This document shows positions 1 to 64,000 of a stretch of DNA of 64,000 nt, piece by piece. The translations under genes and the position numbers were made by a program. How positions within the stretch are numbered: the first letter of the stretch is position 1; each line of letters begins with the position of its first letter. The stretch is from Paragyromitra xinjiangensis (taxonomy: Eukaryota > Ascomycota > Pezizomycetes > Pezizales > Discinaceae). The stretch lies in contig JBCAMK010000001.1 of assembly GCA_038503065.1 (NCBI GenBank), positions 3,348,001 to 3,412,000 on the forward strand. Reading direction: 5' to 3'. Under the pieces are notes generated by a model. The model saw nothing but the letters and a program-made list of their open reading frames with translations. It was not told the DNA's origin and did not search any database.

Positions 1-501
1 ATCAACAGCCGAAGCAATGTTTCTAAAACTAAGCAAACTACAGGAATCATCCGTCCTCCGCCTCAACGCCGAGCCACTCTCCGGCAAACATATGCCACAG
101 AGGTAGAGAATCACGTAGAAGTGGAGCAAGAGCAGGGGCAGGAGGAGGAGTATGAGGACGAGGACGAGGGGGAGGAGCATGAGGAGGACGAAGAGGACGA
201 GGACCGGTGCGATTCCGGGGCTGACGAGGAATTGCCGGACCATCCAGGGTCGGCAGCCTCCTCTCAGAAGCTGCAGCATCAAAAAGTAACTGCAAAACAC
301 AGAGAAATGCATCAGCAAGACCGAAATTTCGCCCTGATACTTCGCTGCTGCGTCAGGACACACTATTTTCGTCATGTGAATCTGGAGCGTCCTGAGTGCC
401 TGCAGCGTTCTGACGGATGCTCTGGGAGCCAGCTGCGCCCTGTTTATCAGAGGCTTATTTGCTTGCGTCAGGTTCTCCATATGCTGCAACGCAGGCTCTG
501 A
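1..501 (+). CDS. 3' end of an acidic protein of unknown function (cut by window edge)
   Basis: The frame is open from base 1 to a TGA at 499-501, so the start lies outside the window. The part seen begins with a basic, Pro/Arg-containing stretch (about residues 1-35). An extremely Glu/Asp-rich block follows at about residues 40-75, then a Cys/Arg-rich tail without a recognisable domain. The acidic block recalls the acidic N-terminal exon of the DUF6532-like gene at 15466, but no homology can be shown. A possible splice donor (GTGAAT at about 376) inside the tail means the true 3' end could differ. No function is assigned. It is transcribed convergently to the Plavaka pseudogene. Confidence 0.3.
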   Translation: MNSRSNVSKTKQTTGIIRPPPQRRATLRQTYATEVENHVEVEQEQGQEEEYEDEDEGEEHEEDEEDEDRCDSGADEELPDHPGSAASSQKLQHQKVTAKHREMHQQDRNFALILRCCVRTHYFRHVNLERPECLQRSDGCSGSQLRPVYQRLICLRQVLHMLQRRL

Positions 502-677
502 AGTCACTGAGATTGACGCGGGTAATCATGGTATATCGGAGACTTGATGGCTATTGGATCATTCTTTCTTGCTCTGGAGATCATCGCGAAGGCTTCTGAC
601 GCTTTCTATCAAACATGCTTTATTAATCAAGCTAGCTCTTACTCCTAGTATAGCTCGTTCCATGTTCTAAGATCTAT

Positions 678-2315
678 TCATGTATTTACAAGCCAATCAT
701 TTTGCCCTAGCGGCATCAAATGTGCCATTCCTAATACACTCCTGATATCCACCACCCACAGCTTCCTTGGAGAGCGCTTAGAGGCTTTGAGAAGGCCATG
801 GGAGCTATCTACTGATCCCCTATTGGCTGCCTCTAAAACCTCCACTAGGCACAACCTGTGCCAATGGCTGCTTATGGGATTGCGAAGCTTAAATAATGCC
901 TGAAGTCTAGCTGGCAGGCGCCCCCGGAATGCCCCCCAATTCTCCTCCGACCCTGCTTGTATCCAGACCCAGTCATTTCGTGGCGCTCTATTCCTAAACT
1001 TCCTCCGCCCTGTGCAGCGAAGGTTATGGACCTCGTATAGATCAGTTTCTTGAAAAGTCGGGATGGGAACTTGCAAACATTCAAATCGTTCTGCCGGATA
1101 GTGGAGAAGGTTTTGTGGGTCTTCGCCAAAGCCCTCAGAGCCTTCTACATCCTTTGCCCACTCCAGGATACTTTTTCCAAGGTTGTATCGGTCCAGTTCG
1201 AGTGCCTCAGCGACATCTGCGTGGAAGCAACAGTCGTGATCCTGGTTTTTAAGGTTGCGCCGCGGCAGGCTTTCCGGATGTAATGCCTTGATATTCGGTG
1301 CCCGTTCTTTGCCTATACCAAACAACTGTTGCAAAGTCTTTGCAGAGCCAAGAGAGCTCTCGGCATAACTCTCAGAGCTTTCTACAATTGCTTTCAGGTT
1401 TAGCAATCGCATCTCGAAGGCTTGACGACGGGCATATATATCGAGGATCTGGAGCGTGGCATCAACTTTGTTGGATGCCTTATAGCTATCTTTGATTTGC
1501 TCTTTGTGTGCAAGCTCGCTAATATCAGTAGAGAACATGGGTATGTTACCAAATCATTCCACATGCTGGCAGAAGTGCGTGAGGAGTTGCATCTTGATAA
1601 AGTTGAAATGAGAGGCTTGACGGATTTCCTGAAGCTCCTCAAGGCTGCGGTCAAGGCTCCCTGAGCCATCCTGGGTCTTCCTCCGCTTGTTGCCTTGGGC
1701 TGTGTTGGTTGCAGCCGACGCGGAGGTGGAAGGAGCCTGCAGAGCATCCATTAGTGCCTTTGTTCGTTCCTTTGCTGCTTTCTTCGTCTTCTTTTATGCT
1801 CGGAATTCCAGAAACACATCTTTATGCTCGTGGAAATCCTCCAAATACCCCTTCATATATCCCAACGTTTCCGAGGTGTGGGTGTTGTATTGCGCCATAA
1901 GGTGAAAGTCCACAAATGAGCGAACACATATCAGCGCCTTCTTGAAGATATCTTTGTACTTTTTCAGGGGATCCCTGAGAGCTATGGCGAAGGCTCCCAG
2001 GACTATCCTCCCAAGATTACGCATCTCCTTCCCCTGCCACTGTGTTACCTCCCTATAAGCCTTCATAGGGACTGAAAATCCTGGATATGGTGGCATCGAT
2101 CGCCATGCTTCGTCAAATTGCGCTAGGCGACCATACTTCCCTAAAAACGACTGGATCCATTCCATCATATGCTTCAATACTCCCAAATAAATATTGTGCA
2201 GCAGGTCAGGCTTATGCAACTCGTGCACGAGGACATTGGGGAAAGCCCAGAGAGCATTGTAGAGAGTTTTGACGGACTTCGAGACGAGGTATTCAATTGG
2301 AGCTGTGTTTGTAGG
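678..2315 (-). pseudogene. Plavaka-type transposase, C-terminal half (separated from its N-terminal half by the chromovirus)
   Basis: Read on the minus strand from 2315, this continues in frame from base 10702 once the 8.4-kb chromovirus and one GTAGG copy are removed. It encodes the typical Plavaka block HELHKPDLLHNIYLGVLKHM, then an YNTHTSETLGYM/FHEHKDVF region and a HFNFIKMQLLTH segment, as in KDZ/Plavaka DNA transposases. Two in-frame stops break it: TAA at 1794-1796, after ...FLEFRA, and a TGA shortly before the MFSTDISEL segment near 1538-1553. After each stop the same frame continues with family-like sequence. The second stop sits where a Trp codon would fit. The frame finally ends at 678. 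The copy is therefore inactive unless the stops are sequence errors. Confidence 0.75.
2311..2315. repeat. Target-site duplication GTAGG of the chromovirus (partner at 10702-10706)
   Basis: GTAGG directly precedes the 5' LTR (TGTTATACC...) and directly follows the 3' LTR (...CTTACA). The 5-bp length is normal for Ty3/gypsy integrase. It proves insertion into the Plavaka exon and defines both LTR ends. Confidence 0.92.
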
Positions 2316-3347
2316 TGTTATACCTATGGCTATAGGCGTGCAGTGGTCTCCCTGTTACCCTACCTACGTAGGGAGTTACCCTACCTTCCATTTGGTCACC
2401 TTCCCGTCTTCGTTGGACCCCTCTGTGGCTGCCTGTTGTGATATTGGCCTTCCCAGCCTATTCCCAGGCAGTTACCCTGCCTTCCCCGGTTACCCGGCCG
2501 TTACCCTGCCTCCAGCAGCGAGTAGATCGAGAAGGGGGGACACCCGCAAAATATCCGCGTCCCGGAGACTAAAAGTAACCCTTTGGTCGTCAACGGCGCC
2601 CTTCCCGCGGAACGTGACCCGGAGGGTATGTATGAGAGGTCTTCATAGGGCAACTTGGGGCGCCGAGTCACGTGGGCTATTCGGATTAGTCATCAGAGGT
2701 CTCCTGCCCGCGCTACGGGGCTCCAAACACCAGCTGTCGCAACAAAACGATATCGTGTAACCACCTACTCGATCGGGCGAACGCAACCGTCAGAATCAGT
2801 ATCACCGCCACGGCGATCTGAAGATTACTGAACGAGGGGTAAGCGTCGGAAGTTGGAGATATCGGCTTCGCCGATAGGATGTCGGATAAATGGATAAGCG
2901 AGTTAGTTCAATTTGTAATAGTAGATAGTTTAGTCCGTCGACCCAAGCTACAAAGAACACACAGTAGTAAAGAGGACGGGATATAAATACTCTTGCATTG
3001 GACGTCAATTCTGAGTCGATCATCATCGAGGAAGAACGAGCCTTATCAATATTATTTTGTTACCAACATACTTTGTTCCGTGATAAATTCTCCATCGTAT
3101 CGAGTTGTTTAGCATAGCTTCGCGCTTCAACACTCGTGTCCTTCCTATTGAGAAAGTTCTTTCAACGGAACGGCCCCGACCCTTATCTCGCTTAAACTAT
3201 CGTTGCCTTCGTGCGGTTCATAAGAAGTTGTCAGGACGTGCGCTCGGGTATTGTGCTACGGATAGTAGCCGGTCGAGTTACAGAGTCTAGAGAGCTATCT
3301 AAAGCTTCGCTTAGAATTCAGTAGTGGTGCGAAGTACCGGTCTTACA
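2316..3347 (+). repeat. 5' LTR of the chromovirus
   Basis: It begins TGTTATACC and ends CTTACA. The first 200 bp hold several GTTACCC modules (GTTACCCTACC, GTTACCCTGCC, GTTACCCGGCC). Compared with the 3' LTR it has an extra 21 bp near 2365-2385 that duplicates one GTTACCCTACC module together with an inverted CCCTAC/GTAGGG. Confidence 0.95.
2982..2989 (+). promoter_or_regulatory. Probable LTR TATA box
   Basis: TATAAATA lies about 365 bp before the end of the 5' LTR and is repeated at the same place in the 3' LTR (from 10336). It is the best core-promoter candidate for the genomic transcript. The start site is not visible from sequence. Confidence 0.5.
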
Positions 3348-3350
3348 GTA

Positions 3351-3370
3351 TATTGATAGGCATATCAATA
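3351..3370 (+). promoter_or_regulatory. Hairpin next to the 5' LTR, at the primer-binding position
   Basis: A perfect 7-bp inverted repeat (TATTGAT / ATCAATA) with a 6-nt loop starts 4 nt after the LTR. No tRNA-type primer site beginning TGG is seen here. Some fungal gypsy elements prime from their own RNA, so this may be part of a self-priming structure (inference). Confidence 0.4.
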
Positions 3371-3390
3371 CCGAGGATACACTCGACACC

Positions 3391-5661
3391 ATGAGTAGTC
3401 ACCACGATACGGAGATGTCAGACCACCTTGACATTCTCCAAGACGGAGACCCCCGTCATCAACTTACTACTAGGTCAACTGGCCGAGTAGCAAGTATCAC
3501 ATCCTCACAGCGTCGCAATCAGCCACGCCATAACACTTCATATGTCGGCTTCCGAAGCCACAGCCGTACGCGTCCAGGTCTGACAGGCCTTTGGAACACT
3601 CTCCCCCGCCCAACCATCGACCAAGGATCAGCCAGCCGGCCGATCCAAATCGAAGGAGCTACGGAAGTTCCACGGTTGACCATAAACGACTCCCCACGTC
3701 AGGTGGAGGTCATGCACGCAATCCAAGCAGCATTCGAGTTCATAGTCGAAAGACAAGACCAAGCAGCAGTAGGCTTTAGTGTAGGAGTGGAGGCTCTTAG
3801 CGAAGAGAATCAAGCGCTCTACATTCAGTTAGCCGAGGTTCAGAGGAACATCGAGCAGGGCTACCAATACGCCGATGGCGAGTTAACCGAGATGCTTGGA
3901 CGTGTCCAAGGTCTTGAGGTAGCGGCTCAAGAGGCGATCGATGAGATGGAAATCCGAAACATCCAACGTCTCGCAAGCGTTGCCACCCATTTTGAACAAC
4001 GTGAACAGGAACACCGTAGAGTCACCGAGCAGGTCAAGCACGGGCTGGATGCAGAGATTGCTCATACCCAGCGAAAAGTGGACGAATACCTCACTACTAC
4101 CCTCGTCGACGTCATTGACAGCAGAATCAGTGAAGCTCAACGTGCTCGCTCACAACGGGACGACTCCCACCCGGCGGAAGCAACCCGACGTCTCACAAGG
4201 AGTGAGAAAGGAAAGGATCGGGAACCCCAAACTACCGCAGGTCCATCAGGGACCCAAGGGAACGGAGGACGAGGACCACCGAGATCCCCATGGGTTCCCA
4301 TTGCACCAGCAAGTTCTCACAGTTCGCAAGACGGAGGAGATGTTGTGGTAGGACTAAGTCCAGCCGAACAAGCAGCCATGCTAGCCAGAATGCGTGAGGA
4401 TAGAAGACGCTTAGCCGCCGGAAAACTAGCCTGGGAAGAAAACCAGAGACGGCGTAGTATAAGCCAAACCCCTGCCCCCAATCACCAACCTCCACCTCCC
4501 CCAGTGGACCCGCAAGGCCCAGCAGTCCACAACCACTATTACGCAGCCGCTCCTAGTGGCGCCAGACATCACAAAATTCCTATCAGCGAACCAGAAAAGT
4601 TCACCGCCGCCACCAACCAGGACCTGAAAACCTGGATTCGAAGCCTCGAAGTTTACTTCAAAGTAAACAGCTTTATGTGGACCTCAGATGAGTATAAAAT
4701 CCACTATGCAGCAGGGCGTTGCGATGGACCCAAGGTTAGACCCTACGTCATCATGTATACTAACAAGATGGATGGAGCGGAAGGATACGCCCGTATCCCC
4801 GCATATTCGTACTGGGTGAACTTCGTCGAAAAGATGACCGAAATTTTCGGATCCCCGGACGAACAACGTGACGCAGTCCATGCTATGGACAAGGTCACCT
4901 ACACCACCATCGAAGACTACCTACTGAAGATGAGTAGTCTCAACCTTAAGGTCAGGATGACGGGAATTTTGTGGAGGATGAAGGTGGAATCGAAGGTCCC
5001 TGTGAAGATCCGGGAGATGATGCTCCCCTTTGGTAAGATCTATGACGATGAGCAGTGGATAGAGCAGTTGCGGGAGGTTGGAAGGGCAAGAGAAGAGTTT
5101 GATTACCATGTCAAACTAGAGAACCGTGGACTCCCGGCCACAGACAGCCGAGGAAAAGCGGAGGAAAAGAAAAAGGAGAGTCGTAGGGAAAAGGGTTTCA
5201 ATAGCCGCTTTAAGAAGGAGTCCACTGGCAGTGCTGGACCATCTAAGGACAAGCCCCCCAAGGAGGAAAAACCCACTAACACTCAGGGAAGCCCACCGGA
5301 TTGGAAGAAGCTCCATTACGGTGTCCCCGAGGATCTAATCCAGAAAAGGCGAAAAGCAAAGGCCTGCACCCGCTGCGGACGCACCGAGTGCCACTGGAAG
5401 ACTTGCGACATGAAGGAACCGAGAACAGTCTCGGCAGCTGAATTGACTCGCAAACGGAAGTGGGTCAAACCCAGCGAGGAGGCCACCACAGCCTTAGAAA
5501 AGCGGATGAAGTTAGTGCCCAAGACGAGGACCGCGACAGTGTCTTCGGCGGAGAGGACCGTGAGCGGAGTCTCTGTTCCAAAAGGACAAAGCTCCAAAAC
5601 CCCTATTAACTTGTACACCAACATGGACTCCGACGAAGAAATGTCGGGGGATTTTCCTTAA
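3391..5661 (+). CDS. gag: Gag polyprotein of the chromovirus
   Basis: A 756-residue structural protein that would form the virus-like particle around the element RNA. The ATG at 3391 is the first in frame after the LTR, in a good context (ACCATGA). Residues 1-300 are hydrophilic with helical, coiled-coil-like stretches. The retrotransposon gag core spans about residues 395-575 (KFTAATNQDLKTWIRSLEVY onward). A basic, Lys/Glu-rich segment follows, then one zinc-knuckle-like motif CTRCGRTECHWKTC at about residue 655. That knuckle is CX2CX5HX3C rather than the usual CX2CX4HX4C. The stop at 5659-5661 lies inside the open pol frame, which is offset by -1, so pol is probably made by frameshifting. 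Confidence 0.9.
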   Translation: MSSHHDTEMSDHLDILQDGDPRHQLTTRSTGRVASITSSQRRNQPRHNTSYVGFRSHSRTRPGLTGLWNTLPRPTIDQGSASRPIQIEGATEVPRLTINDSPRQVEVMHAIQAAFEFIVERQDQAAVGFSVGVEALSEENQALYIQLAEVQRNIEQGYQYADGELTEMLGRVQGLEVAAQEAIDEMEIRNIQRLASVATHFEQREQEHRRVTEQVKHGLDAEIAHTQRKVDEYLTTTLVDVIDSRISEAQRARSQRDDSHPAEATRRLTRSEKGKDREPQTTAGPSGTQGNGGRGPPRSPWVPIAPASSHSSQDGGDVVVGLSPAEQAAMLARMREDRRRLAAGKLAWEENQRRRSISQTPAPNHQPPPPPVDPQGPAVHNHYYAAAPSGARHHKIPISEPEKFTAATNQDLKTWIRSLEVYFKVNSFMWTSDEYKIHYAAGRCDGPKVRPYVIMYTNKMDGAEGYARIPAYSYWVNFVEKMTEIFGSPDEQRDAVHAMDKVTYTTIEDYLLKMSSLNLKVRMTGILWRMKVESKVPVKIREMMLPFGKIYDDEQWIEQLREVGRAREEFDYHVKLENRGLPATDSRGKAEEKKKESRREKGFNSRFKKESTGSAGPSKDKPPKEEKPTNTQGSPPDWKKLHYGVPEDLIQKRRKAKACTRCGRTECHWKTCDMKEPRTVSAAELTRKRKWVKPSEEATTALEKRMKLVPKTRTATVSSAERTVSGVSVPKGQSSKTPINLYTNMDSDEEMSGDFP

Positions 5662-8600
5662 GTCGACTACCTGTTCAGGAAGTAGCAGACGTTAACCAAA
5701 CATTCGAAAGCCTGAAAATCGAAGATAGAATTGTCTCTGTCCTGGAGACCGAAAAACCCAAAAACAATTTAAAGCGCAAAACGGCGGATTCCTCGGAAAC
5801 CTCCAACAAAAAGAAGTGTGTCGAACCCACAGTGTTCGTCAGGCCGCGTGGCCAGGTTTTCCTAGTGTTGAATGGCCGGAAGGTAGTGGCCAATGTTTTG
5901 CTGGATTCTGGAAGTAATGTATTTCTCATGTCTCCTTTGTTTGTTGAAAAATGGTCGGTCCCACAGGTGAAAAGAGACGTCCCGGTTGCAGTGAAGAACT
6001 TCGCAGGCGGAGTTGTGGCAGGCGCGGGACAAGCCTTTACTAATAGTATTACCATGATTATGGGCAATAATCATACAAGCACGATAGCGTGTGAGATTGG
6101 ACCTGTCGAGGCTGGGTTAGACATAATAGTGCCAGGGGGTTGGTGGTTGACGGATCATCGGTTGAGCAACCCTTACGACCACGCAAACTGGAAGTTTGAA
6201 TCTCCTGGTTGCTGTGACCAGTGCTCGGTGACGACGGCTCCTCTTAATGAGTTCGATCATATCGAGTATGATGAATGGCTTGGGCTGGATGAAAATGCAA
6301 AGATAATCGGAATGGTAACCGCGGTCGAAGAAGAATTAGAGTTACTCAAGCAGCTCCCGGCTCCCTACCACCGATTTGTGGATCTTTTTGGTACCCCTCT
6401 CCAGCGAAGCCTACCTGAGCACAGGCCATTTGATCATGCGATCGACCTCGAACCCGGGACAACCGCCCCGTGGGGTCCAATATATAAGCTTTCGGAGAAG
6501 GAACTCGAGGTTCTCCGTAAGTACTTGGACAAAATGGTGGCCGAAGGGAAAATCAGACCCAGCAAGTCACCTGCAGGATCTCCCATATTGTTCGCGCCGA
6601 AACCAAACGGAGGCCTACGCTTATGCGTAGACTACCGTGGCTTGAATAAGGTAACAGTGAAGAACCGGTACCCCCTGCCGCTAATGTCCGAGCTTCGTGA
6701 TAGGGTGAACGGGGCGAAAGTCTTCACCAAACTGGACCTCAAGGACGGTTTTCACCTGATCAGGATTAAAGAAGGAGACGAGTGGAAAACTGCATTCCGC
6801 ACTCGTTATGGCCACTTTGAGTACACCGTTATGCCTTTCGGGTTGGCTAACGCGCCAGCTTCCTTCCAAGATATGATGCAACAGGTTCTCCGTGAATTCT
6901 TGGACCAGGGTGTCGTTGTTTACATCGATGATATCCTCATTTACTCTAGCTCCCAGGAGGAACATGAGGTCCTGGTAACCAAAGTCTTGCAGCGGTTGCA
7001 AGACGAGGGACTAGCTGTAGCCATAAACAAGAGTATCTTTCATACCAAGGAAGTTGAATTCTTGGGCTACATTATCTCAGACAAAGGTGTGGCCATGTCG
7101 TTGGCAAAGGTTGAATCAATCCTATCGTGGGAAACCCCGAAGAGCGTTCGCGACGTACAAGTTTTTATCGGTTTTGCCAATTTCTACCGACGTTTCATCG
7201 AAAACTTCTCGCAAGTCGCCAGTCCCCTGACCTCGCTCACCAAAGGCGACCCCAAACAATTCCACTGGGGAGATAAACAAGCGATTGCCTTCGAATACCT
7301 TAAAGTAGCCTTCACGACCGCCCCCATCCTTTGCCATTTCGCGCCGGAACGCCAGACTGTCGTTGAAACCGACGCCTCAGATTATGCCTTGGGCTGCGTC
7401 CTCTCCCAAATTATCGATAAAAAGCTACACCCTGTGGCTTTCCACTCCCGAAAATTCAATAAAGCCGAATTGAATTATGAAGTACACGACAAGGAGTTAC
7501 TAGCAATAGTGACCGCCTTTAAGGAATGGCGACATTACCTCGAGGGAAGTAAACTTCAGGCCATTGTCTACACTGACCACAAGAATCTCGAGTACTTTAT
7601 GAAGGAAACCCGAATTCTCAATCGTCGACAGGCCAGATGGGCGGAATATTTGTCGTCATTCGACTTTAAAATAATTTATCGACCAGGAACGTCAGGAGGA
7701 AAGCCCGATGCACTGTCTAGGCGTCCGGAGTATCGCCCTAAGGAGGGGGATACAACACAGCCTGTTGAAGCTATGTTCCGCACCGGCCAGCTCGATATGA
7801 CTGGCCGCCCGAGTAAGTCAATTGTCGTATCCTTAATTCATAGAGACGATGATGACCCAGGTGTAAATTATGAAAACGGTAAACGAACGAGCTATTCGGA
7901 GCTGGCCTCCAATGGCAACCACCACCACTATAATTCTAATCCTAATACACCTCGTGAGGAGCTACTCATTTCTACAGCCTCCCTCACCGCGCTTCAGGTT
8001 CTAAAATTCGACACGGATTTCCTGGAGCAAGTTAGTTCGCAAGTAGAGTTGGATGAAGGATACAAGGAAGTCCTTCAATCGGTAACGCAAGGCAGCACAG
8101 ACAAGAAATTCCAACATTACACAGTGAAGGATGGACTCCTCTTTTGGAAAAACAGGTTGACGGTACCAGACAATGAAGAATTAAAAACATTGATCCTAGA
8201 GAACGAACACGACTCAAAAGTCGCTGGGCACTTCGGCATAGACAAAACAATTGAGCTAGTCCAGAGAAACTTTTACTGGCCCCGAATGACCGCCTGGATA
8301 ACGGATTATGTCCGTTCATGCGACCCGTGTCAACATAACAAATCAGTTCGTCACAAGAAGTATGGTCTCCTGCAGCCGCTGGAGACCCCGTACGCGCTAT
8401 GGGTGTCGATATCAACCGATTTCATTGTCCAGTTACCTGAGTCCCGAGGATATACCCAGATCTGTGTAGTGGTCGACCGGTTCACCAAGATGGCGCATTT
8501 CATCCCATTAGAAGAAAGAGCAACGGCAAGTGACGTGGCGAAGGCGTTTGTGGATAAAGTATGGAAGCTGCATGGACTGCCGAAGGAGATAGTTTCTGAT

Positions 8601-9485
8601 CGAGACGCAAAATTTACTGGCGAATTCTGGACCTCACTATGCAAACTTTTAGAGATCAAGTCCAGCAAATCATCGGCCTTCCACCCCCAGACTGATGGAC
8701 AAACCGAACGAGTCAACCAAGTACTCGAAGCCTACCTAAGAAATTTTGTTAATTACGATCAGGACGACTGGTATGACCTTTTACCTTTGGCGGAGTTCGC
8801 GTACAACAATGCAGAAGCCTCTGCAACCGGCATCAGTCCTTTCTTTGCAAACCACGGATTCCACCCACGAACCACCTTCACAGTAGACAGGGAAGTCAAG
8901 AACCCTGCATCCAAACTTTACGCCCACTGGCTTCAAACAGTCAACGATTTCGCAACTTCCTCCCTCAAAGCAACTCGAGCAACCATGAACAAATACTTCG
9001 ATAAAAAGCGACAAGAAGAACCTTCATTCAAGGTCGGCGATCTAGTAATGCTGGACGCACGTAACATCAAAACCAAGCGCCCAACTCGGAAACTAGCACC
9101 AAAATCCTATGGCCCCTTCCCCATTACCCGTGTCGGAACCAGAGCATGCACCCTCGATCTTGGGGGACGGTGGAAAATATTTCCCACCTTTCATGTCTCC
9201 CTATTAGAACCTTACCGACACAGCATACGGGCCGGACGAAATCAAGACAGACCGCCGCCAGACGACATCGAAGGACAACTCGAGTATGAGGTGGAATATA
9301 TAGTCAGAAGCGAAAAACGACCTACTGGAAGTGGCCGCCGCCGTGGCTTTAGGATGTTCTACCTTGTCAAATGGGTGGGATATTCGGATGATGAAAACTC
9401 TTGGGAACCGGGAGACGAATTGGGGAATGCCGCAGAAGCCGTTGCCGATTTTCATAGACTCTACCCCCAACAGCCTAAGCCATAA
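5610..9485 (+). CDS. pol: Pol polyprotein: protease, RT, RNase H, integrase, chromodomain
   Basis: The frame is open from 5610 (after a TAA at 5607) and overlaps the end of gag by 52 nt in the -1 frame. It has no ATG until well inside the protease, so gag-pol frameshifting is the likely route. In order: a retropepsin-like motif LLDSGSNVFLMS (DSG, not DTG); a reverse transcriptase with YIDD at 6921-6932; an RNase H beginning VVETDASDYALG; an integrase with an HHCC finger (HDSKVAGHFG...CDPCQHNK), a catalytic Asp in STDFI, a second in VSDRDAKF and the Glu in GQTERVN; and a C-terminal chromodomain (YEVEYIVRS...YLVKWVGY...SWEP). All catalytic residues expected for activity are present. Confidence 0.95.
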   Translation, partial: LVHQHGLRRRNVGGFSLSRLPVQEVADVNQTFESLKIEDRIVSVLETEKPKNNLKRKTADSSETSNKKKCVEPTVFVRPRGQVFLVLNGRKVVANVLLDSGSNVFLMSPLFVEKWSVPQVKRDVPVAVKNFAGGVVAGAGQAFTNSITMIMGNNHTSTIACEIGPVEAGLDIIVPGGWWLTDHRLSNPYDHANWKFESPGCCDQCSVTTAPLNEFDHIEYDEWLGLDENAKIIGMVTAVEEELELLKQLPAPYHRFVDLFGTPLQRSLPEHRPFDHAIDLEPGTTAPWGPIYKLSEKELEVLRKYLDKMVAEGKIRPSKSPAGSPILFAPKPNGGLRLCVDYRGLNKVTVKNRYPLPLMSELRDRVNGAKVFTKLDLKDGFHLIRIKEGDEWKTAFRTRYGHFEYTVMPFGLANAPASFQDMMQQVLREFLDQGVVVYIDDILIYSSSQEEHEVLVTKVLQRLQDEGLAVAINKSIFHTKEVEFLGYIISDKGVAMSLAKVESILSWETPKSVRDVQVFIGFANFYRRFIENFSQVASPLTSLTKGDPKQFHWGDKQAIAFEYLKVAFTTAPILCHFAPERQTVVETDASDYALGCVLSQIIDKKLHPVAFHSRKFNKAELNYEVHDKELLAIVTAFKEWRHYLEGSKLQAIVYTDHKNLEYFMKETRILNRRQARWAEYLSSFDFKIIYRPGTSGGKPDALSRRPEYRPKEGDTTQPVEAMFRTGQLDMTGRPSKSIVVSLIHRDDDDPGVNYENGKRTSYSELASNGNHHHYNSNPNTPREELLISTASLTALQVLKFDTDFLEQVSSQVELDEGYKEVLQSVTQGSTDKKFQHYTVKDGLLFWKNRLTVPDNEELKTLILENEHDSKVAGHFGIDKTIELVQRNFYWPRMTAWITDYVRSCDPCQHNKSVRHKKYGLLQPLETPYALWVSISTDFIVQLPESRGYTQICVVVDRFTKMAHFIPLEERATASDVAKAFVDKVWKLHGLPKEIVSDRDAKFTGEFWTSLCKLLEIKSSKSSAFHPQTDGQTERVNQVLEAYLRNFVNYDQDDWYDLLPLAEFAYNNAEASATGISPFFANHGFHPRTTFTVDREVKNPASKLYAHWLQTVNDFATSSLKATRATMNKYFDKKRQEEPSFKVGDLVMLDARNIKTKRPTRKLAPKSYGPFPITRVGTRACTLDLGGRWKIFPTFHVSLLEPYRHSIRAGRNQDRPPPDDIEGQLEYEVEYIVRSEKRPTGSGRRRGFRMFYLVKWVGYSDDENSWEPGDELGNAAEAVADFHRLYPQQPKP

Positions 9486-9678
9486 GCTGTTTGCAAATTT
9501 ATTTTCTTTGCGTTTTAGATGTTGTATTTTTCTACTGAACGTCCTTAGATGCGGGGAAACTTTTACCACTGTGGCCAAGCAAACGCAGTGGATTTTATGT
9601 ACCCAAGACGCTAAGGGACTCGCTGTATCACAGATTCATTTTGTATTTTTTCATACTGTTATTCGGGACGACTAACCT

Positions 9679-9688
9679 AGGAGGGGGA
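9679..9688 (+). promoter_or_regulatory. Polypurine tract of the chromovirus
   Basis: AGGAGGGGGA lies three bases before the 3' LTR and is the expected RNase H-resistant primer for plus-strand synthesis. Confidence 0.8.
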
Positions 9689-9691
9689 TAC

Positions 9692-10701
9692 TGTTATACC
9701 TATGGCTATAGGCGTGCAGTGGTCTCCCTGTTACCCTACCTTCCATTTGGTCACCTTCCCGTCTTCGTTGGACCCCTCTGTGGCTGCCTGTTGTGATATT
9801 GGCCTTCCCAGCCTATTCCCAGGCAGTTACCCTGCCTTCCCCGGTTACCCGGCCGTTACCCTGCCTCCAGCAGCGAGTAGATCGAGAAGGGGGGACACCC
9901 GCAAAATATCCGCGTCCCGGAGACTAAAAGTAACCCTTTGGTCGTCAACGGCGCCCTTCCCGCGGAACGTGACCCGGAGGGTATGTATGAGAGGTCTTCA
10001 TAGGGCAACTTGGGGCGCCGAGTCACGTGGGCTATTCGGATTAGTCATCAGAGGTCTCCTGCCCGCGCTACGGGGCTCCAAACACCAGCTGTCGCAACAA
10101 AACGATATCGTGTAACCACCTACTCGATCGGGCGAACGCAACCGTCGCAACCGTATCATCGCCACGGCGATCTGAAGATTACTGAACGAGGGGTAAGCGT
10201 CGGAAGTTGGAGATATCGGCTTCGCCGATAGGATGTCGGATAAATGGATAAGCGAGTTAGTTCAATTTGTAATAGTAGATAGTTTAGTCCGTCGACCCAA
10301 GCTACAAAGAACACACAGTAGTAAAGAGGACGGGATATAAATACTCTTGCATTGGACGTCAATTCTGAGTCGATCATCATCGAGGAAGAACGAGCCTTAT
10401 CAATATTATTTTGTTACCAACATACTTTGTTCCGTGATAAATTCTCCATCGTATCGAGTTGTTTAGCATAGCTTCGCGCTTCAACACTCGTGTCCTTCCT
10501 ATTGAGAAAGTTCTTTCAACGGAACGGCCCCGACCCTTATCTCGCTTAAACTATCGTTGCCTTCGTGCGGTTCATAAGAAGTTGTCAGGACGTGCGCTCG
10601 GGTATTGTGCTACGGATAGTAGCCGGTCGAGTTACAGAGTCTAGAGAGCTATCTAAAGCTTCGCTTAGAATTCAGTAGTGGTGCGAAGTACCGGTCTTAC
10701 A
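9692..10701 (+). repeat. 3' LTR of the chromovirus
   Basis: It begins TGTTATACC and ends CTTACA, nearly identical to 2316-3347 except for the missing 21-bp module and a small patch near 10140-10160. The GTAGG target duplication follows at 10702. Confidence 0.95.
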
Positions 10702-12048
10702 GTAGGGTCCTGGCGGAATTGCTGTATCTTAGCTTGATAGATTGGGTGATTGCGCGGAGGGAATTCGGCAAAGTCCCCAAGGCTATCAAAATCAACTTCA
10801 CACTTTGCACACGCCTGGCTTGGAATATTATGGAGGGTGGCATGCTCTTCTTGATCTGCAATCCAAGCACATAGTATAGGGAAGCAGAGACGCTGGTGAC
10901 CATCTGCGCAGTCCATAAGTTCTCCGCTCTCGCCAGGGCTCTGAAGGCCTTCGAGAATCTCTTCCAGGACCTTGTGTATAGCTTGTTGGCTCTGCCGCCG
11001 CTGGACTTTCGAGAAAGCAGACTCCTTCCCAAGCTTCGGGGGTACCGGCAGCAACGCCAGGAGTATAATCGCGAGATTGGAAGGTTTGCCTCGAGTTGTT
11101 GATTTGATATTGCCGATAGTGATATAGATAGGCCATGCTTTCTTGTCGCCGCTGAAGTTGGTCAGCTGTGTTCCATCCGAAGCACAAATTACAGGGACCA
11201 CTGTAGCGCCTTCCGGCAGTGTGTTCTAGAGTAGCTGTTAGCGCATTGGTCAAGGCTCTAGGAGTACTCCAGAGTGCTTCACAAACCTGTGTCTCCCACC
11301 ACCAGTCTGCGGTATGCATTTCCCCGTACATTCGCTCCCCTGCGCTATTATACTCCATCGTAGGAGCATATACCATATCCTTTTTGTATGCCCTTTGCTT
11401 AAGCAGATAGCGTATACAGGTTATAGGATCTCGATAGTAATAGCGAATCTGCTTCCCACCCAATTCTATATCCGAGAGGTGCCAGCTAGCCCGGCCTAAT
11501 GTCGTGTGCATTTCTTCAACTTTGCGCGTGAAGCTCTTTCCGGAGCGGAAAGAGCAGTCAGGAAGGCCTAGAGAGCTTTGGAAATAGTCATCAATGGCTC
11601 CTTGCGAGACCTGAGCGCGTATGAACCAACGAGCGAGTTTGAATTCTTCCACCGACAAGAATGGTGCCCAGGGATCTTGGAGCAACACATTTTGCTCTTC
11701 TTGATAGCTTTGGGAGCTCTGAAGAGGTCGTCCAGCACCTTCGTATGGAATAGTTGTCTCTCGCTGGGGCTGATCTGTATTATGGAGGTTGAAATCTGAA
11801 TCTGACTCCTGATCGGAATCATCCCCATCACTATTGCTCCTAGCTTCGTAAGTGTCAAAATCATCATCGCCATTGAGAAGAAAGTTGCCATCATAGCTCT
11901 GAGAGCTCTCGCCAATATTGGATGAGCTTTGGATCGTTAGAGAGGCAAGAAATGACTGAGCAATGAGGGGATGCTTTTCTCGTAGGTGGGTTTCAAAGCT
12001 GGTAGAATATTTGTAACGTTTGCGGCAATAAGGGCACTTAGTTGACAT
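10702..12048 (-). pseudogene. Plavaka-type transposase, N-terminal half with C2H2-like finger
   Basis: The start is taken as the ATG at 12048 (MSTKCPYCRKRY), because it opens the C2H2-like finger CPYC...H...H that begins Plavaka proteins. The longer upstream frame to 12198 has no family signal. Exon 1 (12048-11287, 254 codons) carries an acidic linker and DPWAPFLSVEEFKLARWFI, then ERMYGEMHTADWWWETQ. A 61-nt intron at 11226-11286 interrupts it in phase 0. Exon 2 resumes with NTLPEGATVVPVICASDGTQ and NFSGDKKAWPIYITIGNI, the most diagnostic Plavaka stretch. The exon is cut at 10702 by the LTR element. The expected role is a cut-and-paste transposase. I found no convincing terminal inverted repeats, so the element ends are unknown. 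Confidence 0.8.
11226..11286 (-). other. Spliceosomal intron in the Plavaka transposase
   Basis: On the minus strand the intron runs from GTTTGT to CTCTAG, with a GCTAAC branch site about 14 nt before the 3' end. Removing it joins the conserved WWWETQ to NTLPEGATVVP in frame. Its interior contains GAAGCACTCTGG...TAGAGCCTTGACCAATGC, a variant of the short motif found in other introns and spacers here. Confidence 0.8.
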
Positions 12049-13283
12049 GTTTCTGGAGTTGCTTGATGAGCTTTGGCGATAGCTTTGGCGATAATGCTGA
12101 GAGCTCAGGGGGATGTAAACAAAAACACGTGCCGCCCATACCAGGGATATATCTTGGCATAGTTCCTTGGCATAGTTCCTTGGCAGGATCCCTGCCAACC
12201 ACCCCTGCTAGCGCAAACAAAACCAACCTCAAACAAGCCCCGCTTTCAACCTCAACCTCGACCACTCCCACCCCATATGGTGGGAGTGGTCTTTATCCAC
12301 CACCTAAAGCACTCTTCAAGGCTTTGGAAGCCTTGAGGATAACTCTCAGAGCTAGCGGAATATTTCCTTTCCTCCTTTGTCGAGGTATGGTATCAAAATG
12401 GCTCGACCAACGGTATTCCTCCAACAAACCAACAACTCATGAAATGGAAGCGGGAGCTGATCTAAAAACAGACAAAGATCCTGTCAGTGCTCAGAAAGCC
12501 TTCACGAATGCTTTCTAGGCTGCAACGAACTAAATGAGAGCTGAATACAGTACTCATGGAGCGAGTGACGATTTGTGAGCCATCAACAGGTCAAAGCTCC
12601 TGAGACACGGGCTGGATCCTGATAGCAGGCAAACTACGTCAGAATAGCCTGAGCAAACTCTAGCAGAGGTTATATATTCAGAGTTTTCTGCTCCACGAGA
12701 GGCTTTCTGGACCACTCCTGTATCCTACCAAGCAATACTCTCTACAAGCACTCGGCACAATACAGTAAGCTCCGATCGCAGGCTAATGAAGCTTTGAAGA
12801 TGACTTTGTGAGCTCTGGCTAATGCTTGATTTGGGAACTTGAATTAGCTATTTGGTGGAGCCTCAAGTTTTTTGAAGGTGCTGTTTCAAGTTGACCATTC
12901 GACGGAAGAGTTCAAATTAGTATTGGTAAGCCTACAAAAGCTTTGAGAGGTTTCGAGATGGCTGTAAGAGCTCTCGCTAATGCTTCTTAAGCTCAGCAGG
13001 TGTTTCAAGCTATAGGCCAGTCATGTCTCATGTTGGATCCGACGCAAGCTGCGAAAGCCCAAAGGTTTTTATCCCTCTATATAATGCCCTTACAGCGCCC
13101 TACTCCTCTCATTCCCAGACATACATTCACTCGCTTATCAATATACTCAATTATTCGTTTACTCATTCACTCGTTTACTAATACTTATTTGCAGGCAAAT
13201 AAGTAATTATTGAATACCCTACAAGCACTCAGCATAGCTCCTAGAACCTCCGTTACACTCTACCGAATAAAATCTAATATAGA
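12049..13283. other. Spacer between Plavaka and the polyproline gene
   Basis: There is no supported gene here. A short direct repeat of TTGGCATAGTTCC occurs near 12153-12182, next to the palindrome TTGGCAGGATCCCTGCCAA. Several copies of the AGAGCTCTCG/GCTTT motif occur, for example at 12307-12355, 12490-12520, 12785-12825 and 12940-13000. The last two share GCTTTGA...GAGCTCT.GCTAATGCTT. The right part is the promoter region of the gene at 13284. Confidence 0.5.
13078..13084 (+). promoter_or_regulatory. TATA-like element upstream of the polyproline gene
   Basis: TATATAA lies 200 bp before the ATG at 13284. A possible 3' splice site (CTAATAC...TTTGCAG, ending 13194) suggests a 5'-UTR intron, but I could not pick a donor. 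Confidence 0.35.
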
Positions 13284-14699
13284 ATGGCTCCTAGTATCAA
13301 AGTAGCCGATATCAAGGCAACTTTGCAGCTTACGGGCAAGGACTCATCCTACCGCCGGCTGCGCAAGGAGCTCGCCGCCGAAATGACGTCTTCTGGCTGG
13401 ATTAATAAGACTGCTTCTGGCCAGGCGGCGTTTGATGAGCTTTGCAACTGGATCTCCAAACACCCTTATATCAAACCACTGCGTGCCACCTGGAAGGATA
13501 AGTATAAAAAGAACCAGAGAGCCTCTGAGAACATCCAGAAGGCTTTCCAGGCTCTCATCGCTGACGTCGGAGCCAAGGAAAAGAAATCTGCCGGTGCGGG
13601 TGATCGCCATTTTGAGGTAGAGAACCCCGAAGAAGAGGAGGAGGACGACGACGACGAGGAGGAGGAGGCCAGGCCCAAAAAGCACAAGAGGACTGCTCTC
13701 AAAGCCGCCGCGATGATCCCCGCAATCATCCAGCCGCCGCCTCGGCCTGTGGTTCACGTTCATATGGTTGATCCGGATAACATTGGCTTCCCTCCAATTG
13801 GTGTACCCTATCCATGGTTTGGCGTTCTGACCCGGCCAGTCTATACTGGAGTCCTTGCCCATACCACCATGCGTGAGATGGTTAATCTAGCAAAAAAGCA
13901 TATGCCCGTCGGGAGAGCTCTCCGAGCTCTCTATGGAGCTACCGAGAACCCTGGACCTGCACCAGCTGGCGCCTCTGCAGATGTGAATTTTGGCAATCCT
14001 AGCTATTCACTCCTCACAGATGCAGAAGAGGTCGAAGCTTGGGTCTCCAGTAGCAATGCAAAGCCGCTGAGAGTCCTGGTGGTTCTCCACAGAGCCGAGA
14101 GAGACGCCCAGACACCCCCTCCAGATGGCTTTGTGTACGTTCAGGACCAAGACTATGATATGCTTGACCTTCCTGCGGAGGATTCTGAGCACGACGACAA
14201 TGCTCGCGTCACTAAGACCGGGGAAAAGGTGGCAATGCCCAGAGCTGACGCATCCTTCCAGAGGCTCCTCAGGAAACTCGTCGCAAGGAGGGACCGCCAG
14301 GAAGCTGCACTTACTCGAGTGAGCAATGCCTACCTCAGGAAATACCCTACTGGCTTCGCTCCAAACAGTCCTCATTGGAGGGATGACAAGATCTGGACTG
14401 CGGCAGACCGGGCTGAGTATCTCGCTGGGCTACCAGCCCCTCCACCTCCACCACCTCCACCACCTCCACCACCACCTCCAGGGCCTCTGCCTGAAGATGA
14501 CGAGAATACCAACGATGATGGTAATGCTGGCGGCGGAGCTGAGGCACCACCTCCTCCTCCTCCTCCTCCTCCTCCTCCTCCTCCACCACCTCCTCCAGGG
14601 CCTCCGCCTGGAGGTGAGAATACCGACGGTGGTGGTGATGCTGGCGGCGGAGCTGATGCTGGCGGCGGAGCTGATGCTGGCGCTGGTGGTGCAGCTTGA
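13284..14699 (+). CDS. Unknown 471-residue protein with acidic block and two polyproline tracts
   Basis: A single intact exon. I do not recognise the family. Residues 1-95 form a folded-looking Lys/Trp-containing region (SSYRRLRKELAAEM, CNWISKHPYIKPLRATWKD) that could be a DNA-binding helical domain, though no motif proves it. A run of Glu/Asp (about 112-128) leads into PKKHKR, a likely nuclear signal. The centre (about 155-360) has no recognised motif. The C-terminus has 14 prolines, then 17 prolines, separated by Gly/Asn/Asp-rich spacers and followed by an Ala/Gly-rich end. The first proline tract uses mixed CCT/CCA codons, whereas the second contains 11 CCT codons in a row, suggesting recent slippage. 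The gene is divergent from Plavaka and could belong to that element or to the host. Confidence 0.6.
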   Translation: MAPSIKVADIKATLQLTGKDSSYRRLRKELAAEMTSSGWINKTASGQAAFDELCNWISKHPYIKPLRATWKDKYKKNQRASENIQKAFQALIADVGAKEKKSAGAGDRHFEVENPEEEEEDDDDEEEEARPKKHKRTALKAAAMIPAIIQPPPRPVVHVHMVDPDNIGFPPIGVPYPWFGVLTRPVYTGVLAHTTMREMVNLAKKHMPVGRALRALYGATENPGPAPAGASADVNFGNPSYSLLTDAEEVEAWVSSSNAKPLRVLVVLHRAERDAQTPPPDGFVYVQDQDYDMLDLPAEDSEHDDNARVTKTGEKVAMPRADASFQRLLRKLVARRDRQEAALTRVSNAYLRKYPTGFAPNSPHWRDDKIWTAADRAEYLAGLPAPPPPPPPPPPPPPPGPLPEDDENTNDDGNAGGGAEAPPPPPPPPPPPPPPPPPGPPPGGENTDGGGDAGGGADAGGGADAGAGGAA

Positions 14700-14714
14700 A
14701 TTAGGCAAGCTCTT

Positions 14715-15000
14715 GTGAGAGCCATGGGGGCTATGGTAAGTGCTTTGGGGGCCAGGTTTTTTTTTTCTCCATATCTTTTGGTTTCTTCTATTTTCCTTCC
14801 ATATTTTTCTTCCATATACGTCTGGATCTGGCTTTTCGTGAGTGCTCTGGGGGCTATGGTGAAGGTTTTGGGAGCTAGTATTACTTTTTTATATATCTTT
14901 TGGTTTCTTCTTTCTTTCTTCTTTCTCTTTTCTATTTACGTCTGGATTTGGGTATTCGCGAGTATTCTGAGGGTTGTACGTAGGATTTTGATGGGCTACA
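14715..15000 (+). repeat. Diverged tandem repeat of about 120 bp downstream of the polyproline gene
   Basis: Units start at 14715, 14838 and 14958 (the last partial). Each opens with GTGAGWGCY..TGGGGGCTATGG, then a T-rich stretch containing CATATCTTTTGGTTTCTTC, then TACGTCTGGAT. The first 30 bp resemble the start of the 127-bp repeat at 19715. No coding potential is evident, and the remaining spacer to 15465 shows nothing else except the promoter region of the next gene. Confidence 0.6.
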
Positions 15001-17318
15001 GATGTCGTCCACGTTAGGTTGGGGGCTTATTGATATCATTTCCTTATCTATTTATTTGTTACTATTATTACCTCGTATCAGTTTCGGGCATATGTTTTGG
15101 GCTTTGGAGAGGGTTGAGAGAGCTGTCGCGAGTACTCGTAGAGCATTATTTTCTATAGCTCATTTCTCTAAGCTATTCTTGAGGAGTATGATCCAGGCTG
15201 CTTCCATTCGTAGCTAGTGGCTGATAGGAGGAAATTGATATTGTCTCACGAGCTTTGACGTCATCCGAAGTGACACGTATTGTGGTGGTTTAGGGTTACG
15301 AGTATCAAAGCACCAAATAAAGGGGTGAATGCCCCCTCAACCTTCGCCAAAGCTCTCTAAGCTCTCTGCACACATTGTCTTCTTATATTCAGTCTTTACA
15401 GCGTAATATTACATTCTCCTATTCACCTTCTATATCGACGTTCCTTATCTTCCATTTGTCATACTATGTCATCTCACAAGCGAAGCTCCTCCAGAGCCTT
15501 TCCAGCATCCAAATCATCAGCTACAAAGAAAGCCAGGCTTGATCCTCCCCATCCAGATTATCTTGAGTTCAATGAGGGGACAACCGAAGAAGACGTTGAT
15601 AGCAATGAAGATAGCCGCCAGGGCCTCCGTGAAGGCTCCGAGGAGTTTTCCGATATCGAGTTTCCTTTGGGGCAACGCACGCCCCTGGATTCGGATGACG
15701 AACTCGGTGATCGTGAGAATGAAGAATATTTAACTTCGGAGGGCGAGGGAGATGAAGACTATGAAGAAGTTGGTCCCCTCCTCCAAAGACACGTATTACC
15801 ACTAGCAAGCTAGGAAGGAAGAGATCGAGGAAAGCTGTGCAGGTTTCGACGAAGGCTCTGGCAGCAATCAAGAAGAAAGCCTCGGAGGTAATAGCTGCCT
15901 CTGATGTGCGGTTGCACGTTGTGAAGGTAGGAAGCACTCCCTTTTATTGACCCACGAGAACTGACGTGGCAGCATGGTAATCGGATCCCGCCTAAACTCT
16001 CGGCTAAAAGAGCTGGATCGAGAGCTCCTAGAGCACTCCACAGAGCCACAGCAACCTTTGATTCTTCTGCTTCATCTCCCCTCCGACCCCCCCCACCCCC
16101 CCCCTCTCCATCTTCTCCAGTGTCCGATTCCAGCAATGAGAGTATCCCGGCCAGGCATGTAGGTCGCAGAAGTGTATCGAGGATTATGGGGCCAGCACAA
16201 ATGGTTGTTGTGCATTGCGCAGAGCTCATGAAGCAGCATACACTGCTTCAGGAGCCTTTACCTTCTGCTGCCCGTCTGTTGGCCATAGTAACCGAACTCT
16301 GGAATAGGGCGAATGAAGAACTACTATTGAGTGTGATCATGTGCGTTGACAGCCAGGCTCAAGTGAATGCTCCATCAACCTTCACGAGAGCCCTATAAGC
16401 CCCTGCTAACTACCAACATAATAGATAAAGAGTTTCCATTCTCGGGCCAGATCGCACTTGATTTATTTGATCAAGGAGAAGGTTGAGGCGGGGGTTCTAT
16501 ATAAGCTCCGTCAATGCACAAGTCGGGCGGAGATAGTTGCCAGAATCGAATATCTCCTGGAGAACGATAGGTTTTTAAGCCATTCCGACAACTACACAGT
16601 AAGTAGCACAAGCAATGCCCCAGAAGCTATCTAGAATACTCTGACAGCCATTAGGACTGCTCATGCCGCTTTTGGGCGCCCGAAATCACAAGCGTCATAT
16701 TCGCCAAATACTTCCAAGGGGTAAAGATGTTGGGTTCCAAAGATCCTGAATTCCTAGAAAGGATCAACCCAGTCTTCGTGTGTCTAGTAGCCACTGGGAT
16801 ATGGCACTGTTTGTGGGCTTGGAGCAGTGGGATCTATGTCAAGCCGGACGACTTCACAGGGAGTAATCAAAGCGTCATGCGTGAGTATCCTAAGAGCCAT
16901 CTAGAGAGCTTGACTAAATCTCGTGATCACTCTAGGAACCTTCACGAGAATGATGAACACTTGGAGGAGTCCTAGCCTTGAAAATCAGCAGGGCACGATG
17001 GAGGTGTTGAAGGAACGGCTACGAATGCTGGTATGTACGATCCGGATTTATTTTTCCGCTTGCTGACTTTATAGATTTCGAGGGCAAATGGTACCGAGGA
17101 AGTTATAGCTGTGGAAGCCTTCCACGTAGATAATCTTGCTCTCACAAAAGCTCTGGAGGCCTTCCGAAGAGGAAAGACCACAATTCCTCCACCTACACCA
17201 AGCCGGGAGCGGTCTCCCACTCCAGATCATTCGGGATTGACACTCCTCGCACGGCTAGCAGGAGTAGAGACCTCGGCACCTTCAAATAGCGAGGGTGACG
17301 TGGAGGGAGGGGGGGGAG

Positions 17319-17332
17319 GGGGGGGAGAGGGA
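17319..17332. repeat. 14-bp target-site duplication of LINE A (partner at 19641-19654)
   Basis: GGGGGGGAGAGGGA occurs directly before the (TTTA)n tail and again directly after the element's 5' end. It lies in a G-rich coding stretch of the DUF6532-like gene. Confidence 0.85.
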
Positions 17333-17591
17333 TTATTTATTTATTTATTTATTTATTGTTCATACTCGCATGCATCCGAAACGGATATGGCGTACAGCAG
17401 AAGAAAACCCAACAGGAACATAAAAGAAAACAAAACAAAACTAACTAATCCACCACCAGTTCCAACTCAGCCTCTTCTAGGCTCGTCATCAGTGAATGTG
17501 TTAATACCCCGATCTAGTGACTCCCTCTCACAGTGTCAAGACTACCCTGGGCATTCTTCCTTTACCATCGCTTGCTTTGTGCCTATAGCAC
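17333..17591 (-). promoter_or_regulatory. 3' UTR and tail of LINE A with two RNA hairpins
   Basis: In transcript sense: a hairpin GTGCTATAGGCAC (17579-17591), later the palindrome ATCCGTTTCGGAT (17374-17386), then AACAATAAATAAATA. The same two structures, with sequence differences, end LINEs D and G. Likely role: the recognition site for reverse transcriptase at the 3' end (inference from LINEs that need a specific tail). Confidence 0.6.
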
Positions 17592-17652
17592 TCCTTCCAC
17601 CAGGTCCGAAGACCCCTGAAGGTTGGATACATCAATAAGGGTGGGGTGTAAC

Positions 17653-19200
17653 TTAAGTTACCATGCGATCCTGACGTTCGCTGGCACTAAGTCTGGCTTG
17701 GGTGAGTTTGAGGCACCCAGAGAAGTTACCACGATGCGGTTCGTTACAGTTCTTGCAACGGATGATGGTGTGGAGGCAGGGAGCTCCCTTGATGGTGCAA
17801 GAGGAGTTTGCGCAGGAGTGGGAGGATGCTGTATGAGGCCCAGCACAGATGTTGCAGAAGGGTGTTTTGCTGGTACAGCGTTGTTGTGGGTGGCCAAAGG
17901 CCAGACAGGTAGTGCATTGGGTGTCTGGCCCAAAGCGAAGGTATTTGGTGACTTTGTGACGAAGTCCAAACATGGAGAGCCCTCTCTCAAGGGCAGTGGT
18001 GGCAGGCTGCTTCCCCACAATGGTAAGAACCATGGAGGATGCCTGTTTCCCCTCTCTCTGCTCAGGTCTGGTGAGCCAGCGGGGGTCGCGGAGTAGGGTG
18101 GTGCCTGGGTTGAACTGCTCAACCTCAGATCTGATTTGCTGGAAGCCCTCTTCGCCAGAGGGGATGGAGGTGGGAATGTTGTGCACAACAACCTGGGTCA
18201 GGACTGCTTCCTTCTCCATGCTGTTGGCATTGGGAATGGTGTTGCGAACAACTTCCTCAAGCTTCTGTCTTTGCTTAAGGAGGGAGTCAGAGGTGGTGGA
18301 GGTGACAGCAATGAGCTGCACATGGTGGGCTGGTGTGAATCGCACCTCTGCAATCAATGGCCTTTCCAGGGCAGCATTGACTGCATTGCGAATGAGGAGT
18401 GGGGTGATGTCATCAGGGATGGGTAGACCATTCCTGGTGATGATGAGAGTACGGTCGCGTTTTGGGGGGTTTGCTGGTGTTTTGGTAGGCTTGGATGCCT
18501 TGCTGGCGGGTCTAGGAGCCCTTTTTGAGGCAACCTGAGCCCAGGAGGTGGTGGCTGGCGGGGGAGCTGTTGCTGGAGGTAGGGGAAGGTTGGCAGAGGT
18601 CAGAATGGTTGTGAGGGTCCGTTTCTGTTCCAAGTCTGCAACCTTGGAGGTGAGGGTAGCCACCTTTTCCACTAGAGCTGGGTCGTTGTGGAAGGTAGGG
18701 GCTGGTGGGGGTGTATTGATGGCTTTTTCAAGCTGTTTGACGCGTTTTGTGAGTGCTTTGATGAGCCTGTTCTGCTCATCCATCACTGCGAAGAGGGAGG
18801 GGTTGTAGTTCTCCCCAGTACCAATGGCACCAAGGCGATCCAAATTGCTGTTAGAATCATCCATCTGGATGACTGGAGGTAGGGTGGTGGAAAAGGTGAG
18901 GGGTCCCTCAGTGTCCGTCATGTCAGAGTCAGACTCTTCCAGGAGGACAGAGCCACTCTCTGTGGGCTCTGTGGCGGGCAGGGAGGCATAGTGAGGTAGG
19001 GGGACTGCTGGGCGAAGTGGTAGGGCTTGAGTGGGTGTTTGCTCTGGGTCTCCATGGAGCAGAGGCGAAAATCGGGTGTTTGGGGGTGTTGTAGGGGCGC
19101 CAAAGGGCGTTTGGAGCGAGTTTTGGGGTGAGCTGGTCACAGAAGAGGGAGACCTGAAGCCTCTGCCTCTCCCTCTGCCTCTAGATGAAGAGGAAGACAT
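17653..19200 (-). CDS. ORF1 nucleic-acid-binding (Gag-like) protein of LINE A
   Basis: An intact 515-residue frame from the ATG at 19200 (MSSSSSRGRGRGRG). It opens with an Arg/Gly-rich and Pro/Ser-rich region. A heptad-like stretch at about 130-190 may be a coiled coil, followed by an RRM-like region (about 255-400) and three zinc knuckles at about 429-495: CTTCLAFGHPQQRC (CX2CX4HX4C), CNICAGPHTASSHSC and CKNCNEPHRGNFSGC. This is the standard plan of LINE ORF1 proteins that coat element RNA. The stop is followed directly by the 3' UTR, with no second ORF. The frame being kept open in A and Y suggests the protein still matters for transposition. Confidence 0.88.
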   Translation of the reverse strand: MSSSSSRGRGRGRGFRSPSSVTSSPQNSLQTPFGAPTTPPNTRFSPLLHGDPEQTPTQALPLRPAVPLPHYASLPATEPTESGSVLLEESDSDMTDTEGPLTFSTTLPPVIQMDDSNSNLDRLGAIGTGENYNPSLFAVMDEQNRLIKALTKRVKQLEKAINTPPPAPTFHNDPALVEKVATLTSKVADLEQKRTLTTILTSANLPLPPATAPPPATTSWAQVASKRAPRPASKASKPTKTPANPPKRDRTLIITRNGLPIPDDITPLLIRNAVNAALERPLIAEVRFTPAHHVQLIAVTSTTSDSLLKQRQKLEEVVRNTIPNANSMEKEAVLTQVVVHNIPTSIPSGEEGFQQIRSEVEQFNPGTTLLRDPRWLTRPEQREGKQASSMVLTIVGKQPATTALERGLSMFGLRHKVTKYLRFGPDTQCTTCLAFGHPQQRCTSKTPFCNICAGPHTASSHSCANSSCTIKGAPCLHTIIRCKNCNEPHRGNFSGCLKLTQARLSASERQDRMVT

Positions 19201-19295
19201 AGAGAAGGGTCCTGAACCGACAGGAGGTGGGGGGAGGTGTTGCTGGGCCCTGGGGGGGTCCCTGGCGGGTGGGGGAGGGTGGGAGCAGAAAGTGT

Positions 19296-19640
19296 CAACA
19301 ACTTTTGCAAATCGGCTCCGATCCGGACGAACGAGAGGGCGATCGAACGGGCACAGTGAGGGGACTCCAAAAAGCCCGGGGTCGAGTCAATCGGAGTAGT
19401 ATTGGTGGAGATATGAGGTTTTGCAAATTCTCAAAATTTGAGGTGTAGGGGGGAAAAGAGGGGTAAAACAGCGAATTCGACAACAACTATTGCAAATCGA
19501 GAGCGATTTCGACGTAGAATAGCAGGATCGAACGGGGGCAGCGAGCTGATTCCGAATAATCAAAAATCTCGTTAATCGGAGTAGTATTGGTGGAGTTGTG
19601 ACCAAAAAGTCACTTTGGCGTTGTTGTTGTCGGTATTGAT
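19296..19640 (-). repeat. 5' UTR of LINE A made of two 185-bp monomers
   Basis: CAACAACTTTTGCAAATCG (19296) and CAACAACTATTGCAAATCG (19481) start two homologous units, each containing GATCGAACGGG and AATCGGAGTAGTATTGGTGG. This resembles the repeated promoter monomers of some animal L1 elements. Promoter activity is inference. Confidence 0.6.
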
Positions 19641-19714
19641 GGGGGGGAGAGGGAGAAACGGTGGATAGCAGCGAGGTTCAGGAGGAGGATAGAGAGGATG
19701 CTTTAAGGGACTAG

Positions 19715-20085
19715 GGGAATGCTTTGGGGGTTGTCGTGAAGACTATGGCTATTCAAGGTGAGCTCTTTGGGGGTGGCCAGGCACAGAATACCAGTGGCTT
19801 ATTCGCGAATCAAGGCAAAACCTTTGGTGCAGTAAGAGAGTTGGAGAATGCTTCGGGGGTTGTTATGAAGACTGCAGCAAGCGAATGGGCTCTTTGGGGG
19901 TGGCCAGGCACAGAATACCGGTGGCTTATTCGCGAATCAAGGCAAAACCTTTGGTACGGTAAGGGAGTTGGAGAATGCTTCGGGGGGTGTTATGAAGACT
20001 GTAGCAAGCGAATGGGCTCTTTGGAAGTGGTCAGGCACAGAATACCGGTGGCTTATTCGCGAATCAAGGCAAACCCTTTGGTGCA
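19715..20085 (+). repeat. 127-bp tandem repeat, three units
   Basis: Units begin near 19717, 19844 and 19971 (GAGAATGCTTCGGGGGTTG). Each holds TTATTCGCGAATCAAGGC with the perfect palindrome ATTCGCGAAT. Because 127 is not a multiple of three, the 136-aa frame across it changes register in each unit, so I treat it as non-coding. It directly follows the stop of the DUF6532-like gene. Confidence 0.8.
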
Positions 20086-20820
20086 CAGGATATGGAGGGG
20101 AATTGATAGTTCTTTTGTTGTAGCTAGTTGGTAATAGTAATAGCAGTAATATACGGAATATTTTCCACAAATCAAAGATCCCAATATAAGGATATGCAAG
20201 GAGGCTTCAGGAGCATTCACCAGGACGCAATAAGCTATCACCATGATTTCTAGCGAGGTCTTCAGACGCAGAGCTCAAATCAGGACTTTGGGAGGTAAAA
20301 TTATAGGCGTCTGACTGGATCCAGACACAATAGGCTCATCTTCACGAGTCCTCCGCAGAGCATCAGGGGTGTCAGATTAGCTCTGGATACATATCAGTAT
20401 CCTCCAGAGGTATCACGATTATTGCACAATATGATCAAGACGGACCAGAGGAGCTCCGGAGGCCTTCGCGAAAGCTTCAGGAGCTATCAGGATGGGTCAG
20501 GAAGCTATCAAAATAATGTCAGGATGCGTCCTGGCACACCAGGCACAGCGAACTTCCACCTGGCGCACCTGGCGCACGCAGCGTAATCTCCTGATCATTG
20601 ATTTCCGTCACAAGCGCTAGGGGTGCTAGGAGCGCCCTATACGTCTGACGGAATTGTGTGGTCTTGCTGATGTGGTGCAAACTAATAGGATTCATCGAGA
20701 GCTTCAGCTCCGGATGGTATGCACTTATCAAATTCTCCCTGAAAGAAACGAGGCTGACTTCTGACTGAAAAGCAACAAACCACACCTCGACCAGCAGTAA
20801 CACCAGCAGTAACGAGGTTA
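20086..20820. other. Spacer rich in short AGCTC/TTCGCGAA motifs
   Basis: No supported gene is seen. Imperfect repeats of CAGGAGCTATCAGGATGGGTC and AGGCCTTCGCGAAAGCTTC occur near 20440-20535, and CACCTGGCGCACCTGGCGCAC near 20560. The first exon of the gene at 20821 may start in here. Confidence 0.4.
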
Positions 20821-22073
20821 TTGACGACTGCTACCGGGCCGGCGTCAAAGCTCTATAGGCCATCCCCGTTTATTGATTCCGCAGGTACAGGCAATACGCG
20901 GAATAGAAGGTCGAGAAGCGCCGCCGACCTAGTGCCTGAGTCAGTTCGTCTTGTTGGATACGCAAATCAATCCATATTTTCCTATATCTACTTCAGGGAG
21001 CCTTTCCCAGACATAATCACGCAGGCCAACTGGTGTATGGAAGCCTGGGGAGATTCCCTTTTAGCTAACGATTCGCAAGCATTAGTTGATAAGAAATGCC
21101 TAACTTCGGTACCTCTCCGACCCCTATGAGGCTGGCAATGAATGCTGACAGGTAGCAGATGAAAAGTAAGATCTCGAGCACACGCTCTCAATATCTGGCT
21201 CATATCAAAACTAGTATTCTTAAGCTCTATGAACTGGAAGGCCTCGATATGGAGACTATGTCGGAGAAGGTCACCTACCTACTTGACAATGATAGGTTTA
21301 CGTGCAAGCAGTACAATGTAAGAGAGCCCTGCCAACCCCGTGACGGCCGCTGACAGGTCGGTAGAGCTTGGAAGCTAGATTTCTCGCTCCGCAAATCCCA
21401 CAAATAATTAATACGAAGTTTTTTGGAAGCAAGAAGTCAAGAGGCAAATCAGACCAATACTTCCTCCCTAATATCAATTCGCAATTGATTACCCTAACGA
21501 CAACGATGATATATCATTGCCTAAAGGCATGGGAAACTGGCATATACAAGGATCCAAAAGATTTTAATTCGACCAATTCCTTAGGTAAGCTTCTACCAGC
21601 CTCAGGCAAGTCGGCACGGGAAACTTACCAGAAGACAGCGATTTGGCATAGGCAAATCAACACATGGGATAACATCACCGCTGCAAATCGAGAAATGCTG
21701 CTGCAGGATATAATCAGGCAGGTCATACAGGTATATCAATGATCTTTGAATAGTGGCCATAACTAACTGTATTTAGCTGAGCCCCAAGCCTACGAAGGCT
21801 ACAGTTGAGTCAGACGTAGGATTTAGGACTGATCAGCAACAGCTGAGTGCTGTGCTCGAGACTCGTAAGCGTAGGTCATCGCCGACTCCCCACGGGCCGG
21901 AACCAATCCGCAGACGTCAAGACATCGCATCGCCGACTCCCCACGGGCCGGAACCAATTCGCAGACGTCAGGACTGTGAAGCCTCCGTTCCGGAGGTGGA
22001 GGTTGCACGTATCCTTGTCAACTTCCCAGCGTCGGAGATTGGGCTAAATGAAGAGGATGATGAAACAGAGTGA
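20821..22073 (+). CDS. DUF6532-like gene 2 (paralogue; 5' end unresolved)
   Basis: A diverged paralogue of the gene at 15466 with introns at matching places: 21109-21158, 21318-21364 and 21731-21776, all GT..AG with CTGACAG or ACTAAC branch sites. Exon parts: up to 21108, 21159-21317, 21365-21730 and 21777-22073 (TGA). Diagnostic matches are REPFPDIITQANWCMEAWGD, KVTYLLDNDRF, ARFLAPQIPQI and YHCLKAWETGIYKDPKDF. The frame begins at 20821 without an ATG. A 3' splice site at 20884 (GATTCCGCAG) may be the real start of this exon, so the first exon is missing or unrecognised. The fourth intron of gene 1 has no clear counterpart. The C-terminus carries a duplicated 17-residue unit. Function unknown. 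Confidence 0.55.
21879..21980 (+). repeat. 51-bp direct repeat inside DUF6532-like gene 2
   Basis: Two copies of a 51-bp unit encode SPTPHGPEPIRRRQD twice. The unit length keeps the frame. Confidence 0.85.
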
Positions 22074-22698
22074 GATACTTGCCGGCCTTTGAGCGTTCGA
22101 CACCAGGCGGATTCAGTGGGAGGGAAGGGAGAGAGATATTAGAGTCGAAGGGCAATGTGAAGTGTCAGGAGGGGGTGCGAGGGTAGCGAGGGGTAGTGGG
22201 AGTAATGGTATGAGTATCGTGCCTGCCAGTGAGGATCCGGCAGCAAGCTTTAGAGGGGGGCTACGCATGTAATAATAGGCAGCTATAATTTATAATGGAA
22301 TCAATATATATACAAATACCTTCTAGAAGGCGTGATACCGCCCCAATGACAATTTGCAGCCAGGCGGTAGAAACGGAAGGTAGACCTCCAGGCGATATAA
22401 ATACAAAAACTACGGTCAGTGATAGGAGCTCTCGTCTGGACACGCAGAGGCCGGCAAGCAGCCTCCTGAGGACGACATCGGATTCCTACGAAGGGGAAAC
22501 GCAACGAAGTCCTCTGGACAATCAAATGACACAGTTAAGTCTTTTGGGCGGTCAAACGACGCGAATAGTGCCGCCCAGGCGATGTTCAGGCGCCCAGATG
22601 GCTAAGAAGCGCAGCAACTGGAGTCTAGAAGGGTAGGTTTCCGCCATGGCATTTTGCCGTCCAGACGGACTTTACGGCATTTCGGTTTTTTGCTGATG
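22074..22698. other. Spacer between gene 2 and LINE B
   Basis: No supported gene. A 113-codon plus-strand frame (22295-22636) has no family features. The stretch CCGTCCAGACGG near 22660, flanked by GGCATTTTG and ACGGCATTTCGG, looks like a small inverted repeat. It abuts the broken 3' end of LINE B and might be the end of another element. Confidence 0.3.
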
Positions 22699-25600
22699 TG
22701 GCCTGGCATAGGGAGGGGTGTTGTCATTCGTTGTACTGCTGCTTGGTTGTCACAGTAGATGTAGACATCGTTTGTCAGGTGAGGTGATCGCTGTACTTGT
22801 AGGATTGCATGCTTAGTGGCTTTTGCAATACCATAAAGTTCTGCGTCGAAGACTTCATTTTCTTTGCCGAGGTGGTAGGATTTGTTGACCACAGCGTGAC
22901 CTCTGCGGAAACCAGCAACTCCAGCTCCTGTTTTGCCTTCCAGGAGGGAGCCATCAGTGTAGAATACTAGGCGATCAGTCCTAGTACTGTCTCCAGCTGT
23001 GTGGTTCCAATGGTTTTCTGCTGCTGCGTCTTTGTCTGCAGGGTCAATGTAGATGTCTATGGTGTTTTGGTGCCATGGTGGACATGCCAGATTGTCTACG
23101 CATTCAATCTCTGATTGTGGCTGGACCCATTTGTTGGTAGATGCCAGTATCCTATGTAGTCTTGTTTCGTATTTGGGGGAGGTGGTGGTTTGGTGCCATG
23201 GAGTGTTGTTGGAGCTATCTGGGTTGTCGTTTTCCTGGGTTGAAGGCCAGGAGTCAGGGCAGAGGGAGGTGATGGGATGGGTGTTGGGTAGGGAAAGGAC
23301 TCGGAGTGCATATTTCCTTTGCAACTCATCCAATCTGATTGGGGTAGGGAGGAGTCCTGTCTCTGCTTCCAGGGCATGGACAGGTGAGGTTCTGAAGGCT
23401 CCAGCAATCTTGCGCATTGCTTGATTTTGGACTTTCTGGATGGTGTTGCTGAGTCCAATCTGCCCGTTCCACCATACTTCAGCTCCGAAGTCACTGATGG
23501 TGGCTACACAGGTTTGGTAGAGTTGGCGGAGTGCTCTGTAACTCAGTCCTTTTTCTGTGCTTGCAAGACGGGAGATAGCCATGAAGGCTCGAAGTGCGGA
23601 GGCAGCTTTGGTCTTCACATGATGTTTGAATGTGAGTTTGCGGTCAAACCAGACACCCAGCCATCGCTGGACATCTGAAGCCTCAATCACGTTGCCATCA
23701 GGCATTGTGACTTTGGCTTCATCAGAGGTGTCAGTTGTTCGTCTGGAGTGGAAGTGAGTGAGTTCTGTCTTTGGATTGTCAAAGTACAAGGCATTTTTCT
23801 CACCCCATTCAGAGGAGGTGAGTGCCATTGCTTCCAGTGTTCGAGAGTTTTCTGCTTCAGACTTTCCTGTAACCAGAAGGCCCACGTCATCGACATAGCT
23901 GGGGCAGGTGGAATCAGGATATTTTTCTTCTAGCTCGTTGAACAACGGAGCCAGGTAGAGGAGGAAGAGAATAGGGGAGGTGGGGGATCCTTGTGGGATG
24001 CCAGTTTGAATGGGTGCCATGGATTCAATTTCACCGTCGAATGCCATGCAGGCTGTTCGATTGCTGAGGAAGGAGTCCACCCATCGGCAGATGGGAAGTG
24101 GGAGGTCCAGTTCTATCATGGTCTTGATCAGTCGTCGTTTGAATACAAAATCATATGCACCTTTCACGTCCATACAAAGTGCAGAGAGTGTTAGGCCTTT
24201 CTTTTTGGCTGCATCGGCAAGCGTGCTGATAAGCATGCAAGCATCCACAGCTGATCTTTTTGGTCGACCTCCAATTTGCCATCTATGGAGAAGGTGATAT
24301 CTTTCTGCCATAAATGCTAATCGGGTTGCTATGATCTTTTCTGAGACTTTGCCGAGGCAGTTGAGGAGTGATACTGGTCTGTAGGCTTTTGCTATCGTAT
24401 AGTCAGGTTTATTGGCCTTTCTGATGATTGCAATTGTAGCTTCACGCCATATGGTTGGGTGGTATCCTGCTTTCATGGTGGCCTTGTAGAAGGAATTGAA
24501 CTGCGTTGGGTCGACTTGGTATGCTTTTTGAATGCATAGGAAGCCAATTCCATCAGGTCCAGGGGCTTTCTTTGGTGCTGAGGTCATGATTGCTTTCCGA
24601 ATCTCGTCGTTGGTGAGGTCTTTCCATGGGATCTTGTGTTTTCCTGCTGGAACAGGTTCATCAAGTTCCACTGAGGGAGGGGGAGGGAATAGAGTTGCTC
24701 GGAAGAGATTGGCTTTCTCTTCAAAGGTTTTGGACTCTTGGAGGGTGGTGGGATTGTGTAGGGTGGGGGTGCGTTCACATCTGCGTGGCTTGGTGTACCT
24801 CATTGCTGTGAAGACATCTTTTCCGTGAGCTTCTTCCAGGAATGTATTCCAGTGTTCACTCTTTGCTGTTCGGATTCGTCGGAAGTAGGATGTTCTCAAG
24901 TTTTTGAATCTTCGCCACATGGCTGGAGTCTGATCTGTTCTCCAGTCCCTGAGGGCTGTCTTCATGTGTCTGCGTCCTTCTTTGATGTCTTCATTCCACC
25001 AAGGTTTGGCGAAGGGTGATGGTTTTCGTTTGGGTACATGGATGTGGGCAGCTGCTATGATTGAATCTCGTAGGTGTTGAGCTGCTTCGTCTAGGTTTGA
25101 ATGGGTTGGGTGGGAGTGTAGGAACTCCCAGGTGTCTTTAGTGGTGATGGAGGAGAGGGTGAAAGTTTGTTGGAAGCCGTCCCAGTCCGCCTTGGCCCAA
25201 TTAAATTGTTCCGTTGATGGTGGGGGGGCACATTCCAAAGAGTCGGAGGCAATTTCAAACTGAACAACTTCATGGTCGGATCCTGTTGCAAGGTCTTCCA
25301 TGACTGCCCAGTTCATAATCAAGTCTGTCATCGGTGAGGAGGAGAAGGCAAGATCCAAAACGGATCTGCCAGTGCCTGTAGGGTAATTGTAGGTATAAAT
25401 ATCAGGCTCGTTAATGAGGGTATAGTTGAACTCTTCTAGTATAGCTAGGAGTGCTTCATGTCGTTTTGGTGAACGGACTCGTGAGTCCCAGAGAGGGTGG
25501 TGGGCATTGAAGTCACCTGCCATGATACAGCGTTCTGGTAGCTTTAGTCCCACAAGTACACGTTCAACCGTGTATTGTGGGTGGCTGTCAGGAACTCGTT

Positions 25601-25989
25601 GTGATGCTGCAGGTTGTTCATTGTAGATGTTAAGGAGGGTAAAAGCAGGAATGGAGGGGTTGACAGCTCTATGGCCTGTACATCTTCGTTATTGATGATG
25701 TCGGGTCTTGGCTGATATTTCAGGAAGAGGTTGGATTTGGATATAAAAGTCATGGTTCGAGGGCGGTTAATGCTGCTTGGAATCATCCTTGCGAATGACC
25801 CATGCGATATTGATGTCCATGAGTTTGGTGGTGCGTCAGGAGAAGTATCGGGCATAACAAAAGGTTCTTGAATAATAACTATATCAGCCGTTTCTGAGGC
25901 TGAGTCGAGGAGGATAACATAACATTTTGGTTTCTTCGGCAGTTGTGTTGCATCAGGCGGATCTTGTGTGGGTTTGGTTGCACAATCAT
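22699..25989 (-). pseudogene. ORF2 of LINE B: endonuclease, RT, partial RNase H
   Basis: It starts at the ATG at 25989, which overlaps the ORF1 stop as ATGA. An AP-type endonuclease is recognisable from VIIQEPF, IMAGDFNAHHPLWDS and TGSDHEVVQF. The reverse transcriptase follows (KAPGPDGIGF, AYRPVSLLNCLGK, CMDVKGAYDFVF, GIPQGSPTSP, YVDDVGLLV), then RNase H (VFYTDGSLL, VFDAELYGIAKA, IYCDNQAAV). Breaks: a missing C near 25912 and a second shift near 25655-25670, both in short C runs. After PLPMPG the frame runs into unrelated sequence and stops at 22602, so the last RNase H Asp, the C-terminal region and the 3' UTR are missing. Confidence 0.85.
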
Positions 25990-27590
25990 TGTTCCACCAT
26001 GATGTCTTTTTCAGTTCGGGAGAGGTCTGGGCGTGCAACACAGGACCTGTCAGTGGCTTTATGTGTTCCACCACAGTTGATGCATTTGGGAGGCATGTGG
26101 GCGCAGGAGTCAGTGGCTCTGCAAGTCCCACAGAAGTGCTTGTTGGTAGCATGTTCGTGTCCACAGTAGGCACAGGCTGGCTTGGAGGAGGGGCATCTCT
26201 GGAACTTGTGTCCAAACTTTTGACAGTTAGAGCATTGGTCACCAGGGCGCGCAGTCAAATAGGCTCCGGTCCTGTGTCTTTGGCCGAAGATGAGGATTCC
26301 GTTTTTGATCAGTTTGTTGTACATGCTTTTGCTGGTGATGGCAATCATCACCGAGCTGTGGGACTTTCCATTTCTCTTGTCTGGATGGGTCATGTAGCGA
26401 GGAGGTGCTGCCAGTTTGAGATCACTGTTTTGGTATTCCAGTTCGTTTTGCAAGTCGCTCATGCCAGTACGATTGTCAGGGTATTCCATGATTGGGACTC
26501 CATGGATGGCAACCTTGTGCCAGGACTCCTGTTTGGAGAGAAAGAGAGCTTTCTCATCGCTTTCCTTCACAACTTTCTCAATGGTGGCCTTGTGCAGGTC
26601 AAAGTCAGTGCTGGTGAATCCATTGCGAGTGTAGAGCAGGAGATTTGCTTTCAGGTTCCAGGAGATTCCTGAGATCTGGAGGCTTTCTGGTGCTTTGGCA
26701 GTCAGGAGTTCTTTGTTAATGGTGTTGCGCAGGATAAGGAGGTTGAGGTTTTCTTCTTTCTGATCACCGCTGCGTTGGACAATCATGTTCTTGGTGAGTT
26801 CTGGGGTTGGGGTTGTGGGGGTATCAGTGTTGGCCTTCGCAGGCTTTCCATCTTTCGCCACAGTGGCCCAAGTCTTTGGTGCAGGAGGTGGAGGAGGGGG
26901 AGGAGGTGCTGGCGTGTTTTCAGTTGCCTTTCCCTTTCCCTTGTTCTTCTTGGGTTGTTGGGGAGTGGTGGGGATTGTTGTTGCTGTGATTGCTGGTACT
27001 GCTGGAGTTGCTTTCAGGGTGCGGTGGATTGAATCTACTTTCCCGATCACAGTGTGGCTCATGGAGCCCAGGGAGGTTGAGATTTGGGTGGTGAGGTTGC
27101 TAACCATCATCTTGAGCTCAGCGATTTCCTTGTTCAGGTGTTCATTCTGTGCCATGAGGTGTTGGTTGACGTCGTTTTGACTCATTGGGAGTGCAAAGTA
27201 GCTGGGAGTGCGTTTGGGAGGTGGAGCAGATTGCTGTTGGTTGCCAAAGGTTCTCTTTGACGGGCCAGCTGCGGATCTGGTCCTGGTCATTGGTTCTGGC
27301 TCGTAAGTGAGGTCAATTCCTCCCAAAGTGTTCCTAAATGATAGAGGATGTGTGGGGGAGTTGCCAGCTGAGGAGAAGAATGGTGGTGGGAGTGTGATCT
27401 TGCGAGCAAATGGTGCTGGGAGAGGTTTGGTGGTGGAGGAAATAGGGTCGCTGCTCATGATGTCTGGAGCATGCTGGCTGACGTTCAGGAATCGGTTTGT
27501 GGCCGTTATGGTAGGGCTGGAGGGAGGTGAAGATGGAGGCACGACGGGAAGTTCCGTATCGTCTTGCATTTCATCCCCGTGGGCCGACAT
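25986..27590 (-). CDS. ORF1 nucleic-acid-binding protein of LINE B
   Basis: An intact 534-residue frame from the ATG at 27590 (MSAHGDEMQDDTELP). Order: a Pro/Ser/Thr-rich start, a helical QNEHLNKEIAELKMMVSNL segment likely to form a coiled coil, a Pro/Lys-rich linker with a run of prolines, an RRM-like region, and three zinc knuckles near the end (CSNCQKFGHKFQRC, CAYCGHEHATNKHFC, CINCGGTHKATDRSC). The stop overlaps the ORF2 start by ATGA, which suggests reinitiation. It is the best-preserved ORF1 of the B/D family here, since D's is frameshifted. Confidence 0.88.
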   Translation of the reverse strand: MSAHGDEMQDDTELPVVPPSSPPSSPTITATNRFLNVSQHAPDIMSSDPISSTTKPLPAPFARKITLPPPFFSSAGNSPTHPLSFRNTLGGIDLTYEPEPMTRTRSAAGPSKRTFGNQQQSAPPPKRTPSYFALPMSQNDVNQHLMAQNEHLNKEIAELKMMVSNLTTQISTSLGSMSHTVIGKVDSIHRTLKATPAVPAITATTIPTTPQQPKKNKGKGKATENTPAPPPPPPPPAPKTWATVAKDGKPAKANTDTPTTPTPELTKNMIVQRSGDQKEENLNLLILRNTINKELLTAKAPESLQISGISWNLKANLLLYTRNGFTSTDFDLHKATIEKVVKESDEKALFLSKQESWHKVAIHGVPIMEYPDNRTGMSDLQNELEYQNSDLKLAAPPRYMTHPDKRNGKSHSSVMIAITSKSMYNKLIKNGILIFGQRHRTGAYLTARPGDQCSNCQKFGHKFQRCPSSKPACAYCGHEHATNKHFCGTCRATDSCAHMPPKCINCGGTHKATDRSCVARPDLSRTEKDIMVEQ

Positions 27591-28124
27591 GGTTCCGGAA
27601 ATTTTCGGAAATTTTCGTGTAACGGATACTAAAAATAAATTGCCGAGACAAAAGTTGATTGGACGTTGAAGACCAGAGGCTGATTGGGTTCCACCGATGG
27701 AATGTTCCAGAAGGTAGCAGGTGATGTGCTGTCAGTCAGAATTGCAATATTCCGAGATTTCTGGCGATTTTGGGCGATAAAATGAGTACTACTCGGGCGC
27801 CTGTGGGCCGATTTGGCTGAAACTAAAAATCCTGGGCCGTAGTATGTAGGCGGCGTGGATGTGCAAGTTTCAAGTCAATCGGACAAGAATTGGTTGACTG
27901 GCGACGATTTTGAGGGGGGGCTCGGCGGGTTTTTTGGTGGGGTGAGCCCCAAAGAGGGGAAATGAAGGGGAAAATCACAACAACTTCTGCAATAGAAGAG
28001 ATGGATTTCCCAGGAGGTGTAGAAGGGGGTAAAAGGGGGCGCTGATTCCGAATATGAAGTCGGTTTGATGATATCTCTGTTGGTTGTGGAGTTATTTTCG
28101 AAAATTCGTCCTGGTAGAATGGTT
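27591..28124 (-). promoter_or_regulatory. 5' UTR of LINE B
   Basis: 534 bp with no ORF. It matches the 5' UTR of LINE D (39752-40286) closely and contains AATCACAACAACTTCTGCAA, similar to the monomers of the ORF1-only elements. It presumably holds an internal promoter. Confidence 0.5.
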
Positions 28125-31100
28125 TGATAAGGTGTGAAGTGGCTTCCTGAATTCCGTGCAATTCAGCGTCTTCGTTTTCGCAGTGGTGTCCCAGGTTGCA
28201 ATTGCCTGTGTATGATTGGAGGGTGGTTCCGGCGAAAATGTGGCGGATATTCCAGCCTGCTGCGGTGATGCCAGTTTCGGATTTGGAGCCATCTGAATAG
28301 ACTACCCAGGCGTCGTTGAGGGAATTTATCCAGTCTGTGTGTGAAAGTGTTGCTGATTGTTTGGTGCCAGCTATGTGGACGTTATTCTGTGGGAGGAATG
28401 GGTGTGTGGGTAGGGATAAAGCTTCAAGTGGGGGACCGCGGAGGAGTTTGGAGAGGACGCTGCCCACTCTTTGTAGTCCTGTACCTATGAAGCTGTTATG
28501 GTGTATATGCTGTTGTAGGATATGGTGGATGGGGTTATTGGGGTTGCGTAATATGCGTATCGCATATAACTGTGTGCGCATATCCAATAATAAGTTGAGG
28601 GGGGGTAGGCCTGCTTCTGGTAGGAGTTTATTGATGGGGGTGAATTTGGGGAGGCCAGTTATGAGTCGGGCTACTCTGTGGTAGGTGGGGGCGAGGCGAT
28701 TGAGGATGTCTGAGGTGCCAGTCCACCATACCTCAGAGCCGAAAAGGGCTGCTGGGAGGATGATGGTGAGGGCTAGTTGGTGTAGGAGGTGTGGTGTTGG
28801 GCCCTTGCTCTTGACAAGGTTGTTGACTAAAAATATTGATGTTCGAAGTCTGGAGGCTGCTTTTTGGCAGTGTGTATGGAAATTTAATCGTTGGTCCAAG
28901 ATAATTCCTAGGACCTTGATTTGTGGAGATGGATTAATAGTTTTGTTGAAGAGATGGATGCCTTGCTTGATCGTGAGGCTGCTGCTGGAAGGGATTAGAT
29001 GGAGCAGTTCGGTTTTGGGTTCCGAAAAGGTTATGTTAAGGAAGGCGGCTCTTTGTGTCTTGTTCTCATGTCTTTCCGTGAGTCTCTTGGTGGCGAAGAG
29101 CGGAGTTTTTGCTAGCTGGAGGGCTGTGTCATCGTCAATGTAGATAGTGGAGGATTCGTTTGGGGAGGTATAGGAGCAATCAAGGGCCGCTGCATAAATG
29201 ACAAAGGCTATTGATGACAGCGGTGATCCTTGTGGGAGACCAATTTTGAGCGGAAGTGGTGTTTCCAGGTTCCCATTTATCCTGAAGGCGAGGGTGCGGT
29301 TGGTTGTGAAGCTGGACATCCATTTGATGCACCAGTTTGGAAATTGAAAGTGTTGTAGAATTTGCGTTAGGTGGGGGTGTGAAACGCAGTTAAATGCACC
29401 ATCTATGTCTGTGGCCAGCAGAGTGGGTCGGAATGGTAAGCGCTGTGTCTTCCGATCGTTGTTGGTGATTGGTATGAGGAGCTGCTTTTGCGCTGGGGTA
29501 AGTATTAGGTGTAGCGAATCTATTGCAGAAACACCCCTTCTGGCACCTGTGTGATGAGAACGGATAGCTCCGTTGAGGGTGGCGTATTGTTCCAGTCTTT
29601 TTGCTATTATTTTTTCCAGGAGTTTGCCTAGGCATGATAGTAGGGACACTGGGCGATAACTTTTGGGGTCCGAATAATCCGCTTTGTTTGATTTGGGGAT
29701 GGGGACACAATGTGTGATTTTCCATCTGTCAGGCATGTGTCCTAATTGGAGGAGGTTGTTGAAGAGGGTGGATAGGAGGGCTGGGCGGGCTCTGTGTGTT
29801 TCTCTAAGTGTGAGGTAGTTGAAGCCGTCTGTGCCCACTGCTGTGCGCATGTTTGAATGTTGGAGCAGGTTTTCTATTTCATGAGGGGTGATGATGTGTA
29901 TGAAGTGGCTGGTGTCCATGAGAGGGGGGGAAGAAAGCTATTTGGAAGGGGAGGAGGTTCATTTTGGGGCGGGAAGAAAGTTTGGCGAAAGGATGTGCCT
30001 ATTTCTTCGTTGGTTGAATTGCCTTGTATGGATGGGATTGTGGATTTGTTTCGGGCGGAGGATTTGTTCAGTAAGTTCCATGCTGCGCCTGGGTTTAAGC
30101 CTTTGAGGGTGAGGTGCCAGTGATTCCATTTGGCTATGGTGATTTCGGCTTTCCACGTTTGTCTCACTTGGTTGGCTTGTTGTCGGATGTTGGGAGGAGA
30201 GTTGGGTTTGCGTCGTTGTTTCTCTAGCCAGGCTAGTTTTCGTTTGAGGGTGGATAACTGAGGTGTCCACCAGCTTTTGGCTCCAATTTTTGGTTTGGAA
30301 AGGGGAACCGTGTTCTGGATGGCCCTGTTGATTAGATTTTCGATATGGTTGAGGGTGTTCTCCGTTGTTTGTGTGTTTCTGTAATCAAGGGGAATTGCTC
30401 CTTCCTGGATGATTTTGTGGAAGGCGGGCCAATTGGTTTTCGAATATAGGTGTCGGGGGATGTAGGAAGGGGGGTGAAGGTATAGGATTGTTTTTGTTGT
30501 AGTGTGATCTGAATTGTGTCCATCTGAGGGGGGAGCTGACCATGGTCCTTGTGTGTCGGTGAGGCCCCTCGCGAATGTGAGATCAATTATGGAGGGGGAG
30601 CTTCCGTTTCTTGGGAAGTGAGTGAAGATGCCCGGTTTGTTGAGGAGTCTGAAGTTGTTGTTTTCCAGCCATTCCGTCATTGTTTCAGTGAGGTGTAGGT
30701 GTCTGGAGAAGTATCGATGAGATGTCTCGGCTTCTGCTCCATACCACCATGGGTGGTGTAGGTTGAAATCACCTGCTAGTATGGCGTTGGTGTGGAAGGG
30801 GTGTGATAATAGTGGTAGGTGGTGGTTATCGTTGGCTCGAGGTTGGAGGTATAGGTTGCATACTTCTAATTTGATGTGTGCAGTTTGGAGTGTGACTGCA
30901 ATCATGTGTGGATTGGGTTTTAGTGTGACGATTGTTTTGATATTTAAGTTCTTTCGTATATAAGTAACAACTTTAGGAAAAACGCAAGGAAAGTATGCGT
31001 CGAAATTATTTGCTGCTGGTGGTAGTCCATTATGATCCAGCCAGGGTTCTTGTAGCATTTCAATGAGGATGTTGTTTGATGAATCTATGTCGCGGATTAC

Positions 31101-31181
31101 TGAAAGGGTGGAGGCCTGTCCTTTGGCGCAGTTCAGTTGCTGCACCATGGCTATGCCTGGTAATATCGGGTGTGGCTGCAT
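28125..31181 (-). pseudogene. ORF2 of LINE C: endonuclease, RT, partial RNase H
   Basis: It starts at the ATG at 31181, overlapping the ORF1 stop as TAATG. The endonuclease motifs are MLQEPWLDHNG, ILAGDFNLHHPWWYG, SIIDLTF and HNSDHTTT. RT motifs follow: AVGTDGFNYLTL, YRPVSLLSCLGKLLEK, ATDIDGAFNCVSH, GLPQGSPLSS and YIDDDTAL. The RNase H begins WVVYSDGSKSETG and reaches the Glu-containing helix before truncation. A single frameshift in a C7 run at 29924-29930 splits the frame (435 and about 600 codons). This could be slippage or a sequencing error. Confidence 0.85.
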
Positions 31182-32596
31182 TAAGCAGGGTTGGTGTTGA
31201 TTCGGGAGGATTTGAGGCTCTCAGTGAGCTTGGTGTAGGCAATGCAAACTTTTCGTTCATAGGCTTTGTGCCCTTGGTTGCAGTTGGCGCAGCGGATTGG
31301 GGGGTGTGTGCACTTAGTGCCTGCGGGGCATCCAGCGGTGGTGCAAGGGTGTTTGGAAGTTTCATGGGTTTCCGCACATACTGCACATTTGAAATCCTTT
31401 TTGCATGTTTGTTGGTGATGGCCGTATTCTTGGCATCTTCTGCATTGCGTGGTGGGGGAAACTGCGATGTATTCTTGTACACGGCAGAAGGAATTGAAGA
31501 GGGGGATCTGGGAGAGGCCGAGTGTTTCCATGGTGAATTTTTGCGGCAGGGCGATGACAATTGCTGAGTGAGTTTTGCTGGCTCTTGCCTCTGGGGTGGT
31601 GAGCCATCTGGGGGTTTGGGCGAGGGTAAAAGTGGGTACTGAAATGGACATTTGTTCTGCAACTTCTGCCATCGTTGCTTTGGTGGGGATGCCATGGACA
31701 ATGAATTTGGACCATTTAGAGTTAGGTCTGGCTTCGCCAAGAGGGATTTTGAGTAGGGTGCACGCCGTTTCTATTTCCTTTTGGTATGCTTGGCAGATTT
31801 GTTCGGCGGATTCGTCGGGGCGAGTGGTCAGAACGAAGTTGTGTCTGGCGGTTTTGGTGCACATGAGGATGGAAGTGTTGCGGGGGGCAAGTTCCTTATT
31901 GATAGCGGCCAGGAGGGAGGAATTGTCAATGGAAGCTGGGACGTCGGCAGAGGTTTCTAGGATGATTTGGCGGTTTATGGTGGTAAACTGCGGTTGGAAA
32001 AGCTTGGGAGGAAGTGGCTTCTTTTTCTTGTTGCCTTTGTTGACCTTGGTGAAGGGAGCACCAGGAGCATTCGCAGCTTGTGCGTAGGTCATTGGTTTTC
32101 CGTCATTTAGGAGAGGAGTTTGCGGTTTTTGTGCAGGCGGTTTTTGCTGCTGGTTGCTGGCTGGTGCCGGGGTGCGAGAGGGTTGGCTGGTGTTCTTGTC
32201 GATGGTTTGTAGGGATCTGGCCATGTTGTTAAGGGTAGTTGAAAGTTTTCCAACCATTTCTTGAAGGATCTTGGTCTGATCCGTGAGCCTGAGGATGTCA
32301 TTCTCCTGCATGGCTACTTTGGCGAGGAGGTGGGTGTTATTTTCCTCCACTTGGGAGTGGAGTCGAGCAAAGCTGGATTTGGAGAGCCAGGCGAGGTATT
32401 GTTCGGTGGAATCTTCATGGTCCACATCTGGCATGTAGTCTTCATGTTTGCTGAAGTCTTTGAGCCAGTTGGGAGTAGAATCGTCGGGAAGTTCTTGCAT
32501 GAGAGCTTCGTCGATGTACTGGGAATCAGTGGAGGGTCCAGCAGGAGCTGCTGAAACGAAGAGAGATTGTCCGGTGGAGGGTCCAGGGGTCGCCAT
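31181..32596 (-). CDS. ORF1 nucleic-acid-binding protein of LINE C
   Basis: 471 residues from the first in-element ATG (32596, MATPGPSTGQSLF); the stop TAA is shared with the ORF2 start (TAATG). A helical segment QENDILRLTDQTKILQEMVG may form a coiled coil. The C-terminal half holds an RRM-like region and three zinc knuckles (CRRCQEYGHHQQTC, CAVCAETHETSKHPC, CANCNQGHKAYERKVC). The frame stays open upstream to the 5' end of the element without an ATG, and that upstream part resembles the same region in C2 at the protein level. The true start may therefore be a non-ATG codon further upstream. Confidence 0.82.
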   Translation of the reverse strand: MATPGPSTGQSLFVSAAPAGPSTDSQYIDEALMQELPDDSTPNWLKDFSKHEDYMPDVDHEDSTEQYLAWLSKSSFARLHSQVEENNTHLLAKVAMQENDILRLTDQTKILQEMVGKLSTTLNNMARSLQTIDKNTSQPSRTPAPASNQQQKPPAQKPQTPLLNDGKPMTYAQAANAPGAPFTKVNKGNKKKKPLPPKLFQPQFTTINRQIILETSADVPASIDNSSLLAAINKELAPRNTSILMCTKTARHNFVLTTRPDESAEQICQAYQKEIETACTLLKIPLGEARPNSKWSKFIVHGIPTKATMAEVAEQMSISVPTFTLAQTPRWLTTPEARASKTHSAIVIALPQKFTMETLGLSQIPLFNSFCRVQEYIAVSPTTQCRRCQEYGHHQQTCKKDFKCAVCAETHETSKHPCTTAGCPAGTKCTHPPIRCANCNQGHKAYERKVCIAYTKLTESLKSSRINTNPA

Positions 32597-32910
32597 TTTA
32601 GTTGGTGATCCTGAGCGGGCGGGGGCTGGTGAGGGGTTGGAGAGGGTGCGCTTCTTGCCGATGAGGGGGAGGGTGAAGTTGGTGCCAAAGGTCACCAGCT
32701 TCACAGGGGATGGGGAGGGTGTGCGGGATCTCCTGGGAGGAGTTGGGGGCGGATCCAGGATGAGTTGGGGCAATGCGCCCGATGGGGAGTTGCGAGAGCG
32801 GGGAAGTGGTGAGAAATGAAGCCGAAGATTTAGAGACTTTTTGCAGTGTGTAACGCCGTTGCAACGTAGCTTTTGGAGTTTTGCAGGGATCTTTTTCGCG
32901 TGCAGGATGA

Positions 32911-32919
32911 GGCCCAATT
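32911..32919. repeat. 9-bp duplication between LINEs C2 and C (partner at 34996-35004)
   Basis: GAGGCCCAA (sense TTGGGCCTC) follows the C2 tail and precedes the C 5' end. The same nonamer precedes the C2 5' end, where it is part of the gypsy-2 integrase coding sequence. Both LINEs therefore start at the same target base. Confidence 0.75.
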
Positions 32920-33336
32920 TTCCAATTTCCAATTTCAATTTATTTTAGACAGTCGCTAACCTAACTAGCTACTGAATGGCACGCGTATAAGAATACATGG
33001 CCTCATCCACCGCCAACCTCACGACCCCTACACTCCCAAGTTACAGTCTCTATGGTACGAGACCAACCGCACGTTCTGTTACAGGACAGGCCACGAGGAA
33101 GCACAAAAGAAAACATACAAGAACACCACAAGGGGAAATTCAAGCTTAGCGAGTAGGAAAATAAGACAACAGGTAGGCTAAAAGAAAACTTGATCAAGGT
33201 AAACGAAACTTGCCAAATAAAAATATAAAAACAATGCAACAAGAAATCAGTAAGTATGGTCTCTTACCAACCGCACGTCCTTTTTACAGGCAGGAAATCG
33301 TTGTTGTTGGTATGAAGGGTGGGCAAAGTAAGCAGA
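32920..33336 (-). other. 3' UTR and tail of LINE C2
   Basis: Non-coding. It contains two copies of ACGTGCGGTTGGT about 205 bp apart (plus-strand ACCAACCGCACG at 33061 and 33268), an A/T-rich stretch, and the terminal AAATTGG microsatellite. Confidence 0.5.
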
Positions 33337-34656
33337 TCAGGCGTTTGCCGGAAGAGGGGTGCGTTTTGCCAGATTGAGTTTGGCAAAGTGAGTGCAGGAG
33401 GAACGCTCAAAGGCGCGGTGTCCCTGTTTGCAGTTGACACATCTGATGGGGGGATGGGTGCACTTGGCTCCTTTTTGGCATCCTTTGGTACTGCATGGGT
33501 GTTGGGCCGTTGGATGGGGCTCAGCGCAGATGGCACAGGCAATAGTGTTGTGGCAAGTCTGCTGGTGATGACCATATTGCTGACATTTCCGACATTGTGT
33601 GGTGGGAGAAATTGAAAAATATTCCTGGACGCGGCAGGATTTGTTGAACATGGGGATGTAAGTTAATCCAAGGGTTGCCATGGTATATTTTTTGGGAAGG
33701 GCGATAACAATGGCTGAGGCTGCTTTCCCAGCTCTCTGGGCTTCAGTTGTGAGCCAGCGTGGGATTTGGGCAAGAGTGAGGGAAGGTGCGGCAGTGGCAA
33801 TGGCCTCCTGTGCCTCTTTCATGGTGGTGGTGGTGGGAACGCCGTGGATGATGAATTTAGACCATCTGGAGTTGGGTCGCACATCGGAGATGGGTAGGTG
33901 GAGGAGGTTGCAGGCTTCTTCAATCTCTCTCTGATAAAGAGAGCAGACTTGTTCGCCAGATTCTGTGGGTCGGGTGAGGAGAACAAAATTGTATCTTTCT
34001 GTTCTGGTGCACATGAGGATGGAAGAATTGCGAGGGGAGAGAGTGATGTTGATGGCCTTCAAAAGGGCATCACTGGTGATTTCGTGGGAGGAGGTTGAGG
34101 TTTCCACAATGATCTCGCGATTGATCTTTGTGTACTCGGGGTTGTAGAGGGGGGTGACCTTAGGCTTCTTGGTCTTGTTCGTGGTAGTGGTGGCGGGAGC
34201 AGCAGCGGCTTGCGCATATGTAGTGCCTTTTGGACCGGGAGCCTGTGGGGAAACAGGGGCTGGGTGTGGGACGAGAGGGGTACTGGATTTGGTAGAGATG
34301 TCTCTAACCAGGGAGGAGAGGGCATTGTTGGCTCTAGAGAGCTCGTTGATGCGGGAGGTGAGGGTGAGAATGTCGGATGCTTGGTGTTCCAGTCTGTTGA
34401 TGAGTGCTTGCTGGTTGAGTTGCATTTGCTCCGTTAAGGCTGCAAAGCTGTTCTGGATGGTCCAGAGCATGTATTGCTGGACATCTTTGCCATCCTCTTC
34501 TGCTGGGACTTCGGGGGCGTAGTCTTGTTCAGGGGAGAAAGGGAGGTGGGAAGGGGGGGCGCTGGTTTGCTGGGGTGGGAGGGCTGAGGAGGAAGATTCC
34601 CCCATGTCGAGATCTTCTGCGAAGGCAGACAATGCAGTGGAGCCAAAGAGAGCCAT
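33337..34656 (-). CDS. ORF1 nucleic-acid-binding protein of LINE C2
   Basis: 439 residues from the ATG at 34656 (MALFGSTALSAFAEDLDMGE), which resembles the start of the E/F/H ORF1 (MSAPEGSTALSAFDPADLPM). It has a coiled-coil-like region (ASDILTLTSRINELSRANNA), an RRM-like region with NSRWSKFIIHGVP, and zinc knuckles CRKCQQYGHHQQTC, CAICAEPHPTAQHPC and CVNCKQGHRAFERSSC. As in LINE C, the frame is open upstream of the ATG to the element's end, with conserved LDPPQTPPRRS and SPSPSPVKLV. No ORF2 follows. Confidence 0.82.
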   Translation of the reverse strand: MALFGSTALSAFAEDLDMGESSSSALPPQQTSAPPSHLPFSPEQDYAPEVPAEEDGKDVQQYMLWTIQNSFAALTEQMQLNQQALINRLEHQASDILTLTSRINELSRANNALSSLVRDISTKSSTPLVPHPAPVSPQAPGPKGTTYAQAAAAPATTTTNKTKKPKVTPLYNPEYTKINREIIVETSTSSHEITSDALLKAINITLSPRNSSILMCTRTERYNFVLLTRPTESGEQVCSLYQREIEEACNLLHLPISDVRPNSRWSKFIIHGVPTTTTMKEAQEAIATAAPSLTLAQIPRWLTTEAQRAGKAASAIVIALPKKYTMATLGLTYIPMFNKSCRVQEYFSISPTTQCRKCQQYGHHQQTCHNTIACAICAEPHPTAQHPCSTKGCQKGAKCTHPPIRCVNCKQGHRAFERSSCTHFAKLNLAKRTPLPANA

Positions 34657-34995
34657 CTCTTTTGAGGGAGATGGGGTTCTGGCTGGTTGGGGTGAAGGGT
34701 CGGAGAGCTGGCGCTTCCTGGGGATGGGGCCTTTCTTGCGGCCGTTCCCTTTGGTGAAGATGGGTGGCAGGCGCACGTCCACCAACTTGACAGGTGATGG
34801 GGAGGGTGAAGCTGAACGTCTGGGAGGTGTTTGTGGAGGATCCAGTGTGATTTCCACGGGTTGCGACCGTGAAAACTGAGAGCGGGGTAAAGGTGGTGAG
34901 AAATGAAGCCGAAGAGTTAAAGACTTTTTGCTGTGTGTAACGCCGTTGCAACGTAGCTTTTGGAGTTTTGCAGGGATCTTTTTCGCGTGCAGGAT

Positions 34996-37547
34996 GAGGC
35001 CCAAGGGCGATAGGGAATCTCCAAGGGAAGCAGCTCTCTATACTTCTTGTGGCGAGCTGTCTTATTCCTCTGACAGCTATCACAGCTGCAGACGTATTCC
35101 TCTATATCCTTGTCCATGTTGGGCCAGTAGAAGTTCGCCTTGATCCTCTCAGCGGTCTTGTACTGCCTAAAGTGCCCCGCAATCCTGCTATCATGGTTCT
35201 CAGAGAAGATCTCTTGCCGGAGGTCTCTGCCTTCCGGGACATACCAGCGGTTCTTGAAGAACACCAGTCCCTCGGAAAGGGACAACGCCTGGTCGAGTCC
35301 AGTCTTCTTCTCCTCCAAAGCCTTATGGATCCCTTGCCACTGCTCATCTCCTAACGACGCATCTCTCAGCTTCTGCAGGAACGGCGATTGCAGCTGGTGA
35401 ACTCTCACAGCACTGAGTCTGGCTGAGTTCATGACAAGCTGTCCAGGACGGAAAAACAACTGTGGCTGTGGGGCAGCAGGTTCAGCTCCCTCTCCCAGAC
35501 GGTGATCCCAACGTCTAGATAGGACATCAGGCTTGCCATTCCGTTCACCGGGTCTGTAGATGACCTTGAAATCAAACCCCGCCAGGTCCTCAGCCCATCT
35601 GGCCTGCCGGCGGGTCAAAACCTTAGTACTGTTGAAGTACTCTAGGTTCTTATGATCGGTGAAGACCACAACCTCTCCCTCAACGGACTTAAGAAGGTGC
35701 TCCCATTCCCGGAACGCAGCTACTATGGCACCCATTTCCTTATCATGGATATCATAGTTGATCTCAGCTGGCGAGTGCTTCTTGCTATAGAAAGCAACAG
35801 GATGCAGCTTGCCATCCTCGCCATACTGGGACATCACTGCTCCCTTCGCAAAGTCAGAAGCATCAGTCTCTACAACTGTGCGTCTCTGTGGGTGGAAGTG
35901 GACCAAGATAGGCTCGCTGGTTAACAGCTGCTTGAGTTCCTTGAAAGCCCTGTCGCAGCCAGCGGTCCAGTGCCACTTCCCTTCTTTCCTCAGCAGGTCA
36001 GTCAATGGTTTGCACACCTTGCTAAACCTGGCGATGAACCTGCGGTAGAAGTTGGCAAAGCCTAGAAAGGCTTGCACATCCTTCACGTTCCTAGGGACTG
36101 GCCAGTCATTCACGGCGTTGATCTTCTCTTTAGACATAGAGATGCCACGCTCGGAGATCTGGTATCCCAAGTACTCAACTTCTTTCAAGTGGAAGAAGGT
36201 CTTGTCAATATGTGCATGCAGACTTGCCTCTCGAAGCCTCTGCAGCACCTTCTGAACGAGGCATTGATGCTCCCCAATTGTCTCTGTGTAGATAAGTATA
36301 TCATCTAAGTATACTATCACTCCCAGATCCAATAGGTCATGCAACACCTCATTGATCATAGCCTGGAACGATGACGGGGCATTGCAGAGGCCGAAGGGCA
36401 TGACATTGTACTCATACAAGCCATACCGGGTCCTGAACGCCGTCTTCCACTCGTCCCCTTTGGCTATCCTCAACAGGTTGAACCCATCCTTCAGGTCAAT
36501 CTTGGTAAAGACCTTGGCGGTTCTCAGCCTGTCCCTCAACTCAGACATCAGCGGTAGCGGGTATTTATCCTTTACTGTAATCCTGTTAAGGCCCCGGTAG
36601 TCAACGCAGATGCGGAGAGTACCATTAGGCTTAGGAACGAACAGGATAGGCGCAGCAGTGGGGGAATTGGACTTTGATATCTTTCCGGATGGCAGGGCCT
36701 TGTTCAGGAACTCCCGGAGGGCCTTGAGCTCGGATTCAGAGCAAGCATACAAGGGCCCAAACGGTGGCTTCGTTCCTGGTTGTAGGTTGATGTGGTGATC
36801 GAAAGCACCATGCTCCGGCAGCTTTGAGCTCTTCTCATTGCTGAAGACATCCGCCCATTCCCTGTACTCCACTGGTAGCCTCAGGCTCACATCTCCTCCG
36901 CTATCATCATGCCAAACCGCAGCTCCAATCTGATGCACATTGGTCCGGTCTTCTGCCATCATCTCCCAGTCTTTGCACACCTCTATGTGGACGTCAGTGG
37001 GGATGCAGTTCTTGTGGCAGTAATCAGAACGCCAATGGATGCGGCCGGTATGCCAATCGATGTCTGGGTTGTGCTTCTGTGCCCATGAGATAGGCAGATA
37101 CCCGGAGATGCCTCCCTCTAGAGGTCCAACCTCCCAACGGATCAGTTCCTCATGCTTGCCCATGACCATGTCTAGGGGGGCAGTAAAATACTCGCCAGCT
37201 CCCATCATCAGGTCACCCTGGGCATCAAGCATCTGGATGGGAACCTCACGCTTCTCTGTTGGTATCCCTTCCTTCCTCACAAACTCCTCGCTGAGGATAG
37301 GTCCGGTACAGCCAGTATCGAACAGGAACTTACCATGGCACCTGTTGATATGCTTCCGCACCTTCCAGTTCAATTCAGCCTTCAGTATAGGCCTCTGACC
37401 ATGTACTGGCTGTGCTGGCGGTTCTTCTAGTCTTCTCTTTGATGGTGGGTTTCCACTAGGGCTATGACTTCTCTGACGCTTTGCCTTTTGTCTCTCGGAC
37501 AAGGTCTTACGCATGCCGTCATTGTATGGGGTGTAGCCTGTGGACAT
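34996..37547 (-). pseudogene. Gypsy-2 pol fragment: protease, RT, RNase H, start of integrase
   Basis: A second Ty3/gypsy family. The frame from the ATG at 37547 opens with a basic region, then protease KFLFDTGCTGPILS (DTG). The reverse transcriptase carries IVYLDDILIYT, followed by RNase H (VVETDASDFAKGAV) and the integrase HHCC finger (HDSRIAGHFRQYKT...CDSCQRNK). It is cut at RPWAS by LINE C2, so the integrase catalytic core, any chromodomain and the 3' LTR are missing. Gag and the 5' LTR are also absent: upstream sequence stops at the LINE G tail (37803). The reading frame is otherwise unbroken. The final 26 residues of the open frame (to 34917) belong to C2. Confidence 0.92.
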
Positions 37548-37802
37548 GGCTGTTGTACTGTGATACTAGCGCAACCAACGATGTCAATGATCGTTGAGCA
37601 GGTTTCTGTGCAGGTATCGATGATGGTTTGAGCTGGGTGTTAGCTTGGAGAAGTTGCATATCGATCCAGCGATTTCGGCCTATCAGGCCTCCTCAGTACA
37701 ACTGATATAAAAACAAAATGATATTAAGACTAATGAACGGCTATCTAGTAGATCTCAGGATCGCTATCCTCATCTACTACAAACAATCTCTCAGGGTCTG
37801 CT
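37548..37802. other. Leader or upstream part of gypsy-2
   Basis: 255 bp between the pol ATG and the LINE G tail. No LTR end or gag can be recognised. It is probably gypsy-2 sequence. Confidence 0.35.
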
Positions 37803-38425
37803 TTGAGATATTTATTTATTTATTTATTGCTCATATTGCATAAATCCGTAACGGATATGGCATACAGTGAAAGGAAACCCCATGACCACACAATAACTAA
37901 CAAAGGAAAATCCTCCGCGAACATGAACCAACTAATTAGTAGATATCCACATCAGATATCCCTTTGCGAAAAACAGAAAAAACATAAATCAAAACAAAAT
38001 AACAAAAGGAAAATAACAAAAGAGGAAATAACAATTTTTATCTCAAAGTTCTACCGAACAGTAGAAACGAACGGAATATCAATCGACAGGGTAAAATCAT
38101 AGGGAAATACTCAAACAGTTTTTTATCATCAGAAATCCTCCACACGGTCATGTTCCATCTCACCCCACTTTCAGGGTATTCATCAGTTTTCTATCATCCT
38201 TCACCATCACATGCTTTGGGCCTATAGCCCGTTCTTACTAGCCGTTCTCTCTTTCTCCTTCGCTCTCTTCCTCTTCGTCGTTGTAGAGGTATATTCCTTG
38301 GTGGGAGTACCTGTTGTCTTCTTGTCGTTCCAGGGTCCAATTTCTGGTAGCGATTTGGGTTGGTGTGAGGAATGTTTCAATGGTGGCAGCGAGGCCAGCA
38401 TTGGTATGCATCGCAGTTCTCCATG
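37803..38425 (-). mobile_element. LINE copy G: 5'-truncated 3' end of a D-type LINE
   Basis: It contains only the last 60 or so ORF2 codons (38238-38425, NWTLE...YLYNDE region), the 3' UTR and the (TAAA)n tail. The palindrome ATCCGTTACGGAT (sense; 37844-37856) and hairpin GGGCTATAGGCCC (38218-38230) are present. Its truncated 5' end joins the tail of copy X directly. Confidence 0.85.
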
Positions 38426-39489
38426 TTATTTATTTATTTATTTATTATTCATACTCGCATGCATCCGAAACGGATATGGCGTACAGCAGAAGAAAACCCA
38501 ACAGGAACATAAAAGAAAACAAAACAAAACTAACTAATCCTCCACCAGTTCCAACTCAGCCTCTTCTAGGCTCGTCATCAGTAAATGTGTTAATACCCCG
38601 ATCTAGTGACTCCCTCTCACAGTGTCAAGACTACCCTGGGCATTCTTCCTTTACCATCGCTTGCTTTGTGCCTATAGCACTCCTTCCACCAGGTCCGAAG
38701 ACCCCTGAAGGTTGGATACATCAATAAGGGTGGGGTGTAACTTAAGTTACCATGCGATCCTGACGTTCGCTGGCACTAAGTTTGGCTTGGGTGAGTTTGA
38801 GGCAACCAGAAAAGTTACCACGATGCGGTTCGTTACAGTTCTTGCAACGGATGATGGTGTGGAGGCAGGGAGCTCCCTTGATGGTGCAAGAGGAGGTTGC
38901 GCAGGAGTGGGAGGATGCTGTATGAGGCCCAGCACAGATGTTGCAGAAGGGTGTCTTGCTGGTACAGCGTTGTTGTGGGTGGCCAAAGGCCAGGCAGGTA
39001 GTACATTGGGTGTCTGGTCCAAAGCGAAGGTATTTGGTGACTTTGTGACGAAGTCCAAACATGGAGAGCCCTCTCTCAAGGGCAGTGGTGGCAGGCTGCT
39101 TCCCCACAATGGTAAGAACCATGGAGGATGCCTGTTTCCCCTCTCTCTGCTCAGGTCTAGTGAGCCAGCGGGGGTCGCGGAGTAGGGTGGTGCCTGGGTT
39201 GAACTGCTCAACCTCAGATCTGATTTGCTGGAAGCCCTCTTCGCCAGAGGGAATGGAGGTGGGAATGTTGTGCACAACAACCTGGGTCAGGACTGCTTCC
39301 TTTTCCATGCTGTTGGCATTGGGGATGGTGTTGCGAACAACTTCCTCAAGCTTCTGTCTTTGCTTAAGGAGGGAGTCAGAGGTGGTGGAGGTGACAGCAA
39401 TGAGCTGCACATGGTGAGCTGGTGTGAATCGCACCTCTGCAATCAATGGCCTTTCCAGGGCAGCATTGACTGCATTGCGAATGAGGAGT
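38426..39489 (-). mobile_element. LINE copy X, 3' part (ORF1-only family)
   Basis: It holds the 3' half of ORF1 (38742-39488, from ...LLIRNAVNAALE... to the stop), the 3' UTR and the tail. Its upstream half is at 48381-49625; copy Y lies between, flanked by a 15-bp duplication. Hairpin at 38668-38680 and palindrome at 38463-38475. Confidence 0.88.
39475..39489. repeat. 15-bp target-site duplication of LINE Y in X (partner at 48381-48395)
   Basis: TTGCGAATGAGGAGT is found at the Y tail and again 3 bases after the Y 5' end (GTCGGTTCGT). It lies within ORF1 of X and shows that Y inserted into X. Confidence 0.88.
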
Positions 39490-39740
39490 TATTTATTTAT
39501 TTATTATTCATACTCGCATGCATCCGAAACGGATATGGCGTACAGCAGAAGAAAACCCAGCAGGAACATAAAAGAAAACAAAAACAAAACTAACTAATCC
39601 TCCGCCAGTTCCAACCCAGCCTCTTCTAGGCTCATTGTCAATGAATGTGTTAATACCCCGATCTAGTGACTCCCTCTCACAGTGTCAAGACTACCCTGGG
39701 CATTCTTCTCTCACCATCACATGTTTTGTGCCTATAGCAC
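39490..39740 (-). mobile_element. LINE copy Y, 3' end (tail and distal 3' UTR)
   Basis: This is the distal 3' UTR and tail of Y, separated from its body (46332-48380) by LINE D. It contains the palindrome at 39522-39534. The break with D falls exactly at the GTGCCTATAGCAC hairpin. Confidence 0.88.
39728..39740. repeat. 13-bp target-site duplication of LINE D in Y (partner at 46319-46331)
   Basis: GTGCCTATAGCAC occurs on both sides of LINE D. In uninterrupted copies A and X the same 13 bases occur once, as the 3' UTR hairpin. Confidence 0.9.
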
Positions 39741-40286
39741 TAAAGAGCGACAACCATTCTACCAGGACGAATTTTCGAAAATAACTCCACAACCAACAGA
39801 GATATCATCAAACCGACTTCATATTCGGAATCAGCGCCCCCTTTTACCCCCTTCTACACCTCCTGGGAAATCCATCTCTTCTATTGCAGAAGTTGTTGTG
39901 ATTTTCCCCTTCATTTCCCCTCTTTGGGGCTCACCCCACCAAAAAACCCGCCGAGCCCCCCCTCAAAATCGTCGCCAGTCAACCAATTCTTGTCCGATTG
40001 ACTTGAAACTTGCACATCCACGCCGCCTACATACTACGGCCCAGGATTTTTAGTTTCAGCCAAATCGGCCCACAGGCGCCCGAGTAGTACTCATTTTATC
40101 GCCCAAAATCGCCAGAAATCTCGGAATATTGCAATTCTGACTGACAGCACATCACCTGCTACCTTCTGGAACATTCCATCGGTGGAACCCAATCAGCCTC
40201 TGGTCTTCAACGTCCAATCAACTTTTTGTCTCGGCAATTTATTTTTAGTATGCGTTACACGAAAATTTCCGAAAATTTCCGGAACC

Positions 40287-41891
40287 ATGTCGGCCCCCGG
40301 GGATGAAATGCAAGACGATACGGAACTTCCGTCGTGCCTCCATCTTCACCTCCCTCCAGCCCTACCATAACGGCCACAAACCGATTCCTGAACGTCAGCC
40401 AGCATGCTCCAGACATCATGAGCAGCGACCCTATTTCCTCCACCACCAAACCTCTCCCAGCACCATTTGCTCGCAAGATCACACTCCCACCACCATTCTT
40501 CTCCTCAGCTGGCAACTCCCCCACACATCCTCTATCATTTAGGAACACTTTGGGAGGAATTGACCTCACTTACGAGCCAGAACCAATGACCAGGACCAGA
40601 TCCGCAGCTGGCCCGTCAAAGAGAACCTTTGGCAACCAACAGCAATCTGCTCCACCTCCCAAACGCACTCCCAGCTACTTTGCACTCCCAATGAGTCAAA
40701 ACGACGCGTCAACCAACACCTCATGGCACAGAATGAACACCTGAACAAGGAAATCGCTGAGCTCAAGATGATGGTTAGCAACCTCACCACCCAAATCTCA
40801 ACCTCCCTGGGCTCCATGAGCCACACTGTGATCGGGAAAGTAGATTCAATCCACCGCACCCTGAAAGCAACTCCAGCAGTACCAGCAATCACAGCAACAA
40901 CAATCCCCACCACTCCCCAACAACCCAAGAAGAACAAGGGAAAGGGAAAGGCAACTGAAAACACGCCAGCACCTCCTCCCCTCCTCCACCTCCTGCACCA
41001 AAGACTTGGGCCACTGTGGCGAAAGATGGAAAGCCTGCGAAGGCCAACACTGATACCCCCACAACCCCAACCCCAGAACTCACCAAGAACATGATTGTCC
41101 AACGCAGCGGTGATCAGAAAGAAGAAAACCTCAACCTCCTTATCCTGCGCAACACCATTAACAAAGAACTCCTGACTGCCAAAGCACCAGAAAGCCTCCA
41201 GATCTCAGGAATCTCCTGGAACCTGAAAGCAAATCTCCTGCTCTACACTCGCAATGGATTCACCAGCACTGACTTTGACCTGCACAAGGCCACCATTGAG
41301 AAAGTTGTGAAGGAAAGCGATGAGAAAGCTCTCTTTCTCTCCAAACAGGAGTCCTGGCACAAGGTTGCCATCCATGGAGTCCCAATCATGGAATACCCTG
41401 ACAATCGTACTGGCATGAGCGACTTGCAAAACGAACTGGAATACCAAAACAGTGATCTCAAACTGGCAGCACCTCCTCGCTACATGACCCATCCAGACAA
41501 GAGAAATGGAAAGTCCCACAGCTCGGTGATGATTGCCATCACCAGCAAAAGCATGTACAACAAACTGATCAAAAACGGAATCCTCATCTTCGGCCAAAGA
41601 CACAGGACCGGAGCCTATTTGACTGCGCGCCCTGGTGACCAATGCTCTAACTGTCAAAAGTTTGGACACAAGTTCCAGAGATGCCCCTCCTCCAAGCCAG
41701 CCTGTGCCTACTGTGGACACGAACATGCTACCAACAAGCACTTCTGTGGGACTTGCAGAGCCACTGACTCCTGCGCCCACATGCCTCCCAAATGCATCAA
41801 CTGTGGTGGAACACATAAAGCCACTGACAGGTCCTGTGTTGCACGCCCAGACCTCTCCCGAACTGAAAAAGACATCATGGTGGAACAATGA
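40287..41891 (+). pseudogene. ORF1 of LINE D, frameshifted
   Basis: It matches the intact LINE B ORF1 closely. Visible breaks: a lost C near 40330 (CTTCCGTC versus CTTCCCGTC), extra bases near 40706 (GACGCGTCAACC versus GACGTCAACC), and a length change in the proline run near 40980. From 41016 the frame is open to the stop at 41891, including the RRM-like region and all three zinc knuckles. The stop overlaps the ORF2 start (ATGA at 41888-41891). Confidence 0.85.
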
Positions 41892-44800
41892 TTGTGCAAC
41901 CAAACCCACACAAGATCCGCCTGATGCAACACAACTGCCGAAGAAACCAAAATGTTATGTTATCCCTCCTCGACTCAGCCTCAGAAACGGCTGATATAGT
42001 TATTATTCAAGAACCTTTTGTTATGCCCGATACTTCTCCTGACGCACCACCAAACTCATGGACATCAATATCGCATGGGTCATTCGCAAGGATGATTCCA
42101 AGCAGCATTAACCGCCTCGAACCATGACTTTTATATCCAAATCCAACCTCTTCCTGAAATATCAGCCAAGACCCGACATCATCAATAACGAAGATGTACA
42201 GGCCATAGAGCTGTCAACCCTCCATTCCTGCTTTTACCCTCCTTAACATCTACAATGAACAACCTGCAGCATCACAACGAGTTCCTGACAGCCACCCACA
42301 ATACACGGTTGAACGTGTACTTGTGGGACTAAAGCTACCAGAACGCTGTATCATGGCAGGTGACTTCAATGCCCACCACCCTCTCTGGGACTCACGAGTC
42401 CGTTCACCAAAACGACATGAAGCACTCCTAGCTATACTAGAAGAGTTCAACTATACCCTCATTAACGAGCCTGATATTTATACCTACAATTACCCTACAG
42501 GCACTGGCAGATCCGTCTTGGCTCTTGCCTTCTCCTCCTCACCGATCACAGACTTGATTATGAACTGGGCAGTCACGGAAGACCTTGCAACAGGATCCGA
42601 CCATGAAGTTGTTCAGTTTGAAATTGCCTCCGTCTCTTTGGAATTTGCCCCCACCATCAAAGGAACAATTTAATTGGGCCAAGGCGGACTGGGACGGCTT
42701 CCAACAAACTTTCACCCTCTCCTCCATCACCACTAAAGACACCTGGGAGTTCCTACACTCCCACCCAACCCATTCAAACCTAGACGAAGCAGCTCAACAC
42801 CTACGAGATTCAATCATAGCAGCTGCCCACATCCATGTACCCAAACGAAAACCATCACCCTTCGCCAAACCTTGGTGGAATGAAGACATCAAAGAAGGAC
42901 GCAGACACATGAAGACAGCCCTCAGGGACTGGAGAACAGATCAGACTCCAGCCATGTGGCGAAGATTCAAAAACTTGAGAACATCCTACTTCCGACGAAT
43001 CCGAACAGCAAAGAGTGAACACTGGAATACATTCCTGGAAGAAGCTCACGGAAAAGATGTCTTCACAGCAATGAGGTACACCAAGCCACGCAGATGTGAA
43101 CGCACCCCCACCCTACACAATCCCACCACCCTCCAAGAGTCCAAAACCTTTGAAGAGAAAGCCAATCTCTTCCGAGCAACTCTATTCCCTCCCTCCCTCA
43201 GTGGAACTTGATGAACCTGTTCCAGCAGGAAAACACAAGATCCCATGGAAAGACCTCACCAACGCACTTTCCAGATTCGGAAAGCAATCATGACCTCAGC
43301 ACCAAAGAAAGCCCCTGGACCTGATGGAATTGGCTTCCTATGCATTCAAAAAGCATACCAAGTCGACCCAACGCAGTTCAATTCCTTCTACAAGGCCACC
43401 ATGAAAGCAGGATACCACCCAACCATATGGCGTGAAGCTACAATTGCAATCATCAGAAAGGCCAATAAACCTGACTATACGATAGCAAAAGCCTACAGAC
43501 CAGTATCACTCCTCAACTGCCTCGGCAAAGTCTCAGAAAAGATCATAGCAACCCGATTAGCATTTATGGCAGAAAGATATCACCTTCTCCATAGATGGCA
43601 AATTGGAGGTCGACCAAAAAGATCAGCTGTGGATGCTTGCATGCTTATCAGCACGCTTGCCGATGCAGCCAAAAAGAAAGGCCTAACACTCTCTGCACTT
43701 TGCATGGACGTGAAAGGTGCATATGACTTTGTATTCAAACGACGACTGATCAAGACCATGATAGAACTGGACCTCCCACTTCCCATCTGCCGATGGGTGG
43801 ACTCCTTCCTCAGCAATCGAACAGCCTGCATGGCATTCGACGGTGAAATTGAAGCCATGGCACCCATTCAAACTGGAATCCCACAAGGATCCCCCACCTC
43901 CCCTATCCTCTTCCTCCTCTACCTGGCTCCATTGTTCAACGAGCTAGAAGAAAAATATCCTGATTCCACCTGCCCCAGCTATGTTGATGATGTGGGCCTT
44001 CTGGTTACAGGAAAGTCTGAAGCAGAAAACTCTCGAACACTGGAAGCAATGGCACTCACCTCCTCCGAATGGGGTGAGAAAAATGCCTTGTACTTTGACA
44101 ATCCAAAGACAGAACTCACTCACTTCCACTCCAGACGAGCAACTGACACCTCTGATGAAGCCAAAGTCACAATGCCTGATGGCAATGTGATTGAGGCTGC
44201 AGATGTCCAGCGTTGGCTGGGTGTCTGGTTTGACCGCAAACTCACATTCAAGCATCATGTGAAGACCAAAGCTGCCTCCGCACTTCGAGCCTTCATGGCT
44301 ATCTCCCGTCTCGCAAGCACAGAAAAAGGACTGAGTTACAAAGCACTCCGCCAACTCTACCAAACCTGTGTAGCCACCATCAGTGACTTCGGAGCTGAAG
44401 TATGGTGGAACGGGCAGATTGGACTCAGCAACACCATCCAGAAAGTCCAGAATCAAGCAATGCGCAAGATTGCTGGAGCCTTCAGAACCTCACCTGTCCA
44501 TGCCCTGGAAGCAGAGACAGGACTTCTCCCTACCCCAATCAGATTGGACGAGTTGCAAAGGAAATATGCACTCCGAGTCCTTTCCCTACCCAACACCCAT
44601 CCCATCACCTCCCTCTGCCCTGATTCCTGGCCTTCAACCCAGGAAAACAACAACCCAGATAGCTCCAACAACACTCCATGGCACCAAACCACCACCTCCC
44701 CCAAATACGAAACAAGACTACACAGGATACTGGCATCTACCAACAAATGGATCCAGCCACAATCAGAGATTGAATGCGTAGACAATCTGGCATGTCCACC

Positions 44801-45890
44801 ATGGCACCAAAACACCATAGACATCTACATTGACCCTTCAGACAAAGACGCAGCAGCAGAAAACCATCGGAACCACACAGCTGGAGACAGTACTAGGACT
44901 GATCGCCTAGTATTCTACACTGATGGCTCCCTCCTGGAAGGCAAAACAGGAGCTGGAGTTGCTGGTTTCCGCAGAGGTCACTCTGTGGTCAACAAATCCT
45001 ACCACCTCGGCAAAGAAAATGAAGTCTTCGACGCAGAACTTTATGGTATTGCAAAAGCCACTAAGCATGCAATCCTACAAGTACAACGATCACCTCACCT
45101 GACAAACGATGTCTACATCTACTGCGACAACCAAGCAGCAGTACAACGAATGACAACACCCCTCCCTATGCCAGGCCAACACCTGGTCATTGAAGCCCGC
45201 AACAACTTGCTTCAACTCGAAGACAGTGGCATCAAAACCCATGTTTATTGGGTACCAGGACATGTCAATGTTGCCGGCAACGAGCTAGCTGATAAGCTCG
45301 CCAAGATAGGAGCCCAAGGAACCAGGATAGAATCAGATGTCCTCACCTCCATCACATACCTCAAGAGAAACATCAAGGAACACTCCCTGACGACATGGAA
45401 AGCCAAATGGAAGCAGGCAAAGAAAGGCCGCAGCTACTACGGACAACCAGCACTGAAACCAAGTGCCCCGCTGAGGGGAAACATCCCCAGAAGAACAGCC
45501 TCCACCATCACTCAAATGAGAACCGGACATGGATACACCAAATCCTACCTTGCCAGAATCCCTACCAACAACATTGAAGACACTAAATGCAAATGTGGCT
45601 TCGATAACCAAACACCACAACACCTACTGCTAGAATGTGGCCAGGAACCACTTCCTGCCCATCGCAAAGCACTCAAAGCAGCCCTCAAACCAATGCCACT
45701 CACATGGAGAACTGCAATGCACACCAATGCCGGCCTGGCTGCCACCATTGAAACATTCCTCACACCTACCCAAATCGCTACCAGAAATTGGACCCTGGAA
45801 CGACAAGAAGACAACAGGTATTCCCACCAAGGAATTTACCTCTACAACGATGAAGAGGAAGAAAACGAAGGAGAAGGAGAGAACGGCTAG
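41888..45890 (+). pseudogene. ORF2 of LINE D: endonuclease, RT, RNase H
   Basis: The N-terminus (MIVQPNPHKIRLMQHNCRRN) is intact here, unlike in B. Frameshifts occur near 42112 (CGCCTCG for CGCCCTCG), 42220, 42650, 43190 and 43260, all within the endonuclease and the linker before RT. From about 43250 to the stop the frame is open: RT with YVDD at 43980-43991, RNase H (VFYTDGSLL, FDAELYGIAK, YCDNQAAV, NVAGNELADKLA) and a C-terminal CKCGFDNQTPQHLLLEC finger. It supplies the missing C-terminus of family B. Endonuclease activity is lost unless the indels are sequence errors. Confidence 0.88.
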
Positions 45891-46331
45891 AAAGAACGGG
45901 CTACAGGCCCAAAGCATGCGATGGTGAAGGACGATAGAAAACTGATGAAGACCCTGAAAGTGGGGTGAGATGGAACATGACCGTGTGGAGGATTTCTGAT
46001 TATGAAACTGTTTGAGTATTTCCCTATGATTTTACCCTGTCGATTGTTATTCCGTTCGTTTCTACTGTTCGGTAGAACTTTGAGATAAATTGTTATTTCC
46101 TCTTTTGTTATCTTTTATGTTATTTGTTTTTGATTTACTTTTCTTATGTTTTTCGCGAAAGATATCTGATGTGGATATCTACTAACTAGTTGGTTCATGT
46201 TCGCGGAGGATTTTCTTTTGTTAGTTATTGTGCGGTTATGGGGGTTTCCTTTCACTGTATGCCATATCCGTTACGGATTTATGCAATATGAGCAATAAAT
46301 AAATAAATAAATAAATAAGTGCCTATAGCAC

Positions 46332-48380
46332 TCCCTCCACTAAGCCCGAAGGCCCATGAGGGCTGGATAAATCAATACAGGTAGGGGGAAACTTTAAAGA
46401 ACCATGCGATCCTGACGTTCGCTGGCCTTAAGTCTTGCTTCAGTGAGTTTGAGGCAACCAGAAAAGTTACCACGATGCTGTTCGTCACAGTTCTTGCAAC
46501 GGATGATAGTATGGAGGCAAGGAGCTCCCTTGATGGTGCAAGAGGAGGTTGCGCAGGAGTGGGAGGATGCTGTATGAGGCCCAGCACAGATGTTGCAGTA
46601 AGGCGTTTTGCTGGTACAGCGTTGTTGTGGATGGCCAAAGGCCAGACAGGTTGTGCATTGGGTATCTGGTCCGAAGCGAAGGTATTTGGTGACTTTATGG
46701 CGAAGTCCAAAGAGTGAGAGCCCTCTTTCAAGGGCAGTGGTGGCAGGTTGTTTCCCCACAATGGTCAAAACCATGGAAGAGGCCTGCTTTCCCTCTCTCT
46801 GCTCAGGCCTAGTGAGCCAGCGAGGGTCGCGGAGTAGGGTGGTGCCTGGGTTGAACTGCTCAACCTCAGATCTGATCTGCTGGAATCCCTCTTCGCCAGA
46901 GGGGATGGAGGTGGGGACATTGTGCACAACAACTTGGGTAAGGATGGCTTCCTTTTCCATGCTGGTGGCATTGGGGATGGTGTTGCGAACTACTTCTTCA
47001 AGCTTTTGTCTCTGCTTGAGAAGGGAGTCGGAGGTGGTGGAAGTGACAGCAATGAGCTGCACATGGTGTGCTGGTGTGAATCGCACCTCTGCAATCAATG
47101 GCTTGTCTAGGGCAGCATTGACTGCATTGCGAATGAGGAGTGGGGTGATATCATCAGGAATGGGTAGACCATTCCTGGTGATGATTAGGGTACGGTCGCG
47201 TTTTGGGGGGTTTGCTGGTGGTTTTGTAGGCTTGGAGGCCTTGCTGGCGGGTCTAGGAGCCCTTTTAGAGGCAACCTGAGCCCAGGAGGTGGTGGGTGGC
47301 AGGGGAGCAGCTGCTGGAGGTAGGGGGAGGTTGGCAGAAGTCAGAATGGTTGTAAGCGTCCGTTTCTGTTCCAAGTCTGCAACCTTGGAGGTGAGGGTAG
47401 CCACCTTTTCCACTAGAGCTGGGTCATTGTGGAAGGTAGGGGCTGGTGGGGGTGTGAGGATAGCTTTTTCAAGCTGCTTGACGCGTTTGGTGACTGGTTT
47501 GATGTGCCTGTTCTGGTCATCCATCACTGCGAAGAGGGAGGGATTGTAGTTCTCCCCAGTACCAATGGCACCAAGGCGATCTAGGTTGCTGTTAGAGTCG
47601 TCCATCTGGATGACTGGAGGTAGGGTGGTGGAGAAGGTGAGAGGTCCCTCAGTGTCCGTCATGTCAGAGTCAGACTCTTCCAGGAGGACAGAGCCACTGT
47701 CTGTAGGCTCTGTGGCGGGCAGGGAGGCATAGTGGGGTAGGGGGACTGCTGGGCGAAGTGGCAGGGCTTGAGTGGGTGTTTGCTCTGGGTCTCCATGGAG
47801 CAGAGGCGAAAAACGGGTGTTTGGGGGTGTTGTAGGGGCACCAAATGGCGTTTGGAGCGAGTTTTGGGGTGAACTGGTCACAGAAGAGGGAGACCTGAAG
47901 CCTCTGCCTCTCCCTCTGCCTCTAGACGAAGAGGAAGACATGGAGGAGGGTCCTGAACCGACAGGAGGTAGGAGGGGTGGTGCTGGGCCCTGGAGGGGGT
48001 CCCTGGCGGAGGGGGGTGGGAAATCGAGCAGAACTTCTGCAGTTCTGGTCGGATCCGAACGAACGAGAGGGCGATCGAACGGGCGCGCTAAGGCGGTTCC
48101 AAAAAGCCCGGGGTCGAGCTAATCGGACGAAAACTGGTGGAGTTATGACAAAATGCAGATTGCCAAAGTTTGGTGAGGTTTTTGTTGTTGGGGGGGAAAA
48201 GAGGGGTAAAACAGCGAATTCGACAACAACTTTTGCAAATCCGGAGCAAACCAGACGTACAATAGCAGGATCGAACGGGGCAGCAAGGCGAGTCCGAATA
48301 ATCAAAAAGTAGAGCAATCGGAGTAAAACTGGTGGAGTTGTGACCAAAAAGTCACTTTGGCGTTGTTGTTGTCGGTTCGT
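46332..48380 (-). mobile_element. LINE copy Y, main body (ORF1-only family)
   Basis: 5' end at about 48377 (AACCGACAACAACAACGCC in sense, plus three extra bases), a two-unit 5' UTR, an intact ORF1 and the proximal 3' UTR up to the hairpin where D inserted. It lies inside copy X. Confidence 0.88.
46394..47941 (-). CDS. ORF1 nucleic-acid-binding protein of LINE Y
   Basis: An intact 515-residue frame, the same length as in copy A and differing mostly by scattered substitutions (for example VMDDQNRHIKPVTKR versus VMDEQNRLIKALTKR). It has the same Arg/Gly start, coiled-coil-like segment, RRM-like region and three zinc knuckles, ending SERQDRMVL. With A it shows that two separate insertions keep the full ORF1. 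Its mRNA 3' end is now interrupted by LINE D, so this copy should no longer be mobile. Confidence 0.88.
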   Translation of the reverse strand: MSSSSSRGRGRGRGFRSPSSVTSSPQNSLQTPFGAPTTPPNTRFSPLLHGDPEQTPTQALPLRPAVPLPHYASLPATEPTDSGSVLLEESDSDMTDTEGPLTFSTTLPPVIQMDDSNSNLDRLGAIGTGENYNPSLFAVMDDQNRHIKPVTKRVKQLEKAILTPPPAPTFHNDPALVEKVATLTSKVADLEQKRTLTTILTSANLPLPPAAAPLPPTTSWAQVASKRAPRPASKASKPTKPPANPPKRDRTLIITRNGLPIPDDITPLLIRNAVNAALDKPLIAEVRFTPAHHVQLIAVTSTTSDSLLKQRQKLEEVVRNTIPNATSMEKEAILTQVVVHNVPTSIPSGEEGFQQIRSEVEQFNPGTTLLRDPRWLTRPEQREGKQASSMVLTIVGKQPATTALERGLSLFGLRHKVTKYLRFGPDTQCTTCLAFGHPQQRCTSKTPYCNICAGPHTASSHSCATSSCTIKGAPCLHTIIRCKNCDEQHRGNFSGCLKLTEARLKASERQDRMVL

Positions 48381-49625
48381 TTGCGAATGAGGAGTGGGGT
48401 GATGTCATCAGGAATGGGTAGACCATTCCTGGTAACGATGAGGGTACGGTCGCGTTTTGGGGGGTTTGCTGGTTGTTTGGTAGGCTTGGAGGCCTTGCTG
48501 GCGGGTCTGGGAGCCTTTTTAGAGGCAACCTGAACCCAGGAGGTGGTGGCTGGCGGGGGAGCAGCTGCTGGAGGTAGGGGAAGGTTGGCAGAGGTCAGAA
48601 TGGTTGTAAGAGTCCGTTTCTGTTCCAAGTCTGCAACCTTGGAGGTGAGGGTAGCCACCTTTTCCACTAGAGCTGGGTCGTTGTGGAAAGTAGGGGCTGG
48701 TGGGGGTGTGTTGATAGCTTTTTCAAGCTGTTTGACACATTTTGTGAGTGCTTTGATGAGCCTGTTCTGCTCATCCATCACTGCGAAGAGGGAGGGGTTG
48801 TAGTTCTCCCCAGTACCAATGGCACCAAGGCGATCTAGGTTGCTGTTGGAGTCGTCCATCTGGATGACTGGAGGTAGGGTGGTGGAGAAGGTGAGGGGTC
48901 CCTCAGTGTCCGTCATGTCAGAGTCAGACTCTTCCAGGAGGACAGAGCCACTGTCTGTAGGCTCTGTGGCGGGCAGGGAGGCATAGTGGGGTAGGGGGAC
49001 TGCTGGGCGAAGTGGCAGGGTTTGGGTAGGTGTTTGCTCTGGGTCTCCATGAAGCAGAGGCGAAAAACGGGTGTTTGGGGGTGTTGTAGGGGCGCCAAAG
49101 GGCGTTTGGAGCGAGTTTTGGGGTGAGCTGGTCACAGAAGAGGGAGACCTGAAGCCTCTGCCTCTCCCTCTGCCTCTAGACGAAGAGGAAGACATAGAGA
49201 AGGGTCCTGAACCGACAGGAGGAGGTGGGGTGTTTGGGGGGGTCCCTAAAGGGAGCTGGAGGGGGTGGGTGGAGCAGAAAGTGTCAACAACTTTTGCAAA
49301 TCGGCTCCGATCCGGACGAACGAGAGGGCGATCGAACGGGCACAGTGAGGGGACTCCAGAAAGCCCGGGGTCGAGTCAATCGGAGTAGTATTGGTGAAGA
49401 TATGAGGTTTTGCAATATCTCAGGATTTGGTGTGGTTTTGGGGGAAAGAGGGGTAAAACAGCGAATTCGACAACAACTTTTGCAAATCCGGTGCAAACCA
49501 GATGTACAATAGCAGGATCGAACGGGGGCAGTGAGCTGATTCCGAATCTTCAAAAATCTCGTCGATCGGAGTAGTATTGGTGGAGTTGTGACCAAAAAGT
49601 CACTTTGGCGTTGTTGTTGTCGGTT
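48381..49625 (-). mobile_element. LINE copy X, 5' part
   Basis: It holds the 5' UTR monomers (49196-49625) and the first about 285 codons of ORF1 (49195 down to about 48395), to ...ITPLLIR. Beyond this the open frame runs on for a few codons into copy Y. The 3' part continues at 39489. Confidence 0.88.
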
Positions 49626-50018
49626 CCAAATGGACTGGTGTTCTACTCCGGAAGACCTTCCGTACTTCCGGGGGCTATGCTCCAAGAGCTGCCGCACCTC
49701 CATTTAGCAATCTGACCACTCTAGACTCTATGAACCACTGGCATAGTCCTGCACACTGCAGTCCTACATGCACGGCGCAGTTCAGTCTAATCCGCATGTG
49801 TATTACTTGTAGATAGCGCTGCCAGTGCGTTTGCCTATCAGCTTCCGCTGATGCATACAGCACAGGTTGATTCAGAACTCTACCACTTCCTTGGAGTGGT
49901 AGATGCAGCCGTCTATGTGCCGTCAGCTCGTCAACTGACGCCCATGCGGTTCCTCTGTATCAACCAGATCAGTGGGACGCGGTAGCTCTCTGCATGTGGG
50001 AGCAACCCCACCGATGCA
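49626..50018. other. Unassigned spacer left of the E/F/H array
   Basis: I see no gene or RNA. Short inverted repeats occur (for example CTTCCGTACTTCCGG near 49660, and ACTCTACCACTTCCTTGGAGTGGTAGA near 49880). It may be older transposon sequence. Confidence 0.35.
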
Positions 50019-50684
50019 GGCTCCTACTGTCCCATCAGTCCGGCCCTATTCTACTACACATGCTAGAGGCAGTATATAACAAGCGACCGTCCACCTCGCT
50101 TCCACACTTCCCTCCATCATCTCCGACCGCAAACTCAACACCACAAATCACCTCTCCCAGAATCTCACGAAACCAAAAAGTCTCTATCTCTTTGGCATCG
50201 TTCATCACCACACCCCATCCCGCATCTGGGAACTCATCACTCCCATCGCTCCCCCATCAACCTGGCTCCCAATACTCCCCCCAGAGTATCGCCATCACCA
50301 CCCGCAACTCCTGTCCGACTTGTTTGGGCCGCTACTTCGCCAACGCCAGTTGTTTCGCCCGAATTTCTCTTTTGGCTCCTACTGTCCCATCAGTCCGTAG
50401 CCCTATTCTACTCCACATACTAGAGGCAGTATATAACAAGCGACCGTCCACCTCGCTTCCACACTTCCCTCCATCATCTCCGACCGCAAACTCAACACCA
50501 CAAATCACCTCTCCCAGAATCTCACGAAACCAAAAAGTCTCTATCTCTTTGGCATCGTTCATCACCACACCCCATCCCGCATCTGGGAACTCATCACTCC
50601 CATCGCTCCCCCATCAACCTGGCTCCCAATACTCCCCCCAGAGTATCGCCATCACCACCCGCAACTCCTGTCCGACTTGTTTGG
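50019..50684 (+). repeat. 355-bp direct repeat containing the LINE E 5' UTR
   Basis: Units start at 50019 and 50374 (GGCTCCTACTGTCCCATCAG). Each holds a short flank followed by the element start AGAGGCAGTATATAAC and about 265 bp of 5' UTR. The first unit ends in 44 bp of unrelated sequence before the second begins. It is a doubled promoter or a partial copy in front of E. Confidence 0.75.
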
Positions 50685-50765
50685 GCACCCATCACACCCA
50701 CACCTATTGCTGGGCGCAAACGCACATCCAGCCACCTCTCTCCCCATCTTACCCGAACCTCCAAC

Positions 50766-52202
50766 ATGTCTGCACCTGAAGGCAGCACTGCCCTCTCTGC
50801 CTTTGACCCCGCAGATCTCCCAATGGAAGACAAACCCGCCTCGAATCACAGCAGCTCTTCCAGTGAACATGACGACGATGAAAGCGTCGGAGGTCAAGAA
50901 TATAACTCTAACCTCAACTTCACCCAAATCCCCGCCGAAGAAATGGCAAAAATGACCAATGCCACCACCACCAACTACCTCACTTGGTTCATCCAGAGCC
51001 AATTCAACTCGATGAAAGACGAATTTGAGAGACAAATGGACACCCTCCTTGCTCAAATCAAACTCAACAACACCCAAAACACCAACACCACCTCCAAACT
51101 CGCGGAAATTAAAGCGCAAAACATTTCCCTCCAAAACACCGTCCGCTCCTTAGACGCCAGACTTATACACCTACAAACCAACCAAAGCGCCAAAGCCAAC
51201 ACCCCCGCCGCAAACAGCAAACCTCCCGCCACAAACACCAGCAAACCCTCCAACACCAACACTAACAAAGTACAAGAAACCTATGCCAGCAAAGCCACAA
51301 CAGCACCTGGCGAAAACAACTTCACCACCGTCACCAACCGAAAAACCCCAAAAATTCAACCACTCTACAAGCCCGATTTCACCACCGATAAAAGAGAAAT
51401 CATCATCGAACTCACCGAACCCCTTCCTGCCTCAGCCACCCCAGACTCCATACTCAATGCCATCAACAACCGCCTAGGAGCTGTCAACACATGCATCCTA
51501 GCCGTCCGAAAAACCAACAACGACAATCTCATCCTTACCACCAAACCCAACGAAGCCGCTGACAAATTCATCGAACAATACGAACATGAAATCACCTCAG
51601 CATGCAACCTCCTCAAAATCCCAATCACCAACATTAGAATCAACAGCAGGTGGTCTAAATTCATCATCGACGCTGTCCCCCTAAACTTCAACCTCGAACC
51701 CGTCACACCTACCACTATCACCAATGCCATTCAAGCCGCCCTACCTGACGTACAATTGGCCCAAGCCCCAAGATGGCTATCCACAGAAGAGAAACGCGTT
51801 GGCAAAAAAGCCTCCTCCATCGTCATTGCCCTACCTGCCAAACACACCCTCAAAACCCTTGGCTTTACCTACCTCAACATTCTAAACGCCACCTGCAAAA
51901 TCCGCGAATACCACCCCATCAACCCCACCACCCAATGCCGAAACTGTCAAAAACTTGGACACCACGACGCCACTTGCAAACAAGAAGTTGCCTGCGCCAT
52001 CTGCGCACTTGCCCACCACACCAAAGACCACAAATGTGACCAAATCACATGTAAAGGAGGTGCCAGATGCACACACATGCCACTCAGATGCGCCTGCTGC
52101 AACACCAACCAACACACCGCCATTGATTGCCCCGAAAAAATGAAGACCAGAGCACTTTACCTTGCTCAACGCGCCCAGAAAATCAACAAACGTAATGATT
52201 AA
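50766..52202 (+). CDS. ORF1 nucleic-acid-binding protein of LINE E
   Basis: Intact, 478 residues (MSAPEGSTALSAFDPADLPM). An acidic/Ser-rich start, a helical NNYLTWFIQSQFNSMKDEF segment, an Asn/Thr/Pro-rich linker, an RRM-like region (SRWSKFIIDAVP) and zinc knuckles CRNCQKLGHHDATC, CAICALAHHTKDHKC and CACCNTNQHTAIDC at about 391-455. Its last 8 nt overlap the start of ORF2 (ATGATTAA at 52195-52202). Confidence 0.9.
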   Translation: MSAPEGSTALSAFDPADLPMEDKPASNHSSSSSEHDDDESVGGQEYNSNLNFTQIPAEEMAKMTNATTTNYLTWFIQSQFNSMKDEFERQMDTLLAQIKLNNTQNTNTTSKLAEIKAQNISLQNTVRSLDARLIHLQTNQSAKANTPAANSKPPATNTSKPSNTNTNKVQETYASKATTAPGENNFTTVTNRKTPKIQPLYKPDFTTDKREIIIELTEPLPASATPDSILNAINNRLGAVNTCILAVRKTNNDNLILTTKPNEAADKFIEQYEHEITSACNLLKIPITNIRINSRWSKFIIDAVPLNFNLEPVTPTTITNAIQAALPDVQLAQAPRWLSTEEKRVGKKASSIVIALPAKHTLKTLGFTYLNILNATCKIREYHPINPTTQCRNCQKLGHHDATCKQEVACAICALAHHTKDHKCDQITCKGGARCTHMPLRCACCNTNQHTAIDCPEKMKTRALYLAQRAQKINKRND

Positions 52203-55200
52203 ACAGACAACACAAATCACAGGCATAGCCCAAGTGCAACAACTGAATTGCGCTAAAGGAAAGGCCTCCACTCTTTCAGTACTTCATCATGCAAACATCA
52301 ACACCCAACTCGCCGTACTCGCACTACAAGACCCATGGTCAGAAACCCAGGGCCTACCACCAAACATCACAAATTTTTACCGCTTCTCACCAACAAATCA
52401 AAATCCCAAATGCGTCACCTACATAAACGCAAACATGAACCTAAACCCACGCATTTCAACCTCCTTCTTCAACAACGCCATATCAATCATCATAACCACA
52501 GCAATAGGTGACATTGAAATCTCCAACATCTACGCCAACCACACACCAACGACACACACCTACCTCAACATGCATCGCTTCCTTCCCATGCACATAATAC
52601 TAGCAGACACAAACCTACACCACACATGGTGGTATGGAATCGAAACCGACACCCATCGCACCTCCATCAATAACACCAGAACAACAGCCAACCAACTCGT
52701 AGACTGGCTAGAAGACCACAACTACCAACTCATCAATCACCCAGGTATCTTCACACATTTCCCTAGAAATGGCAACAGAAATTCCATCATAGATCTCACC
52801 TTATTCAAAAACATACAACAATACCTCATAACGTGGCAATCCGATCAAGGACTAAGAGACAACTCTGACCACACCCTAATCACAACTACCATATTCCTAC
52901 CACCAAAGCCCACAGCCACACCCAAACGCAACCTCAATAAAGCAAACTGGATCCAATTCCACAACATAATAAAACAATCAGCACTCAACAATTCTCAACC
53001 CACTAACGCCAGTGAAACCACCAAAGAATGCGAACAGCTCACCTCCCTAATACAACTCGCCACCATCACAGCCATACCCCTATCGAAACCCAGTCAACAC
53101 TCCAAAGGCTGGTGGACCCACGAACTTTCCAAATTAAAAAGGAAAATAAACACTATCAATCACCTAATCAAACGACCCAACCCACCACAGCATGCCAAAA
53201 ACCTCCTCAAAAACCTCCGAACACAATGGAAAACCGAAATAAATGAAGCCAAAAAACACCACTGGCACCAACGGCTATCCACCAACGACCCCAAACAAAT
53301 ATGGCAAGCCATCAAACAAACAAATGGCCGCAGACCCCCCACCACAATACAACCCTTACACAACGCACCAGATTTCGAAGCACAATGTAATGCCTTCAAA
53401 TCTACCTTCTTCCCACCTATCCTCGCCTCTCCCCAGCCACTACCACAAAACTGGCTTCCCCCACCTACATCAGATCAATCCTTCAACACACCTCATGTTA
53501 CTCCAGAGTTAATCTCTAAATTACTCGCCAAAACTTCCCCTGCATCCGCTCCAGGACACGACGGAATCCTTTATCCTCATATACAACACGTCCATCAAGC
53601 CGCTCCTTTACTCATTCCTAAAATCTTCACAGCCGCACTTCGCTTCGGCGTTTTTCCCGATATATGGAAACAAGCAATCGTTATACCCATACCTAAGACA
53701 GGCAAAGACGACTATTCCAAACCCAATGCCTACCGCCCTATTTCATTATTATCATGTCTCGGCAAACTTTTAGAACGCATTATCACCAGACAATTGGAAA
53801 TCGCTGCAATAAATTCAGGCGCAATCAACCACCAACACACAGGAGGACGCACAGGAATCTCAGCAATAGACGCCCTACAACAAATCATCACACCATCCCA
53901 ATCCTGGCTTGACACCCCCGCCACAACAGGACACCAAAAGCAACTACGACCTTCCATTTTAACCACAGACATTGAAGGAGCCTTCAACTGCGTCATACAT
54001 CAACAAATGACTGCAATCTTCCTCCACTTTAAATTCCCCACATACCTAATACAATGGTACCAAAGCTTCACCACCAACCGAACAATAGCCTTCCGCTTTA
54101 ACAGCACCACAAGTCCAACATCACCCTTTAACAGTGGACTCCCTCAAGGATCTGCAGTTTCATCCATTGCCTTCACCATATACAGTGCCGCGCTAGACAC
54201 TGAACCATCACCTTCCAATCTTACTTATTCTAATACCTACATCGACGACAATGCCATGCTACAAGCAAGTTTTTCACAAAAATTTGCCACCATGACACTA
54301 CAACAACGCCTTAACCTCAAAATTGAAAGAGGCTCACACCTCAACATTCTCTTTTCCCCACCAAAAACAGAACTCATGCACTTAAGACTCAGTTCCAGAG
54401 CCAAAGATCCCACCCCACTTCCATCACACTGTACGACAAAAGCATATCACCCACTGAACAAAATCGCATGCTAGGACTCATCATTGATCGAAGATTAACC
54501 TTTCACCAACACACACATCACATCGTCGCCTCCCTACTTAAAACCAAAGGAGCCATCTACCCTCTTCTCAAATCCATACACCTTACCCCCGCCACAATAC
54601 ATCACATACTACACATAGTTCACATCCCTAAAATGCTATGGGCTCCCCCATATGGTGGACAGGTGCACCCACCATTATAGATAATATTCAACCAGCATAC
54701 CACAGCCTTGCTCGTATCATCACGGACCTCCCCAGAAATACCAAAACAACCCACCTACTACGAAGCTGCCCTACCACCGCTCAACCTCCTATTAGATTAT
54801 CATTCACAAAAATATGGCATACGCATCCTGAAAAACAACGCGCACAACCCAGCCTTCCTTCCATTACTCAAGTTTCTTCCGCAAACAACAGAATACAAAG
54901 GATCAGGACTCAAAAGAATAGCCTCCCTGCTCCAACCCCTCATCCAAAATCAACCTCTTGAAAGACTCGAATTTTCCTTTCATTCCCCATTCCTCACACC
55001 AAATTCTCTACAAATTTCCCAGCTTTCCAAACAACAAACAGCCACACAACATATCAATTGGACAGGCACACTGGAAAACTCCTGGCTCCTTTATACAGAC
55101 GGCTCCCTCAACGATAACGGACATTCCTCCTCCGGCGTATACATTGCTCATATACGCTACGGCATCACCACACAAACATACACACATTCCTGCGCCCCTC

Positions 55201-55883
55201 GGACATCATGCCGAAACGAAGACGCCGAAATTCACGCCATACAAGAAGCTTTAGCTCTCTTACTCCAACATATCGTCTATCCTACTCCTGTATACATATG
55301 CGTCGACAATCAAAACGCCCTAAAGTCACTCGCAGGAGGACCCACACACAACAAGGAATACCTGTGGCACGCACTCAACGCATGCAATTCACTCCAAAAA
55401 ATAGGATGCTCCATCAGTGGTATATGGACTCCCTCTCATACACAAATCTTCGGCAACGAGAAAGCTGATCAACTGGCTACACTCGCCCACAATAAACCCC
55501 TCTGCTCATGGCATCGTCTGACCCTTGGACACCTCTCACTCCTGCCCAAGAAACACTTACTCAAATCATGGGCCTCTAACACCCCAGAGCCCGTTGCCCT
55601 TCACATTGCGCAACATCTCACATCATTATCACGCAAACGGTTTTCCAAACTCGCGAAAATACGCAATCAAGCGCACTTCATCGATTCCACCGGATTCACC
55701 GATCCCCTCACATGCACATGCGGTGAACAAGATGGCTCTTACCATCGCATCATGTCCTGCAAACTCAGAAATAAAGAACGACAAGATTTCTTTAAAAATT
55801 CAGAACCAGATTGGAATATTTTCTTTTCATCTAAGTTAAATTTTTCCGAGTTTTTTTCTTATATTAACCTGTTAGGGTTATAA
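52195..55883 (+). pseudogene. ORF2 of LINE E: endonuclease, RT, RNase H, frameshifted
   Basis: It begins MIKQTTQITGIAQVQQLNCA. Endonuclease and RT are open through YIDDNAML. Breaks relative to F: a lost C near 54414 (CACCCCACT for CACCCCCACT), a lost G near 54640, two bases lost near 54760 and a rearranged run near 55195-55215. Each moves the frame, yet the protein continues recognisably to the same C-terminus at 55883. Three of the four lie in or next to homopolymers. Confidence 0.88.
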
Positions 55884-56444
55884 ATTTTCTTCGCGATTAA
55901 GTAGGGGATGATTGATTTGGTTTTCCTTTCGGTTATTTTTCCTCGTAGCTTTGTTATTATTTATTATTTTCTTTATTTTCTTTATGATGGTTTAAATTGT
56001 TTTGGAAAACGGGGAGGATTTATTTGTAGCTGGCGGCGGATGAGGCGATATACTTTAGTATCAGGGCCGTAGAATTAAAACACTAAAACACTAAAACGCT
56101 AGAGGCAGTATATAACAAGCGACCGCCCACCTCGCTTCCACATCTCCCTCCATCATCTCCGACCGCAAACTCAACACCACAAATCACCTCTCCCAGAATC
56201 TCACGAAACCAAAAAGTCTTTATCTCTTTGGCATCGTTCATCACCACACCCCATCCCGCATCTGGGAACTCATCACTCCCATCGCTCCCCCATCAACCTG
56301 GCTCCCAATACTCCCCCCAGAGTATCGCCATCACCACCCGCAACTCCTGTCCGACTTGTTTGGGCACCCATCACACCCACACCCATTGCTGGGCGCAAAC
56401 GCACATCCAGCCACCTCTCTCCCCATCTTACCCGAACCTCCAAC

Positions 56445-57881
56445 ATGTCTGCACCTGAAGGCAGCACTGCCCTCTCTGCCTTTGACCCCGCAGATCTCCC
56501 AATGGAAGACAAACCCGCCTCGAATCACAGCAGCTCCTCCAGTGAACATGACGACGATGAAAGCGTCGGAGGTCAAGAATACAACTCTAACCTCAACTTC
56601 ACCCAAATCCCCGCCGAAGAAATGGCAAAAATGACCAATGCCACCACCACCAATTATCTCGCTTGGTTCATCCAGAGCCAATTCAACTCGATGAAAGACG
56701 AATTTGAGAGACAAATGGACACCCTCCTTGCTCAAATCAAACTCAACAACACCCAAAACACCAACACCACCTCCAAACTCGCGGAAATTAAAGCGCAAAA
56801 CATTTCCCTCCAAAACACCGTCCGCTCCTTAGACGCCAGACTTCTACAACTACAAACCAACCAAAGCGCCAAAGTCAACACCCCCACCGCAAACAGCAAA
56901 CCTCCCGCCACAAACACCAGCAAACCCTCCAACACCAACACCAACAAAGCACAAGAAACCTATGCCAGCAAAGCCACAACAGCACCTGGCGAAAACAACT
57001 TCACCACCGTCACCAACCGAAAAACCCCAAAAATTCAACCACTCTACAAGCCCGACTTCACCACCGATAAAAGAGAAATCATCATCGAACTCACCGAACC
57101 CCTTCCCGCCTCAGCCACCCCAGATTCCATACTCAATGCCATCAACAACCGCCTAGGAGCTGTCAACACATGCATCCTAGCCGTCCGAAAAACCAACAAC
57201 GACAATCTCATCCTTACCACCAAACCCAACGAAGCCGCTGACAAATTCATCGAACAATACGAACATGAAATCATCTCAGCATGCAACCTCCTCAAAATCC
57301 CAATCACCAACATTAGAATCAACAGCAGGTGGTCCAAATTCATCATCGACGCTGTCCCCCTAAAATTCAACCTCGAACCCGTCACACCTACCACTATCAC
57401 CAATGCCCTTCAAGCCGCCCTACCTGACGTACAATTGGCCCAAGCCCCAAGATGGCTATCCACAGAAGAGAAACGCGTTGGCAAAAAAGCCTCTTCCATT
57501 GTCATCGCCCTACCTGCCAAACACACCCTCAAAACCCTAGGCTTTACCTACCTCAACATTCTAAACGCCACCTGCAAAATCCGCGAATACCACCCCATCA
57601 ACCCCACCACCCAATGCCGAAATTGTCAAAAACTTGGACACCACGACGCCACCTGCAAACAAGAAGTTGCCTGCGCCATCTGCGCACTTGCCCACCACAC
57701 CAAAGACCACAAATGTGACCAAATCACATGCAGAGGAGGTGCCAGATGCACACACATGCCACTCAGATGCGCCTGCTGCAACACCAACCAACACACCGCC
57801 ATTGATTGCCCCGAAAAAATGAAGACCAGAGCACTTTACCTTGCTCAACGCGCCCAGAAAATCAACAACCGTAATGATTAA
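56445..57881 (+). CDS. ORF1 nucleic-acid-binding protein of LINE F
   Basis: Intact, 478 residues, differing from the LINE E protein at only a few positions (for example YLAWF for YLTWF, LLQLQ for LIHLQ). The domains are an acidic start, a coiled-coil-like helix, an Asn/Thr/Pro linker, an RRM-like region and three zinc knuckles from about residue 391. It would coat LINE RNA and act as a nucleic-acid chaperone. The stop overlaps the ORF2 start (ATGATTAA at 57874-57881), a layout expected to give ORF2 by reinitiation. Confidence 0.92.
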   Translation: MSAPEGSTALSAFDPADLPMEDKPASNHSSSSSEHDDDESVGGQEYNSNLNFTQIPAEEMAKMTNATTTNYLAWFIQSQFNSMKDEFERQMDTLLAQIKLNNTQNTNTTSKLAEIKAQNISLQNTVRSLDARLLQLQTNQSAKVNTPTANSKPPATNTSKPSNTNTNKAQETYASKATTAPGENNFTTVTNRKTPKIQPLYKPDFTTDKREIIIELTEPLPASATPDSILNAINNRLGAVNTCILAVRKTNNDNLILTTKPNEAADKFIEQYEHEIISACNLLKIPITNIRINSRWSKFIIDAVPLKFNLEPVTPTTITNALQAALPDVQLAQAPRWLSTEEKRVGKKASSIVIALPAKHTLKTLGFTYLNILNATCKIREYHPINPTTQCRNCQKLGHHDATCKQEVACAICALAHHTKDHKCDQITCRGGARCTHMPLRCACCNTNQHTAIDCPEKMKTRALYLAQRAQKINNRND

Positions 57882-60800
57882 ACAGACAACACAAATCACA
57901 GGCATAGCCCAAGTGCAACAACTGAATTGCGCTAAAGGAAAGGCCTCCACTCTTTCAGTACTTCATCATGCAAACATCAATGCCCAACTCGCCGTACTCG
58001 CACTACAAGACCCATGGTCAGAAACCCAGGGCCTACCACCAAACATCACAAACTTTCACCGCTTCTCACCAACAAATCAAAATCCCAAATGCGTCACCTA
58101 CATAAACGCAAACATGAACCTAAACCCACGCATCTCAACCTCCTTCTTCAACAACGCCATATCAATCATCATCACCACAGCAATAGGTGACATTGAAATT
58201 TCCAACATCTACGCCAACCACACACCAACGACACACACCTACCTCAACATGCATCGCTTCCTTCCCATGCACATAATACTAGCAGACACAAATCTACACC
58301 ACACATGGTGGTATGGAATCGAAACCGACACCCATCGCACCTCCATCAATAACACCAGAACAACAGCCAACCAACTCGTAGACTGGCTAGAAGACCACAA
58401 CTACCAACTCATCAATCACCCAGGTATCTTCACACATTTCCCTAGAAATGGCAACAGAAATTCCATCATAGATCTCACCCTATTTAAAAACATACAACAA
58501 TACCTCATAACGTGGCAATCCGATCAAGGACTAAGAGACAACTCTGACCACACCCTAATCACAACCACCATATTCCTACCACCAAAGCCCACAGCCACAC
58601 CTAAACGCAACCTCAACAAAGCAAACTGGATCCAATTCCACAACATAATAAAACAATCAGCACTCAACAATTCTCAACCCACCAACACCAGTGAAACCAC
58701 TAAAGAATGCGAACAGCTCACCTCCCTAATACAATTCGCCACCATCACAGCCATACCCCTATCGAAACCCAGTCAACACTCCAAAGGCTGGTGGACCCAC
58801 GAACTTTCCAAATTAAAAAGGAAAATAAACACCATCAATCACCTAATCAAACGACCCAACCCACCACAGCATGCCAAAAACCTTCTCAAAAACCTCCGAA
58901 CACAATGGAAAACCGAAATAAATGAAGCCAAAAAACACCACTGGCACCAACGGCTATCCACCAACGACCCCAAACAAATATGGCAAGCCATCAAACAAAC
59001 AAATGGCCGCAGACCCCCCACCACAATACAACCCTTACACAACGCACCAGATTTCGAAGCACAATGTAATGCCTTCAAATCTACCTTCTTCCCACCCATC
59101 CTCGCCTCTCCCCAGCCACTACCACAAAACTGGCTTCCCCCACCCACATCAGACCAATCCCTCAACACACCTCATGTCACTCCAGAGTTAATTTCTAAAT
59201 TACTCGCCAAAACTTCCCCTGCATCCGCTCCAGGACACGACGGAATCCTCTATCCTCACATACAACACGCTCATCAAGCCGCTCCTCTACTCATTCCCAA
59301 AATCTTTACAGCTGCCCTTCGCTTCGGCGCCTTCCCCGACATATGGAAACAGGCAATCGTCACACCCATACCTAAGACAGGCAAAGACGATTACTCCAAA
59401 CCCAATGCCTACCGTCCTATTTCACTATTATCATGTCTCGGCAAACTTCTAGAACGTATTATCACCAGACAATTGGAAATCGCTGCAATAAATTCAGGCG
59501 CAATCAACCACCAACACACAGGTGGACGCACGGGAATCTCAGCAATAGACGCCTTACAACAAATCATCACACCATCCCAATCCTGGCTTGACACCCCCGC
59601 CACAACAGGACACCAAAAGCAACTACGCCCTTCCATTTTAACCACAGACATTGAAGGAGCCTTCAACTGCGTCATACATCAACAAATGACTGCAATCTTC
59701 CTCCACTTCAAATTCCCCACATACCTAATACAATGGTACCAAAGTTTCACCACCAACCGAACAATAGCCTTCCGCTTTAATAGCACCACAAGTCCAACAT
59801 CACCCTTTAACAGTGGACTCCCTCAAGGATCCGCAGTTTCATCCATTGCCTTTACCATATACAGTGCCGCGCTAGACACTGAACCATCACCTTCTAATCT
59901 CACTTATTCCAATACCTACATCGACGATAATGCCATGCTACAAGCAAGTTTTTCACAAAAATTTGCCACCATGACATTACAACAACGCCTTAACCTCAAA
60001 ATTGAAAGAGGCTCACACCTCAACATTCTCTTTTCCCCACCAAAAACGGAACTCATGCACTTAAGACTCAGTTCCAGAGCCAAAGATCCCACCCCCACTT
60101 CCATCACACTGTACGACCAAAGCATATCACCCACTGAACAAAATCGCATGCTAGGACTCATCATTGATCGAAGACTAACCTTTCACCAACACACACATCA
60201 CATCGTCGCCTCCCTACTTAAAACCAAAGGAGCCATTTACCCTCTTCTCAAATCCATACACCTTACCCCCGCCACAATACATCACATACTACACATAATT
60301 CACATCCCCAAAATGTTATGGGGCTCCCCCATATGGTGGACAGGTGCACCCACCATCATAGATAATATCCAACCAGCATACCACAGCCTTGCTCGTATCA
60401 TCACGGGCCTCCCCAGAAATACCAAAATAACCCACCTACTACGCGAAGCTGCCCTACCACCGCTCAACCTCCTATTAGATTATCATTCACAAAAATATGG
60501 CATACGCATCCTGAAAAACAACGCGCACAACCCAGCCTTCCTTCCATTACTCAAGTTCCTCCCGCAAACAACAGAATACAAAGGATCAGGACTCAAAAGA
60601 ATAGCCTCCCTGCTTCAACCCCTCATCCAAAATCAACCTCTTGAAAGACTCGAATTTTCCTTTCATTCCCCATTTCTCACACCAAATTCTCTACAAATTT
60701 CCCAGCTTTCCAAACAACAAACAGCCACACAACATATCAATTGGACAGGCACATTGGAAAACTCCTGGCTCCTTTATACAGACGGCTCCCTCAACGATAA

Positions 60801-61566
60801 CGGACACTCCTCCTCCGGTGTATACATTGCTCATATACGCTACGGCATCACCACACAAACATACACACATTCCTGCGCCCTCGGACATCATACCGAGAAC
60901 GAAGACGCCGAAATTCACGCCATACAAGAAGCTTTAGCTCTCTTACTCCAACATATCGTTTACCCCACTCCCGTATACATATGCGTCGACAATCAAAACG
61001 CCCTAAAGTCACTCGCAGGAGGACCCACACACAACAAGGAATACCTGTGGCACGCACTCAACGCATGCAATTCACTCCAAAAAATAGGATGCTCCATCAG
61101 TGGTATATGGACTCCCTCTCACACACAAATCTTCGGCAACGAGAAAGCTGATCAACTGGCTACACTCGCCCACAACAAACCCCTCTGCTCATGGCATCGT
61201 CTGACCCTTGGACACCTTTCACTCCTGCCCAAGAAACATTTACTCAAATCATGGGCCTCTAACACCCCAGAGCCCGTTGCCCTTCACATTGCGCAACATC
61301 TCACACCATTATCACGCAAACGATTTTCCAAACTCGCGAAAATACGCAATCAAGTGCACTTCATCGATCCCACCGGATTCACCGATCCTCTCACATGCAC
61401 ATGCGGCGAACAAGATGGCTCTTACCATCGCATCATGTCCTGCAAACTCAGAAACAAAGAACGACAAGATTTCTTTAAAAATTCAGAACCAGATTGGAAT
61501 ATTTTCTTCTCACCTAAGTTAAATTTTTCCGAGTTTTTCTCTTATATTAACCTGTTAGGGTTATAA
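57874..61566 (+). CDS. ORF2 of LINE F: AP-type endonuclease, reverse transcriptase, RNase H
   Basis: Intact, 1230 residues from MIKQTTQITG. The open frame extends upstream to 57841 but the ATG at 57874 is the first. Endonuclease: ALQDPWSE, ILADTNLHHTWWYG, SIIDLTLF, DNSDHTLITT (ADTN replaces the usual GDFN). Reverse transcriptase: SAPGHDGILYP, YRPISLLSCLGKLLERI, LTTDIEGAFNCV, GLPQGSAVSS and YIDD at 59917-59928. RNase H has all four acidic residues: LLYTDGSL, ENEDAEIHAI, ICVDNQNAL, GNEKADQLA. A C-terminal CTCGEQDGSYHRIMSC finger ends the protein. It nicks the target and primes cDNA synthesis there. Clade Tad/I-like by domain content (inference). Confidence 0.93.
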   Translation: MIKQTTQITGIAQVQQLNCAKGKASTLSVLHHANINAQLAVLALQDPWSETQGLPPNITNFHRFSPTNQNPKCVTYINANMNLNPRISTSFFNNAISIIITTAIGDIEISNIYANHTPTTHTYLNMHRFLPMHIILADTNLHHTWWYGIETDTHRTSINNTRTTANQLVDWLEDHNYQLINHPGIFTHFPRNGNRNSIIDLTLFKNIQQYLITWQSDQGLRDNSDHTLITTTIFLPPKPTATPKRNLNKANWIQFHNIIKQSALNNSQPTNTSETTKECEQLTSLIQFATITAIPLSKPSQHSKGWWTHELSKLKRKINTINHLIKRPNPPQHAKNLLKNLRTQWKTEINEAKKHHWHQRLSTNDPKQIWQAIKQTNGRRPPTTIQPLHNAPDFEAQCNAFKSTFFPPILASPQPLPQNWLPPPTSDQSLNTPHVTPELISKLLAKTSPASAPGHDGILYPHIQHAHQAAPLLIPKIFTAALRFGAFPDIWKQAIVTPIPKTGKDDYSKPNAYRPISLLSCLGKLLERIITRQLEIAAINSGAINHQHTGGRTGISAIDALQQIITPSQSWLDTPATTGHQKQLRPSILTTDIEGAFNCVIHQQMTAIFLHFKFPTYLIQWYQSFTTNRTIAFRFNSTTSPTSPFNSGLPQGSAVSSIAFTIYSAALDTEPSPSNLTYSNTYIDDNAMLQASFSQKFATMTLQQRLNLKIERGSHLNILFSPPKTELMHLRLSSRAKDPTPTSITLYDQSISPTEQNRMLGLIIDRRLTFHQHTHHIVASLLKTKGAIYPLLKSIHLTPATIHHILHIIHIPKMLWGSPIWWTGAPTIIDNIQPAYHSLARIITGLPRNTKITHLLREAALPPLNLLLDYHSQKYGIRILKNNAHNPAFLPLLKFLPQTTEYKGSGLKRIASLLQPLIQNQPLERLEFSFHSPFLTPNSLQISQLSKQQTATQHINWTGTLENSWLLYTDGSLNDNGHSSSGVYIAHIRYGITTQTYTHSCALGHHTENEDAEIHAIQEALALLLQHIVYPTPVYICVDNQNALKSLAGGPTHNKEYLWHALNACNSLQKIGCSISGIWTPSHTQIFGNEKADQLATLAHNKPLCSWHRLTLGHLSLLPKKHLLKSWASNTPEPVALHIAQHLTPLSRKRFSKLAKIRNQVHFIDPTGFTDPLTCTCGEQDGSYHRIMSCKLRNKERQDFFKNSEPDWNIFFSPKLNFSEFFSYINLLGL

Positions 61567-62110
61567 ATTTTCTTCGCGATTAAGTAGGGGATGATTGATT
61601 TGGTTTTTCCTTTCAGTTATTTTTCCTCGTAGTTTTGTTATTATTTTCTTTATGATGGTTCAAATTGTTTTGGAAGCGGGGAGGATTTATTTGTAGTTGG
61701 TGGCGGATGAGGCGATATACTTTAGTATCAGGGCCGTAGAATTAAAACACTAAAACACTAAAACGCTAGAGGCAGTATTTAACAAGCGACCGCCCACCTC
61801 GCTTCTACTTCTCCTCCATCATCTCCAACCGCAAATTCAACACCACAAACTACCTCTCCCAGAACCTCACGAAACCAAAAAGTCTCTATCTCTTTGGCCT
61901 CGCGTATCACCACACCCCACCTCGCTTCTGGGAATTCATCACTCCCATCGCTCCCCCATCAACCTGGCTCCCAATACTCCTCCCAGAGTATCGCCATCAC
62001 CACCTGCAACTCCTGTCCGACTTGTTTGGGCACCCATCACACCCACACCTCTCGCTGGACGCAAACGCACTTCCAGCCACCTCTCTCCTCACCTCACCCG
62101 CACCTCCAAC

Positions 62111-63553
62111 ATGTCTGCACCTGAAGGCAGTACTGCCCTCTCCGCCTTTGATCCCACTGATCTCCCAATGGAAGATAAACCCACCTCCAACCACAGCAGC
62201 TCCTCCAGCGAACACGACGACGATGAAAGCGTCGGAGGCCAAGAATACAATTCCAACCTCAACTTTACTCAAATCCCTGCCGAAGATATGGCAAATATGA
62301 CCAATGCCACTTCCACCAACTATCTTGCCTGGTTCATCCAAAACCAATTCAACACCATGAAAGATGAATTTGAAAGACAAATGGACAGCCTCCAAGCCCA
62401 GATCAAATTCAACAACATCCAAAACACGAACACCACCTCCAAACTCGCCGAAATTAAGGCACAAAATATCTCCCTTCAAAACACAGTCCGCTCCTTAGAC
62501 GCCAGACTCCTCCATATCCAAACCAACCAAAACATTCAAATCACCCCTTCCACCACAAACAGCAAACCTCCCACCACAAACACCACCAAACCACCCACCA
62601 ACCCCACCAACCCCGCCAAAACACAAGAATCCTACGCCAGCAAAATTACAACTACACCTGGCGAAGCAAACTTCACAACTGTCACCAACAAAAAGACCCC
62701 GAAAATTCAGCCACTATACAAACCTGAGTTCACCACTGACAAAAGGGAGATCATCATCGAACTCACAGAACCCCTACCCACCTCAGCCACCCCAGATTCC
62801 ATACTGAACACCATCAACAACCGACTAGGATCCGTCAATACATGCATACTAGCAGTCCGAAAAACCAATAATGACAACCTCATCCTCACCACCAAACCAA
62901 ATGAAGCCGCTGACAAATTCATCGAACAATTTGAACATGAAATCACCTCAGCATGCAACCTCCTCAAGATCCCAATCACCAACATCAGAGTCAACAGCAG
63001 ATGGTCCAAATTCATCATCGATGCTGTCCCCCTTAACTTCAACCTCGAACCTGTCACACCCACCACCATCACCAATGCCCTTCAAGCCGCCATTCCCGAC
63101 GTACAGCTAGCCCAAGCCCCAAGATGGCTCTCCACAGAAGAAAAGCGAGCTGGCAAGAAAGCCTCCTCCATCGTCATCGCCCTACCAGCCAGACACACCC
63201 TCAAATCCCTGGGCTTCACCTACCTCAACATCCTAAATGCCACATGCAAAATTCGCGAATATCATCCCATAAATCCAACCACCCAATGTCGCAACTGTCA
63301 AAAACTAGGACACCATGACGCCACATGCAAACAAGAAGTCGCCTGCGCCATCTGCGCACTTGCTCACCACACCAAAGATCACAGATGCGATCAAATCACT
63401 TGCAAAGGAGGCGCCAGATGCACACACATGCCCCTCAGATGCGCATGCTGCAACACCAACCAACACACCGCCATTGACTGCCCCGATAAAATGAAAACCA
63501 GAGCACTCTACCTTGCTCAACGTGCACATAAATTCAACAACCGTAATGATTAA
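62111..63553 (+). CDS. ORF1 nucleic-acid-binding protein of LINE H
   Basis: Intact, 480 residues. It has the same plan as E and F, with most changes in the Asn/Thr/Pro linker (NIQITPSTTNSKPPTTNTTK), while the RRM-like region and the three zinc knuckles are nearly unchanged. This is what purifying selection on the functional domains would leave. The ORF1 stop overlaps the ORF2 start (ATGATTAA at 63546-63553). Confidence 0.9.
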   Translation: MSAPEGSTALSAFDPTDLPMEDKPTSNHSSSSSEHDDDESVGGQEYNSNLNFTQIPAEDMANMTNATSTNYLAWFIQNQFNTMKDEFERQMDSLQAQIKFNNIQNTNTTSKLAEIKAQNISLQNTVRSLDARLLHIQTNQNIQITPSTTNSKPPTTNTTKPPTNPTNPAKTQESYASKITTTPGEANFTTVTNKKTPKIQPLYKPEFTTDKREIIIELTEPLPTSATPDSILNTINNRLGSVNTCILAVRKTNNDNLILTTKPNEAADKFIEQFEHEITSACNLLKIPITNIRVNSRWSKFIIDAVPLNFNLEPVTPTTITNALQAAIPDVQLAQAPRWLSTEEKRAGKKASSIVIALPARHTLKSLGFTYLNILNATCKIREYHPINPTTQCRNCQKLGHHDATCKQEVACAICALAHHTKDHRCDQITCKGGARCTHMPLRCACCNTNQHTAIDCPDKMKTRALYLAQRAHKFNNRND

Positions 63554-64000
63554 ACACACAACACACATCACAGGCATAGCCCAAGTGCAACAACTGAATT
63601 GCGCTAAAGGAAAGGCCTCCACTCTCTCAGTACTCCATCACGCAAACATAAACACTCAACTCGCCATACTCGCACTACAGGACCCATGGTCAGAAACCCA
63701 AGGCCTACCACCTAACATCCCGAACTTTCACCGTTTTTCACCAACCAACCAAAATCCCAAATGCGTCACCTACATGAACGCAAACATGAACCTAAACCCG
63801 CGCATTTCAACCTCTTACTTCAACAACGCCATTTCAATCATCATAACCACAGCGATAGGTGAGATCGAAATCTCCAACATCTACGCCAACCACACACCAA
63901 CAACACACACCTACCTCAACATGTACAACTTCCTTCCCATGCACATGATATTAGCAGACACCAACCTACACCACACATGGTGGTACGGCTCTAAAACCGA
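63546..64000 (+). CDS. ORF2 of LINE H, N-terminal endonuclease part (incomplete at window edge)
   Basis: The frame from the ATG at 63546 (MIKHTTHITGIAQVQQLNCA) is open to the last base. It covers the first half of the AP-type endonuclease, through ALQDPWSE and MILADTNLHHTWWYG. RT and RNase H lie outside the window. Confidence 0.88.
   Translation, partial: MIKHTTHITGIAQVQQLNCAKGKASTLSVLHHANINTQLAILALQDPWSETQGLPPNIPNFHRFSPTNQNPKCVTYMNANMNLNPRISTSYFNNAISIIITTAIGEIEISNIYANHTPTTHTYLNMYNFLPMHMILADTNLHHTWWYGSKT

What the first reader, a model, noticed from the sequence alone, without database searches (positions are those of the whole stretch)
17333..19640. A fungal LINE lineage that keeps only ORF1 (HAL1-like)
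Copies A (17333-19640), Y (39490-39740 plus 46332-48380) and X (38426-39489 plus 48381-49625) share the same structure: repeated 5' UTR, 515-codon ORF1, 3' UTR, (TAAA)n tail, and no ORF2. A and Y keep the full frame, and A, Y (and X inferred) are separate insertions. ORF1-only LINE derivatives are known in mammals (HAL1); I do not know of a described fungal counterpart. The lineage spreads although it lacks its own endonuclease and RT, yet retains ORF1, suggesting cis-packaging by its own protein.
Basis: partly seen in the sequence, partly recalled or inferred. Interest (0 to 1): 0.75.

Follow-up and report, generated by a model that had tools for sequence, protein, structure and literature searches.

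The report
ORF1-only LINE in fungal centromere-like islands
A jumping gene in a fungus has kept only its RNA-packaging protein, probably borrows its copying enzyme from a relative with matching ends, and was found in just one region of each chromosome-sized piece, most likely the centromere.

Summary
Element A (17333-19640, minus strand) is one of at least 33 end-to-end copies of a 2.3-kb LINE: 5'UTR, ~515-codon ORF1, 3'UTR, (TAAA)n, no ORF2. One copy read from each of two diverged subfamilies (~80% and ~73% ORF1 identity) has the same anatomy, so the loss is old. Copies are separate insertions with 12-16 bp target-site duplications, mode 14. ORF1 is under purifying selection: omega 0.138; shared N:S changes 42:160, singletons 84:80. 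It is predicted to carry two RRM-like folds. The likely RT donor is LINE-P, an EN-RT-RNaseH LINE in the same window. It shares 5'UTR and 3'UTR homology, a terminal ATCCGTTNCGGAT motif and the (TAAA)n tail; two other LINE families do not. All 64 exact ORF1-only 3' ends and all 56 LINE-P ends lie in one interval (at most 196 kb) on each of 22 contigs, presumably centromeres. It works like mammalian HAL1, and more like Drosophila HeT-A, but belongs to neither. Trans-mobilisation, cis-packaging and centromere identity are inferred.

The parts
17333..19640 (-). ORF1-only LINE copy A, complete: 5'UTR 19201-19640, ORF1 17653-19200, 3'UTR and (TAAA)n tail 17333-17652
17653..19200 (-). ORF1, 515 codons: low-confidence N-terminus, helices 134-162 and 174-200, two RRM-like folds ~247-420, C-terminal CCHC-like Cys/His motifs
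   Evidence: Cys/His motifs read from the sequence, that part of the model has low confidence
17319..17332 (.). TSD of A, 3' side (low-complexity G-run target)
19641..19654 (.). TSD of A, 5' side
17368..17390 (-). 3'-end motif CCATATCCGTTTCGGATGCATGC, ORF1-only type
46319..48376 (-). ORF1-only copy Y, 5' part: 5'UTR, 515-codon ORF1 (46394-47941), start of 3'UTR
39489..39741 (-). ORF1-only copy Y, 3' part (rest of 3'UTR and tail)
39728..39741 (.). TSD of the LINE-P insertion into Y (other copy 46319-46332)
   Evidence: read by eye
48381..49624 (-). ORF1-only copy X, 5' part (ORF1 interrupted by Y)
38426..39489 (-). ORF1-only copy X, 3' part
39475..39488 (.). TSD of Y within X (other copy 48381-48394)
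   Evidence: read by eye
39747..46318 (+). LINE-P copy inserted in Y; coding regions damaged in this copy; 5' end GCGACAACC; 3' end motif and (TAAA)n shared with the ORF1-only element
46262..46284 (+). LINE-P 3'-end motif CCATATCCGTTACGGATTTATGC
22602..28124 (-). Second LINE-P copy: ORF1 534 aa (25986-27590), open frame 22602-25553 with EN and RT matches; identity to the plus copy stops near 22699, before the 3' end

Best explanation
An old, non-autonomous LINE lineage that arose from a relative of LINE-P by losing the whole of ORF2 while keeping 5'UTR, ORF1 and 3'UTR. Its RNA is probably bound by its own ORF1 protein (helices, two RRM-like folds, CCHC-like motifs) and copied by the endonuclease/reverse transcriptase of LINE-P, which would recognise the shared 3' end (block after the stop codon, terminal motif, (TAAA)n) and insert it by target-primed reverse transcription, leaving 14-bp target-site duplications. 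It and LINE-P are found only in one interval per contig, presumably the centromere. Shown: anatomy, copy number (lower bound), TSDs, selection on ORF1, end homology with LINE-P and not with the two other LINE families tested, confinement of all exact 3'-end matches. Inferred: trans-supply of ORF2 by LINE-P, cis-packaging by ORF1, centromere identity, and whether confinement is targeting or survival.
For: 33 of 57 matches run end to end with no ORF2. 53 of 55 held ORF1 3' ends meet the 3'UTR within 71 bp, and the other 2 are broken by later insertions. One copy each of subfamilies B (L070) and C (L069, TSD ACCGCCTGGCTCTT inside another LINE) has the same anatomy. TSD in 21 of 28 complete copies by rule, mode 14 bp; LINE-P TSDs 13-15 bp in 6 of 10 copies examined. 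omega 0.138; lnL -6547.6 against -6881.3 at omega 1. Shared N:S 42:160, singletons 84:80, neutral expectation 2.3-2.9. 60 of 69 near-full-length ORF1s carry no in-frame stop (recounted). 3'UTR blocks shared with LINE-P: local scores 36 and 37.5 against null maxima 22 and 20; LINE-Q and LINE-R within their nulls. 5'UTR homology to LINE-P: score 38, 0 of 300 shuffles. 10 of 53 LINE-P ORF2 matches cover query residues 10-881 or 10-880 in stop-free frames of 1317-1351 codons (counted). RRM-like folds: Foldseek E 9.8e-6 to the two-RRM protein UP1. All 120 exact 3' ends lie in 22 single intervals, summed width 2.28 Mb against a random mean of 31.5 Mb.
Against: No RT donor is shown directly; end similarity to LINE-P is ~86% over 78 nt, not identity. 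The terminal stretch folds no better than shuffles for A (z -0.92) and LINE-P (z +0.91), only for subfamily C (z -2.68). TSD length alone does not single out LINE-P, as LINE-Q and LINE-R TSDs were not measured, and 4 of 10 LINE-P copies showed no clear TSD. 7 of 28 ORF1-only copies fail the TSD rule (detail in the Full report section). dN/dS copies were picked by high score, which favours intact frames. Confinement is not unique: LINE-R is confined too (37 scored matches), and Gypsy, though dispersed, is over-represented in the intervals (27 of 69). Only 1 of 12 aligned ORF1s has even a weak Pfam zinc-knuckle match (E 0.67).
Confidence: 0.78

Rival explanations
1. Recent deletion derivative: copies are a recent burst from a single ORF2-deleted LINE, and ORF1 looks conserved only because it was functional in the autonomous parent.
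For: The 33 end-to-end copies are 88-100% identical to A, compatible with recent spread of that group. The copies read share one anatomy.
Against: The subfamily C copy, synonymous distance 0.6-0.7 from A, has the same anatomy. Changes shared by two or more ORF1-only copies, which arose mainly while spreading, are strongly skewed to synonymous (42:160). No ORF2-bearing parent with this ORF1 was found among 84 scored places, though 497 of 581 candidates were not scored.
Confidence: 0.07
2. ORF1 is kept for a service in trans (helper or targeting protein for LINE-P or for the centromere) rather than for packaging its own RNA.
For: It is co-confined with LINE-P and LINE-R to one interval per contig. 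A review passage, partly cut, speaks of HeT-A Gag in bringing other telomeric element mRNAs towards chromosome ends (PMC5537684, passages).
Against: LINE-P has an ORF1 of its own (534 aa). Selection acts on many dispersed copies, which a trans service would not readily enforce copy by copy (reasoning).
Confidence: 0.15
3. The one-interval-per-contig distribution is passive: LINEs insert everywhere but persist only where insertions are tolerated.
For: Nested insertions into other LINEs occur. Several Gypsy copies outside the intervals carry many stops, so elements elsewhere may be inactivated or lost. Gypsy is also over-represented in the intervals: 27 of 69 matches in the intervals plus 50 kb, which is about a tenth of the genome.
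Against: Near-identical stop-free Gypsy pieces do persist outside (C1:2054337, 100%; C15:1151956, 99%), and 42 of 69 Gypsy matches are outside. No exact ORF1-only 3' end lies outside (0 of 64).
Confidence: 0.4
4. The RT donor is another LINE (LINE-Q or LINE-R), not LINE-P.
For: Both are present in the same intervals.
Against: Their 3' ends and tails differ, (AAATTGG)n and (ACACTAAA)n as read from the sequence, and their 3'UTR similarity is within shuffles; 5'UTR similarity is at chance for LINE-Q and near chance for LINE-R (7 and 25 of 300 shuffles reach its scores). The LINE-Q end used is inferred from its place before another LINE-Q copy.
Confidence: 0.06

Closest known systems
HeT-A of Drosophila (with RT-encoding relative TAHRE)
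   Same: Abundant non-LTR retrotransposon with Gag and no pol, confined to one chromosomal domain; a relative (TAHRE) has a Gag that highly resembles HeT-A's plus Pol, with conserved DNA regions (PMC5537684, passages). Sharing of the UTRs is recalled.
   Different: HeT-A lies at chromosome ends in one orientation in head-to-tail arrays (same passages). This element inserts internally, in both orientations, with 14-bp TSDs, in one interval per contig; other host and LINE lineage.
HAL1 (half-L1) of mammals
   Same: Non-autonomous LINE derivative encoding only ORF1p (PMC5753468, passages).
   Different: HAL1 derives from L1 and arose several times in mammals (same passages). Here the relative is a LINE with an RNase H domain, and ORF1 has two RRM-like folds and CCHC-like motifs. 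Confinement of HAL1 is not mentioned in the passages seen.
G2/Jockey-3, a LINE enriched at Drosophila centromeres
   Same: Non-LTR element present in all centromere contigs of that study (PMC6516634, passages).
   Different: About 63% of its copies are in centromere contigs and it is not centromere-exclusive; here 64 of 64 exact 3' ends are in the intervals. CENP-A association was measured there, not here.
SINEs sharing the 3' end of a partner LINE
   Same: Trans-mobilisation through a shared 3' tail is the same principle (recalled; only the start of the abstract of PMC3747384 was seen, in the listing).
   Different: SINEs encode no protein (recalled); this element keeps a selected ORF1.

Membership tests
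HAL1 | Encodes ORF1p only, no ORF2 | tested here: met
HAL1 | Derived from mammalian L1 | tested here: not met
   Only named ORF1 relatives are from the fungus Maublancomyces gigas; the relative LINE-P carries an RNase H domain
HeT-A | Non-LTR element with Gag only, no pol | tested here: met
HeT-A | Location at chromosome ends, one orientation | tested here: not met
   Internal intervals, both orientations, TSDs
HeT-A | Pol-bearing relative with related Gag and conserved DNA regions | tested here: met
   LINE-P: ORF1 28% identity over ~300 aa, 5' and 3'UTR homology; the ORF1 likeness is much weaker than 'highly resembles'
Non-autonomous LINE moved by target-primed reverse transcription | Target-site duplications and 3' simple-repeat tail | tested here: met
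   21 of 28 by rule, mode 14 bp
Non-autonomous LINE moved by target-primed reverse transcription | Copied by a partner LINE's ORF2 protein | not testable with these tools
   Needs a mobilisation assay; only end homology was tested
Functional LINE ORF1 protein | Purifying selection and RNA-binding fold | tested here: met
Centromeric element | Association with CENP-A chromatin | not testable with these tools
   Only position was tested: one interval per contig on 22 of 22

The most novel reading that the evidence does not exclude
A centromere counterpart of the Drosophila HeT-A/TAHRE telomere system: a gag-only LINE and its RT-bearing relative target, or are retained only in, centromeric chromatin, with the ORF1 protein supplying the address and the elements building the centromere array of every chromosome.
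Probability: 0.22. Interest if true: 0.87.

Novelty: new variant of a known kind. Interest (0 to 1): 0.66.

Why it matters
ORF1-only LINEs are known from mammals (HAL1) and, as gag-only HeT-A, from Drosophila; the listings of my ten library searches showed no fungal one. This family is old, has at least three subfamilies, keeps ORF1 under selection, and sits beside a candidate RT donor with matching ends. That makes the question of why a LINE keeps ORF1 without ORF2 directly testable in a small genome. Its confinement to one interval per contig offers a sequence marker for likely centromeres, with internal comparisons (other LINEs with different ends, a dispersed Gypsy family).

Tried and rejected
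Recent single deletion: rejected, see rivals. ORF2 hidden in one copy: C10:938197 lies in a 1109-codon frame, which proved to be an insertion into a LINE-Q ORF2. Two of 55 held ORF1 3' ends lack an adjacent 3'UTR: C13:869013, whose 3'UTR is broken by unrelated sequence with no ORF2 match in the held flank, and a fragment ending at C2:2942691, broken by the 5' end of a LINE-P copy. My early idea that the two LINE-P copies in the window are a segmental duplication was dropped, because the plus copy has its own TSD in Y (read). The script assumed that all loci were turned to the match strand; they are not, so its blank rows mean nothing and the work was redone. In one search some rows show ORF2 matches beyond the 3'UTR; these are neighbouring LINEs.

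Pfam and NCBIfam gave no family for A's ORF1. Outside relatives of ORF1: four Maublancomyces gigas proteins (only the 8000 candidates sharing most words were scored); one JGI protein (P0005, 46%) and three M. gigas proteins. Whether those lie in ORF1-only elements could not be seen. LINE-P ORF2 has many relatives, the best 54% identical.

Zones built from LINE-P and LINE-R matches alone, plus 50 kb, hold 108 of 125 ORF1-only hits; the other 17 are on C3, C5 and C13, where few or no LINE-P or LINE-R matches were scored. In one search the shuffles kept single-base content only, and the tail of subfamily C was not stripped.

Literature: ten searches, seen as listings, showed no fungal ORF1-only LINE; two of them returned no paper. 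The primary HAL1 paper is not held. Three papers were read as passages only.

LINE-P, LINE-Q and LINE-R are called L1, L2 and L3 in my notes and scripts.

Full report
What was checked. Copy A is a 2308-bp unit on the minus strand: 5'UTR 19201-19640, a 515-codon ORF1 at 17653-19200, and a 3'UTR ending in (TAAA)n at 17333. Y and X are real copies. LINE-P sits inside Y's 3'UTR with a 14-bp TSD, and Y sits inside X's ORF1 with a 14-bp TSD, giving the order X, then Y, then LINE-P (TSDs read by eye). I saw no TSD for X itself.

Genome-wide anatomy. The window is part of a 48.2-Mb genome in 22 contigs. A DNA search with A gave 57 matches from 40 of 161 candidates scored; 33 of 57 align from one end to the other in one piece, at 88-100% identity. 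A protein search with ORF1 gave 85 matches from 84 of 581 candidates scored: an A-like group (mostly 93-100%), a group near 80% and a group at 71-73%. These counts are lower bounds. Of 69 matches covering nearly the whole ORF1, 60 have no in-frame stop. In the 45 merged stretches that I could read, 55 ORF1 matches above 60% identity reach residue 507 or later: 48 meet the 3'UTR within 30 bp, and 5 of subfamily C type within 57-71 bp, where the first part of the 3'UTR is too diverged to match. Two do not meet it, and both are broken by later insertions, one of unrelated sequence and one of a LINE-P 5' end. Comparing 84 ORF1 places with 52 LINE-P ORF2 places, only two have a LINE-P ORF2 within 6 kb downstream on the same strand, at 3.0 and 3.4 kb; both have their own 3' end directly after ORF1. 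One copy of the 80% group (L070, 494 aa) and one of the 73% group (L069, 499 aa) were read in full, and both have the same ORF2-less anatomy.

Insertion mechanism. Of 28 complete copies in held sequence, 21 pass a strict TSD rule with lengths 12-16 and mode 14 (13 of 21); for A itself the shuffle maximum equals the observed length. Of the 7 that fail, two have duplications of 15 and 10 bp that miss the position rule (the 10-bp one equals its shuffle maximum). Two on C12, in opposite orientation, carry each other's flanks, the signature of an inversion of about 130 kb by recombination between them. One has an imperfect duplication and two have none. LINE-P gave 13-15 bp duplications in 6 of 10 copies examined and none clear in 4.

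Selection. 35 of 40 near-complete held ORF1s are intact. Among 33 A-group copies the codon-model omega is 0.138, with lnL -6547.6 against -6881.3 for omega fixed at 1. Changes shared by at least two copies are 42 nonsynonymous to 160 synonymous, singletons 84 to 80; neutral expectation is 2.3-2.9 to 1 (34 multi-step codons skipped). Shared changes arose mainly before insertion, so ORF1 mattered while the element spread. Singletons are also below neutral, as expected if the best-scoring copies are over-represented. Pairwise NG86 ratios are 0.11-0.14 at dS 0.05-0.3; they are 0.23-0.36 in the closest pairs and 0.27-0.31 beyond dS 0.3, where the fast N-terminus of subfamilies B and C enters (split by region). 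Subfamily B looks mosaic: its C-terminal part is close to Y and its N-terminal part closer to C.

The partner. LINE-P has EN, RT and RNase H domains, and 10 of its 53 ORF2 matches cover nearly the whole query in stop-free frames of 1317-1351 codons (52 of 424 candidates scored). Its ORF1 is only 28% identical to A's. Its 3'UTR shares two blocks with the ORF1-only 3'UTR, one near the start and one over the last ~75 nt, including ATCCGTTNCGGAT and (TAAA)n. Tail-stripped local scores are 36 and 37.5 against null maxima of 22 and 20; LINE-Q and LINE-R scored 13-20 with null maxima 19.5-28.5. The 5'UTR also matches LINE-P's (38 against null maxima 23.5 and 21.5, 0 of 300) and not LINE-Q's (46 and 99 of 300 shuffles reach its scores); LINE-R is near chance (7 and 25 of 300). 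The LINE-Q and LINE-R ends used are inferred from their place in arrays. Most ORF1-only and LINE-P 5' ends read carry CGACAAC near the start. So the element looks like LINE-P's kin with ORF2 removed. The terminal motif can form a hairpin, but folding is not unusually stable in A or LINE-P, so its role rests on conservation.

Confinement. The exact 23-base 3' end of the ORF1-only type occurs 64 times in the genome and that of LINE-P 56 times; the reversed-pattern controls give 0. All 120 fall in a single interval on each of the 22 contigs, at most 196 kb wide, 2.28 Mb in sum against a mean of 31.5 Mb (minimum 25.3) in 1000 random placements. A looser pattern counted 158, of which 100 were listed; none of these 100 lies outside the intervals plus 50 kb. 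LINE-R shows the same confinement among its 37 scored matches, of 508 candidates. A Gypsy family does not: 27 of 69 matches (38 of 298 candidates scored) lie in the intervals plus 50 kb, still more than their share of the genome. One island per contig, at varying internal position, is what centromeres look like; no chromatin data were available. The window is near 50% GC, so this island is not AT-rich.

Host and relatives. Named ORF1 relatives outside are from Maublancomyces gigas (Pezizomycetes); one more is a JGI protein. The host is therefore probably a member of Pezizomycetes or near it (inference).

Verdict. It is best described as an old, ORF2-less sister lineage of LINE-P, kept by selection on ORF1 and probably copied in trans. 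It is HAL1-like in anatomy and HeT-A-like in being a gag-only element confined to one chromosomal domain beside a pol-bearing relative.

Noticed in passing
G000 C12:825914-828205 and C12:957357-959646 (L008, L007): Two ORF1-only copies in opposite orientation carry each other's target-site flanks, indicating an inversion of about 130 kb by recombination between them.
   Followed up: partly
L070 (C18:884000-887300): Subfamily B is mosaic: C-like N-terminal and Y-like C-terminal part of ORF1, suggesting template switching or recombination between subfamilies.
   Followed up: partly
window 50100-64000: LINE-R copies lie head to tail with a period near 5.67 kb.
   Followed up: no
window 22699-28124 and 39752-45178: Two LINE-P copies 99-100% identical in opposite orientation, indicating recent activity.
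   Followed up: partly
G000, Gypsy copies outside the intervals: Several carry many stop codons (up to 9 TGA, 3 TAG, 14 TAA), while scored LINE copies inside the intervals carry few.
   Followed up: no
window 10828-12198: Plavaka-type transposase match, Pfam E 1.1e-17.
   Followed up: no
G000 C19:879510-879953: One ORF1-only copy is followed by a long run of tail-like TAAA repeats, roughly 90-125 bp.
   Followed up: no
window 27823-28124: The last ~100 codons of the LINE-Q RT frame (27823-29919) are LINE-P 5'UTR read through after a LINE-P insertion.
   Followed up: yes
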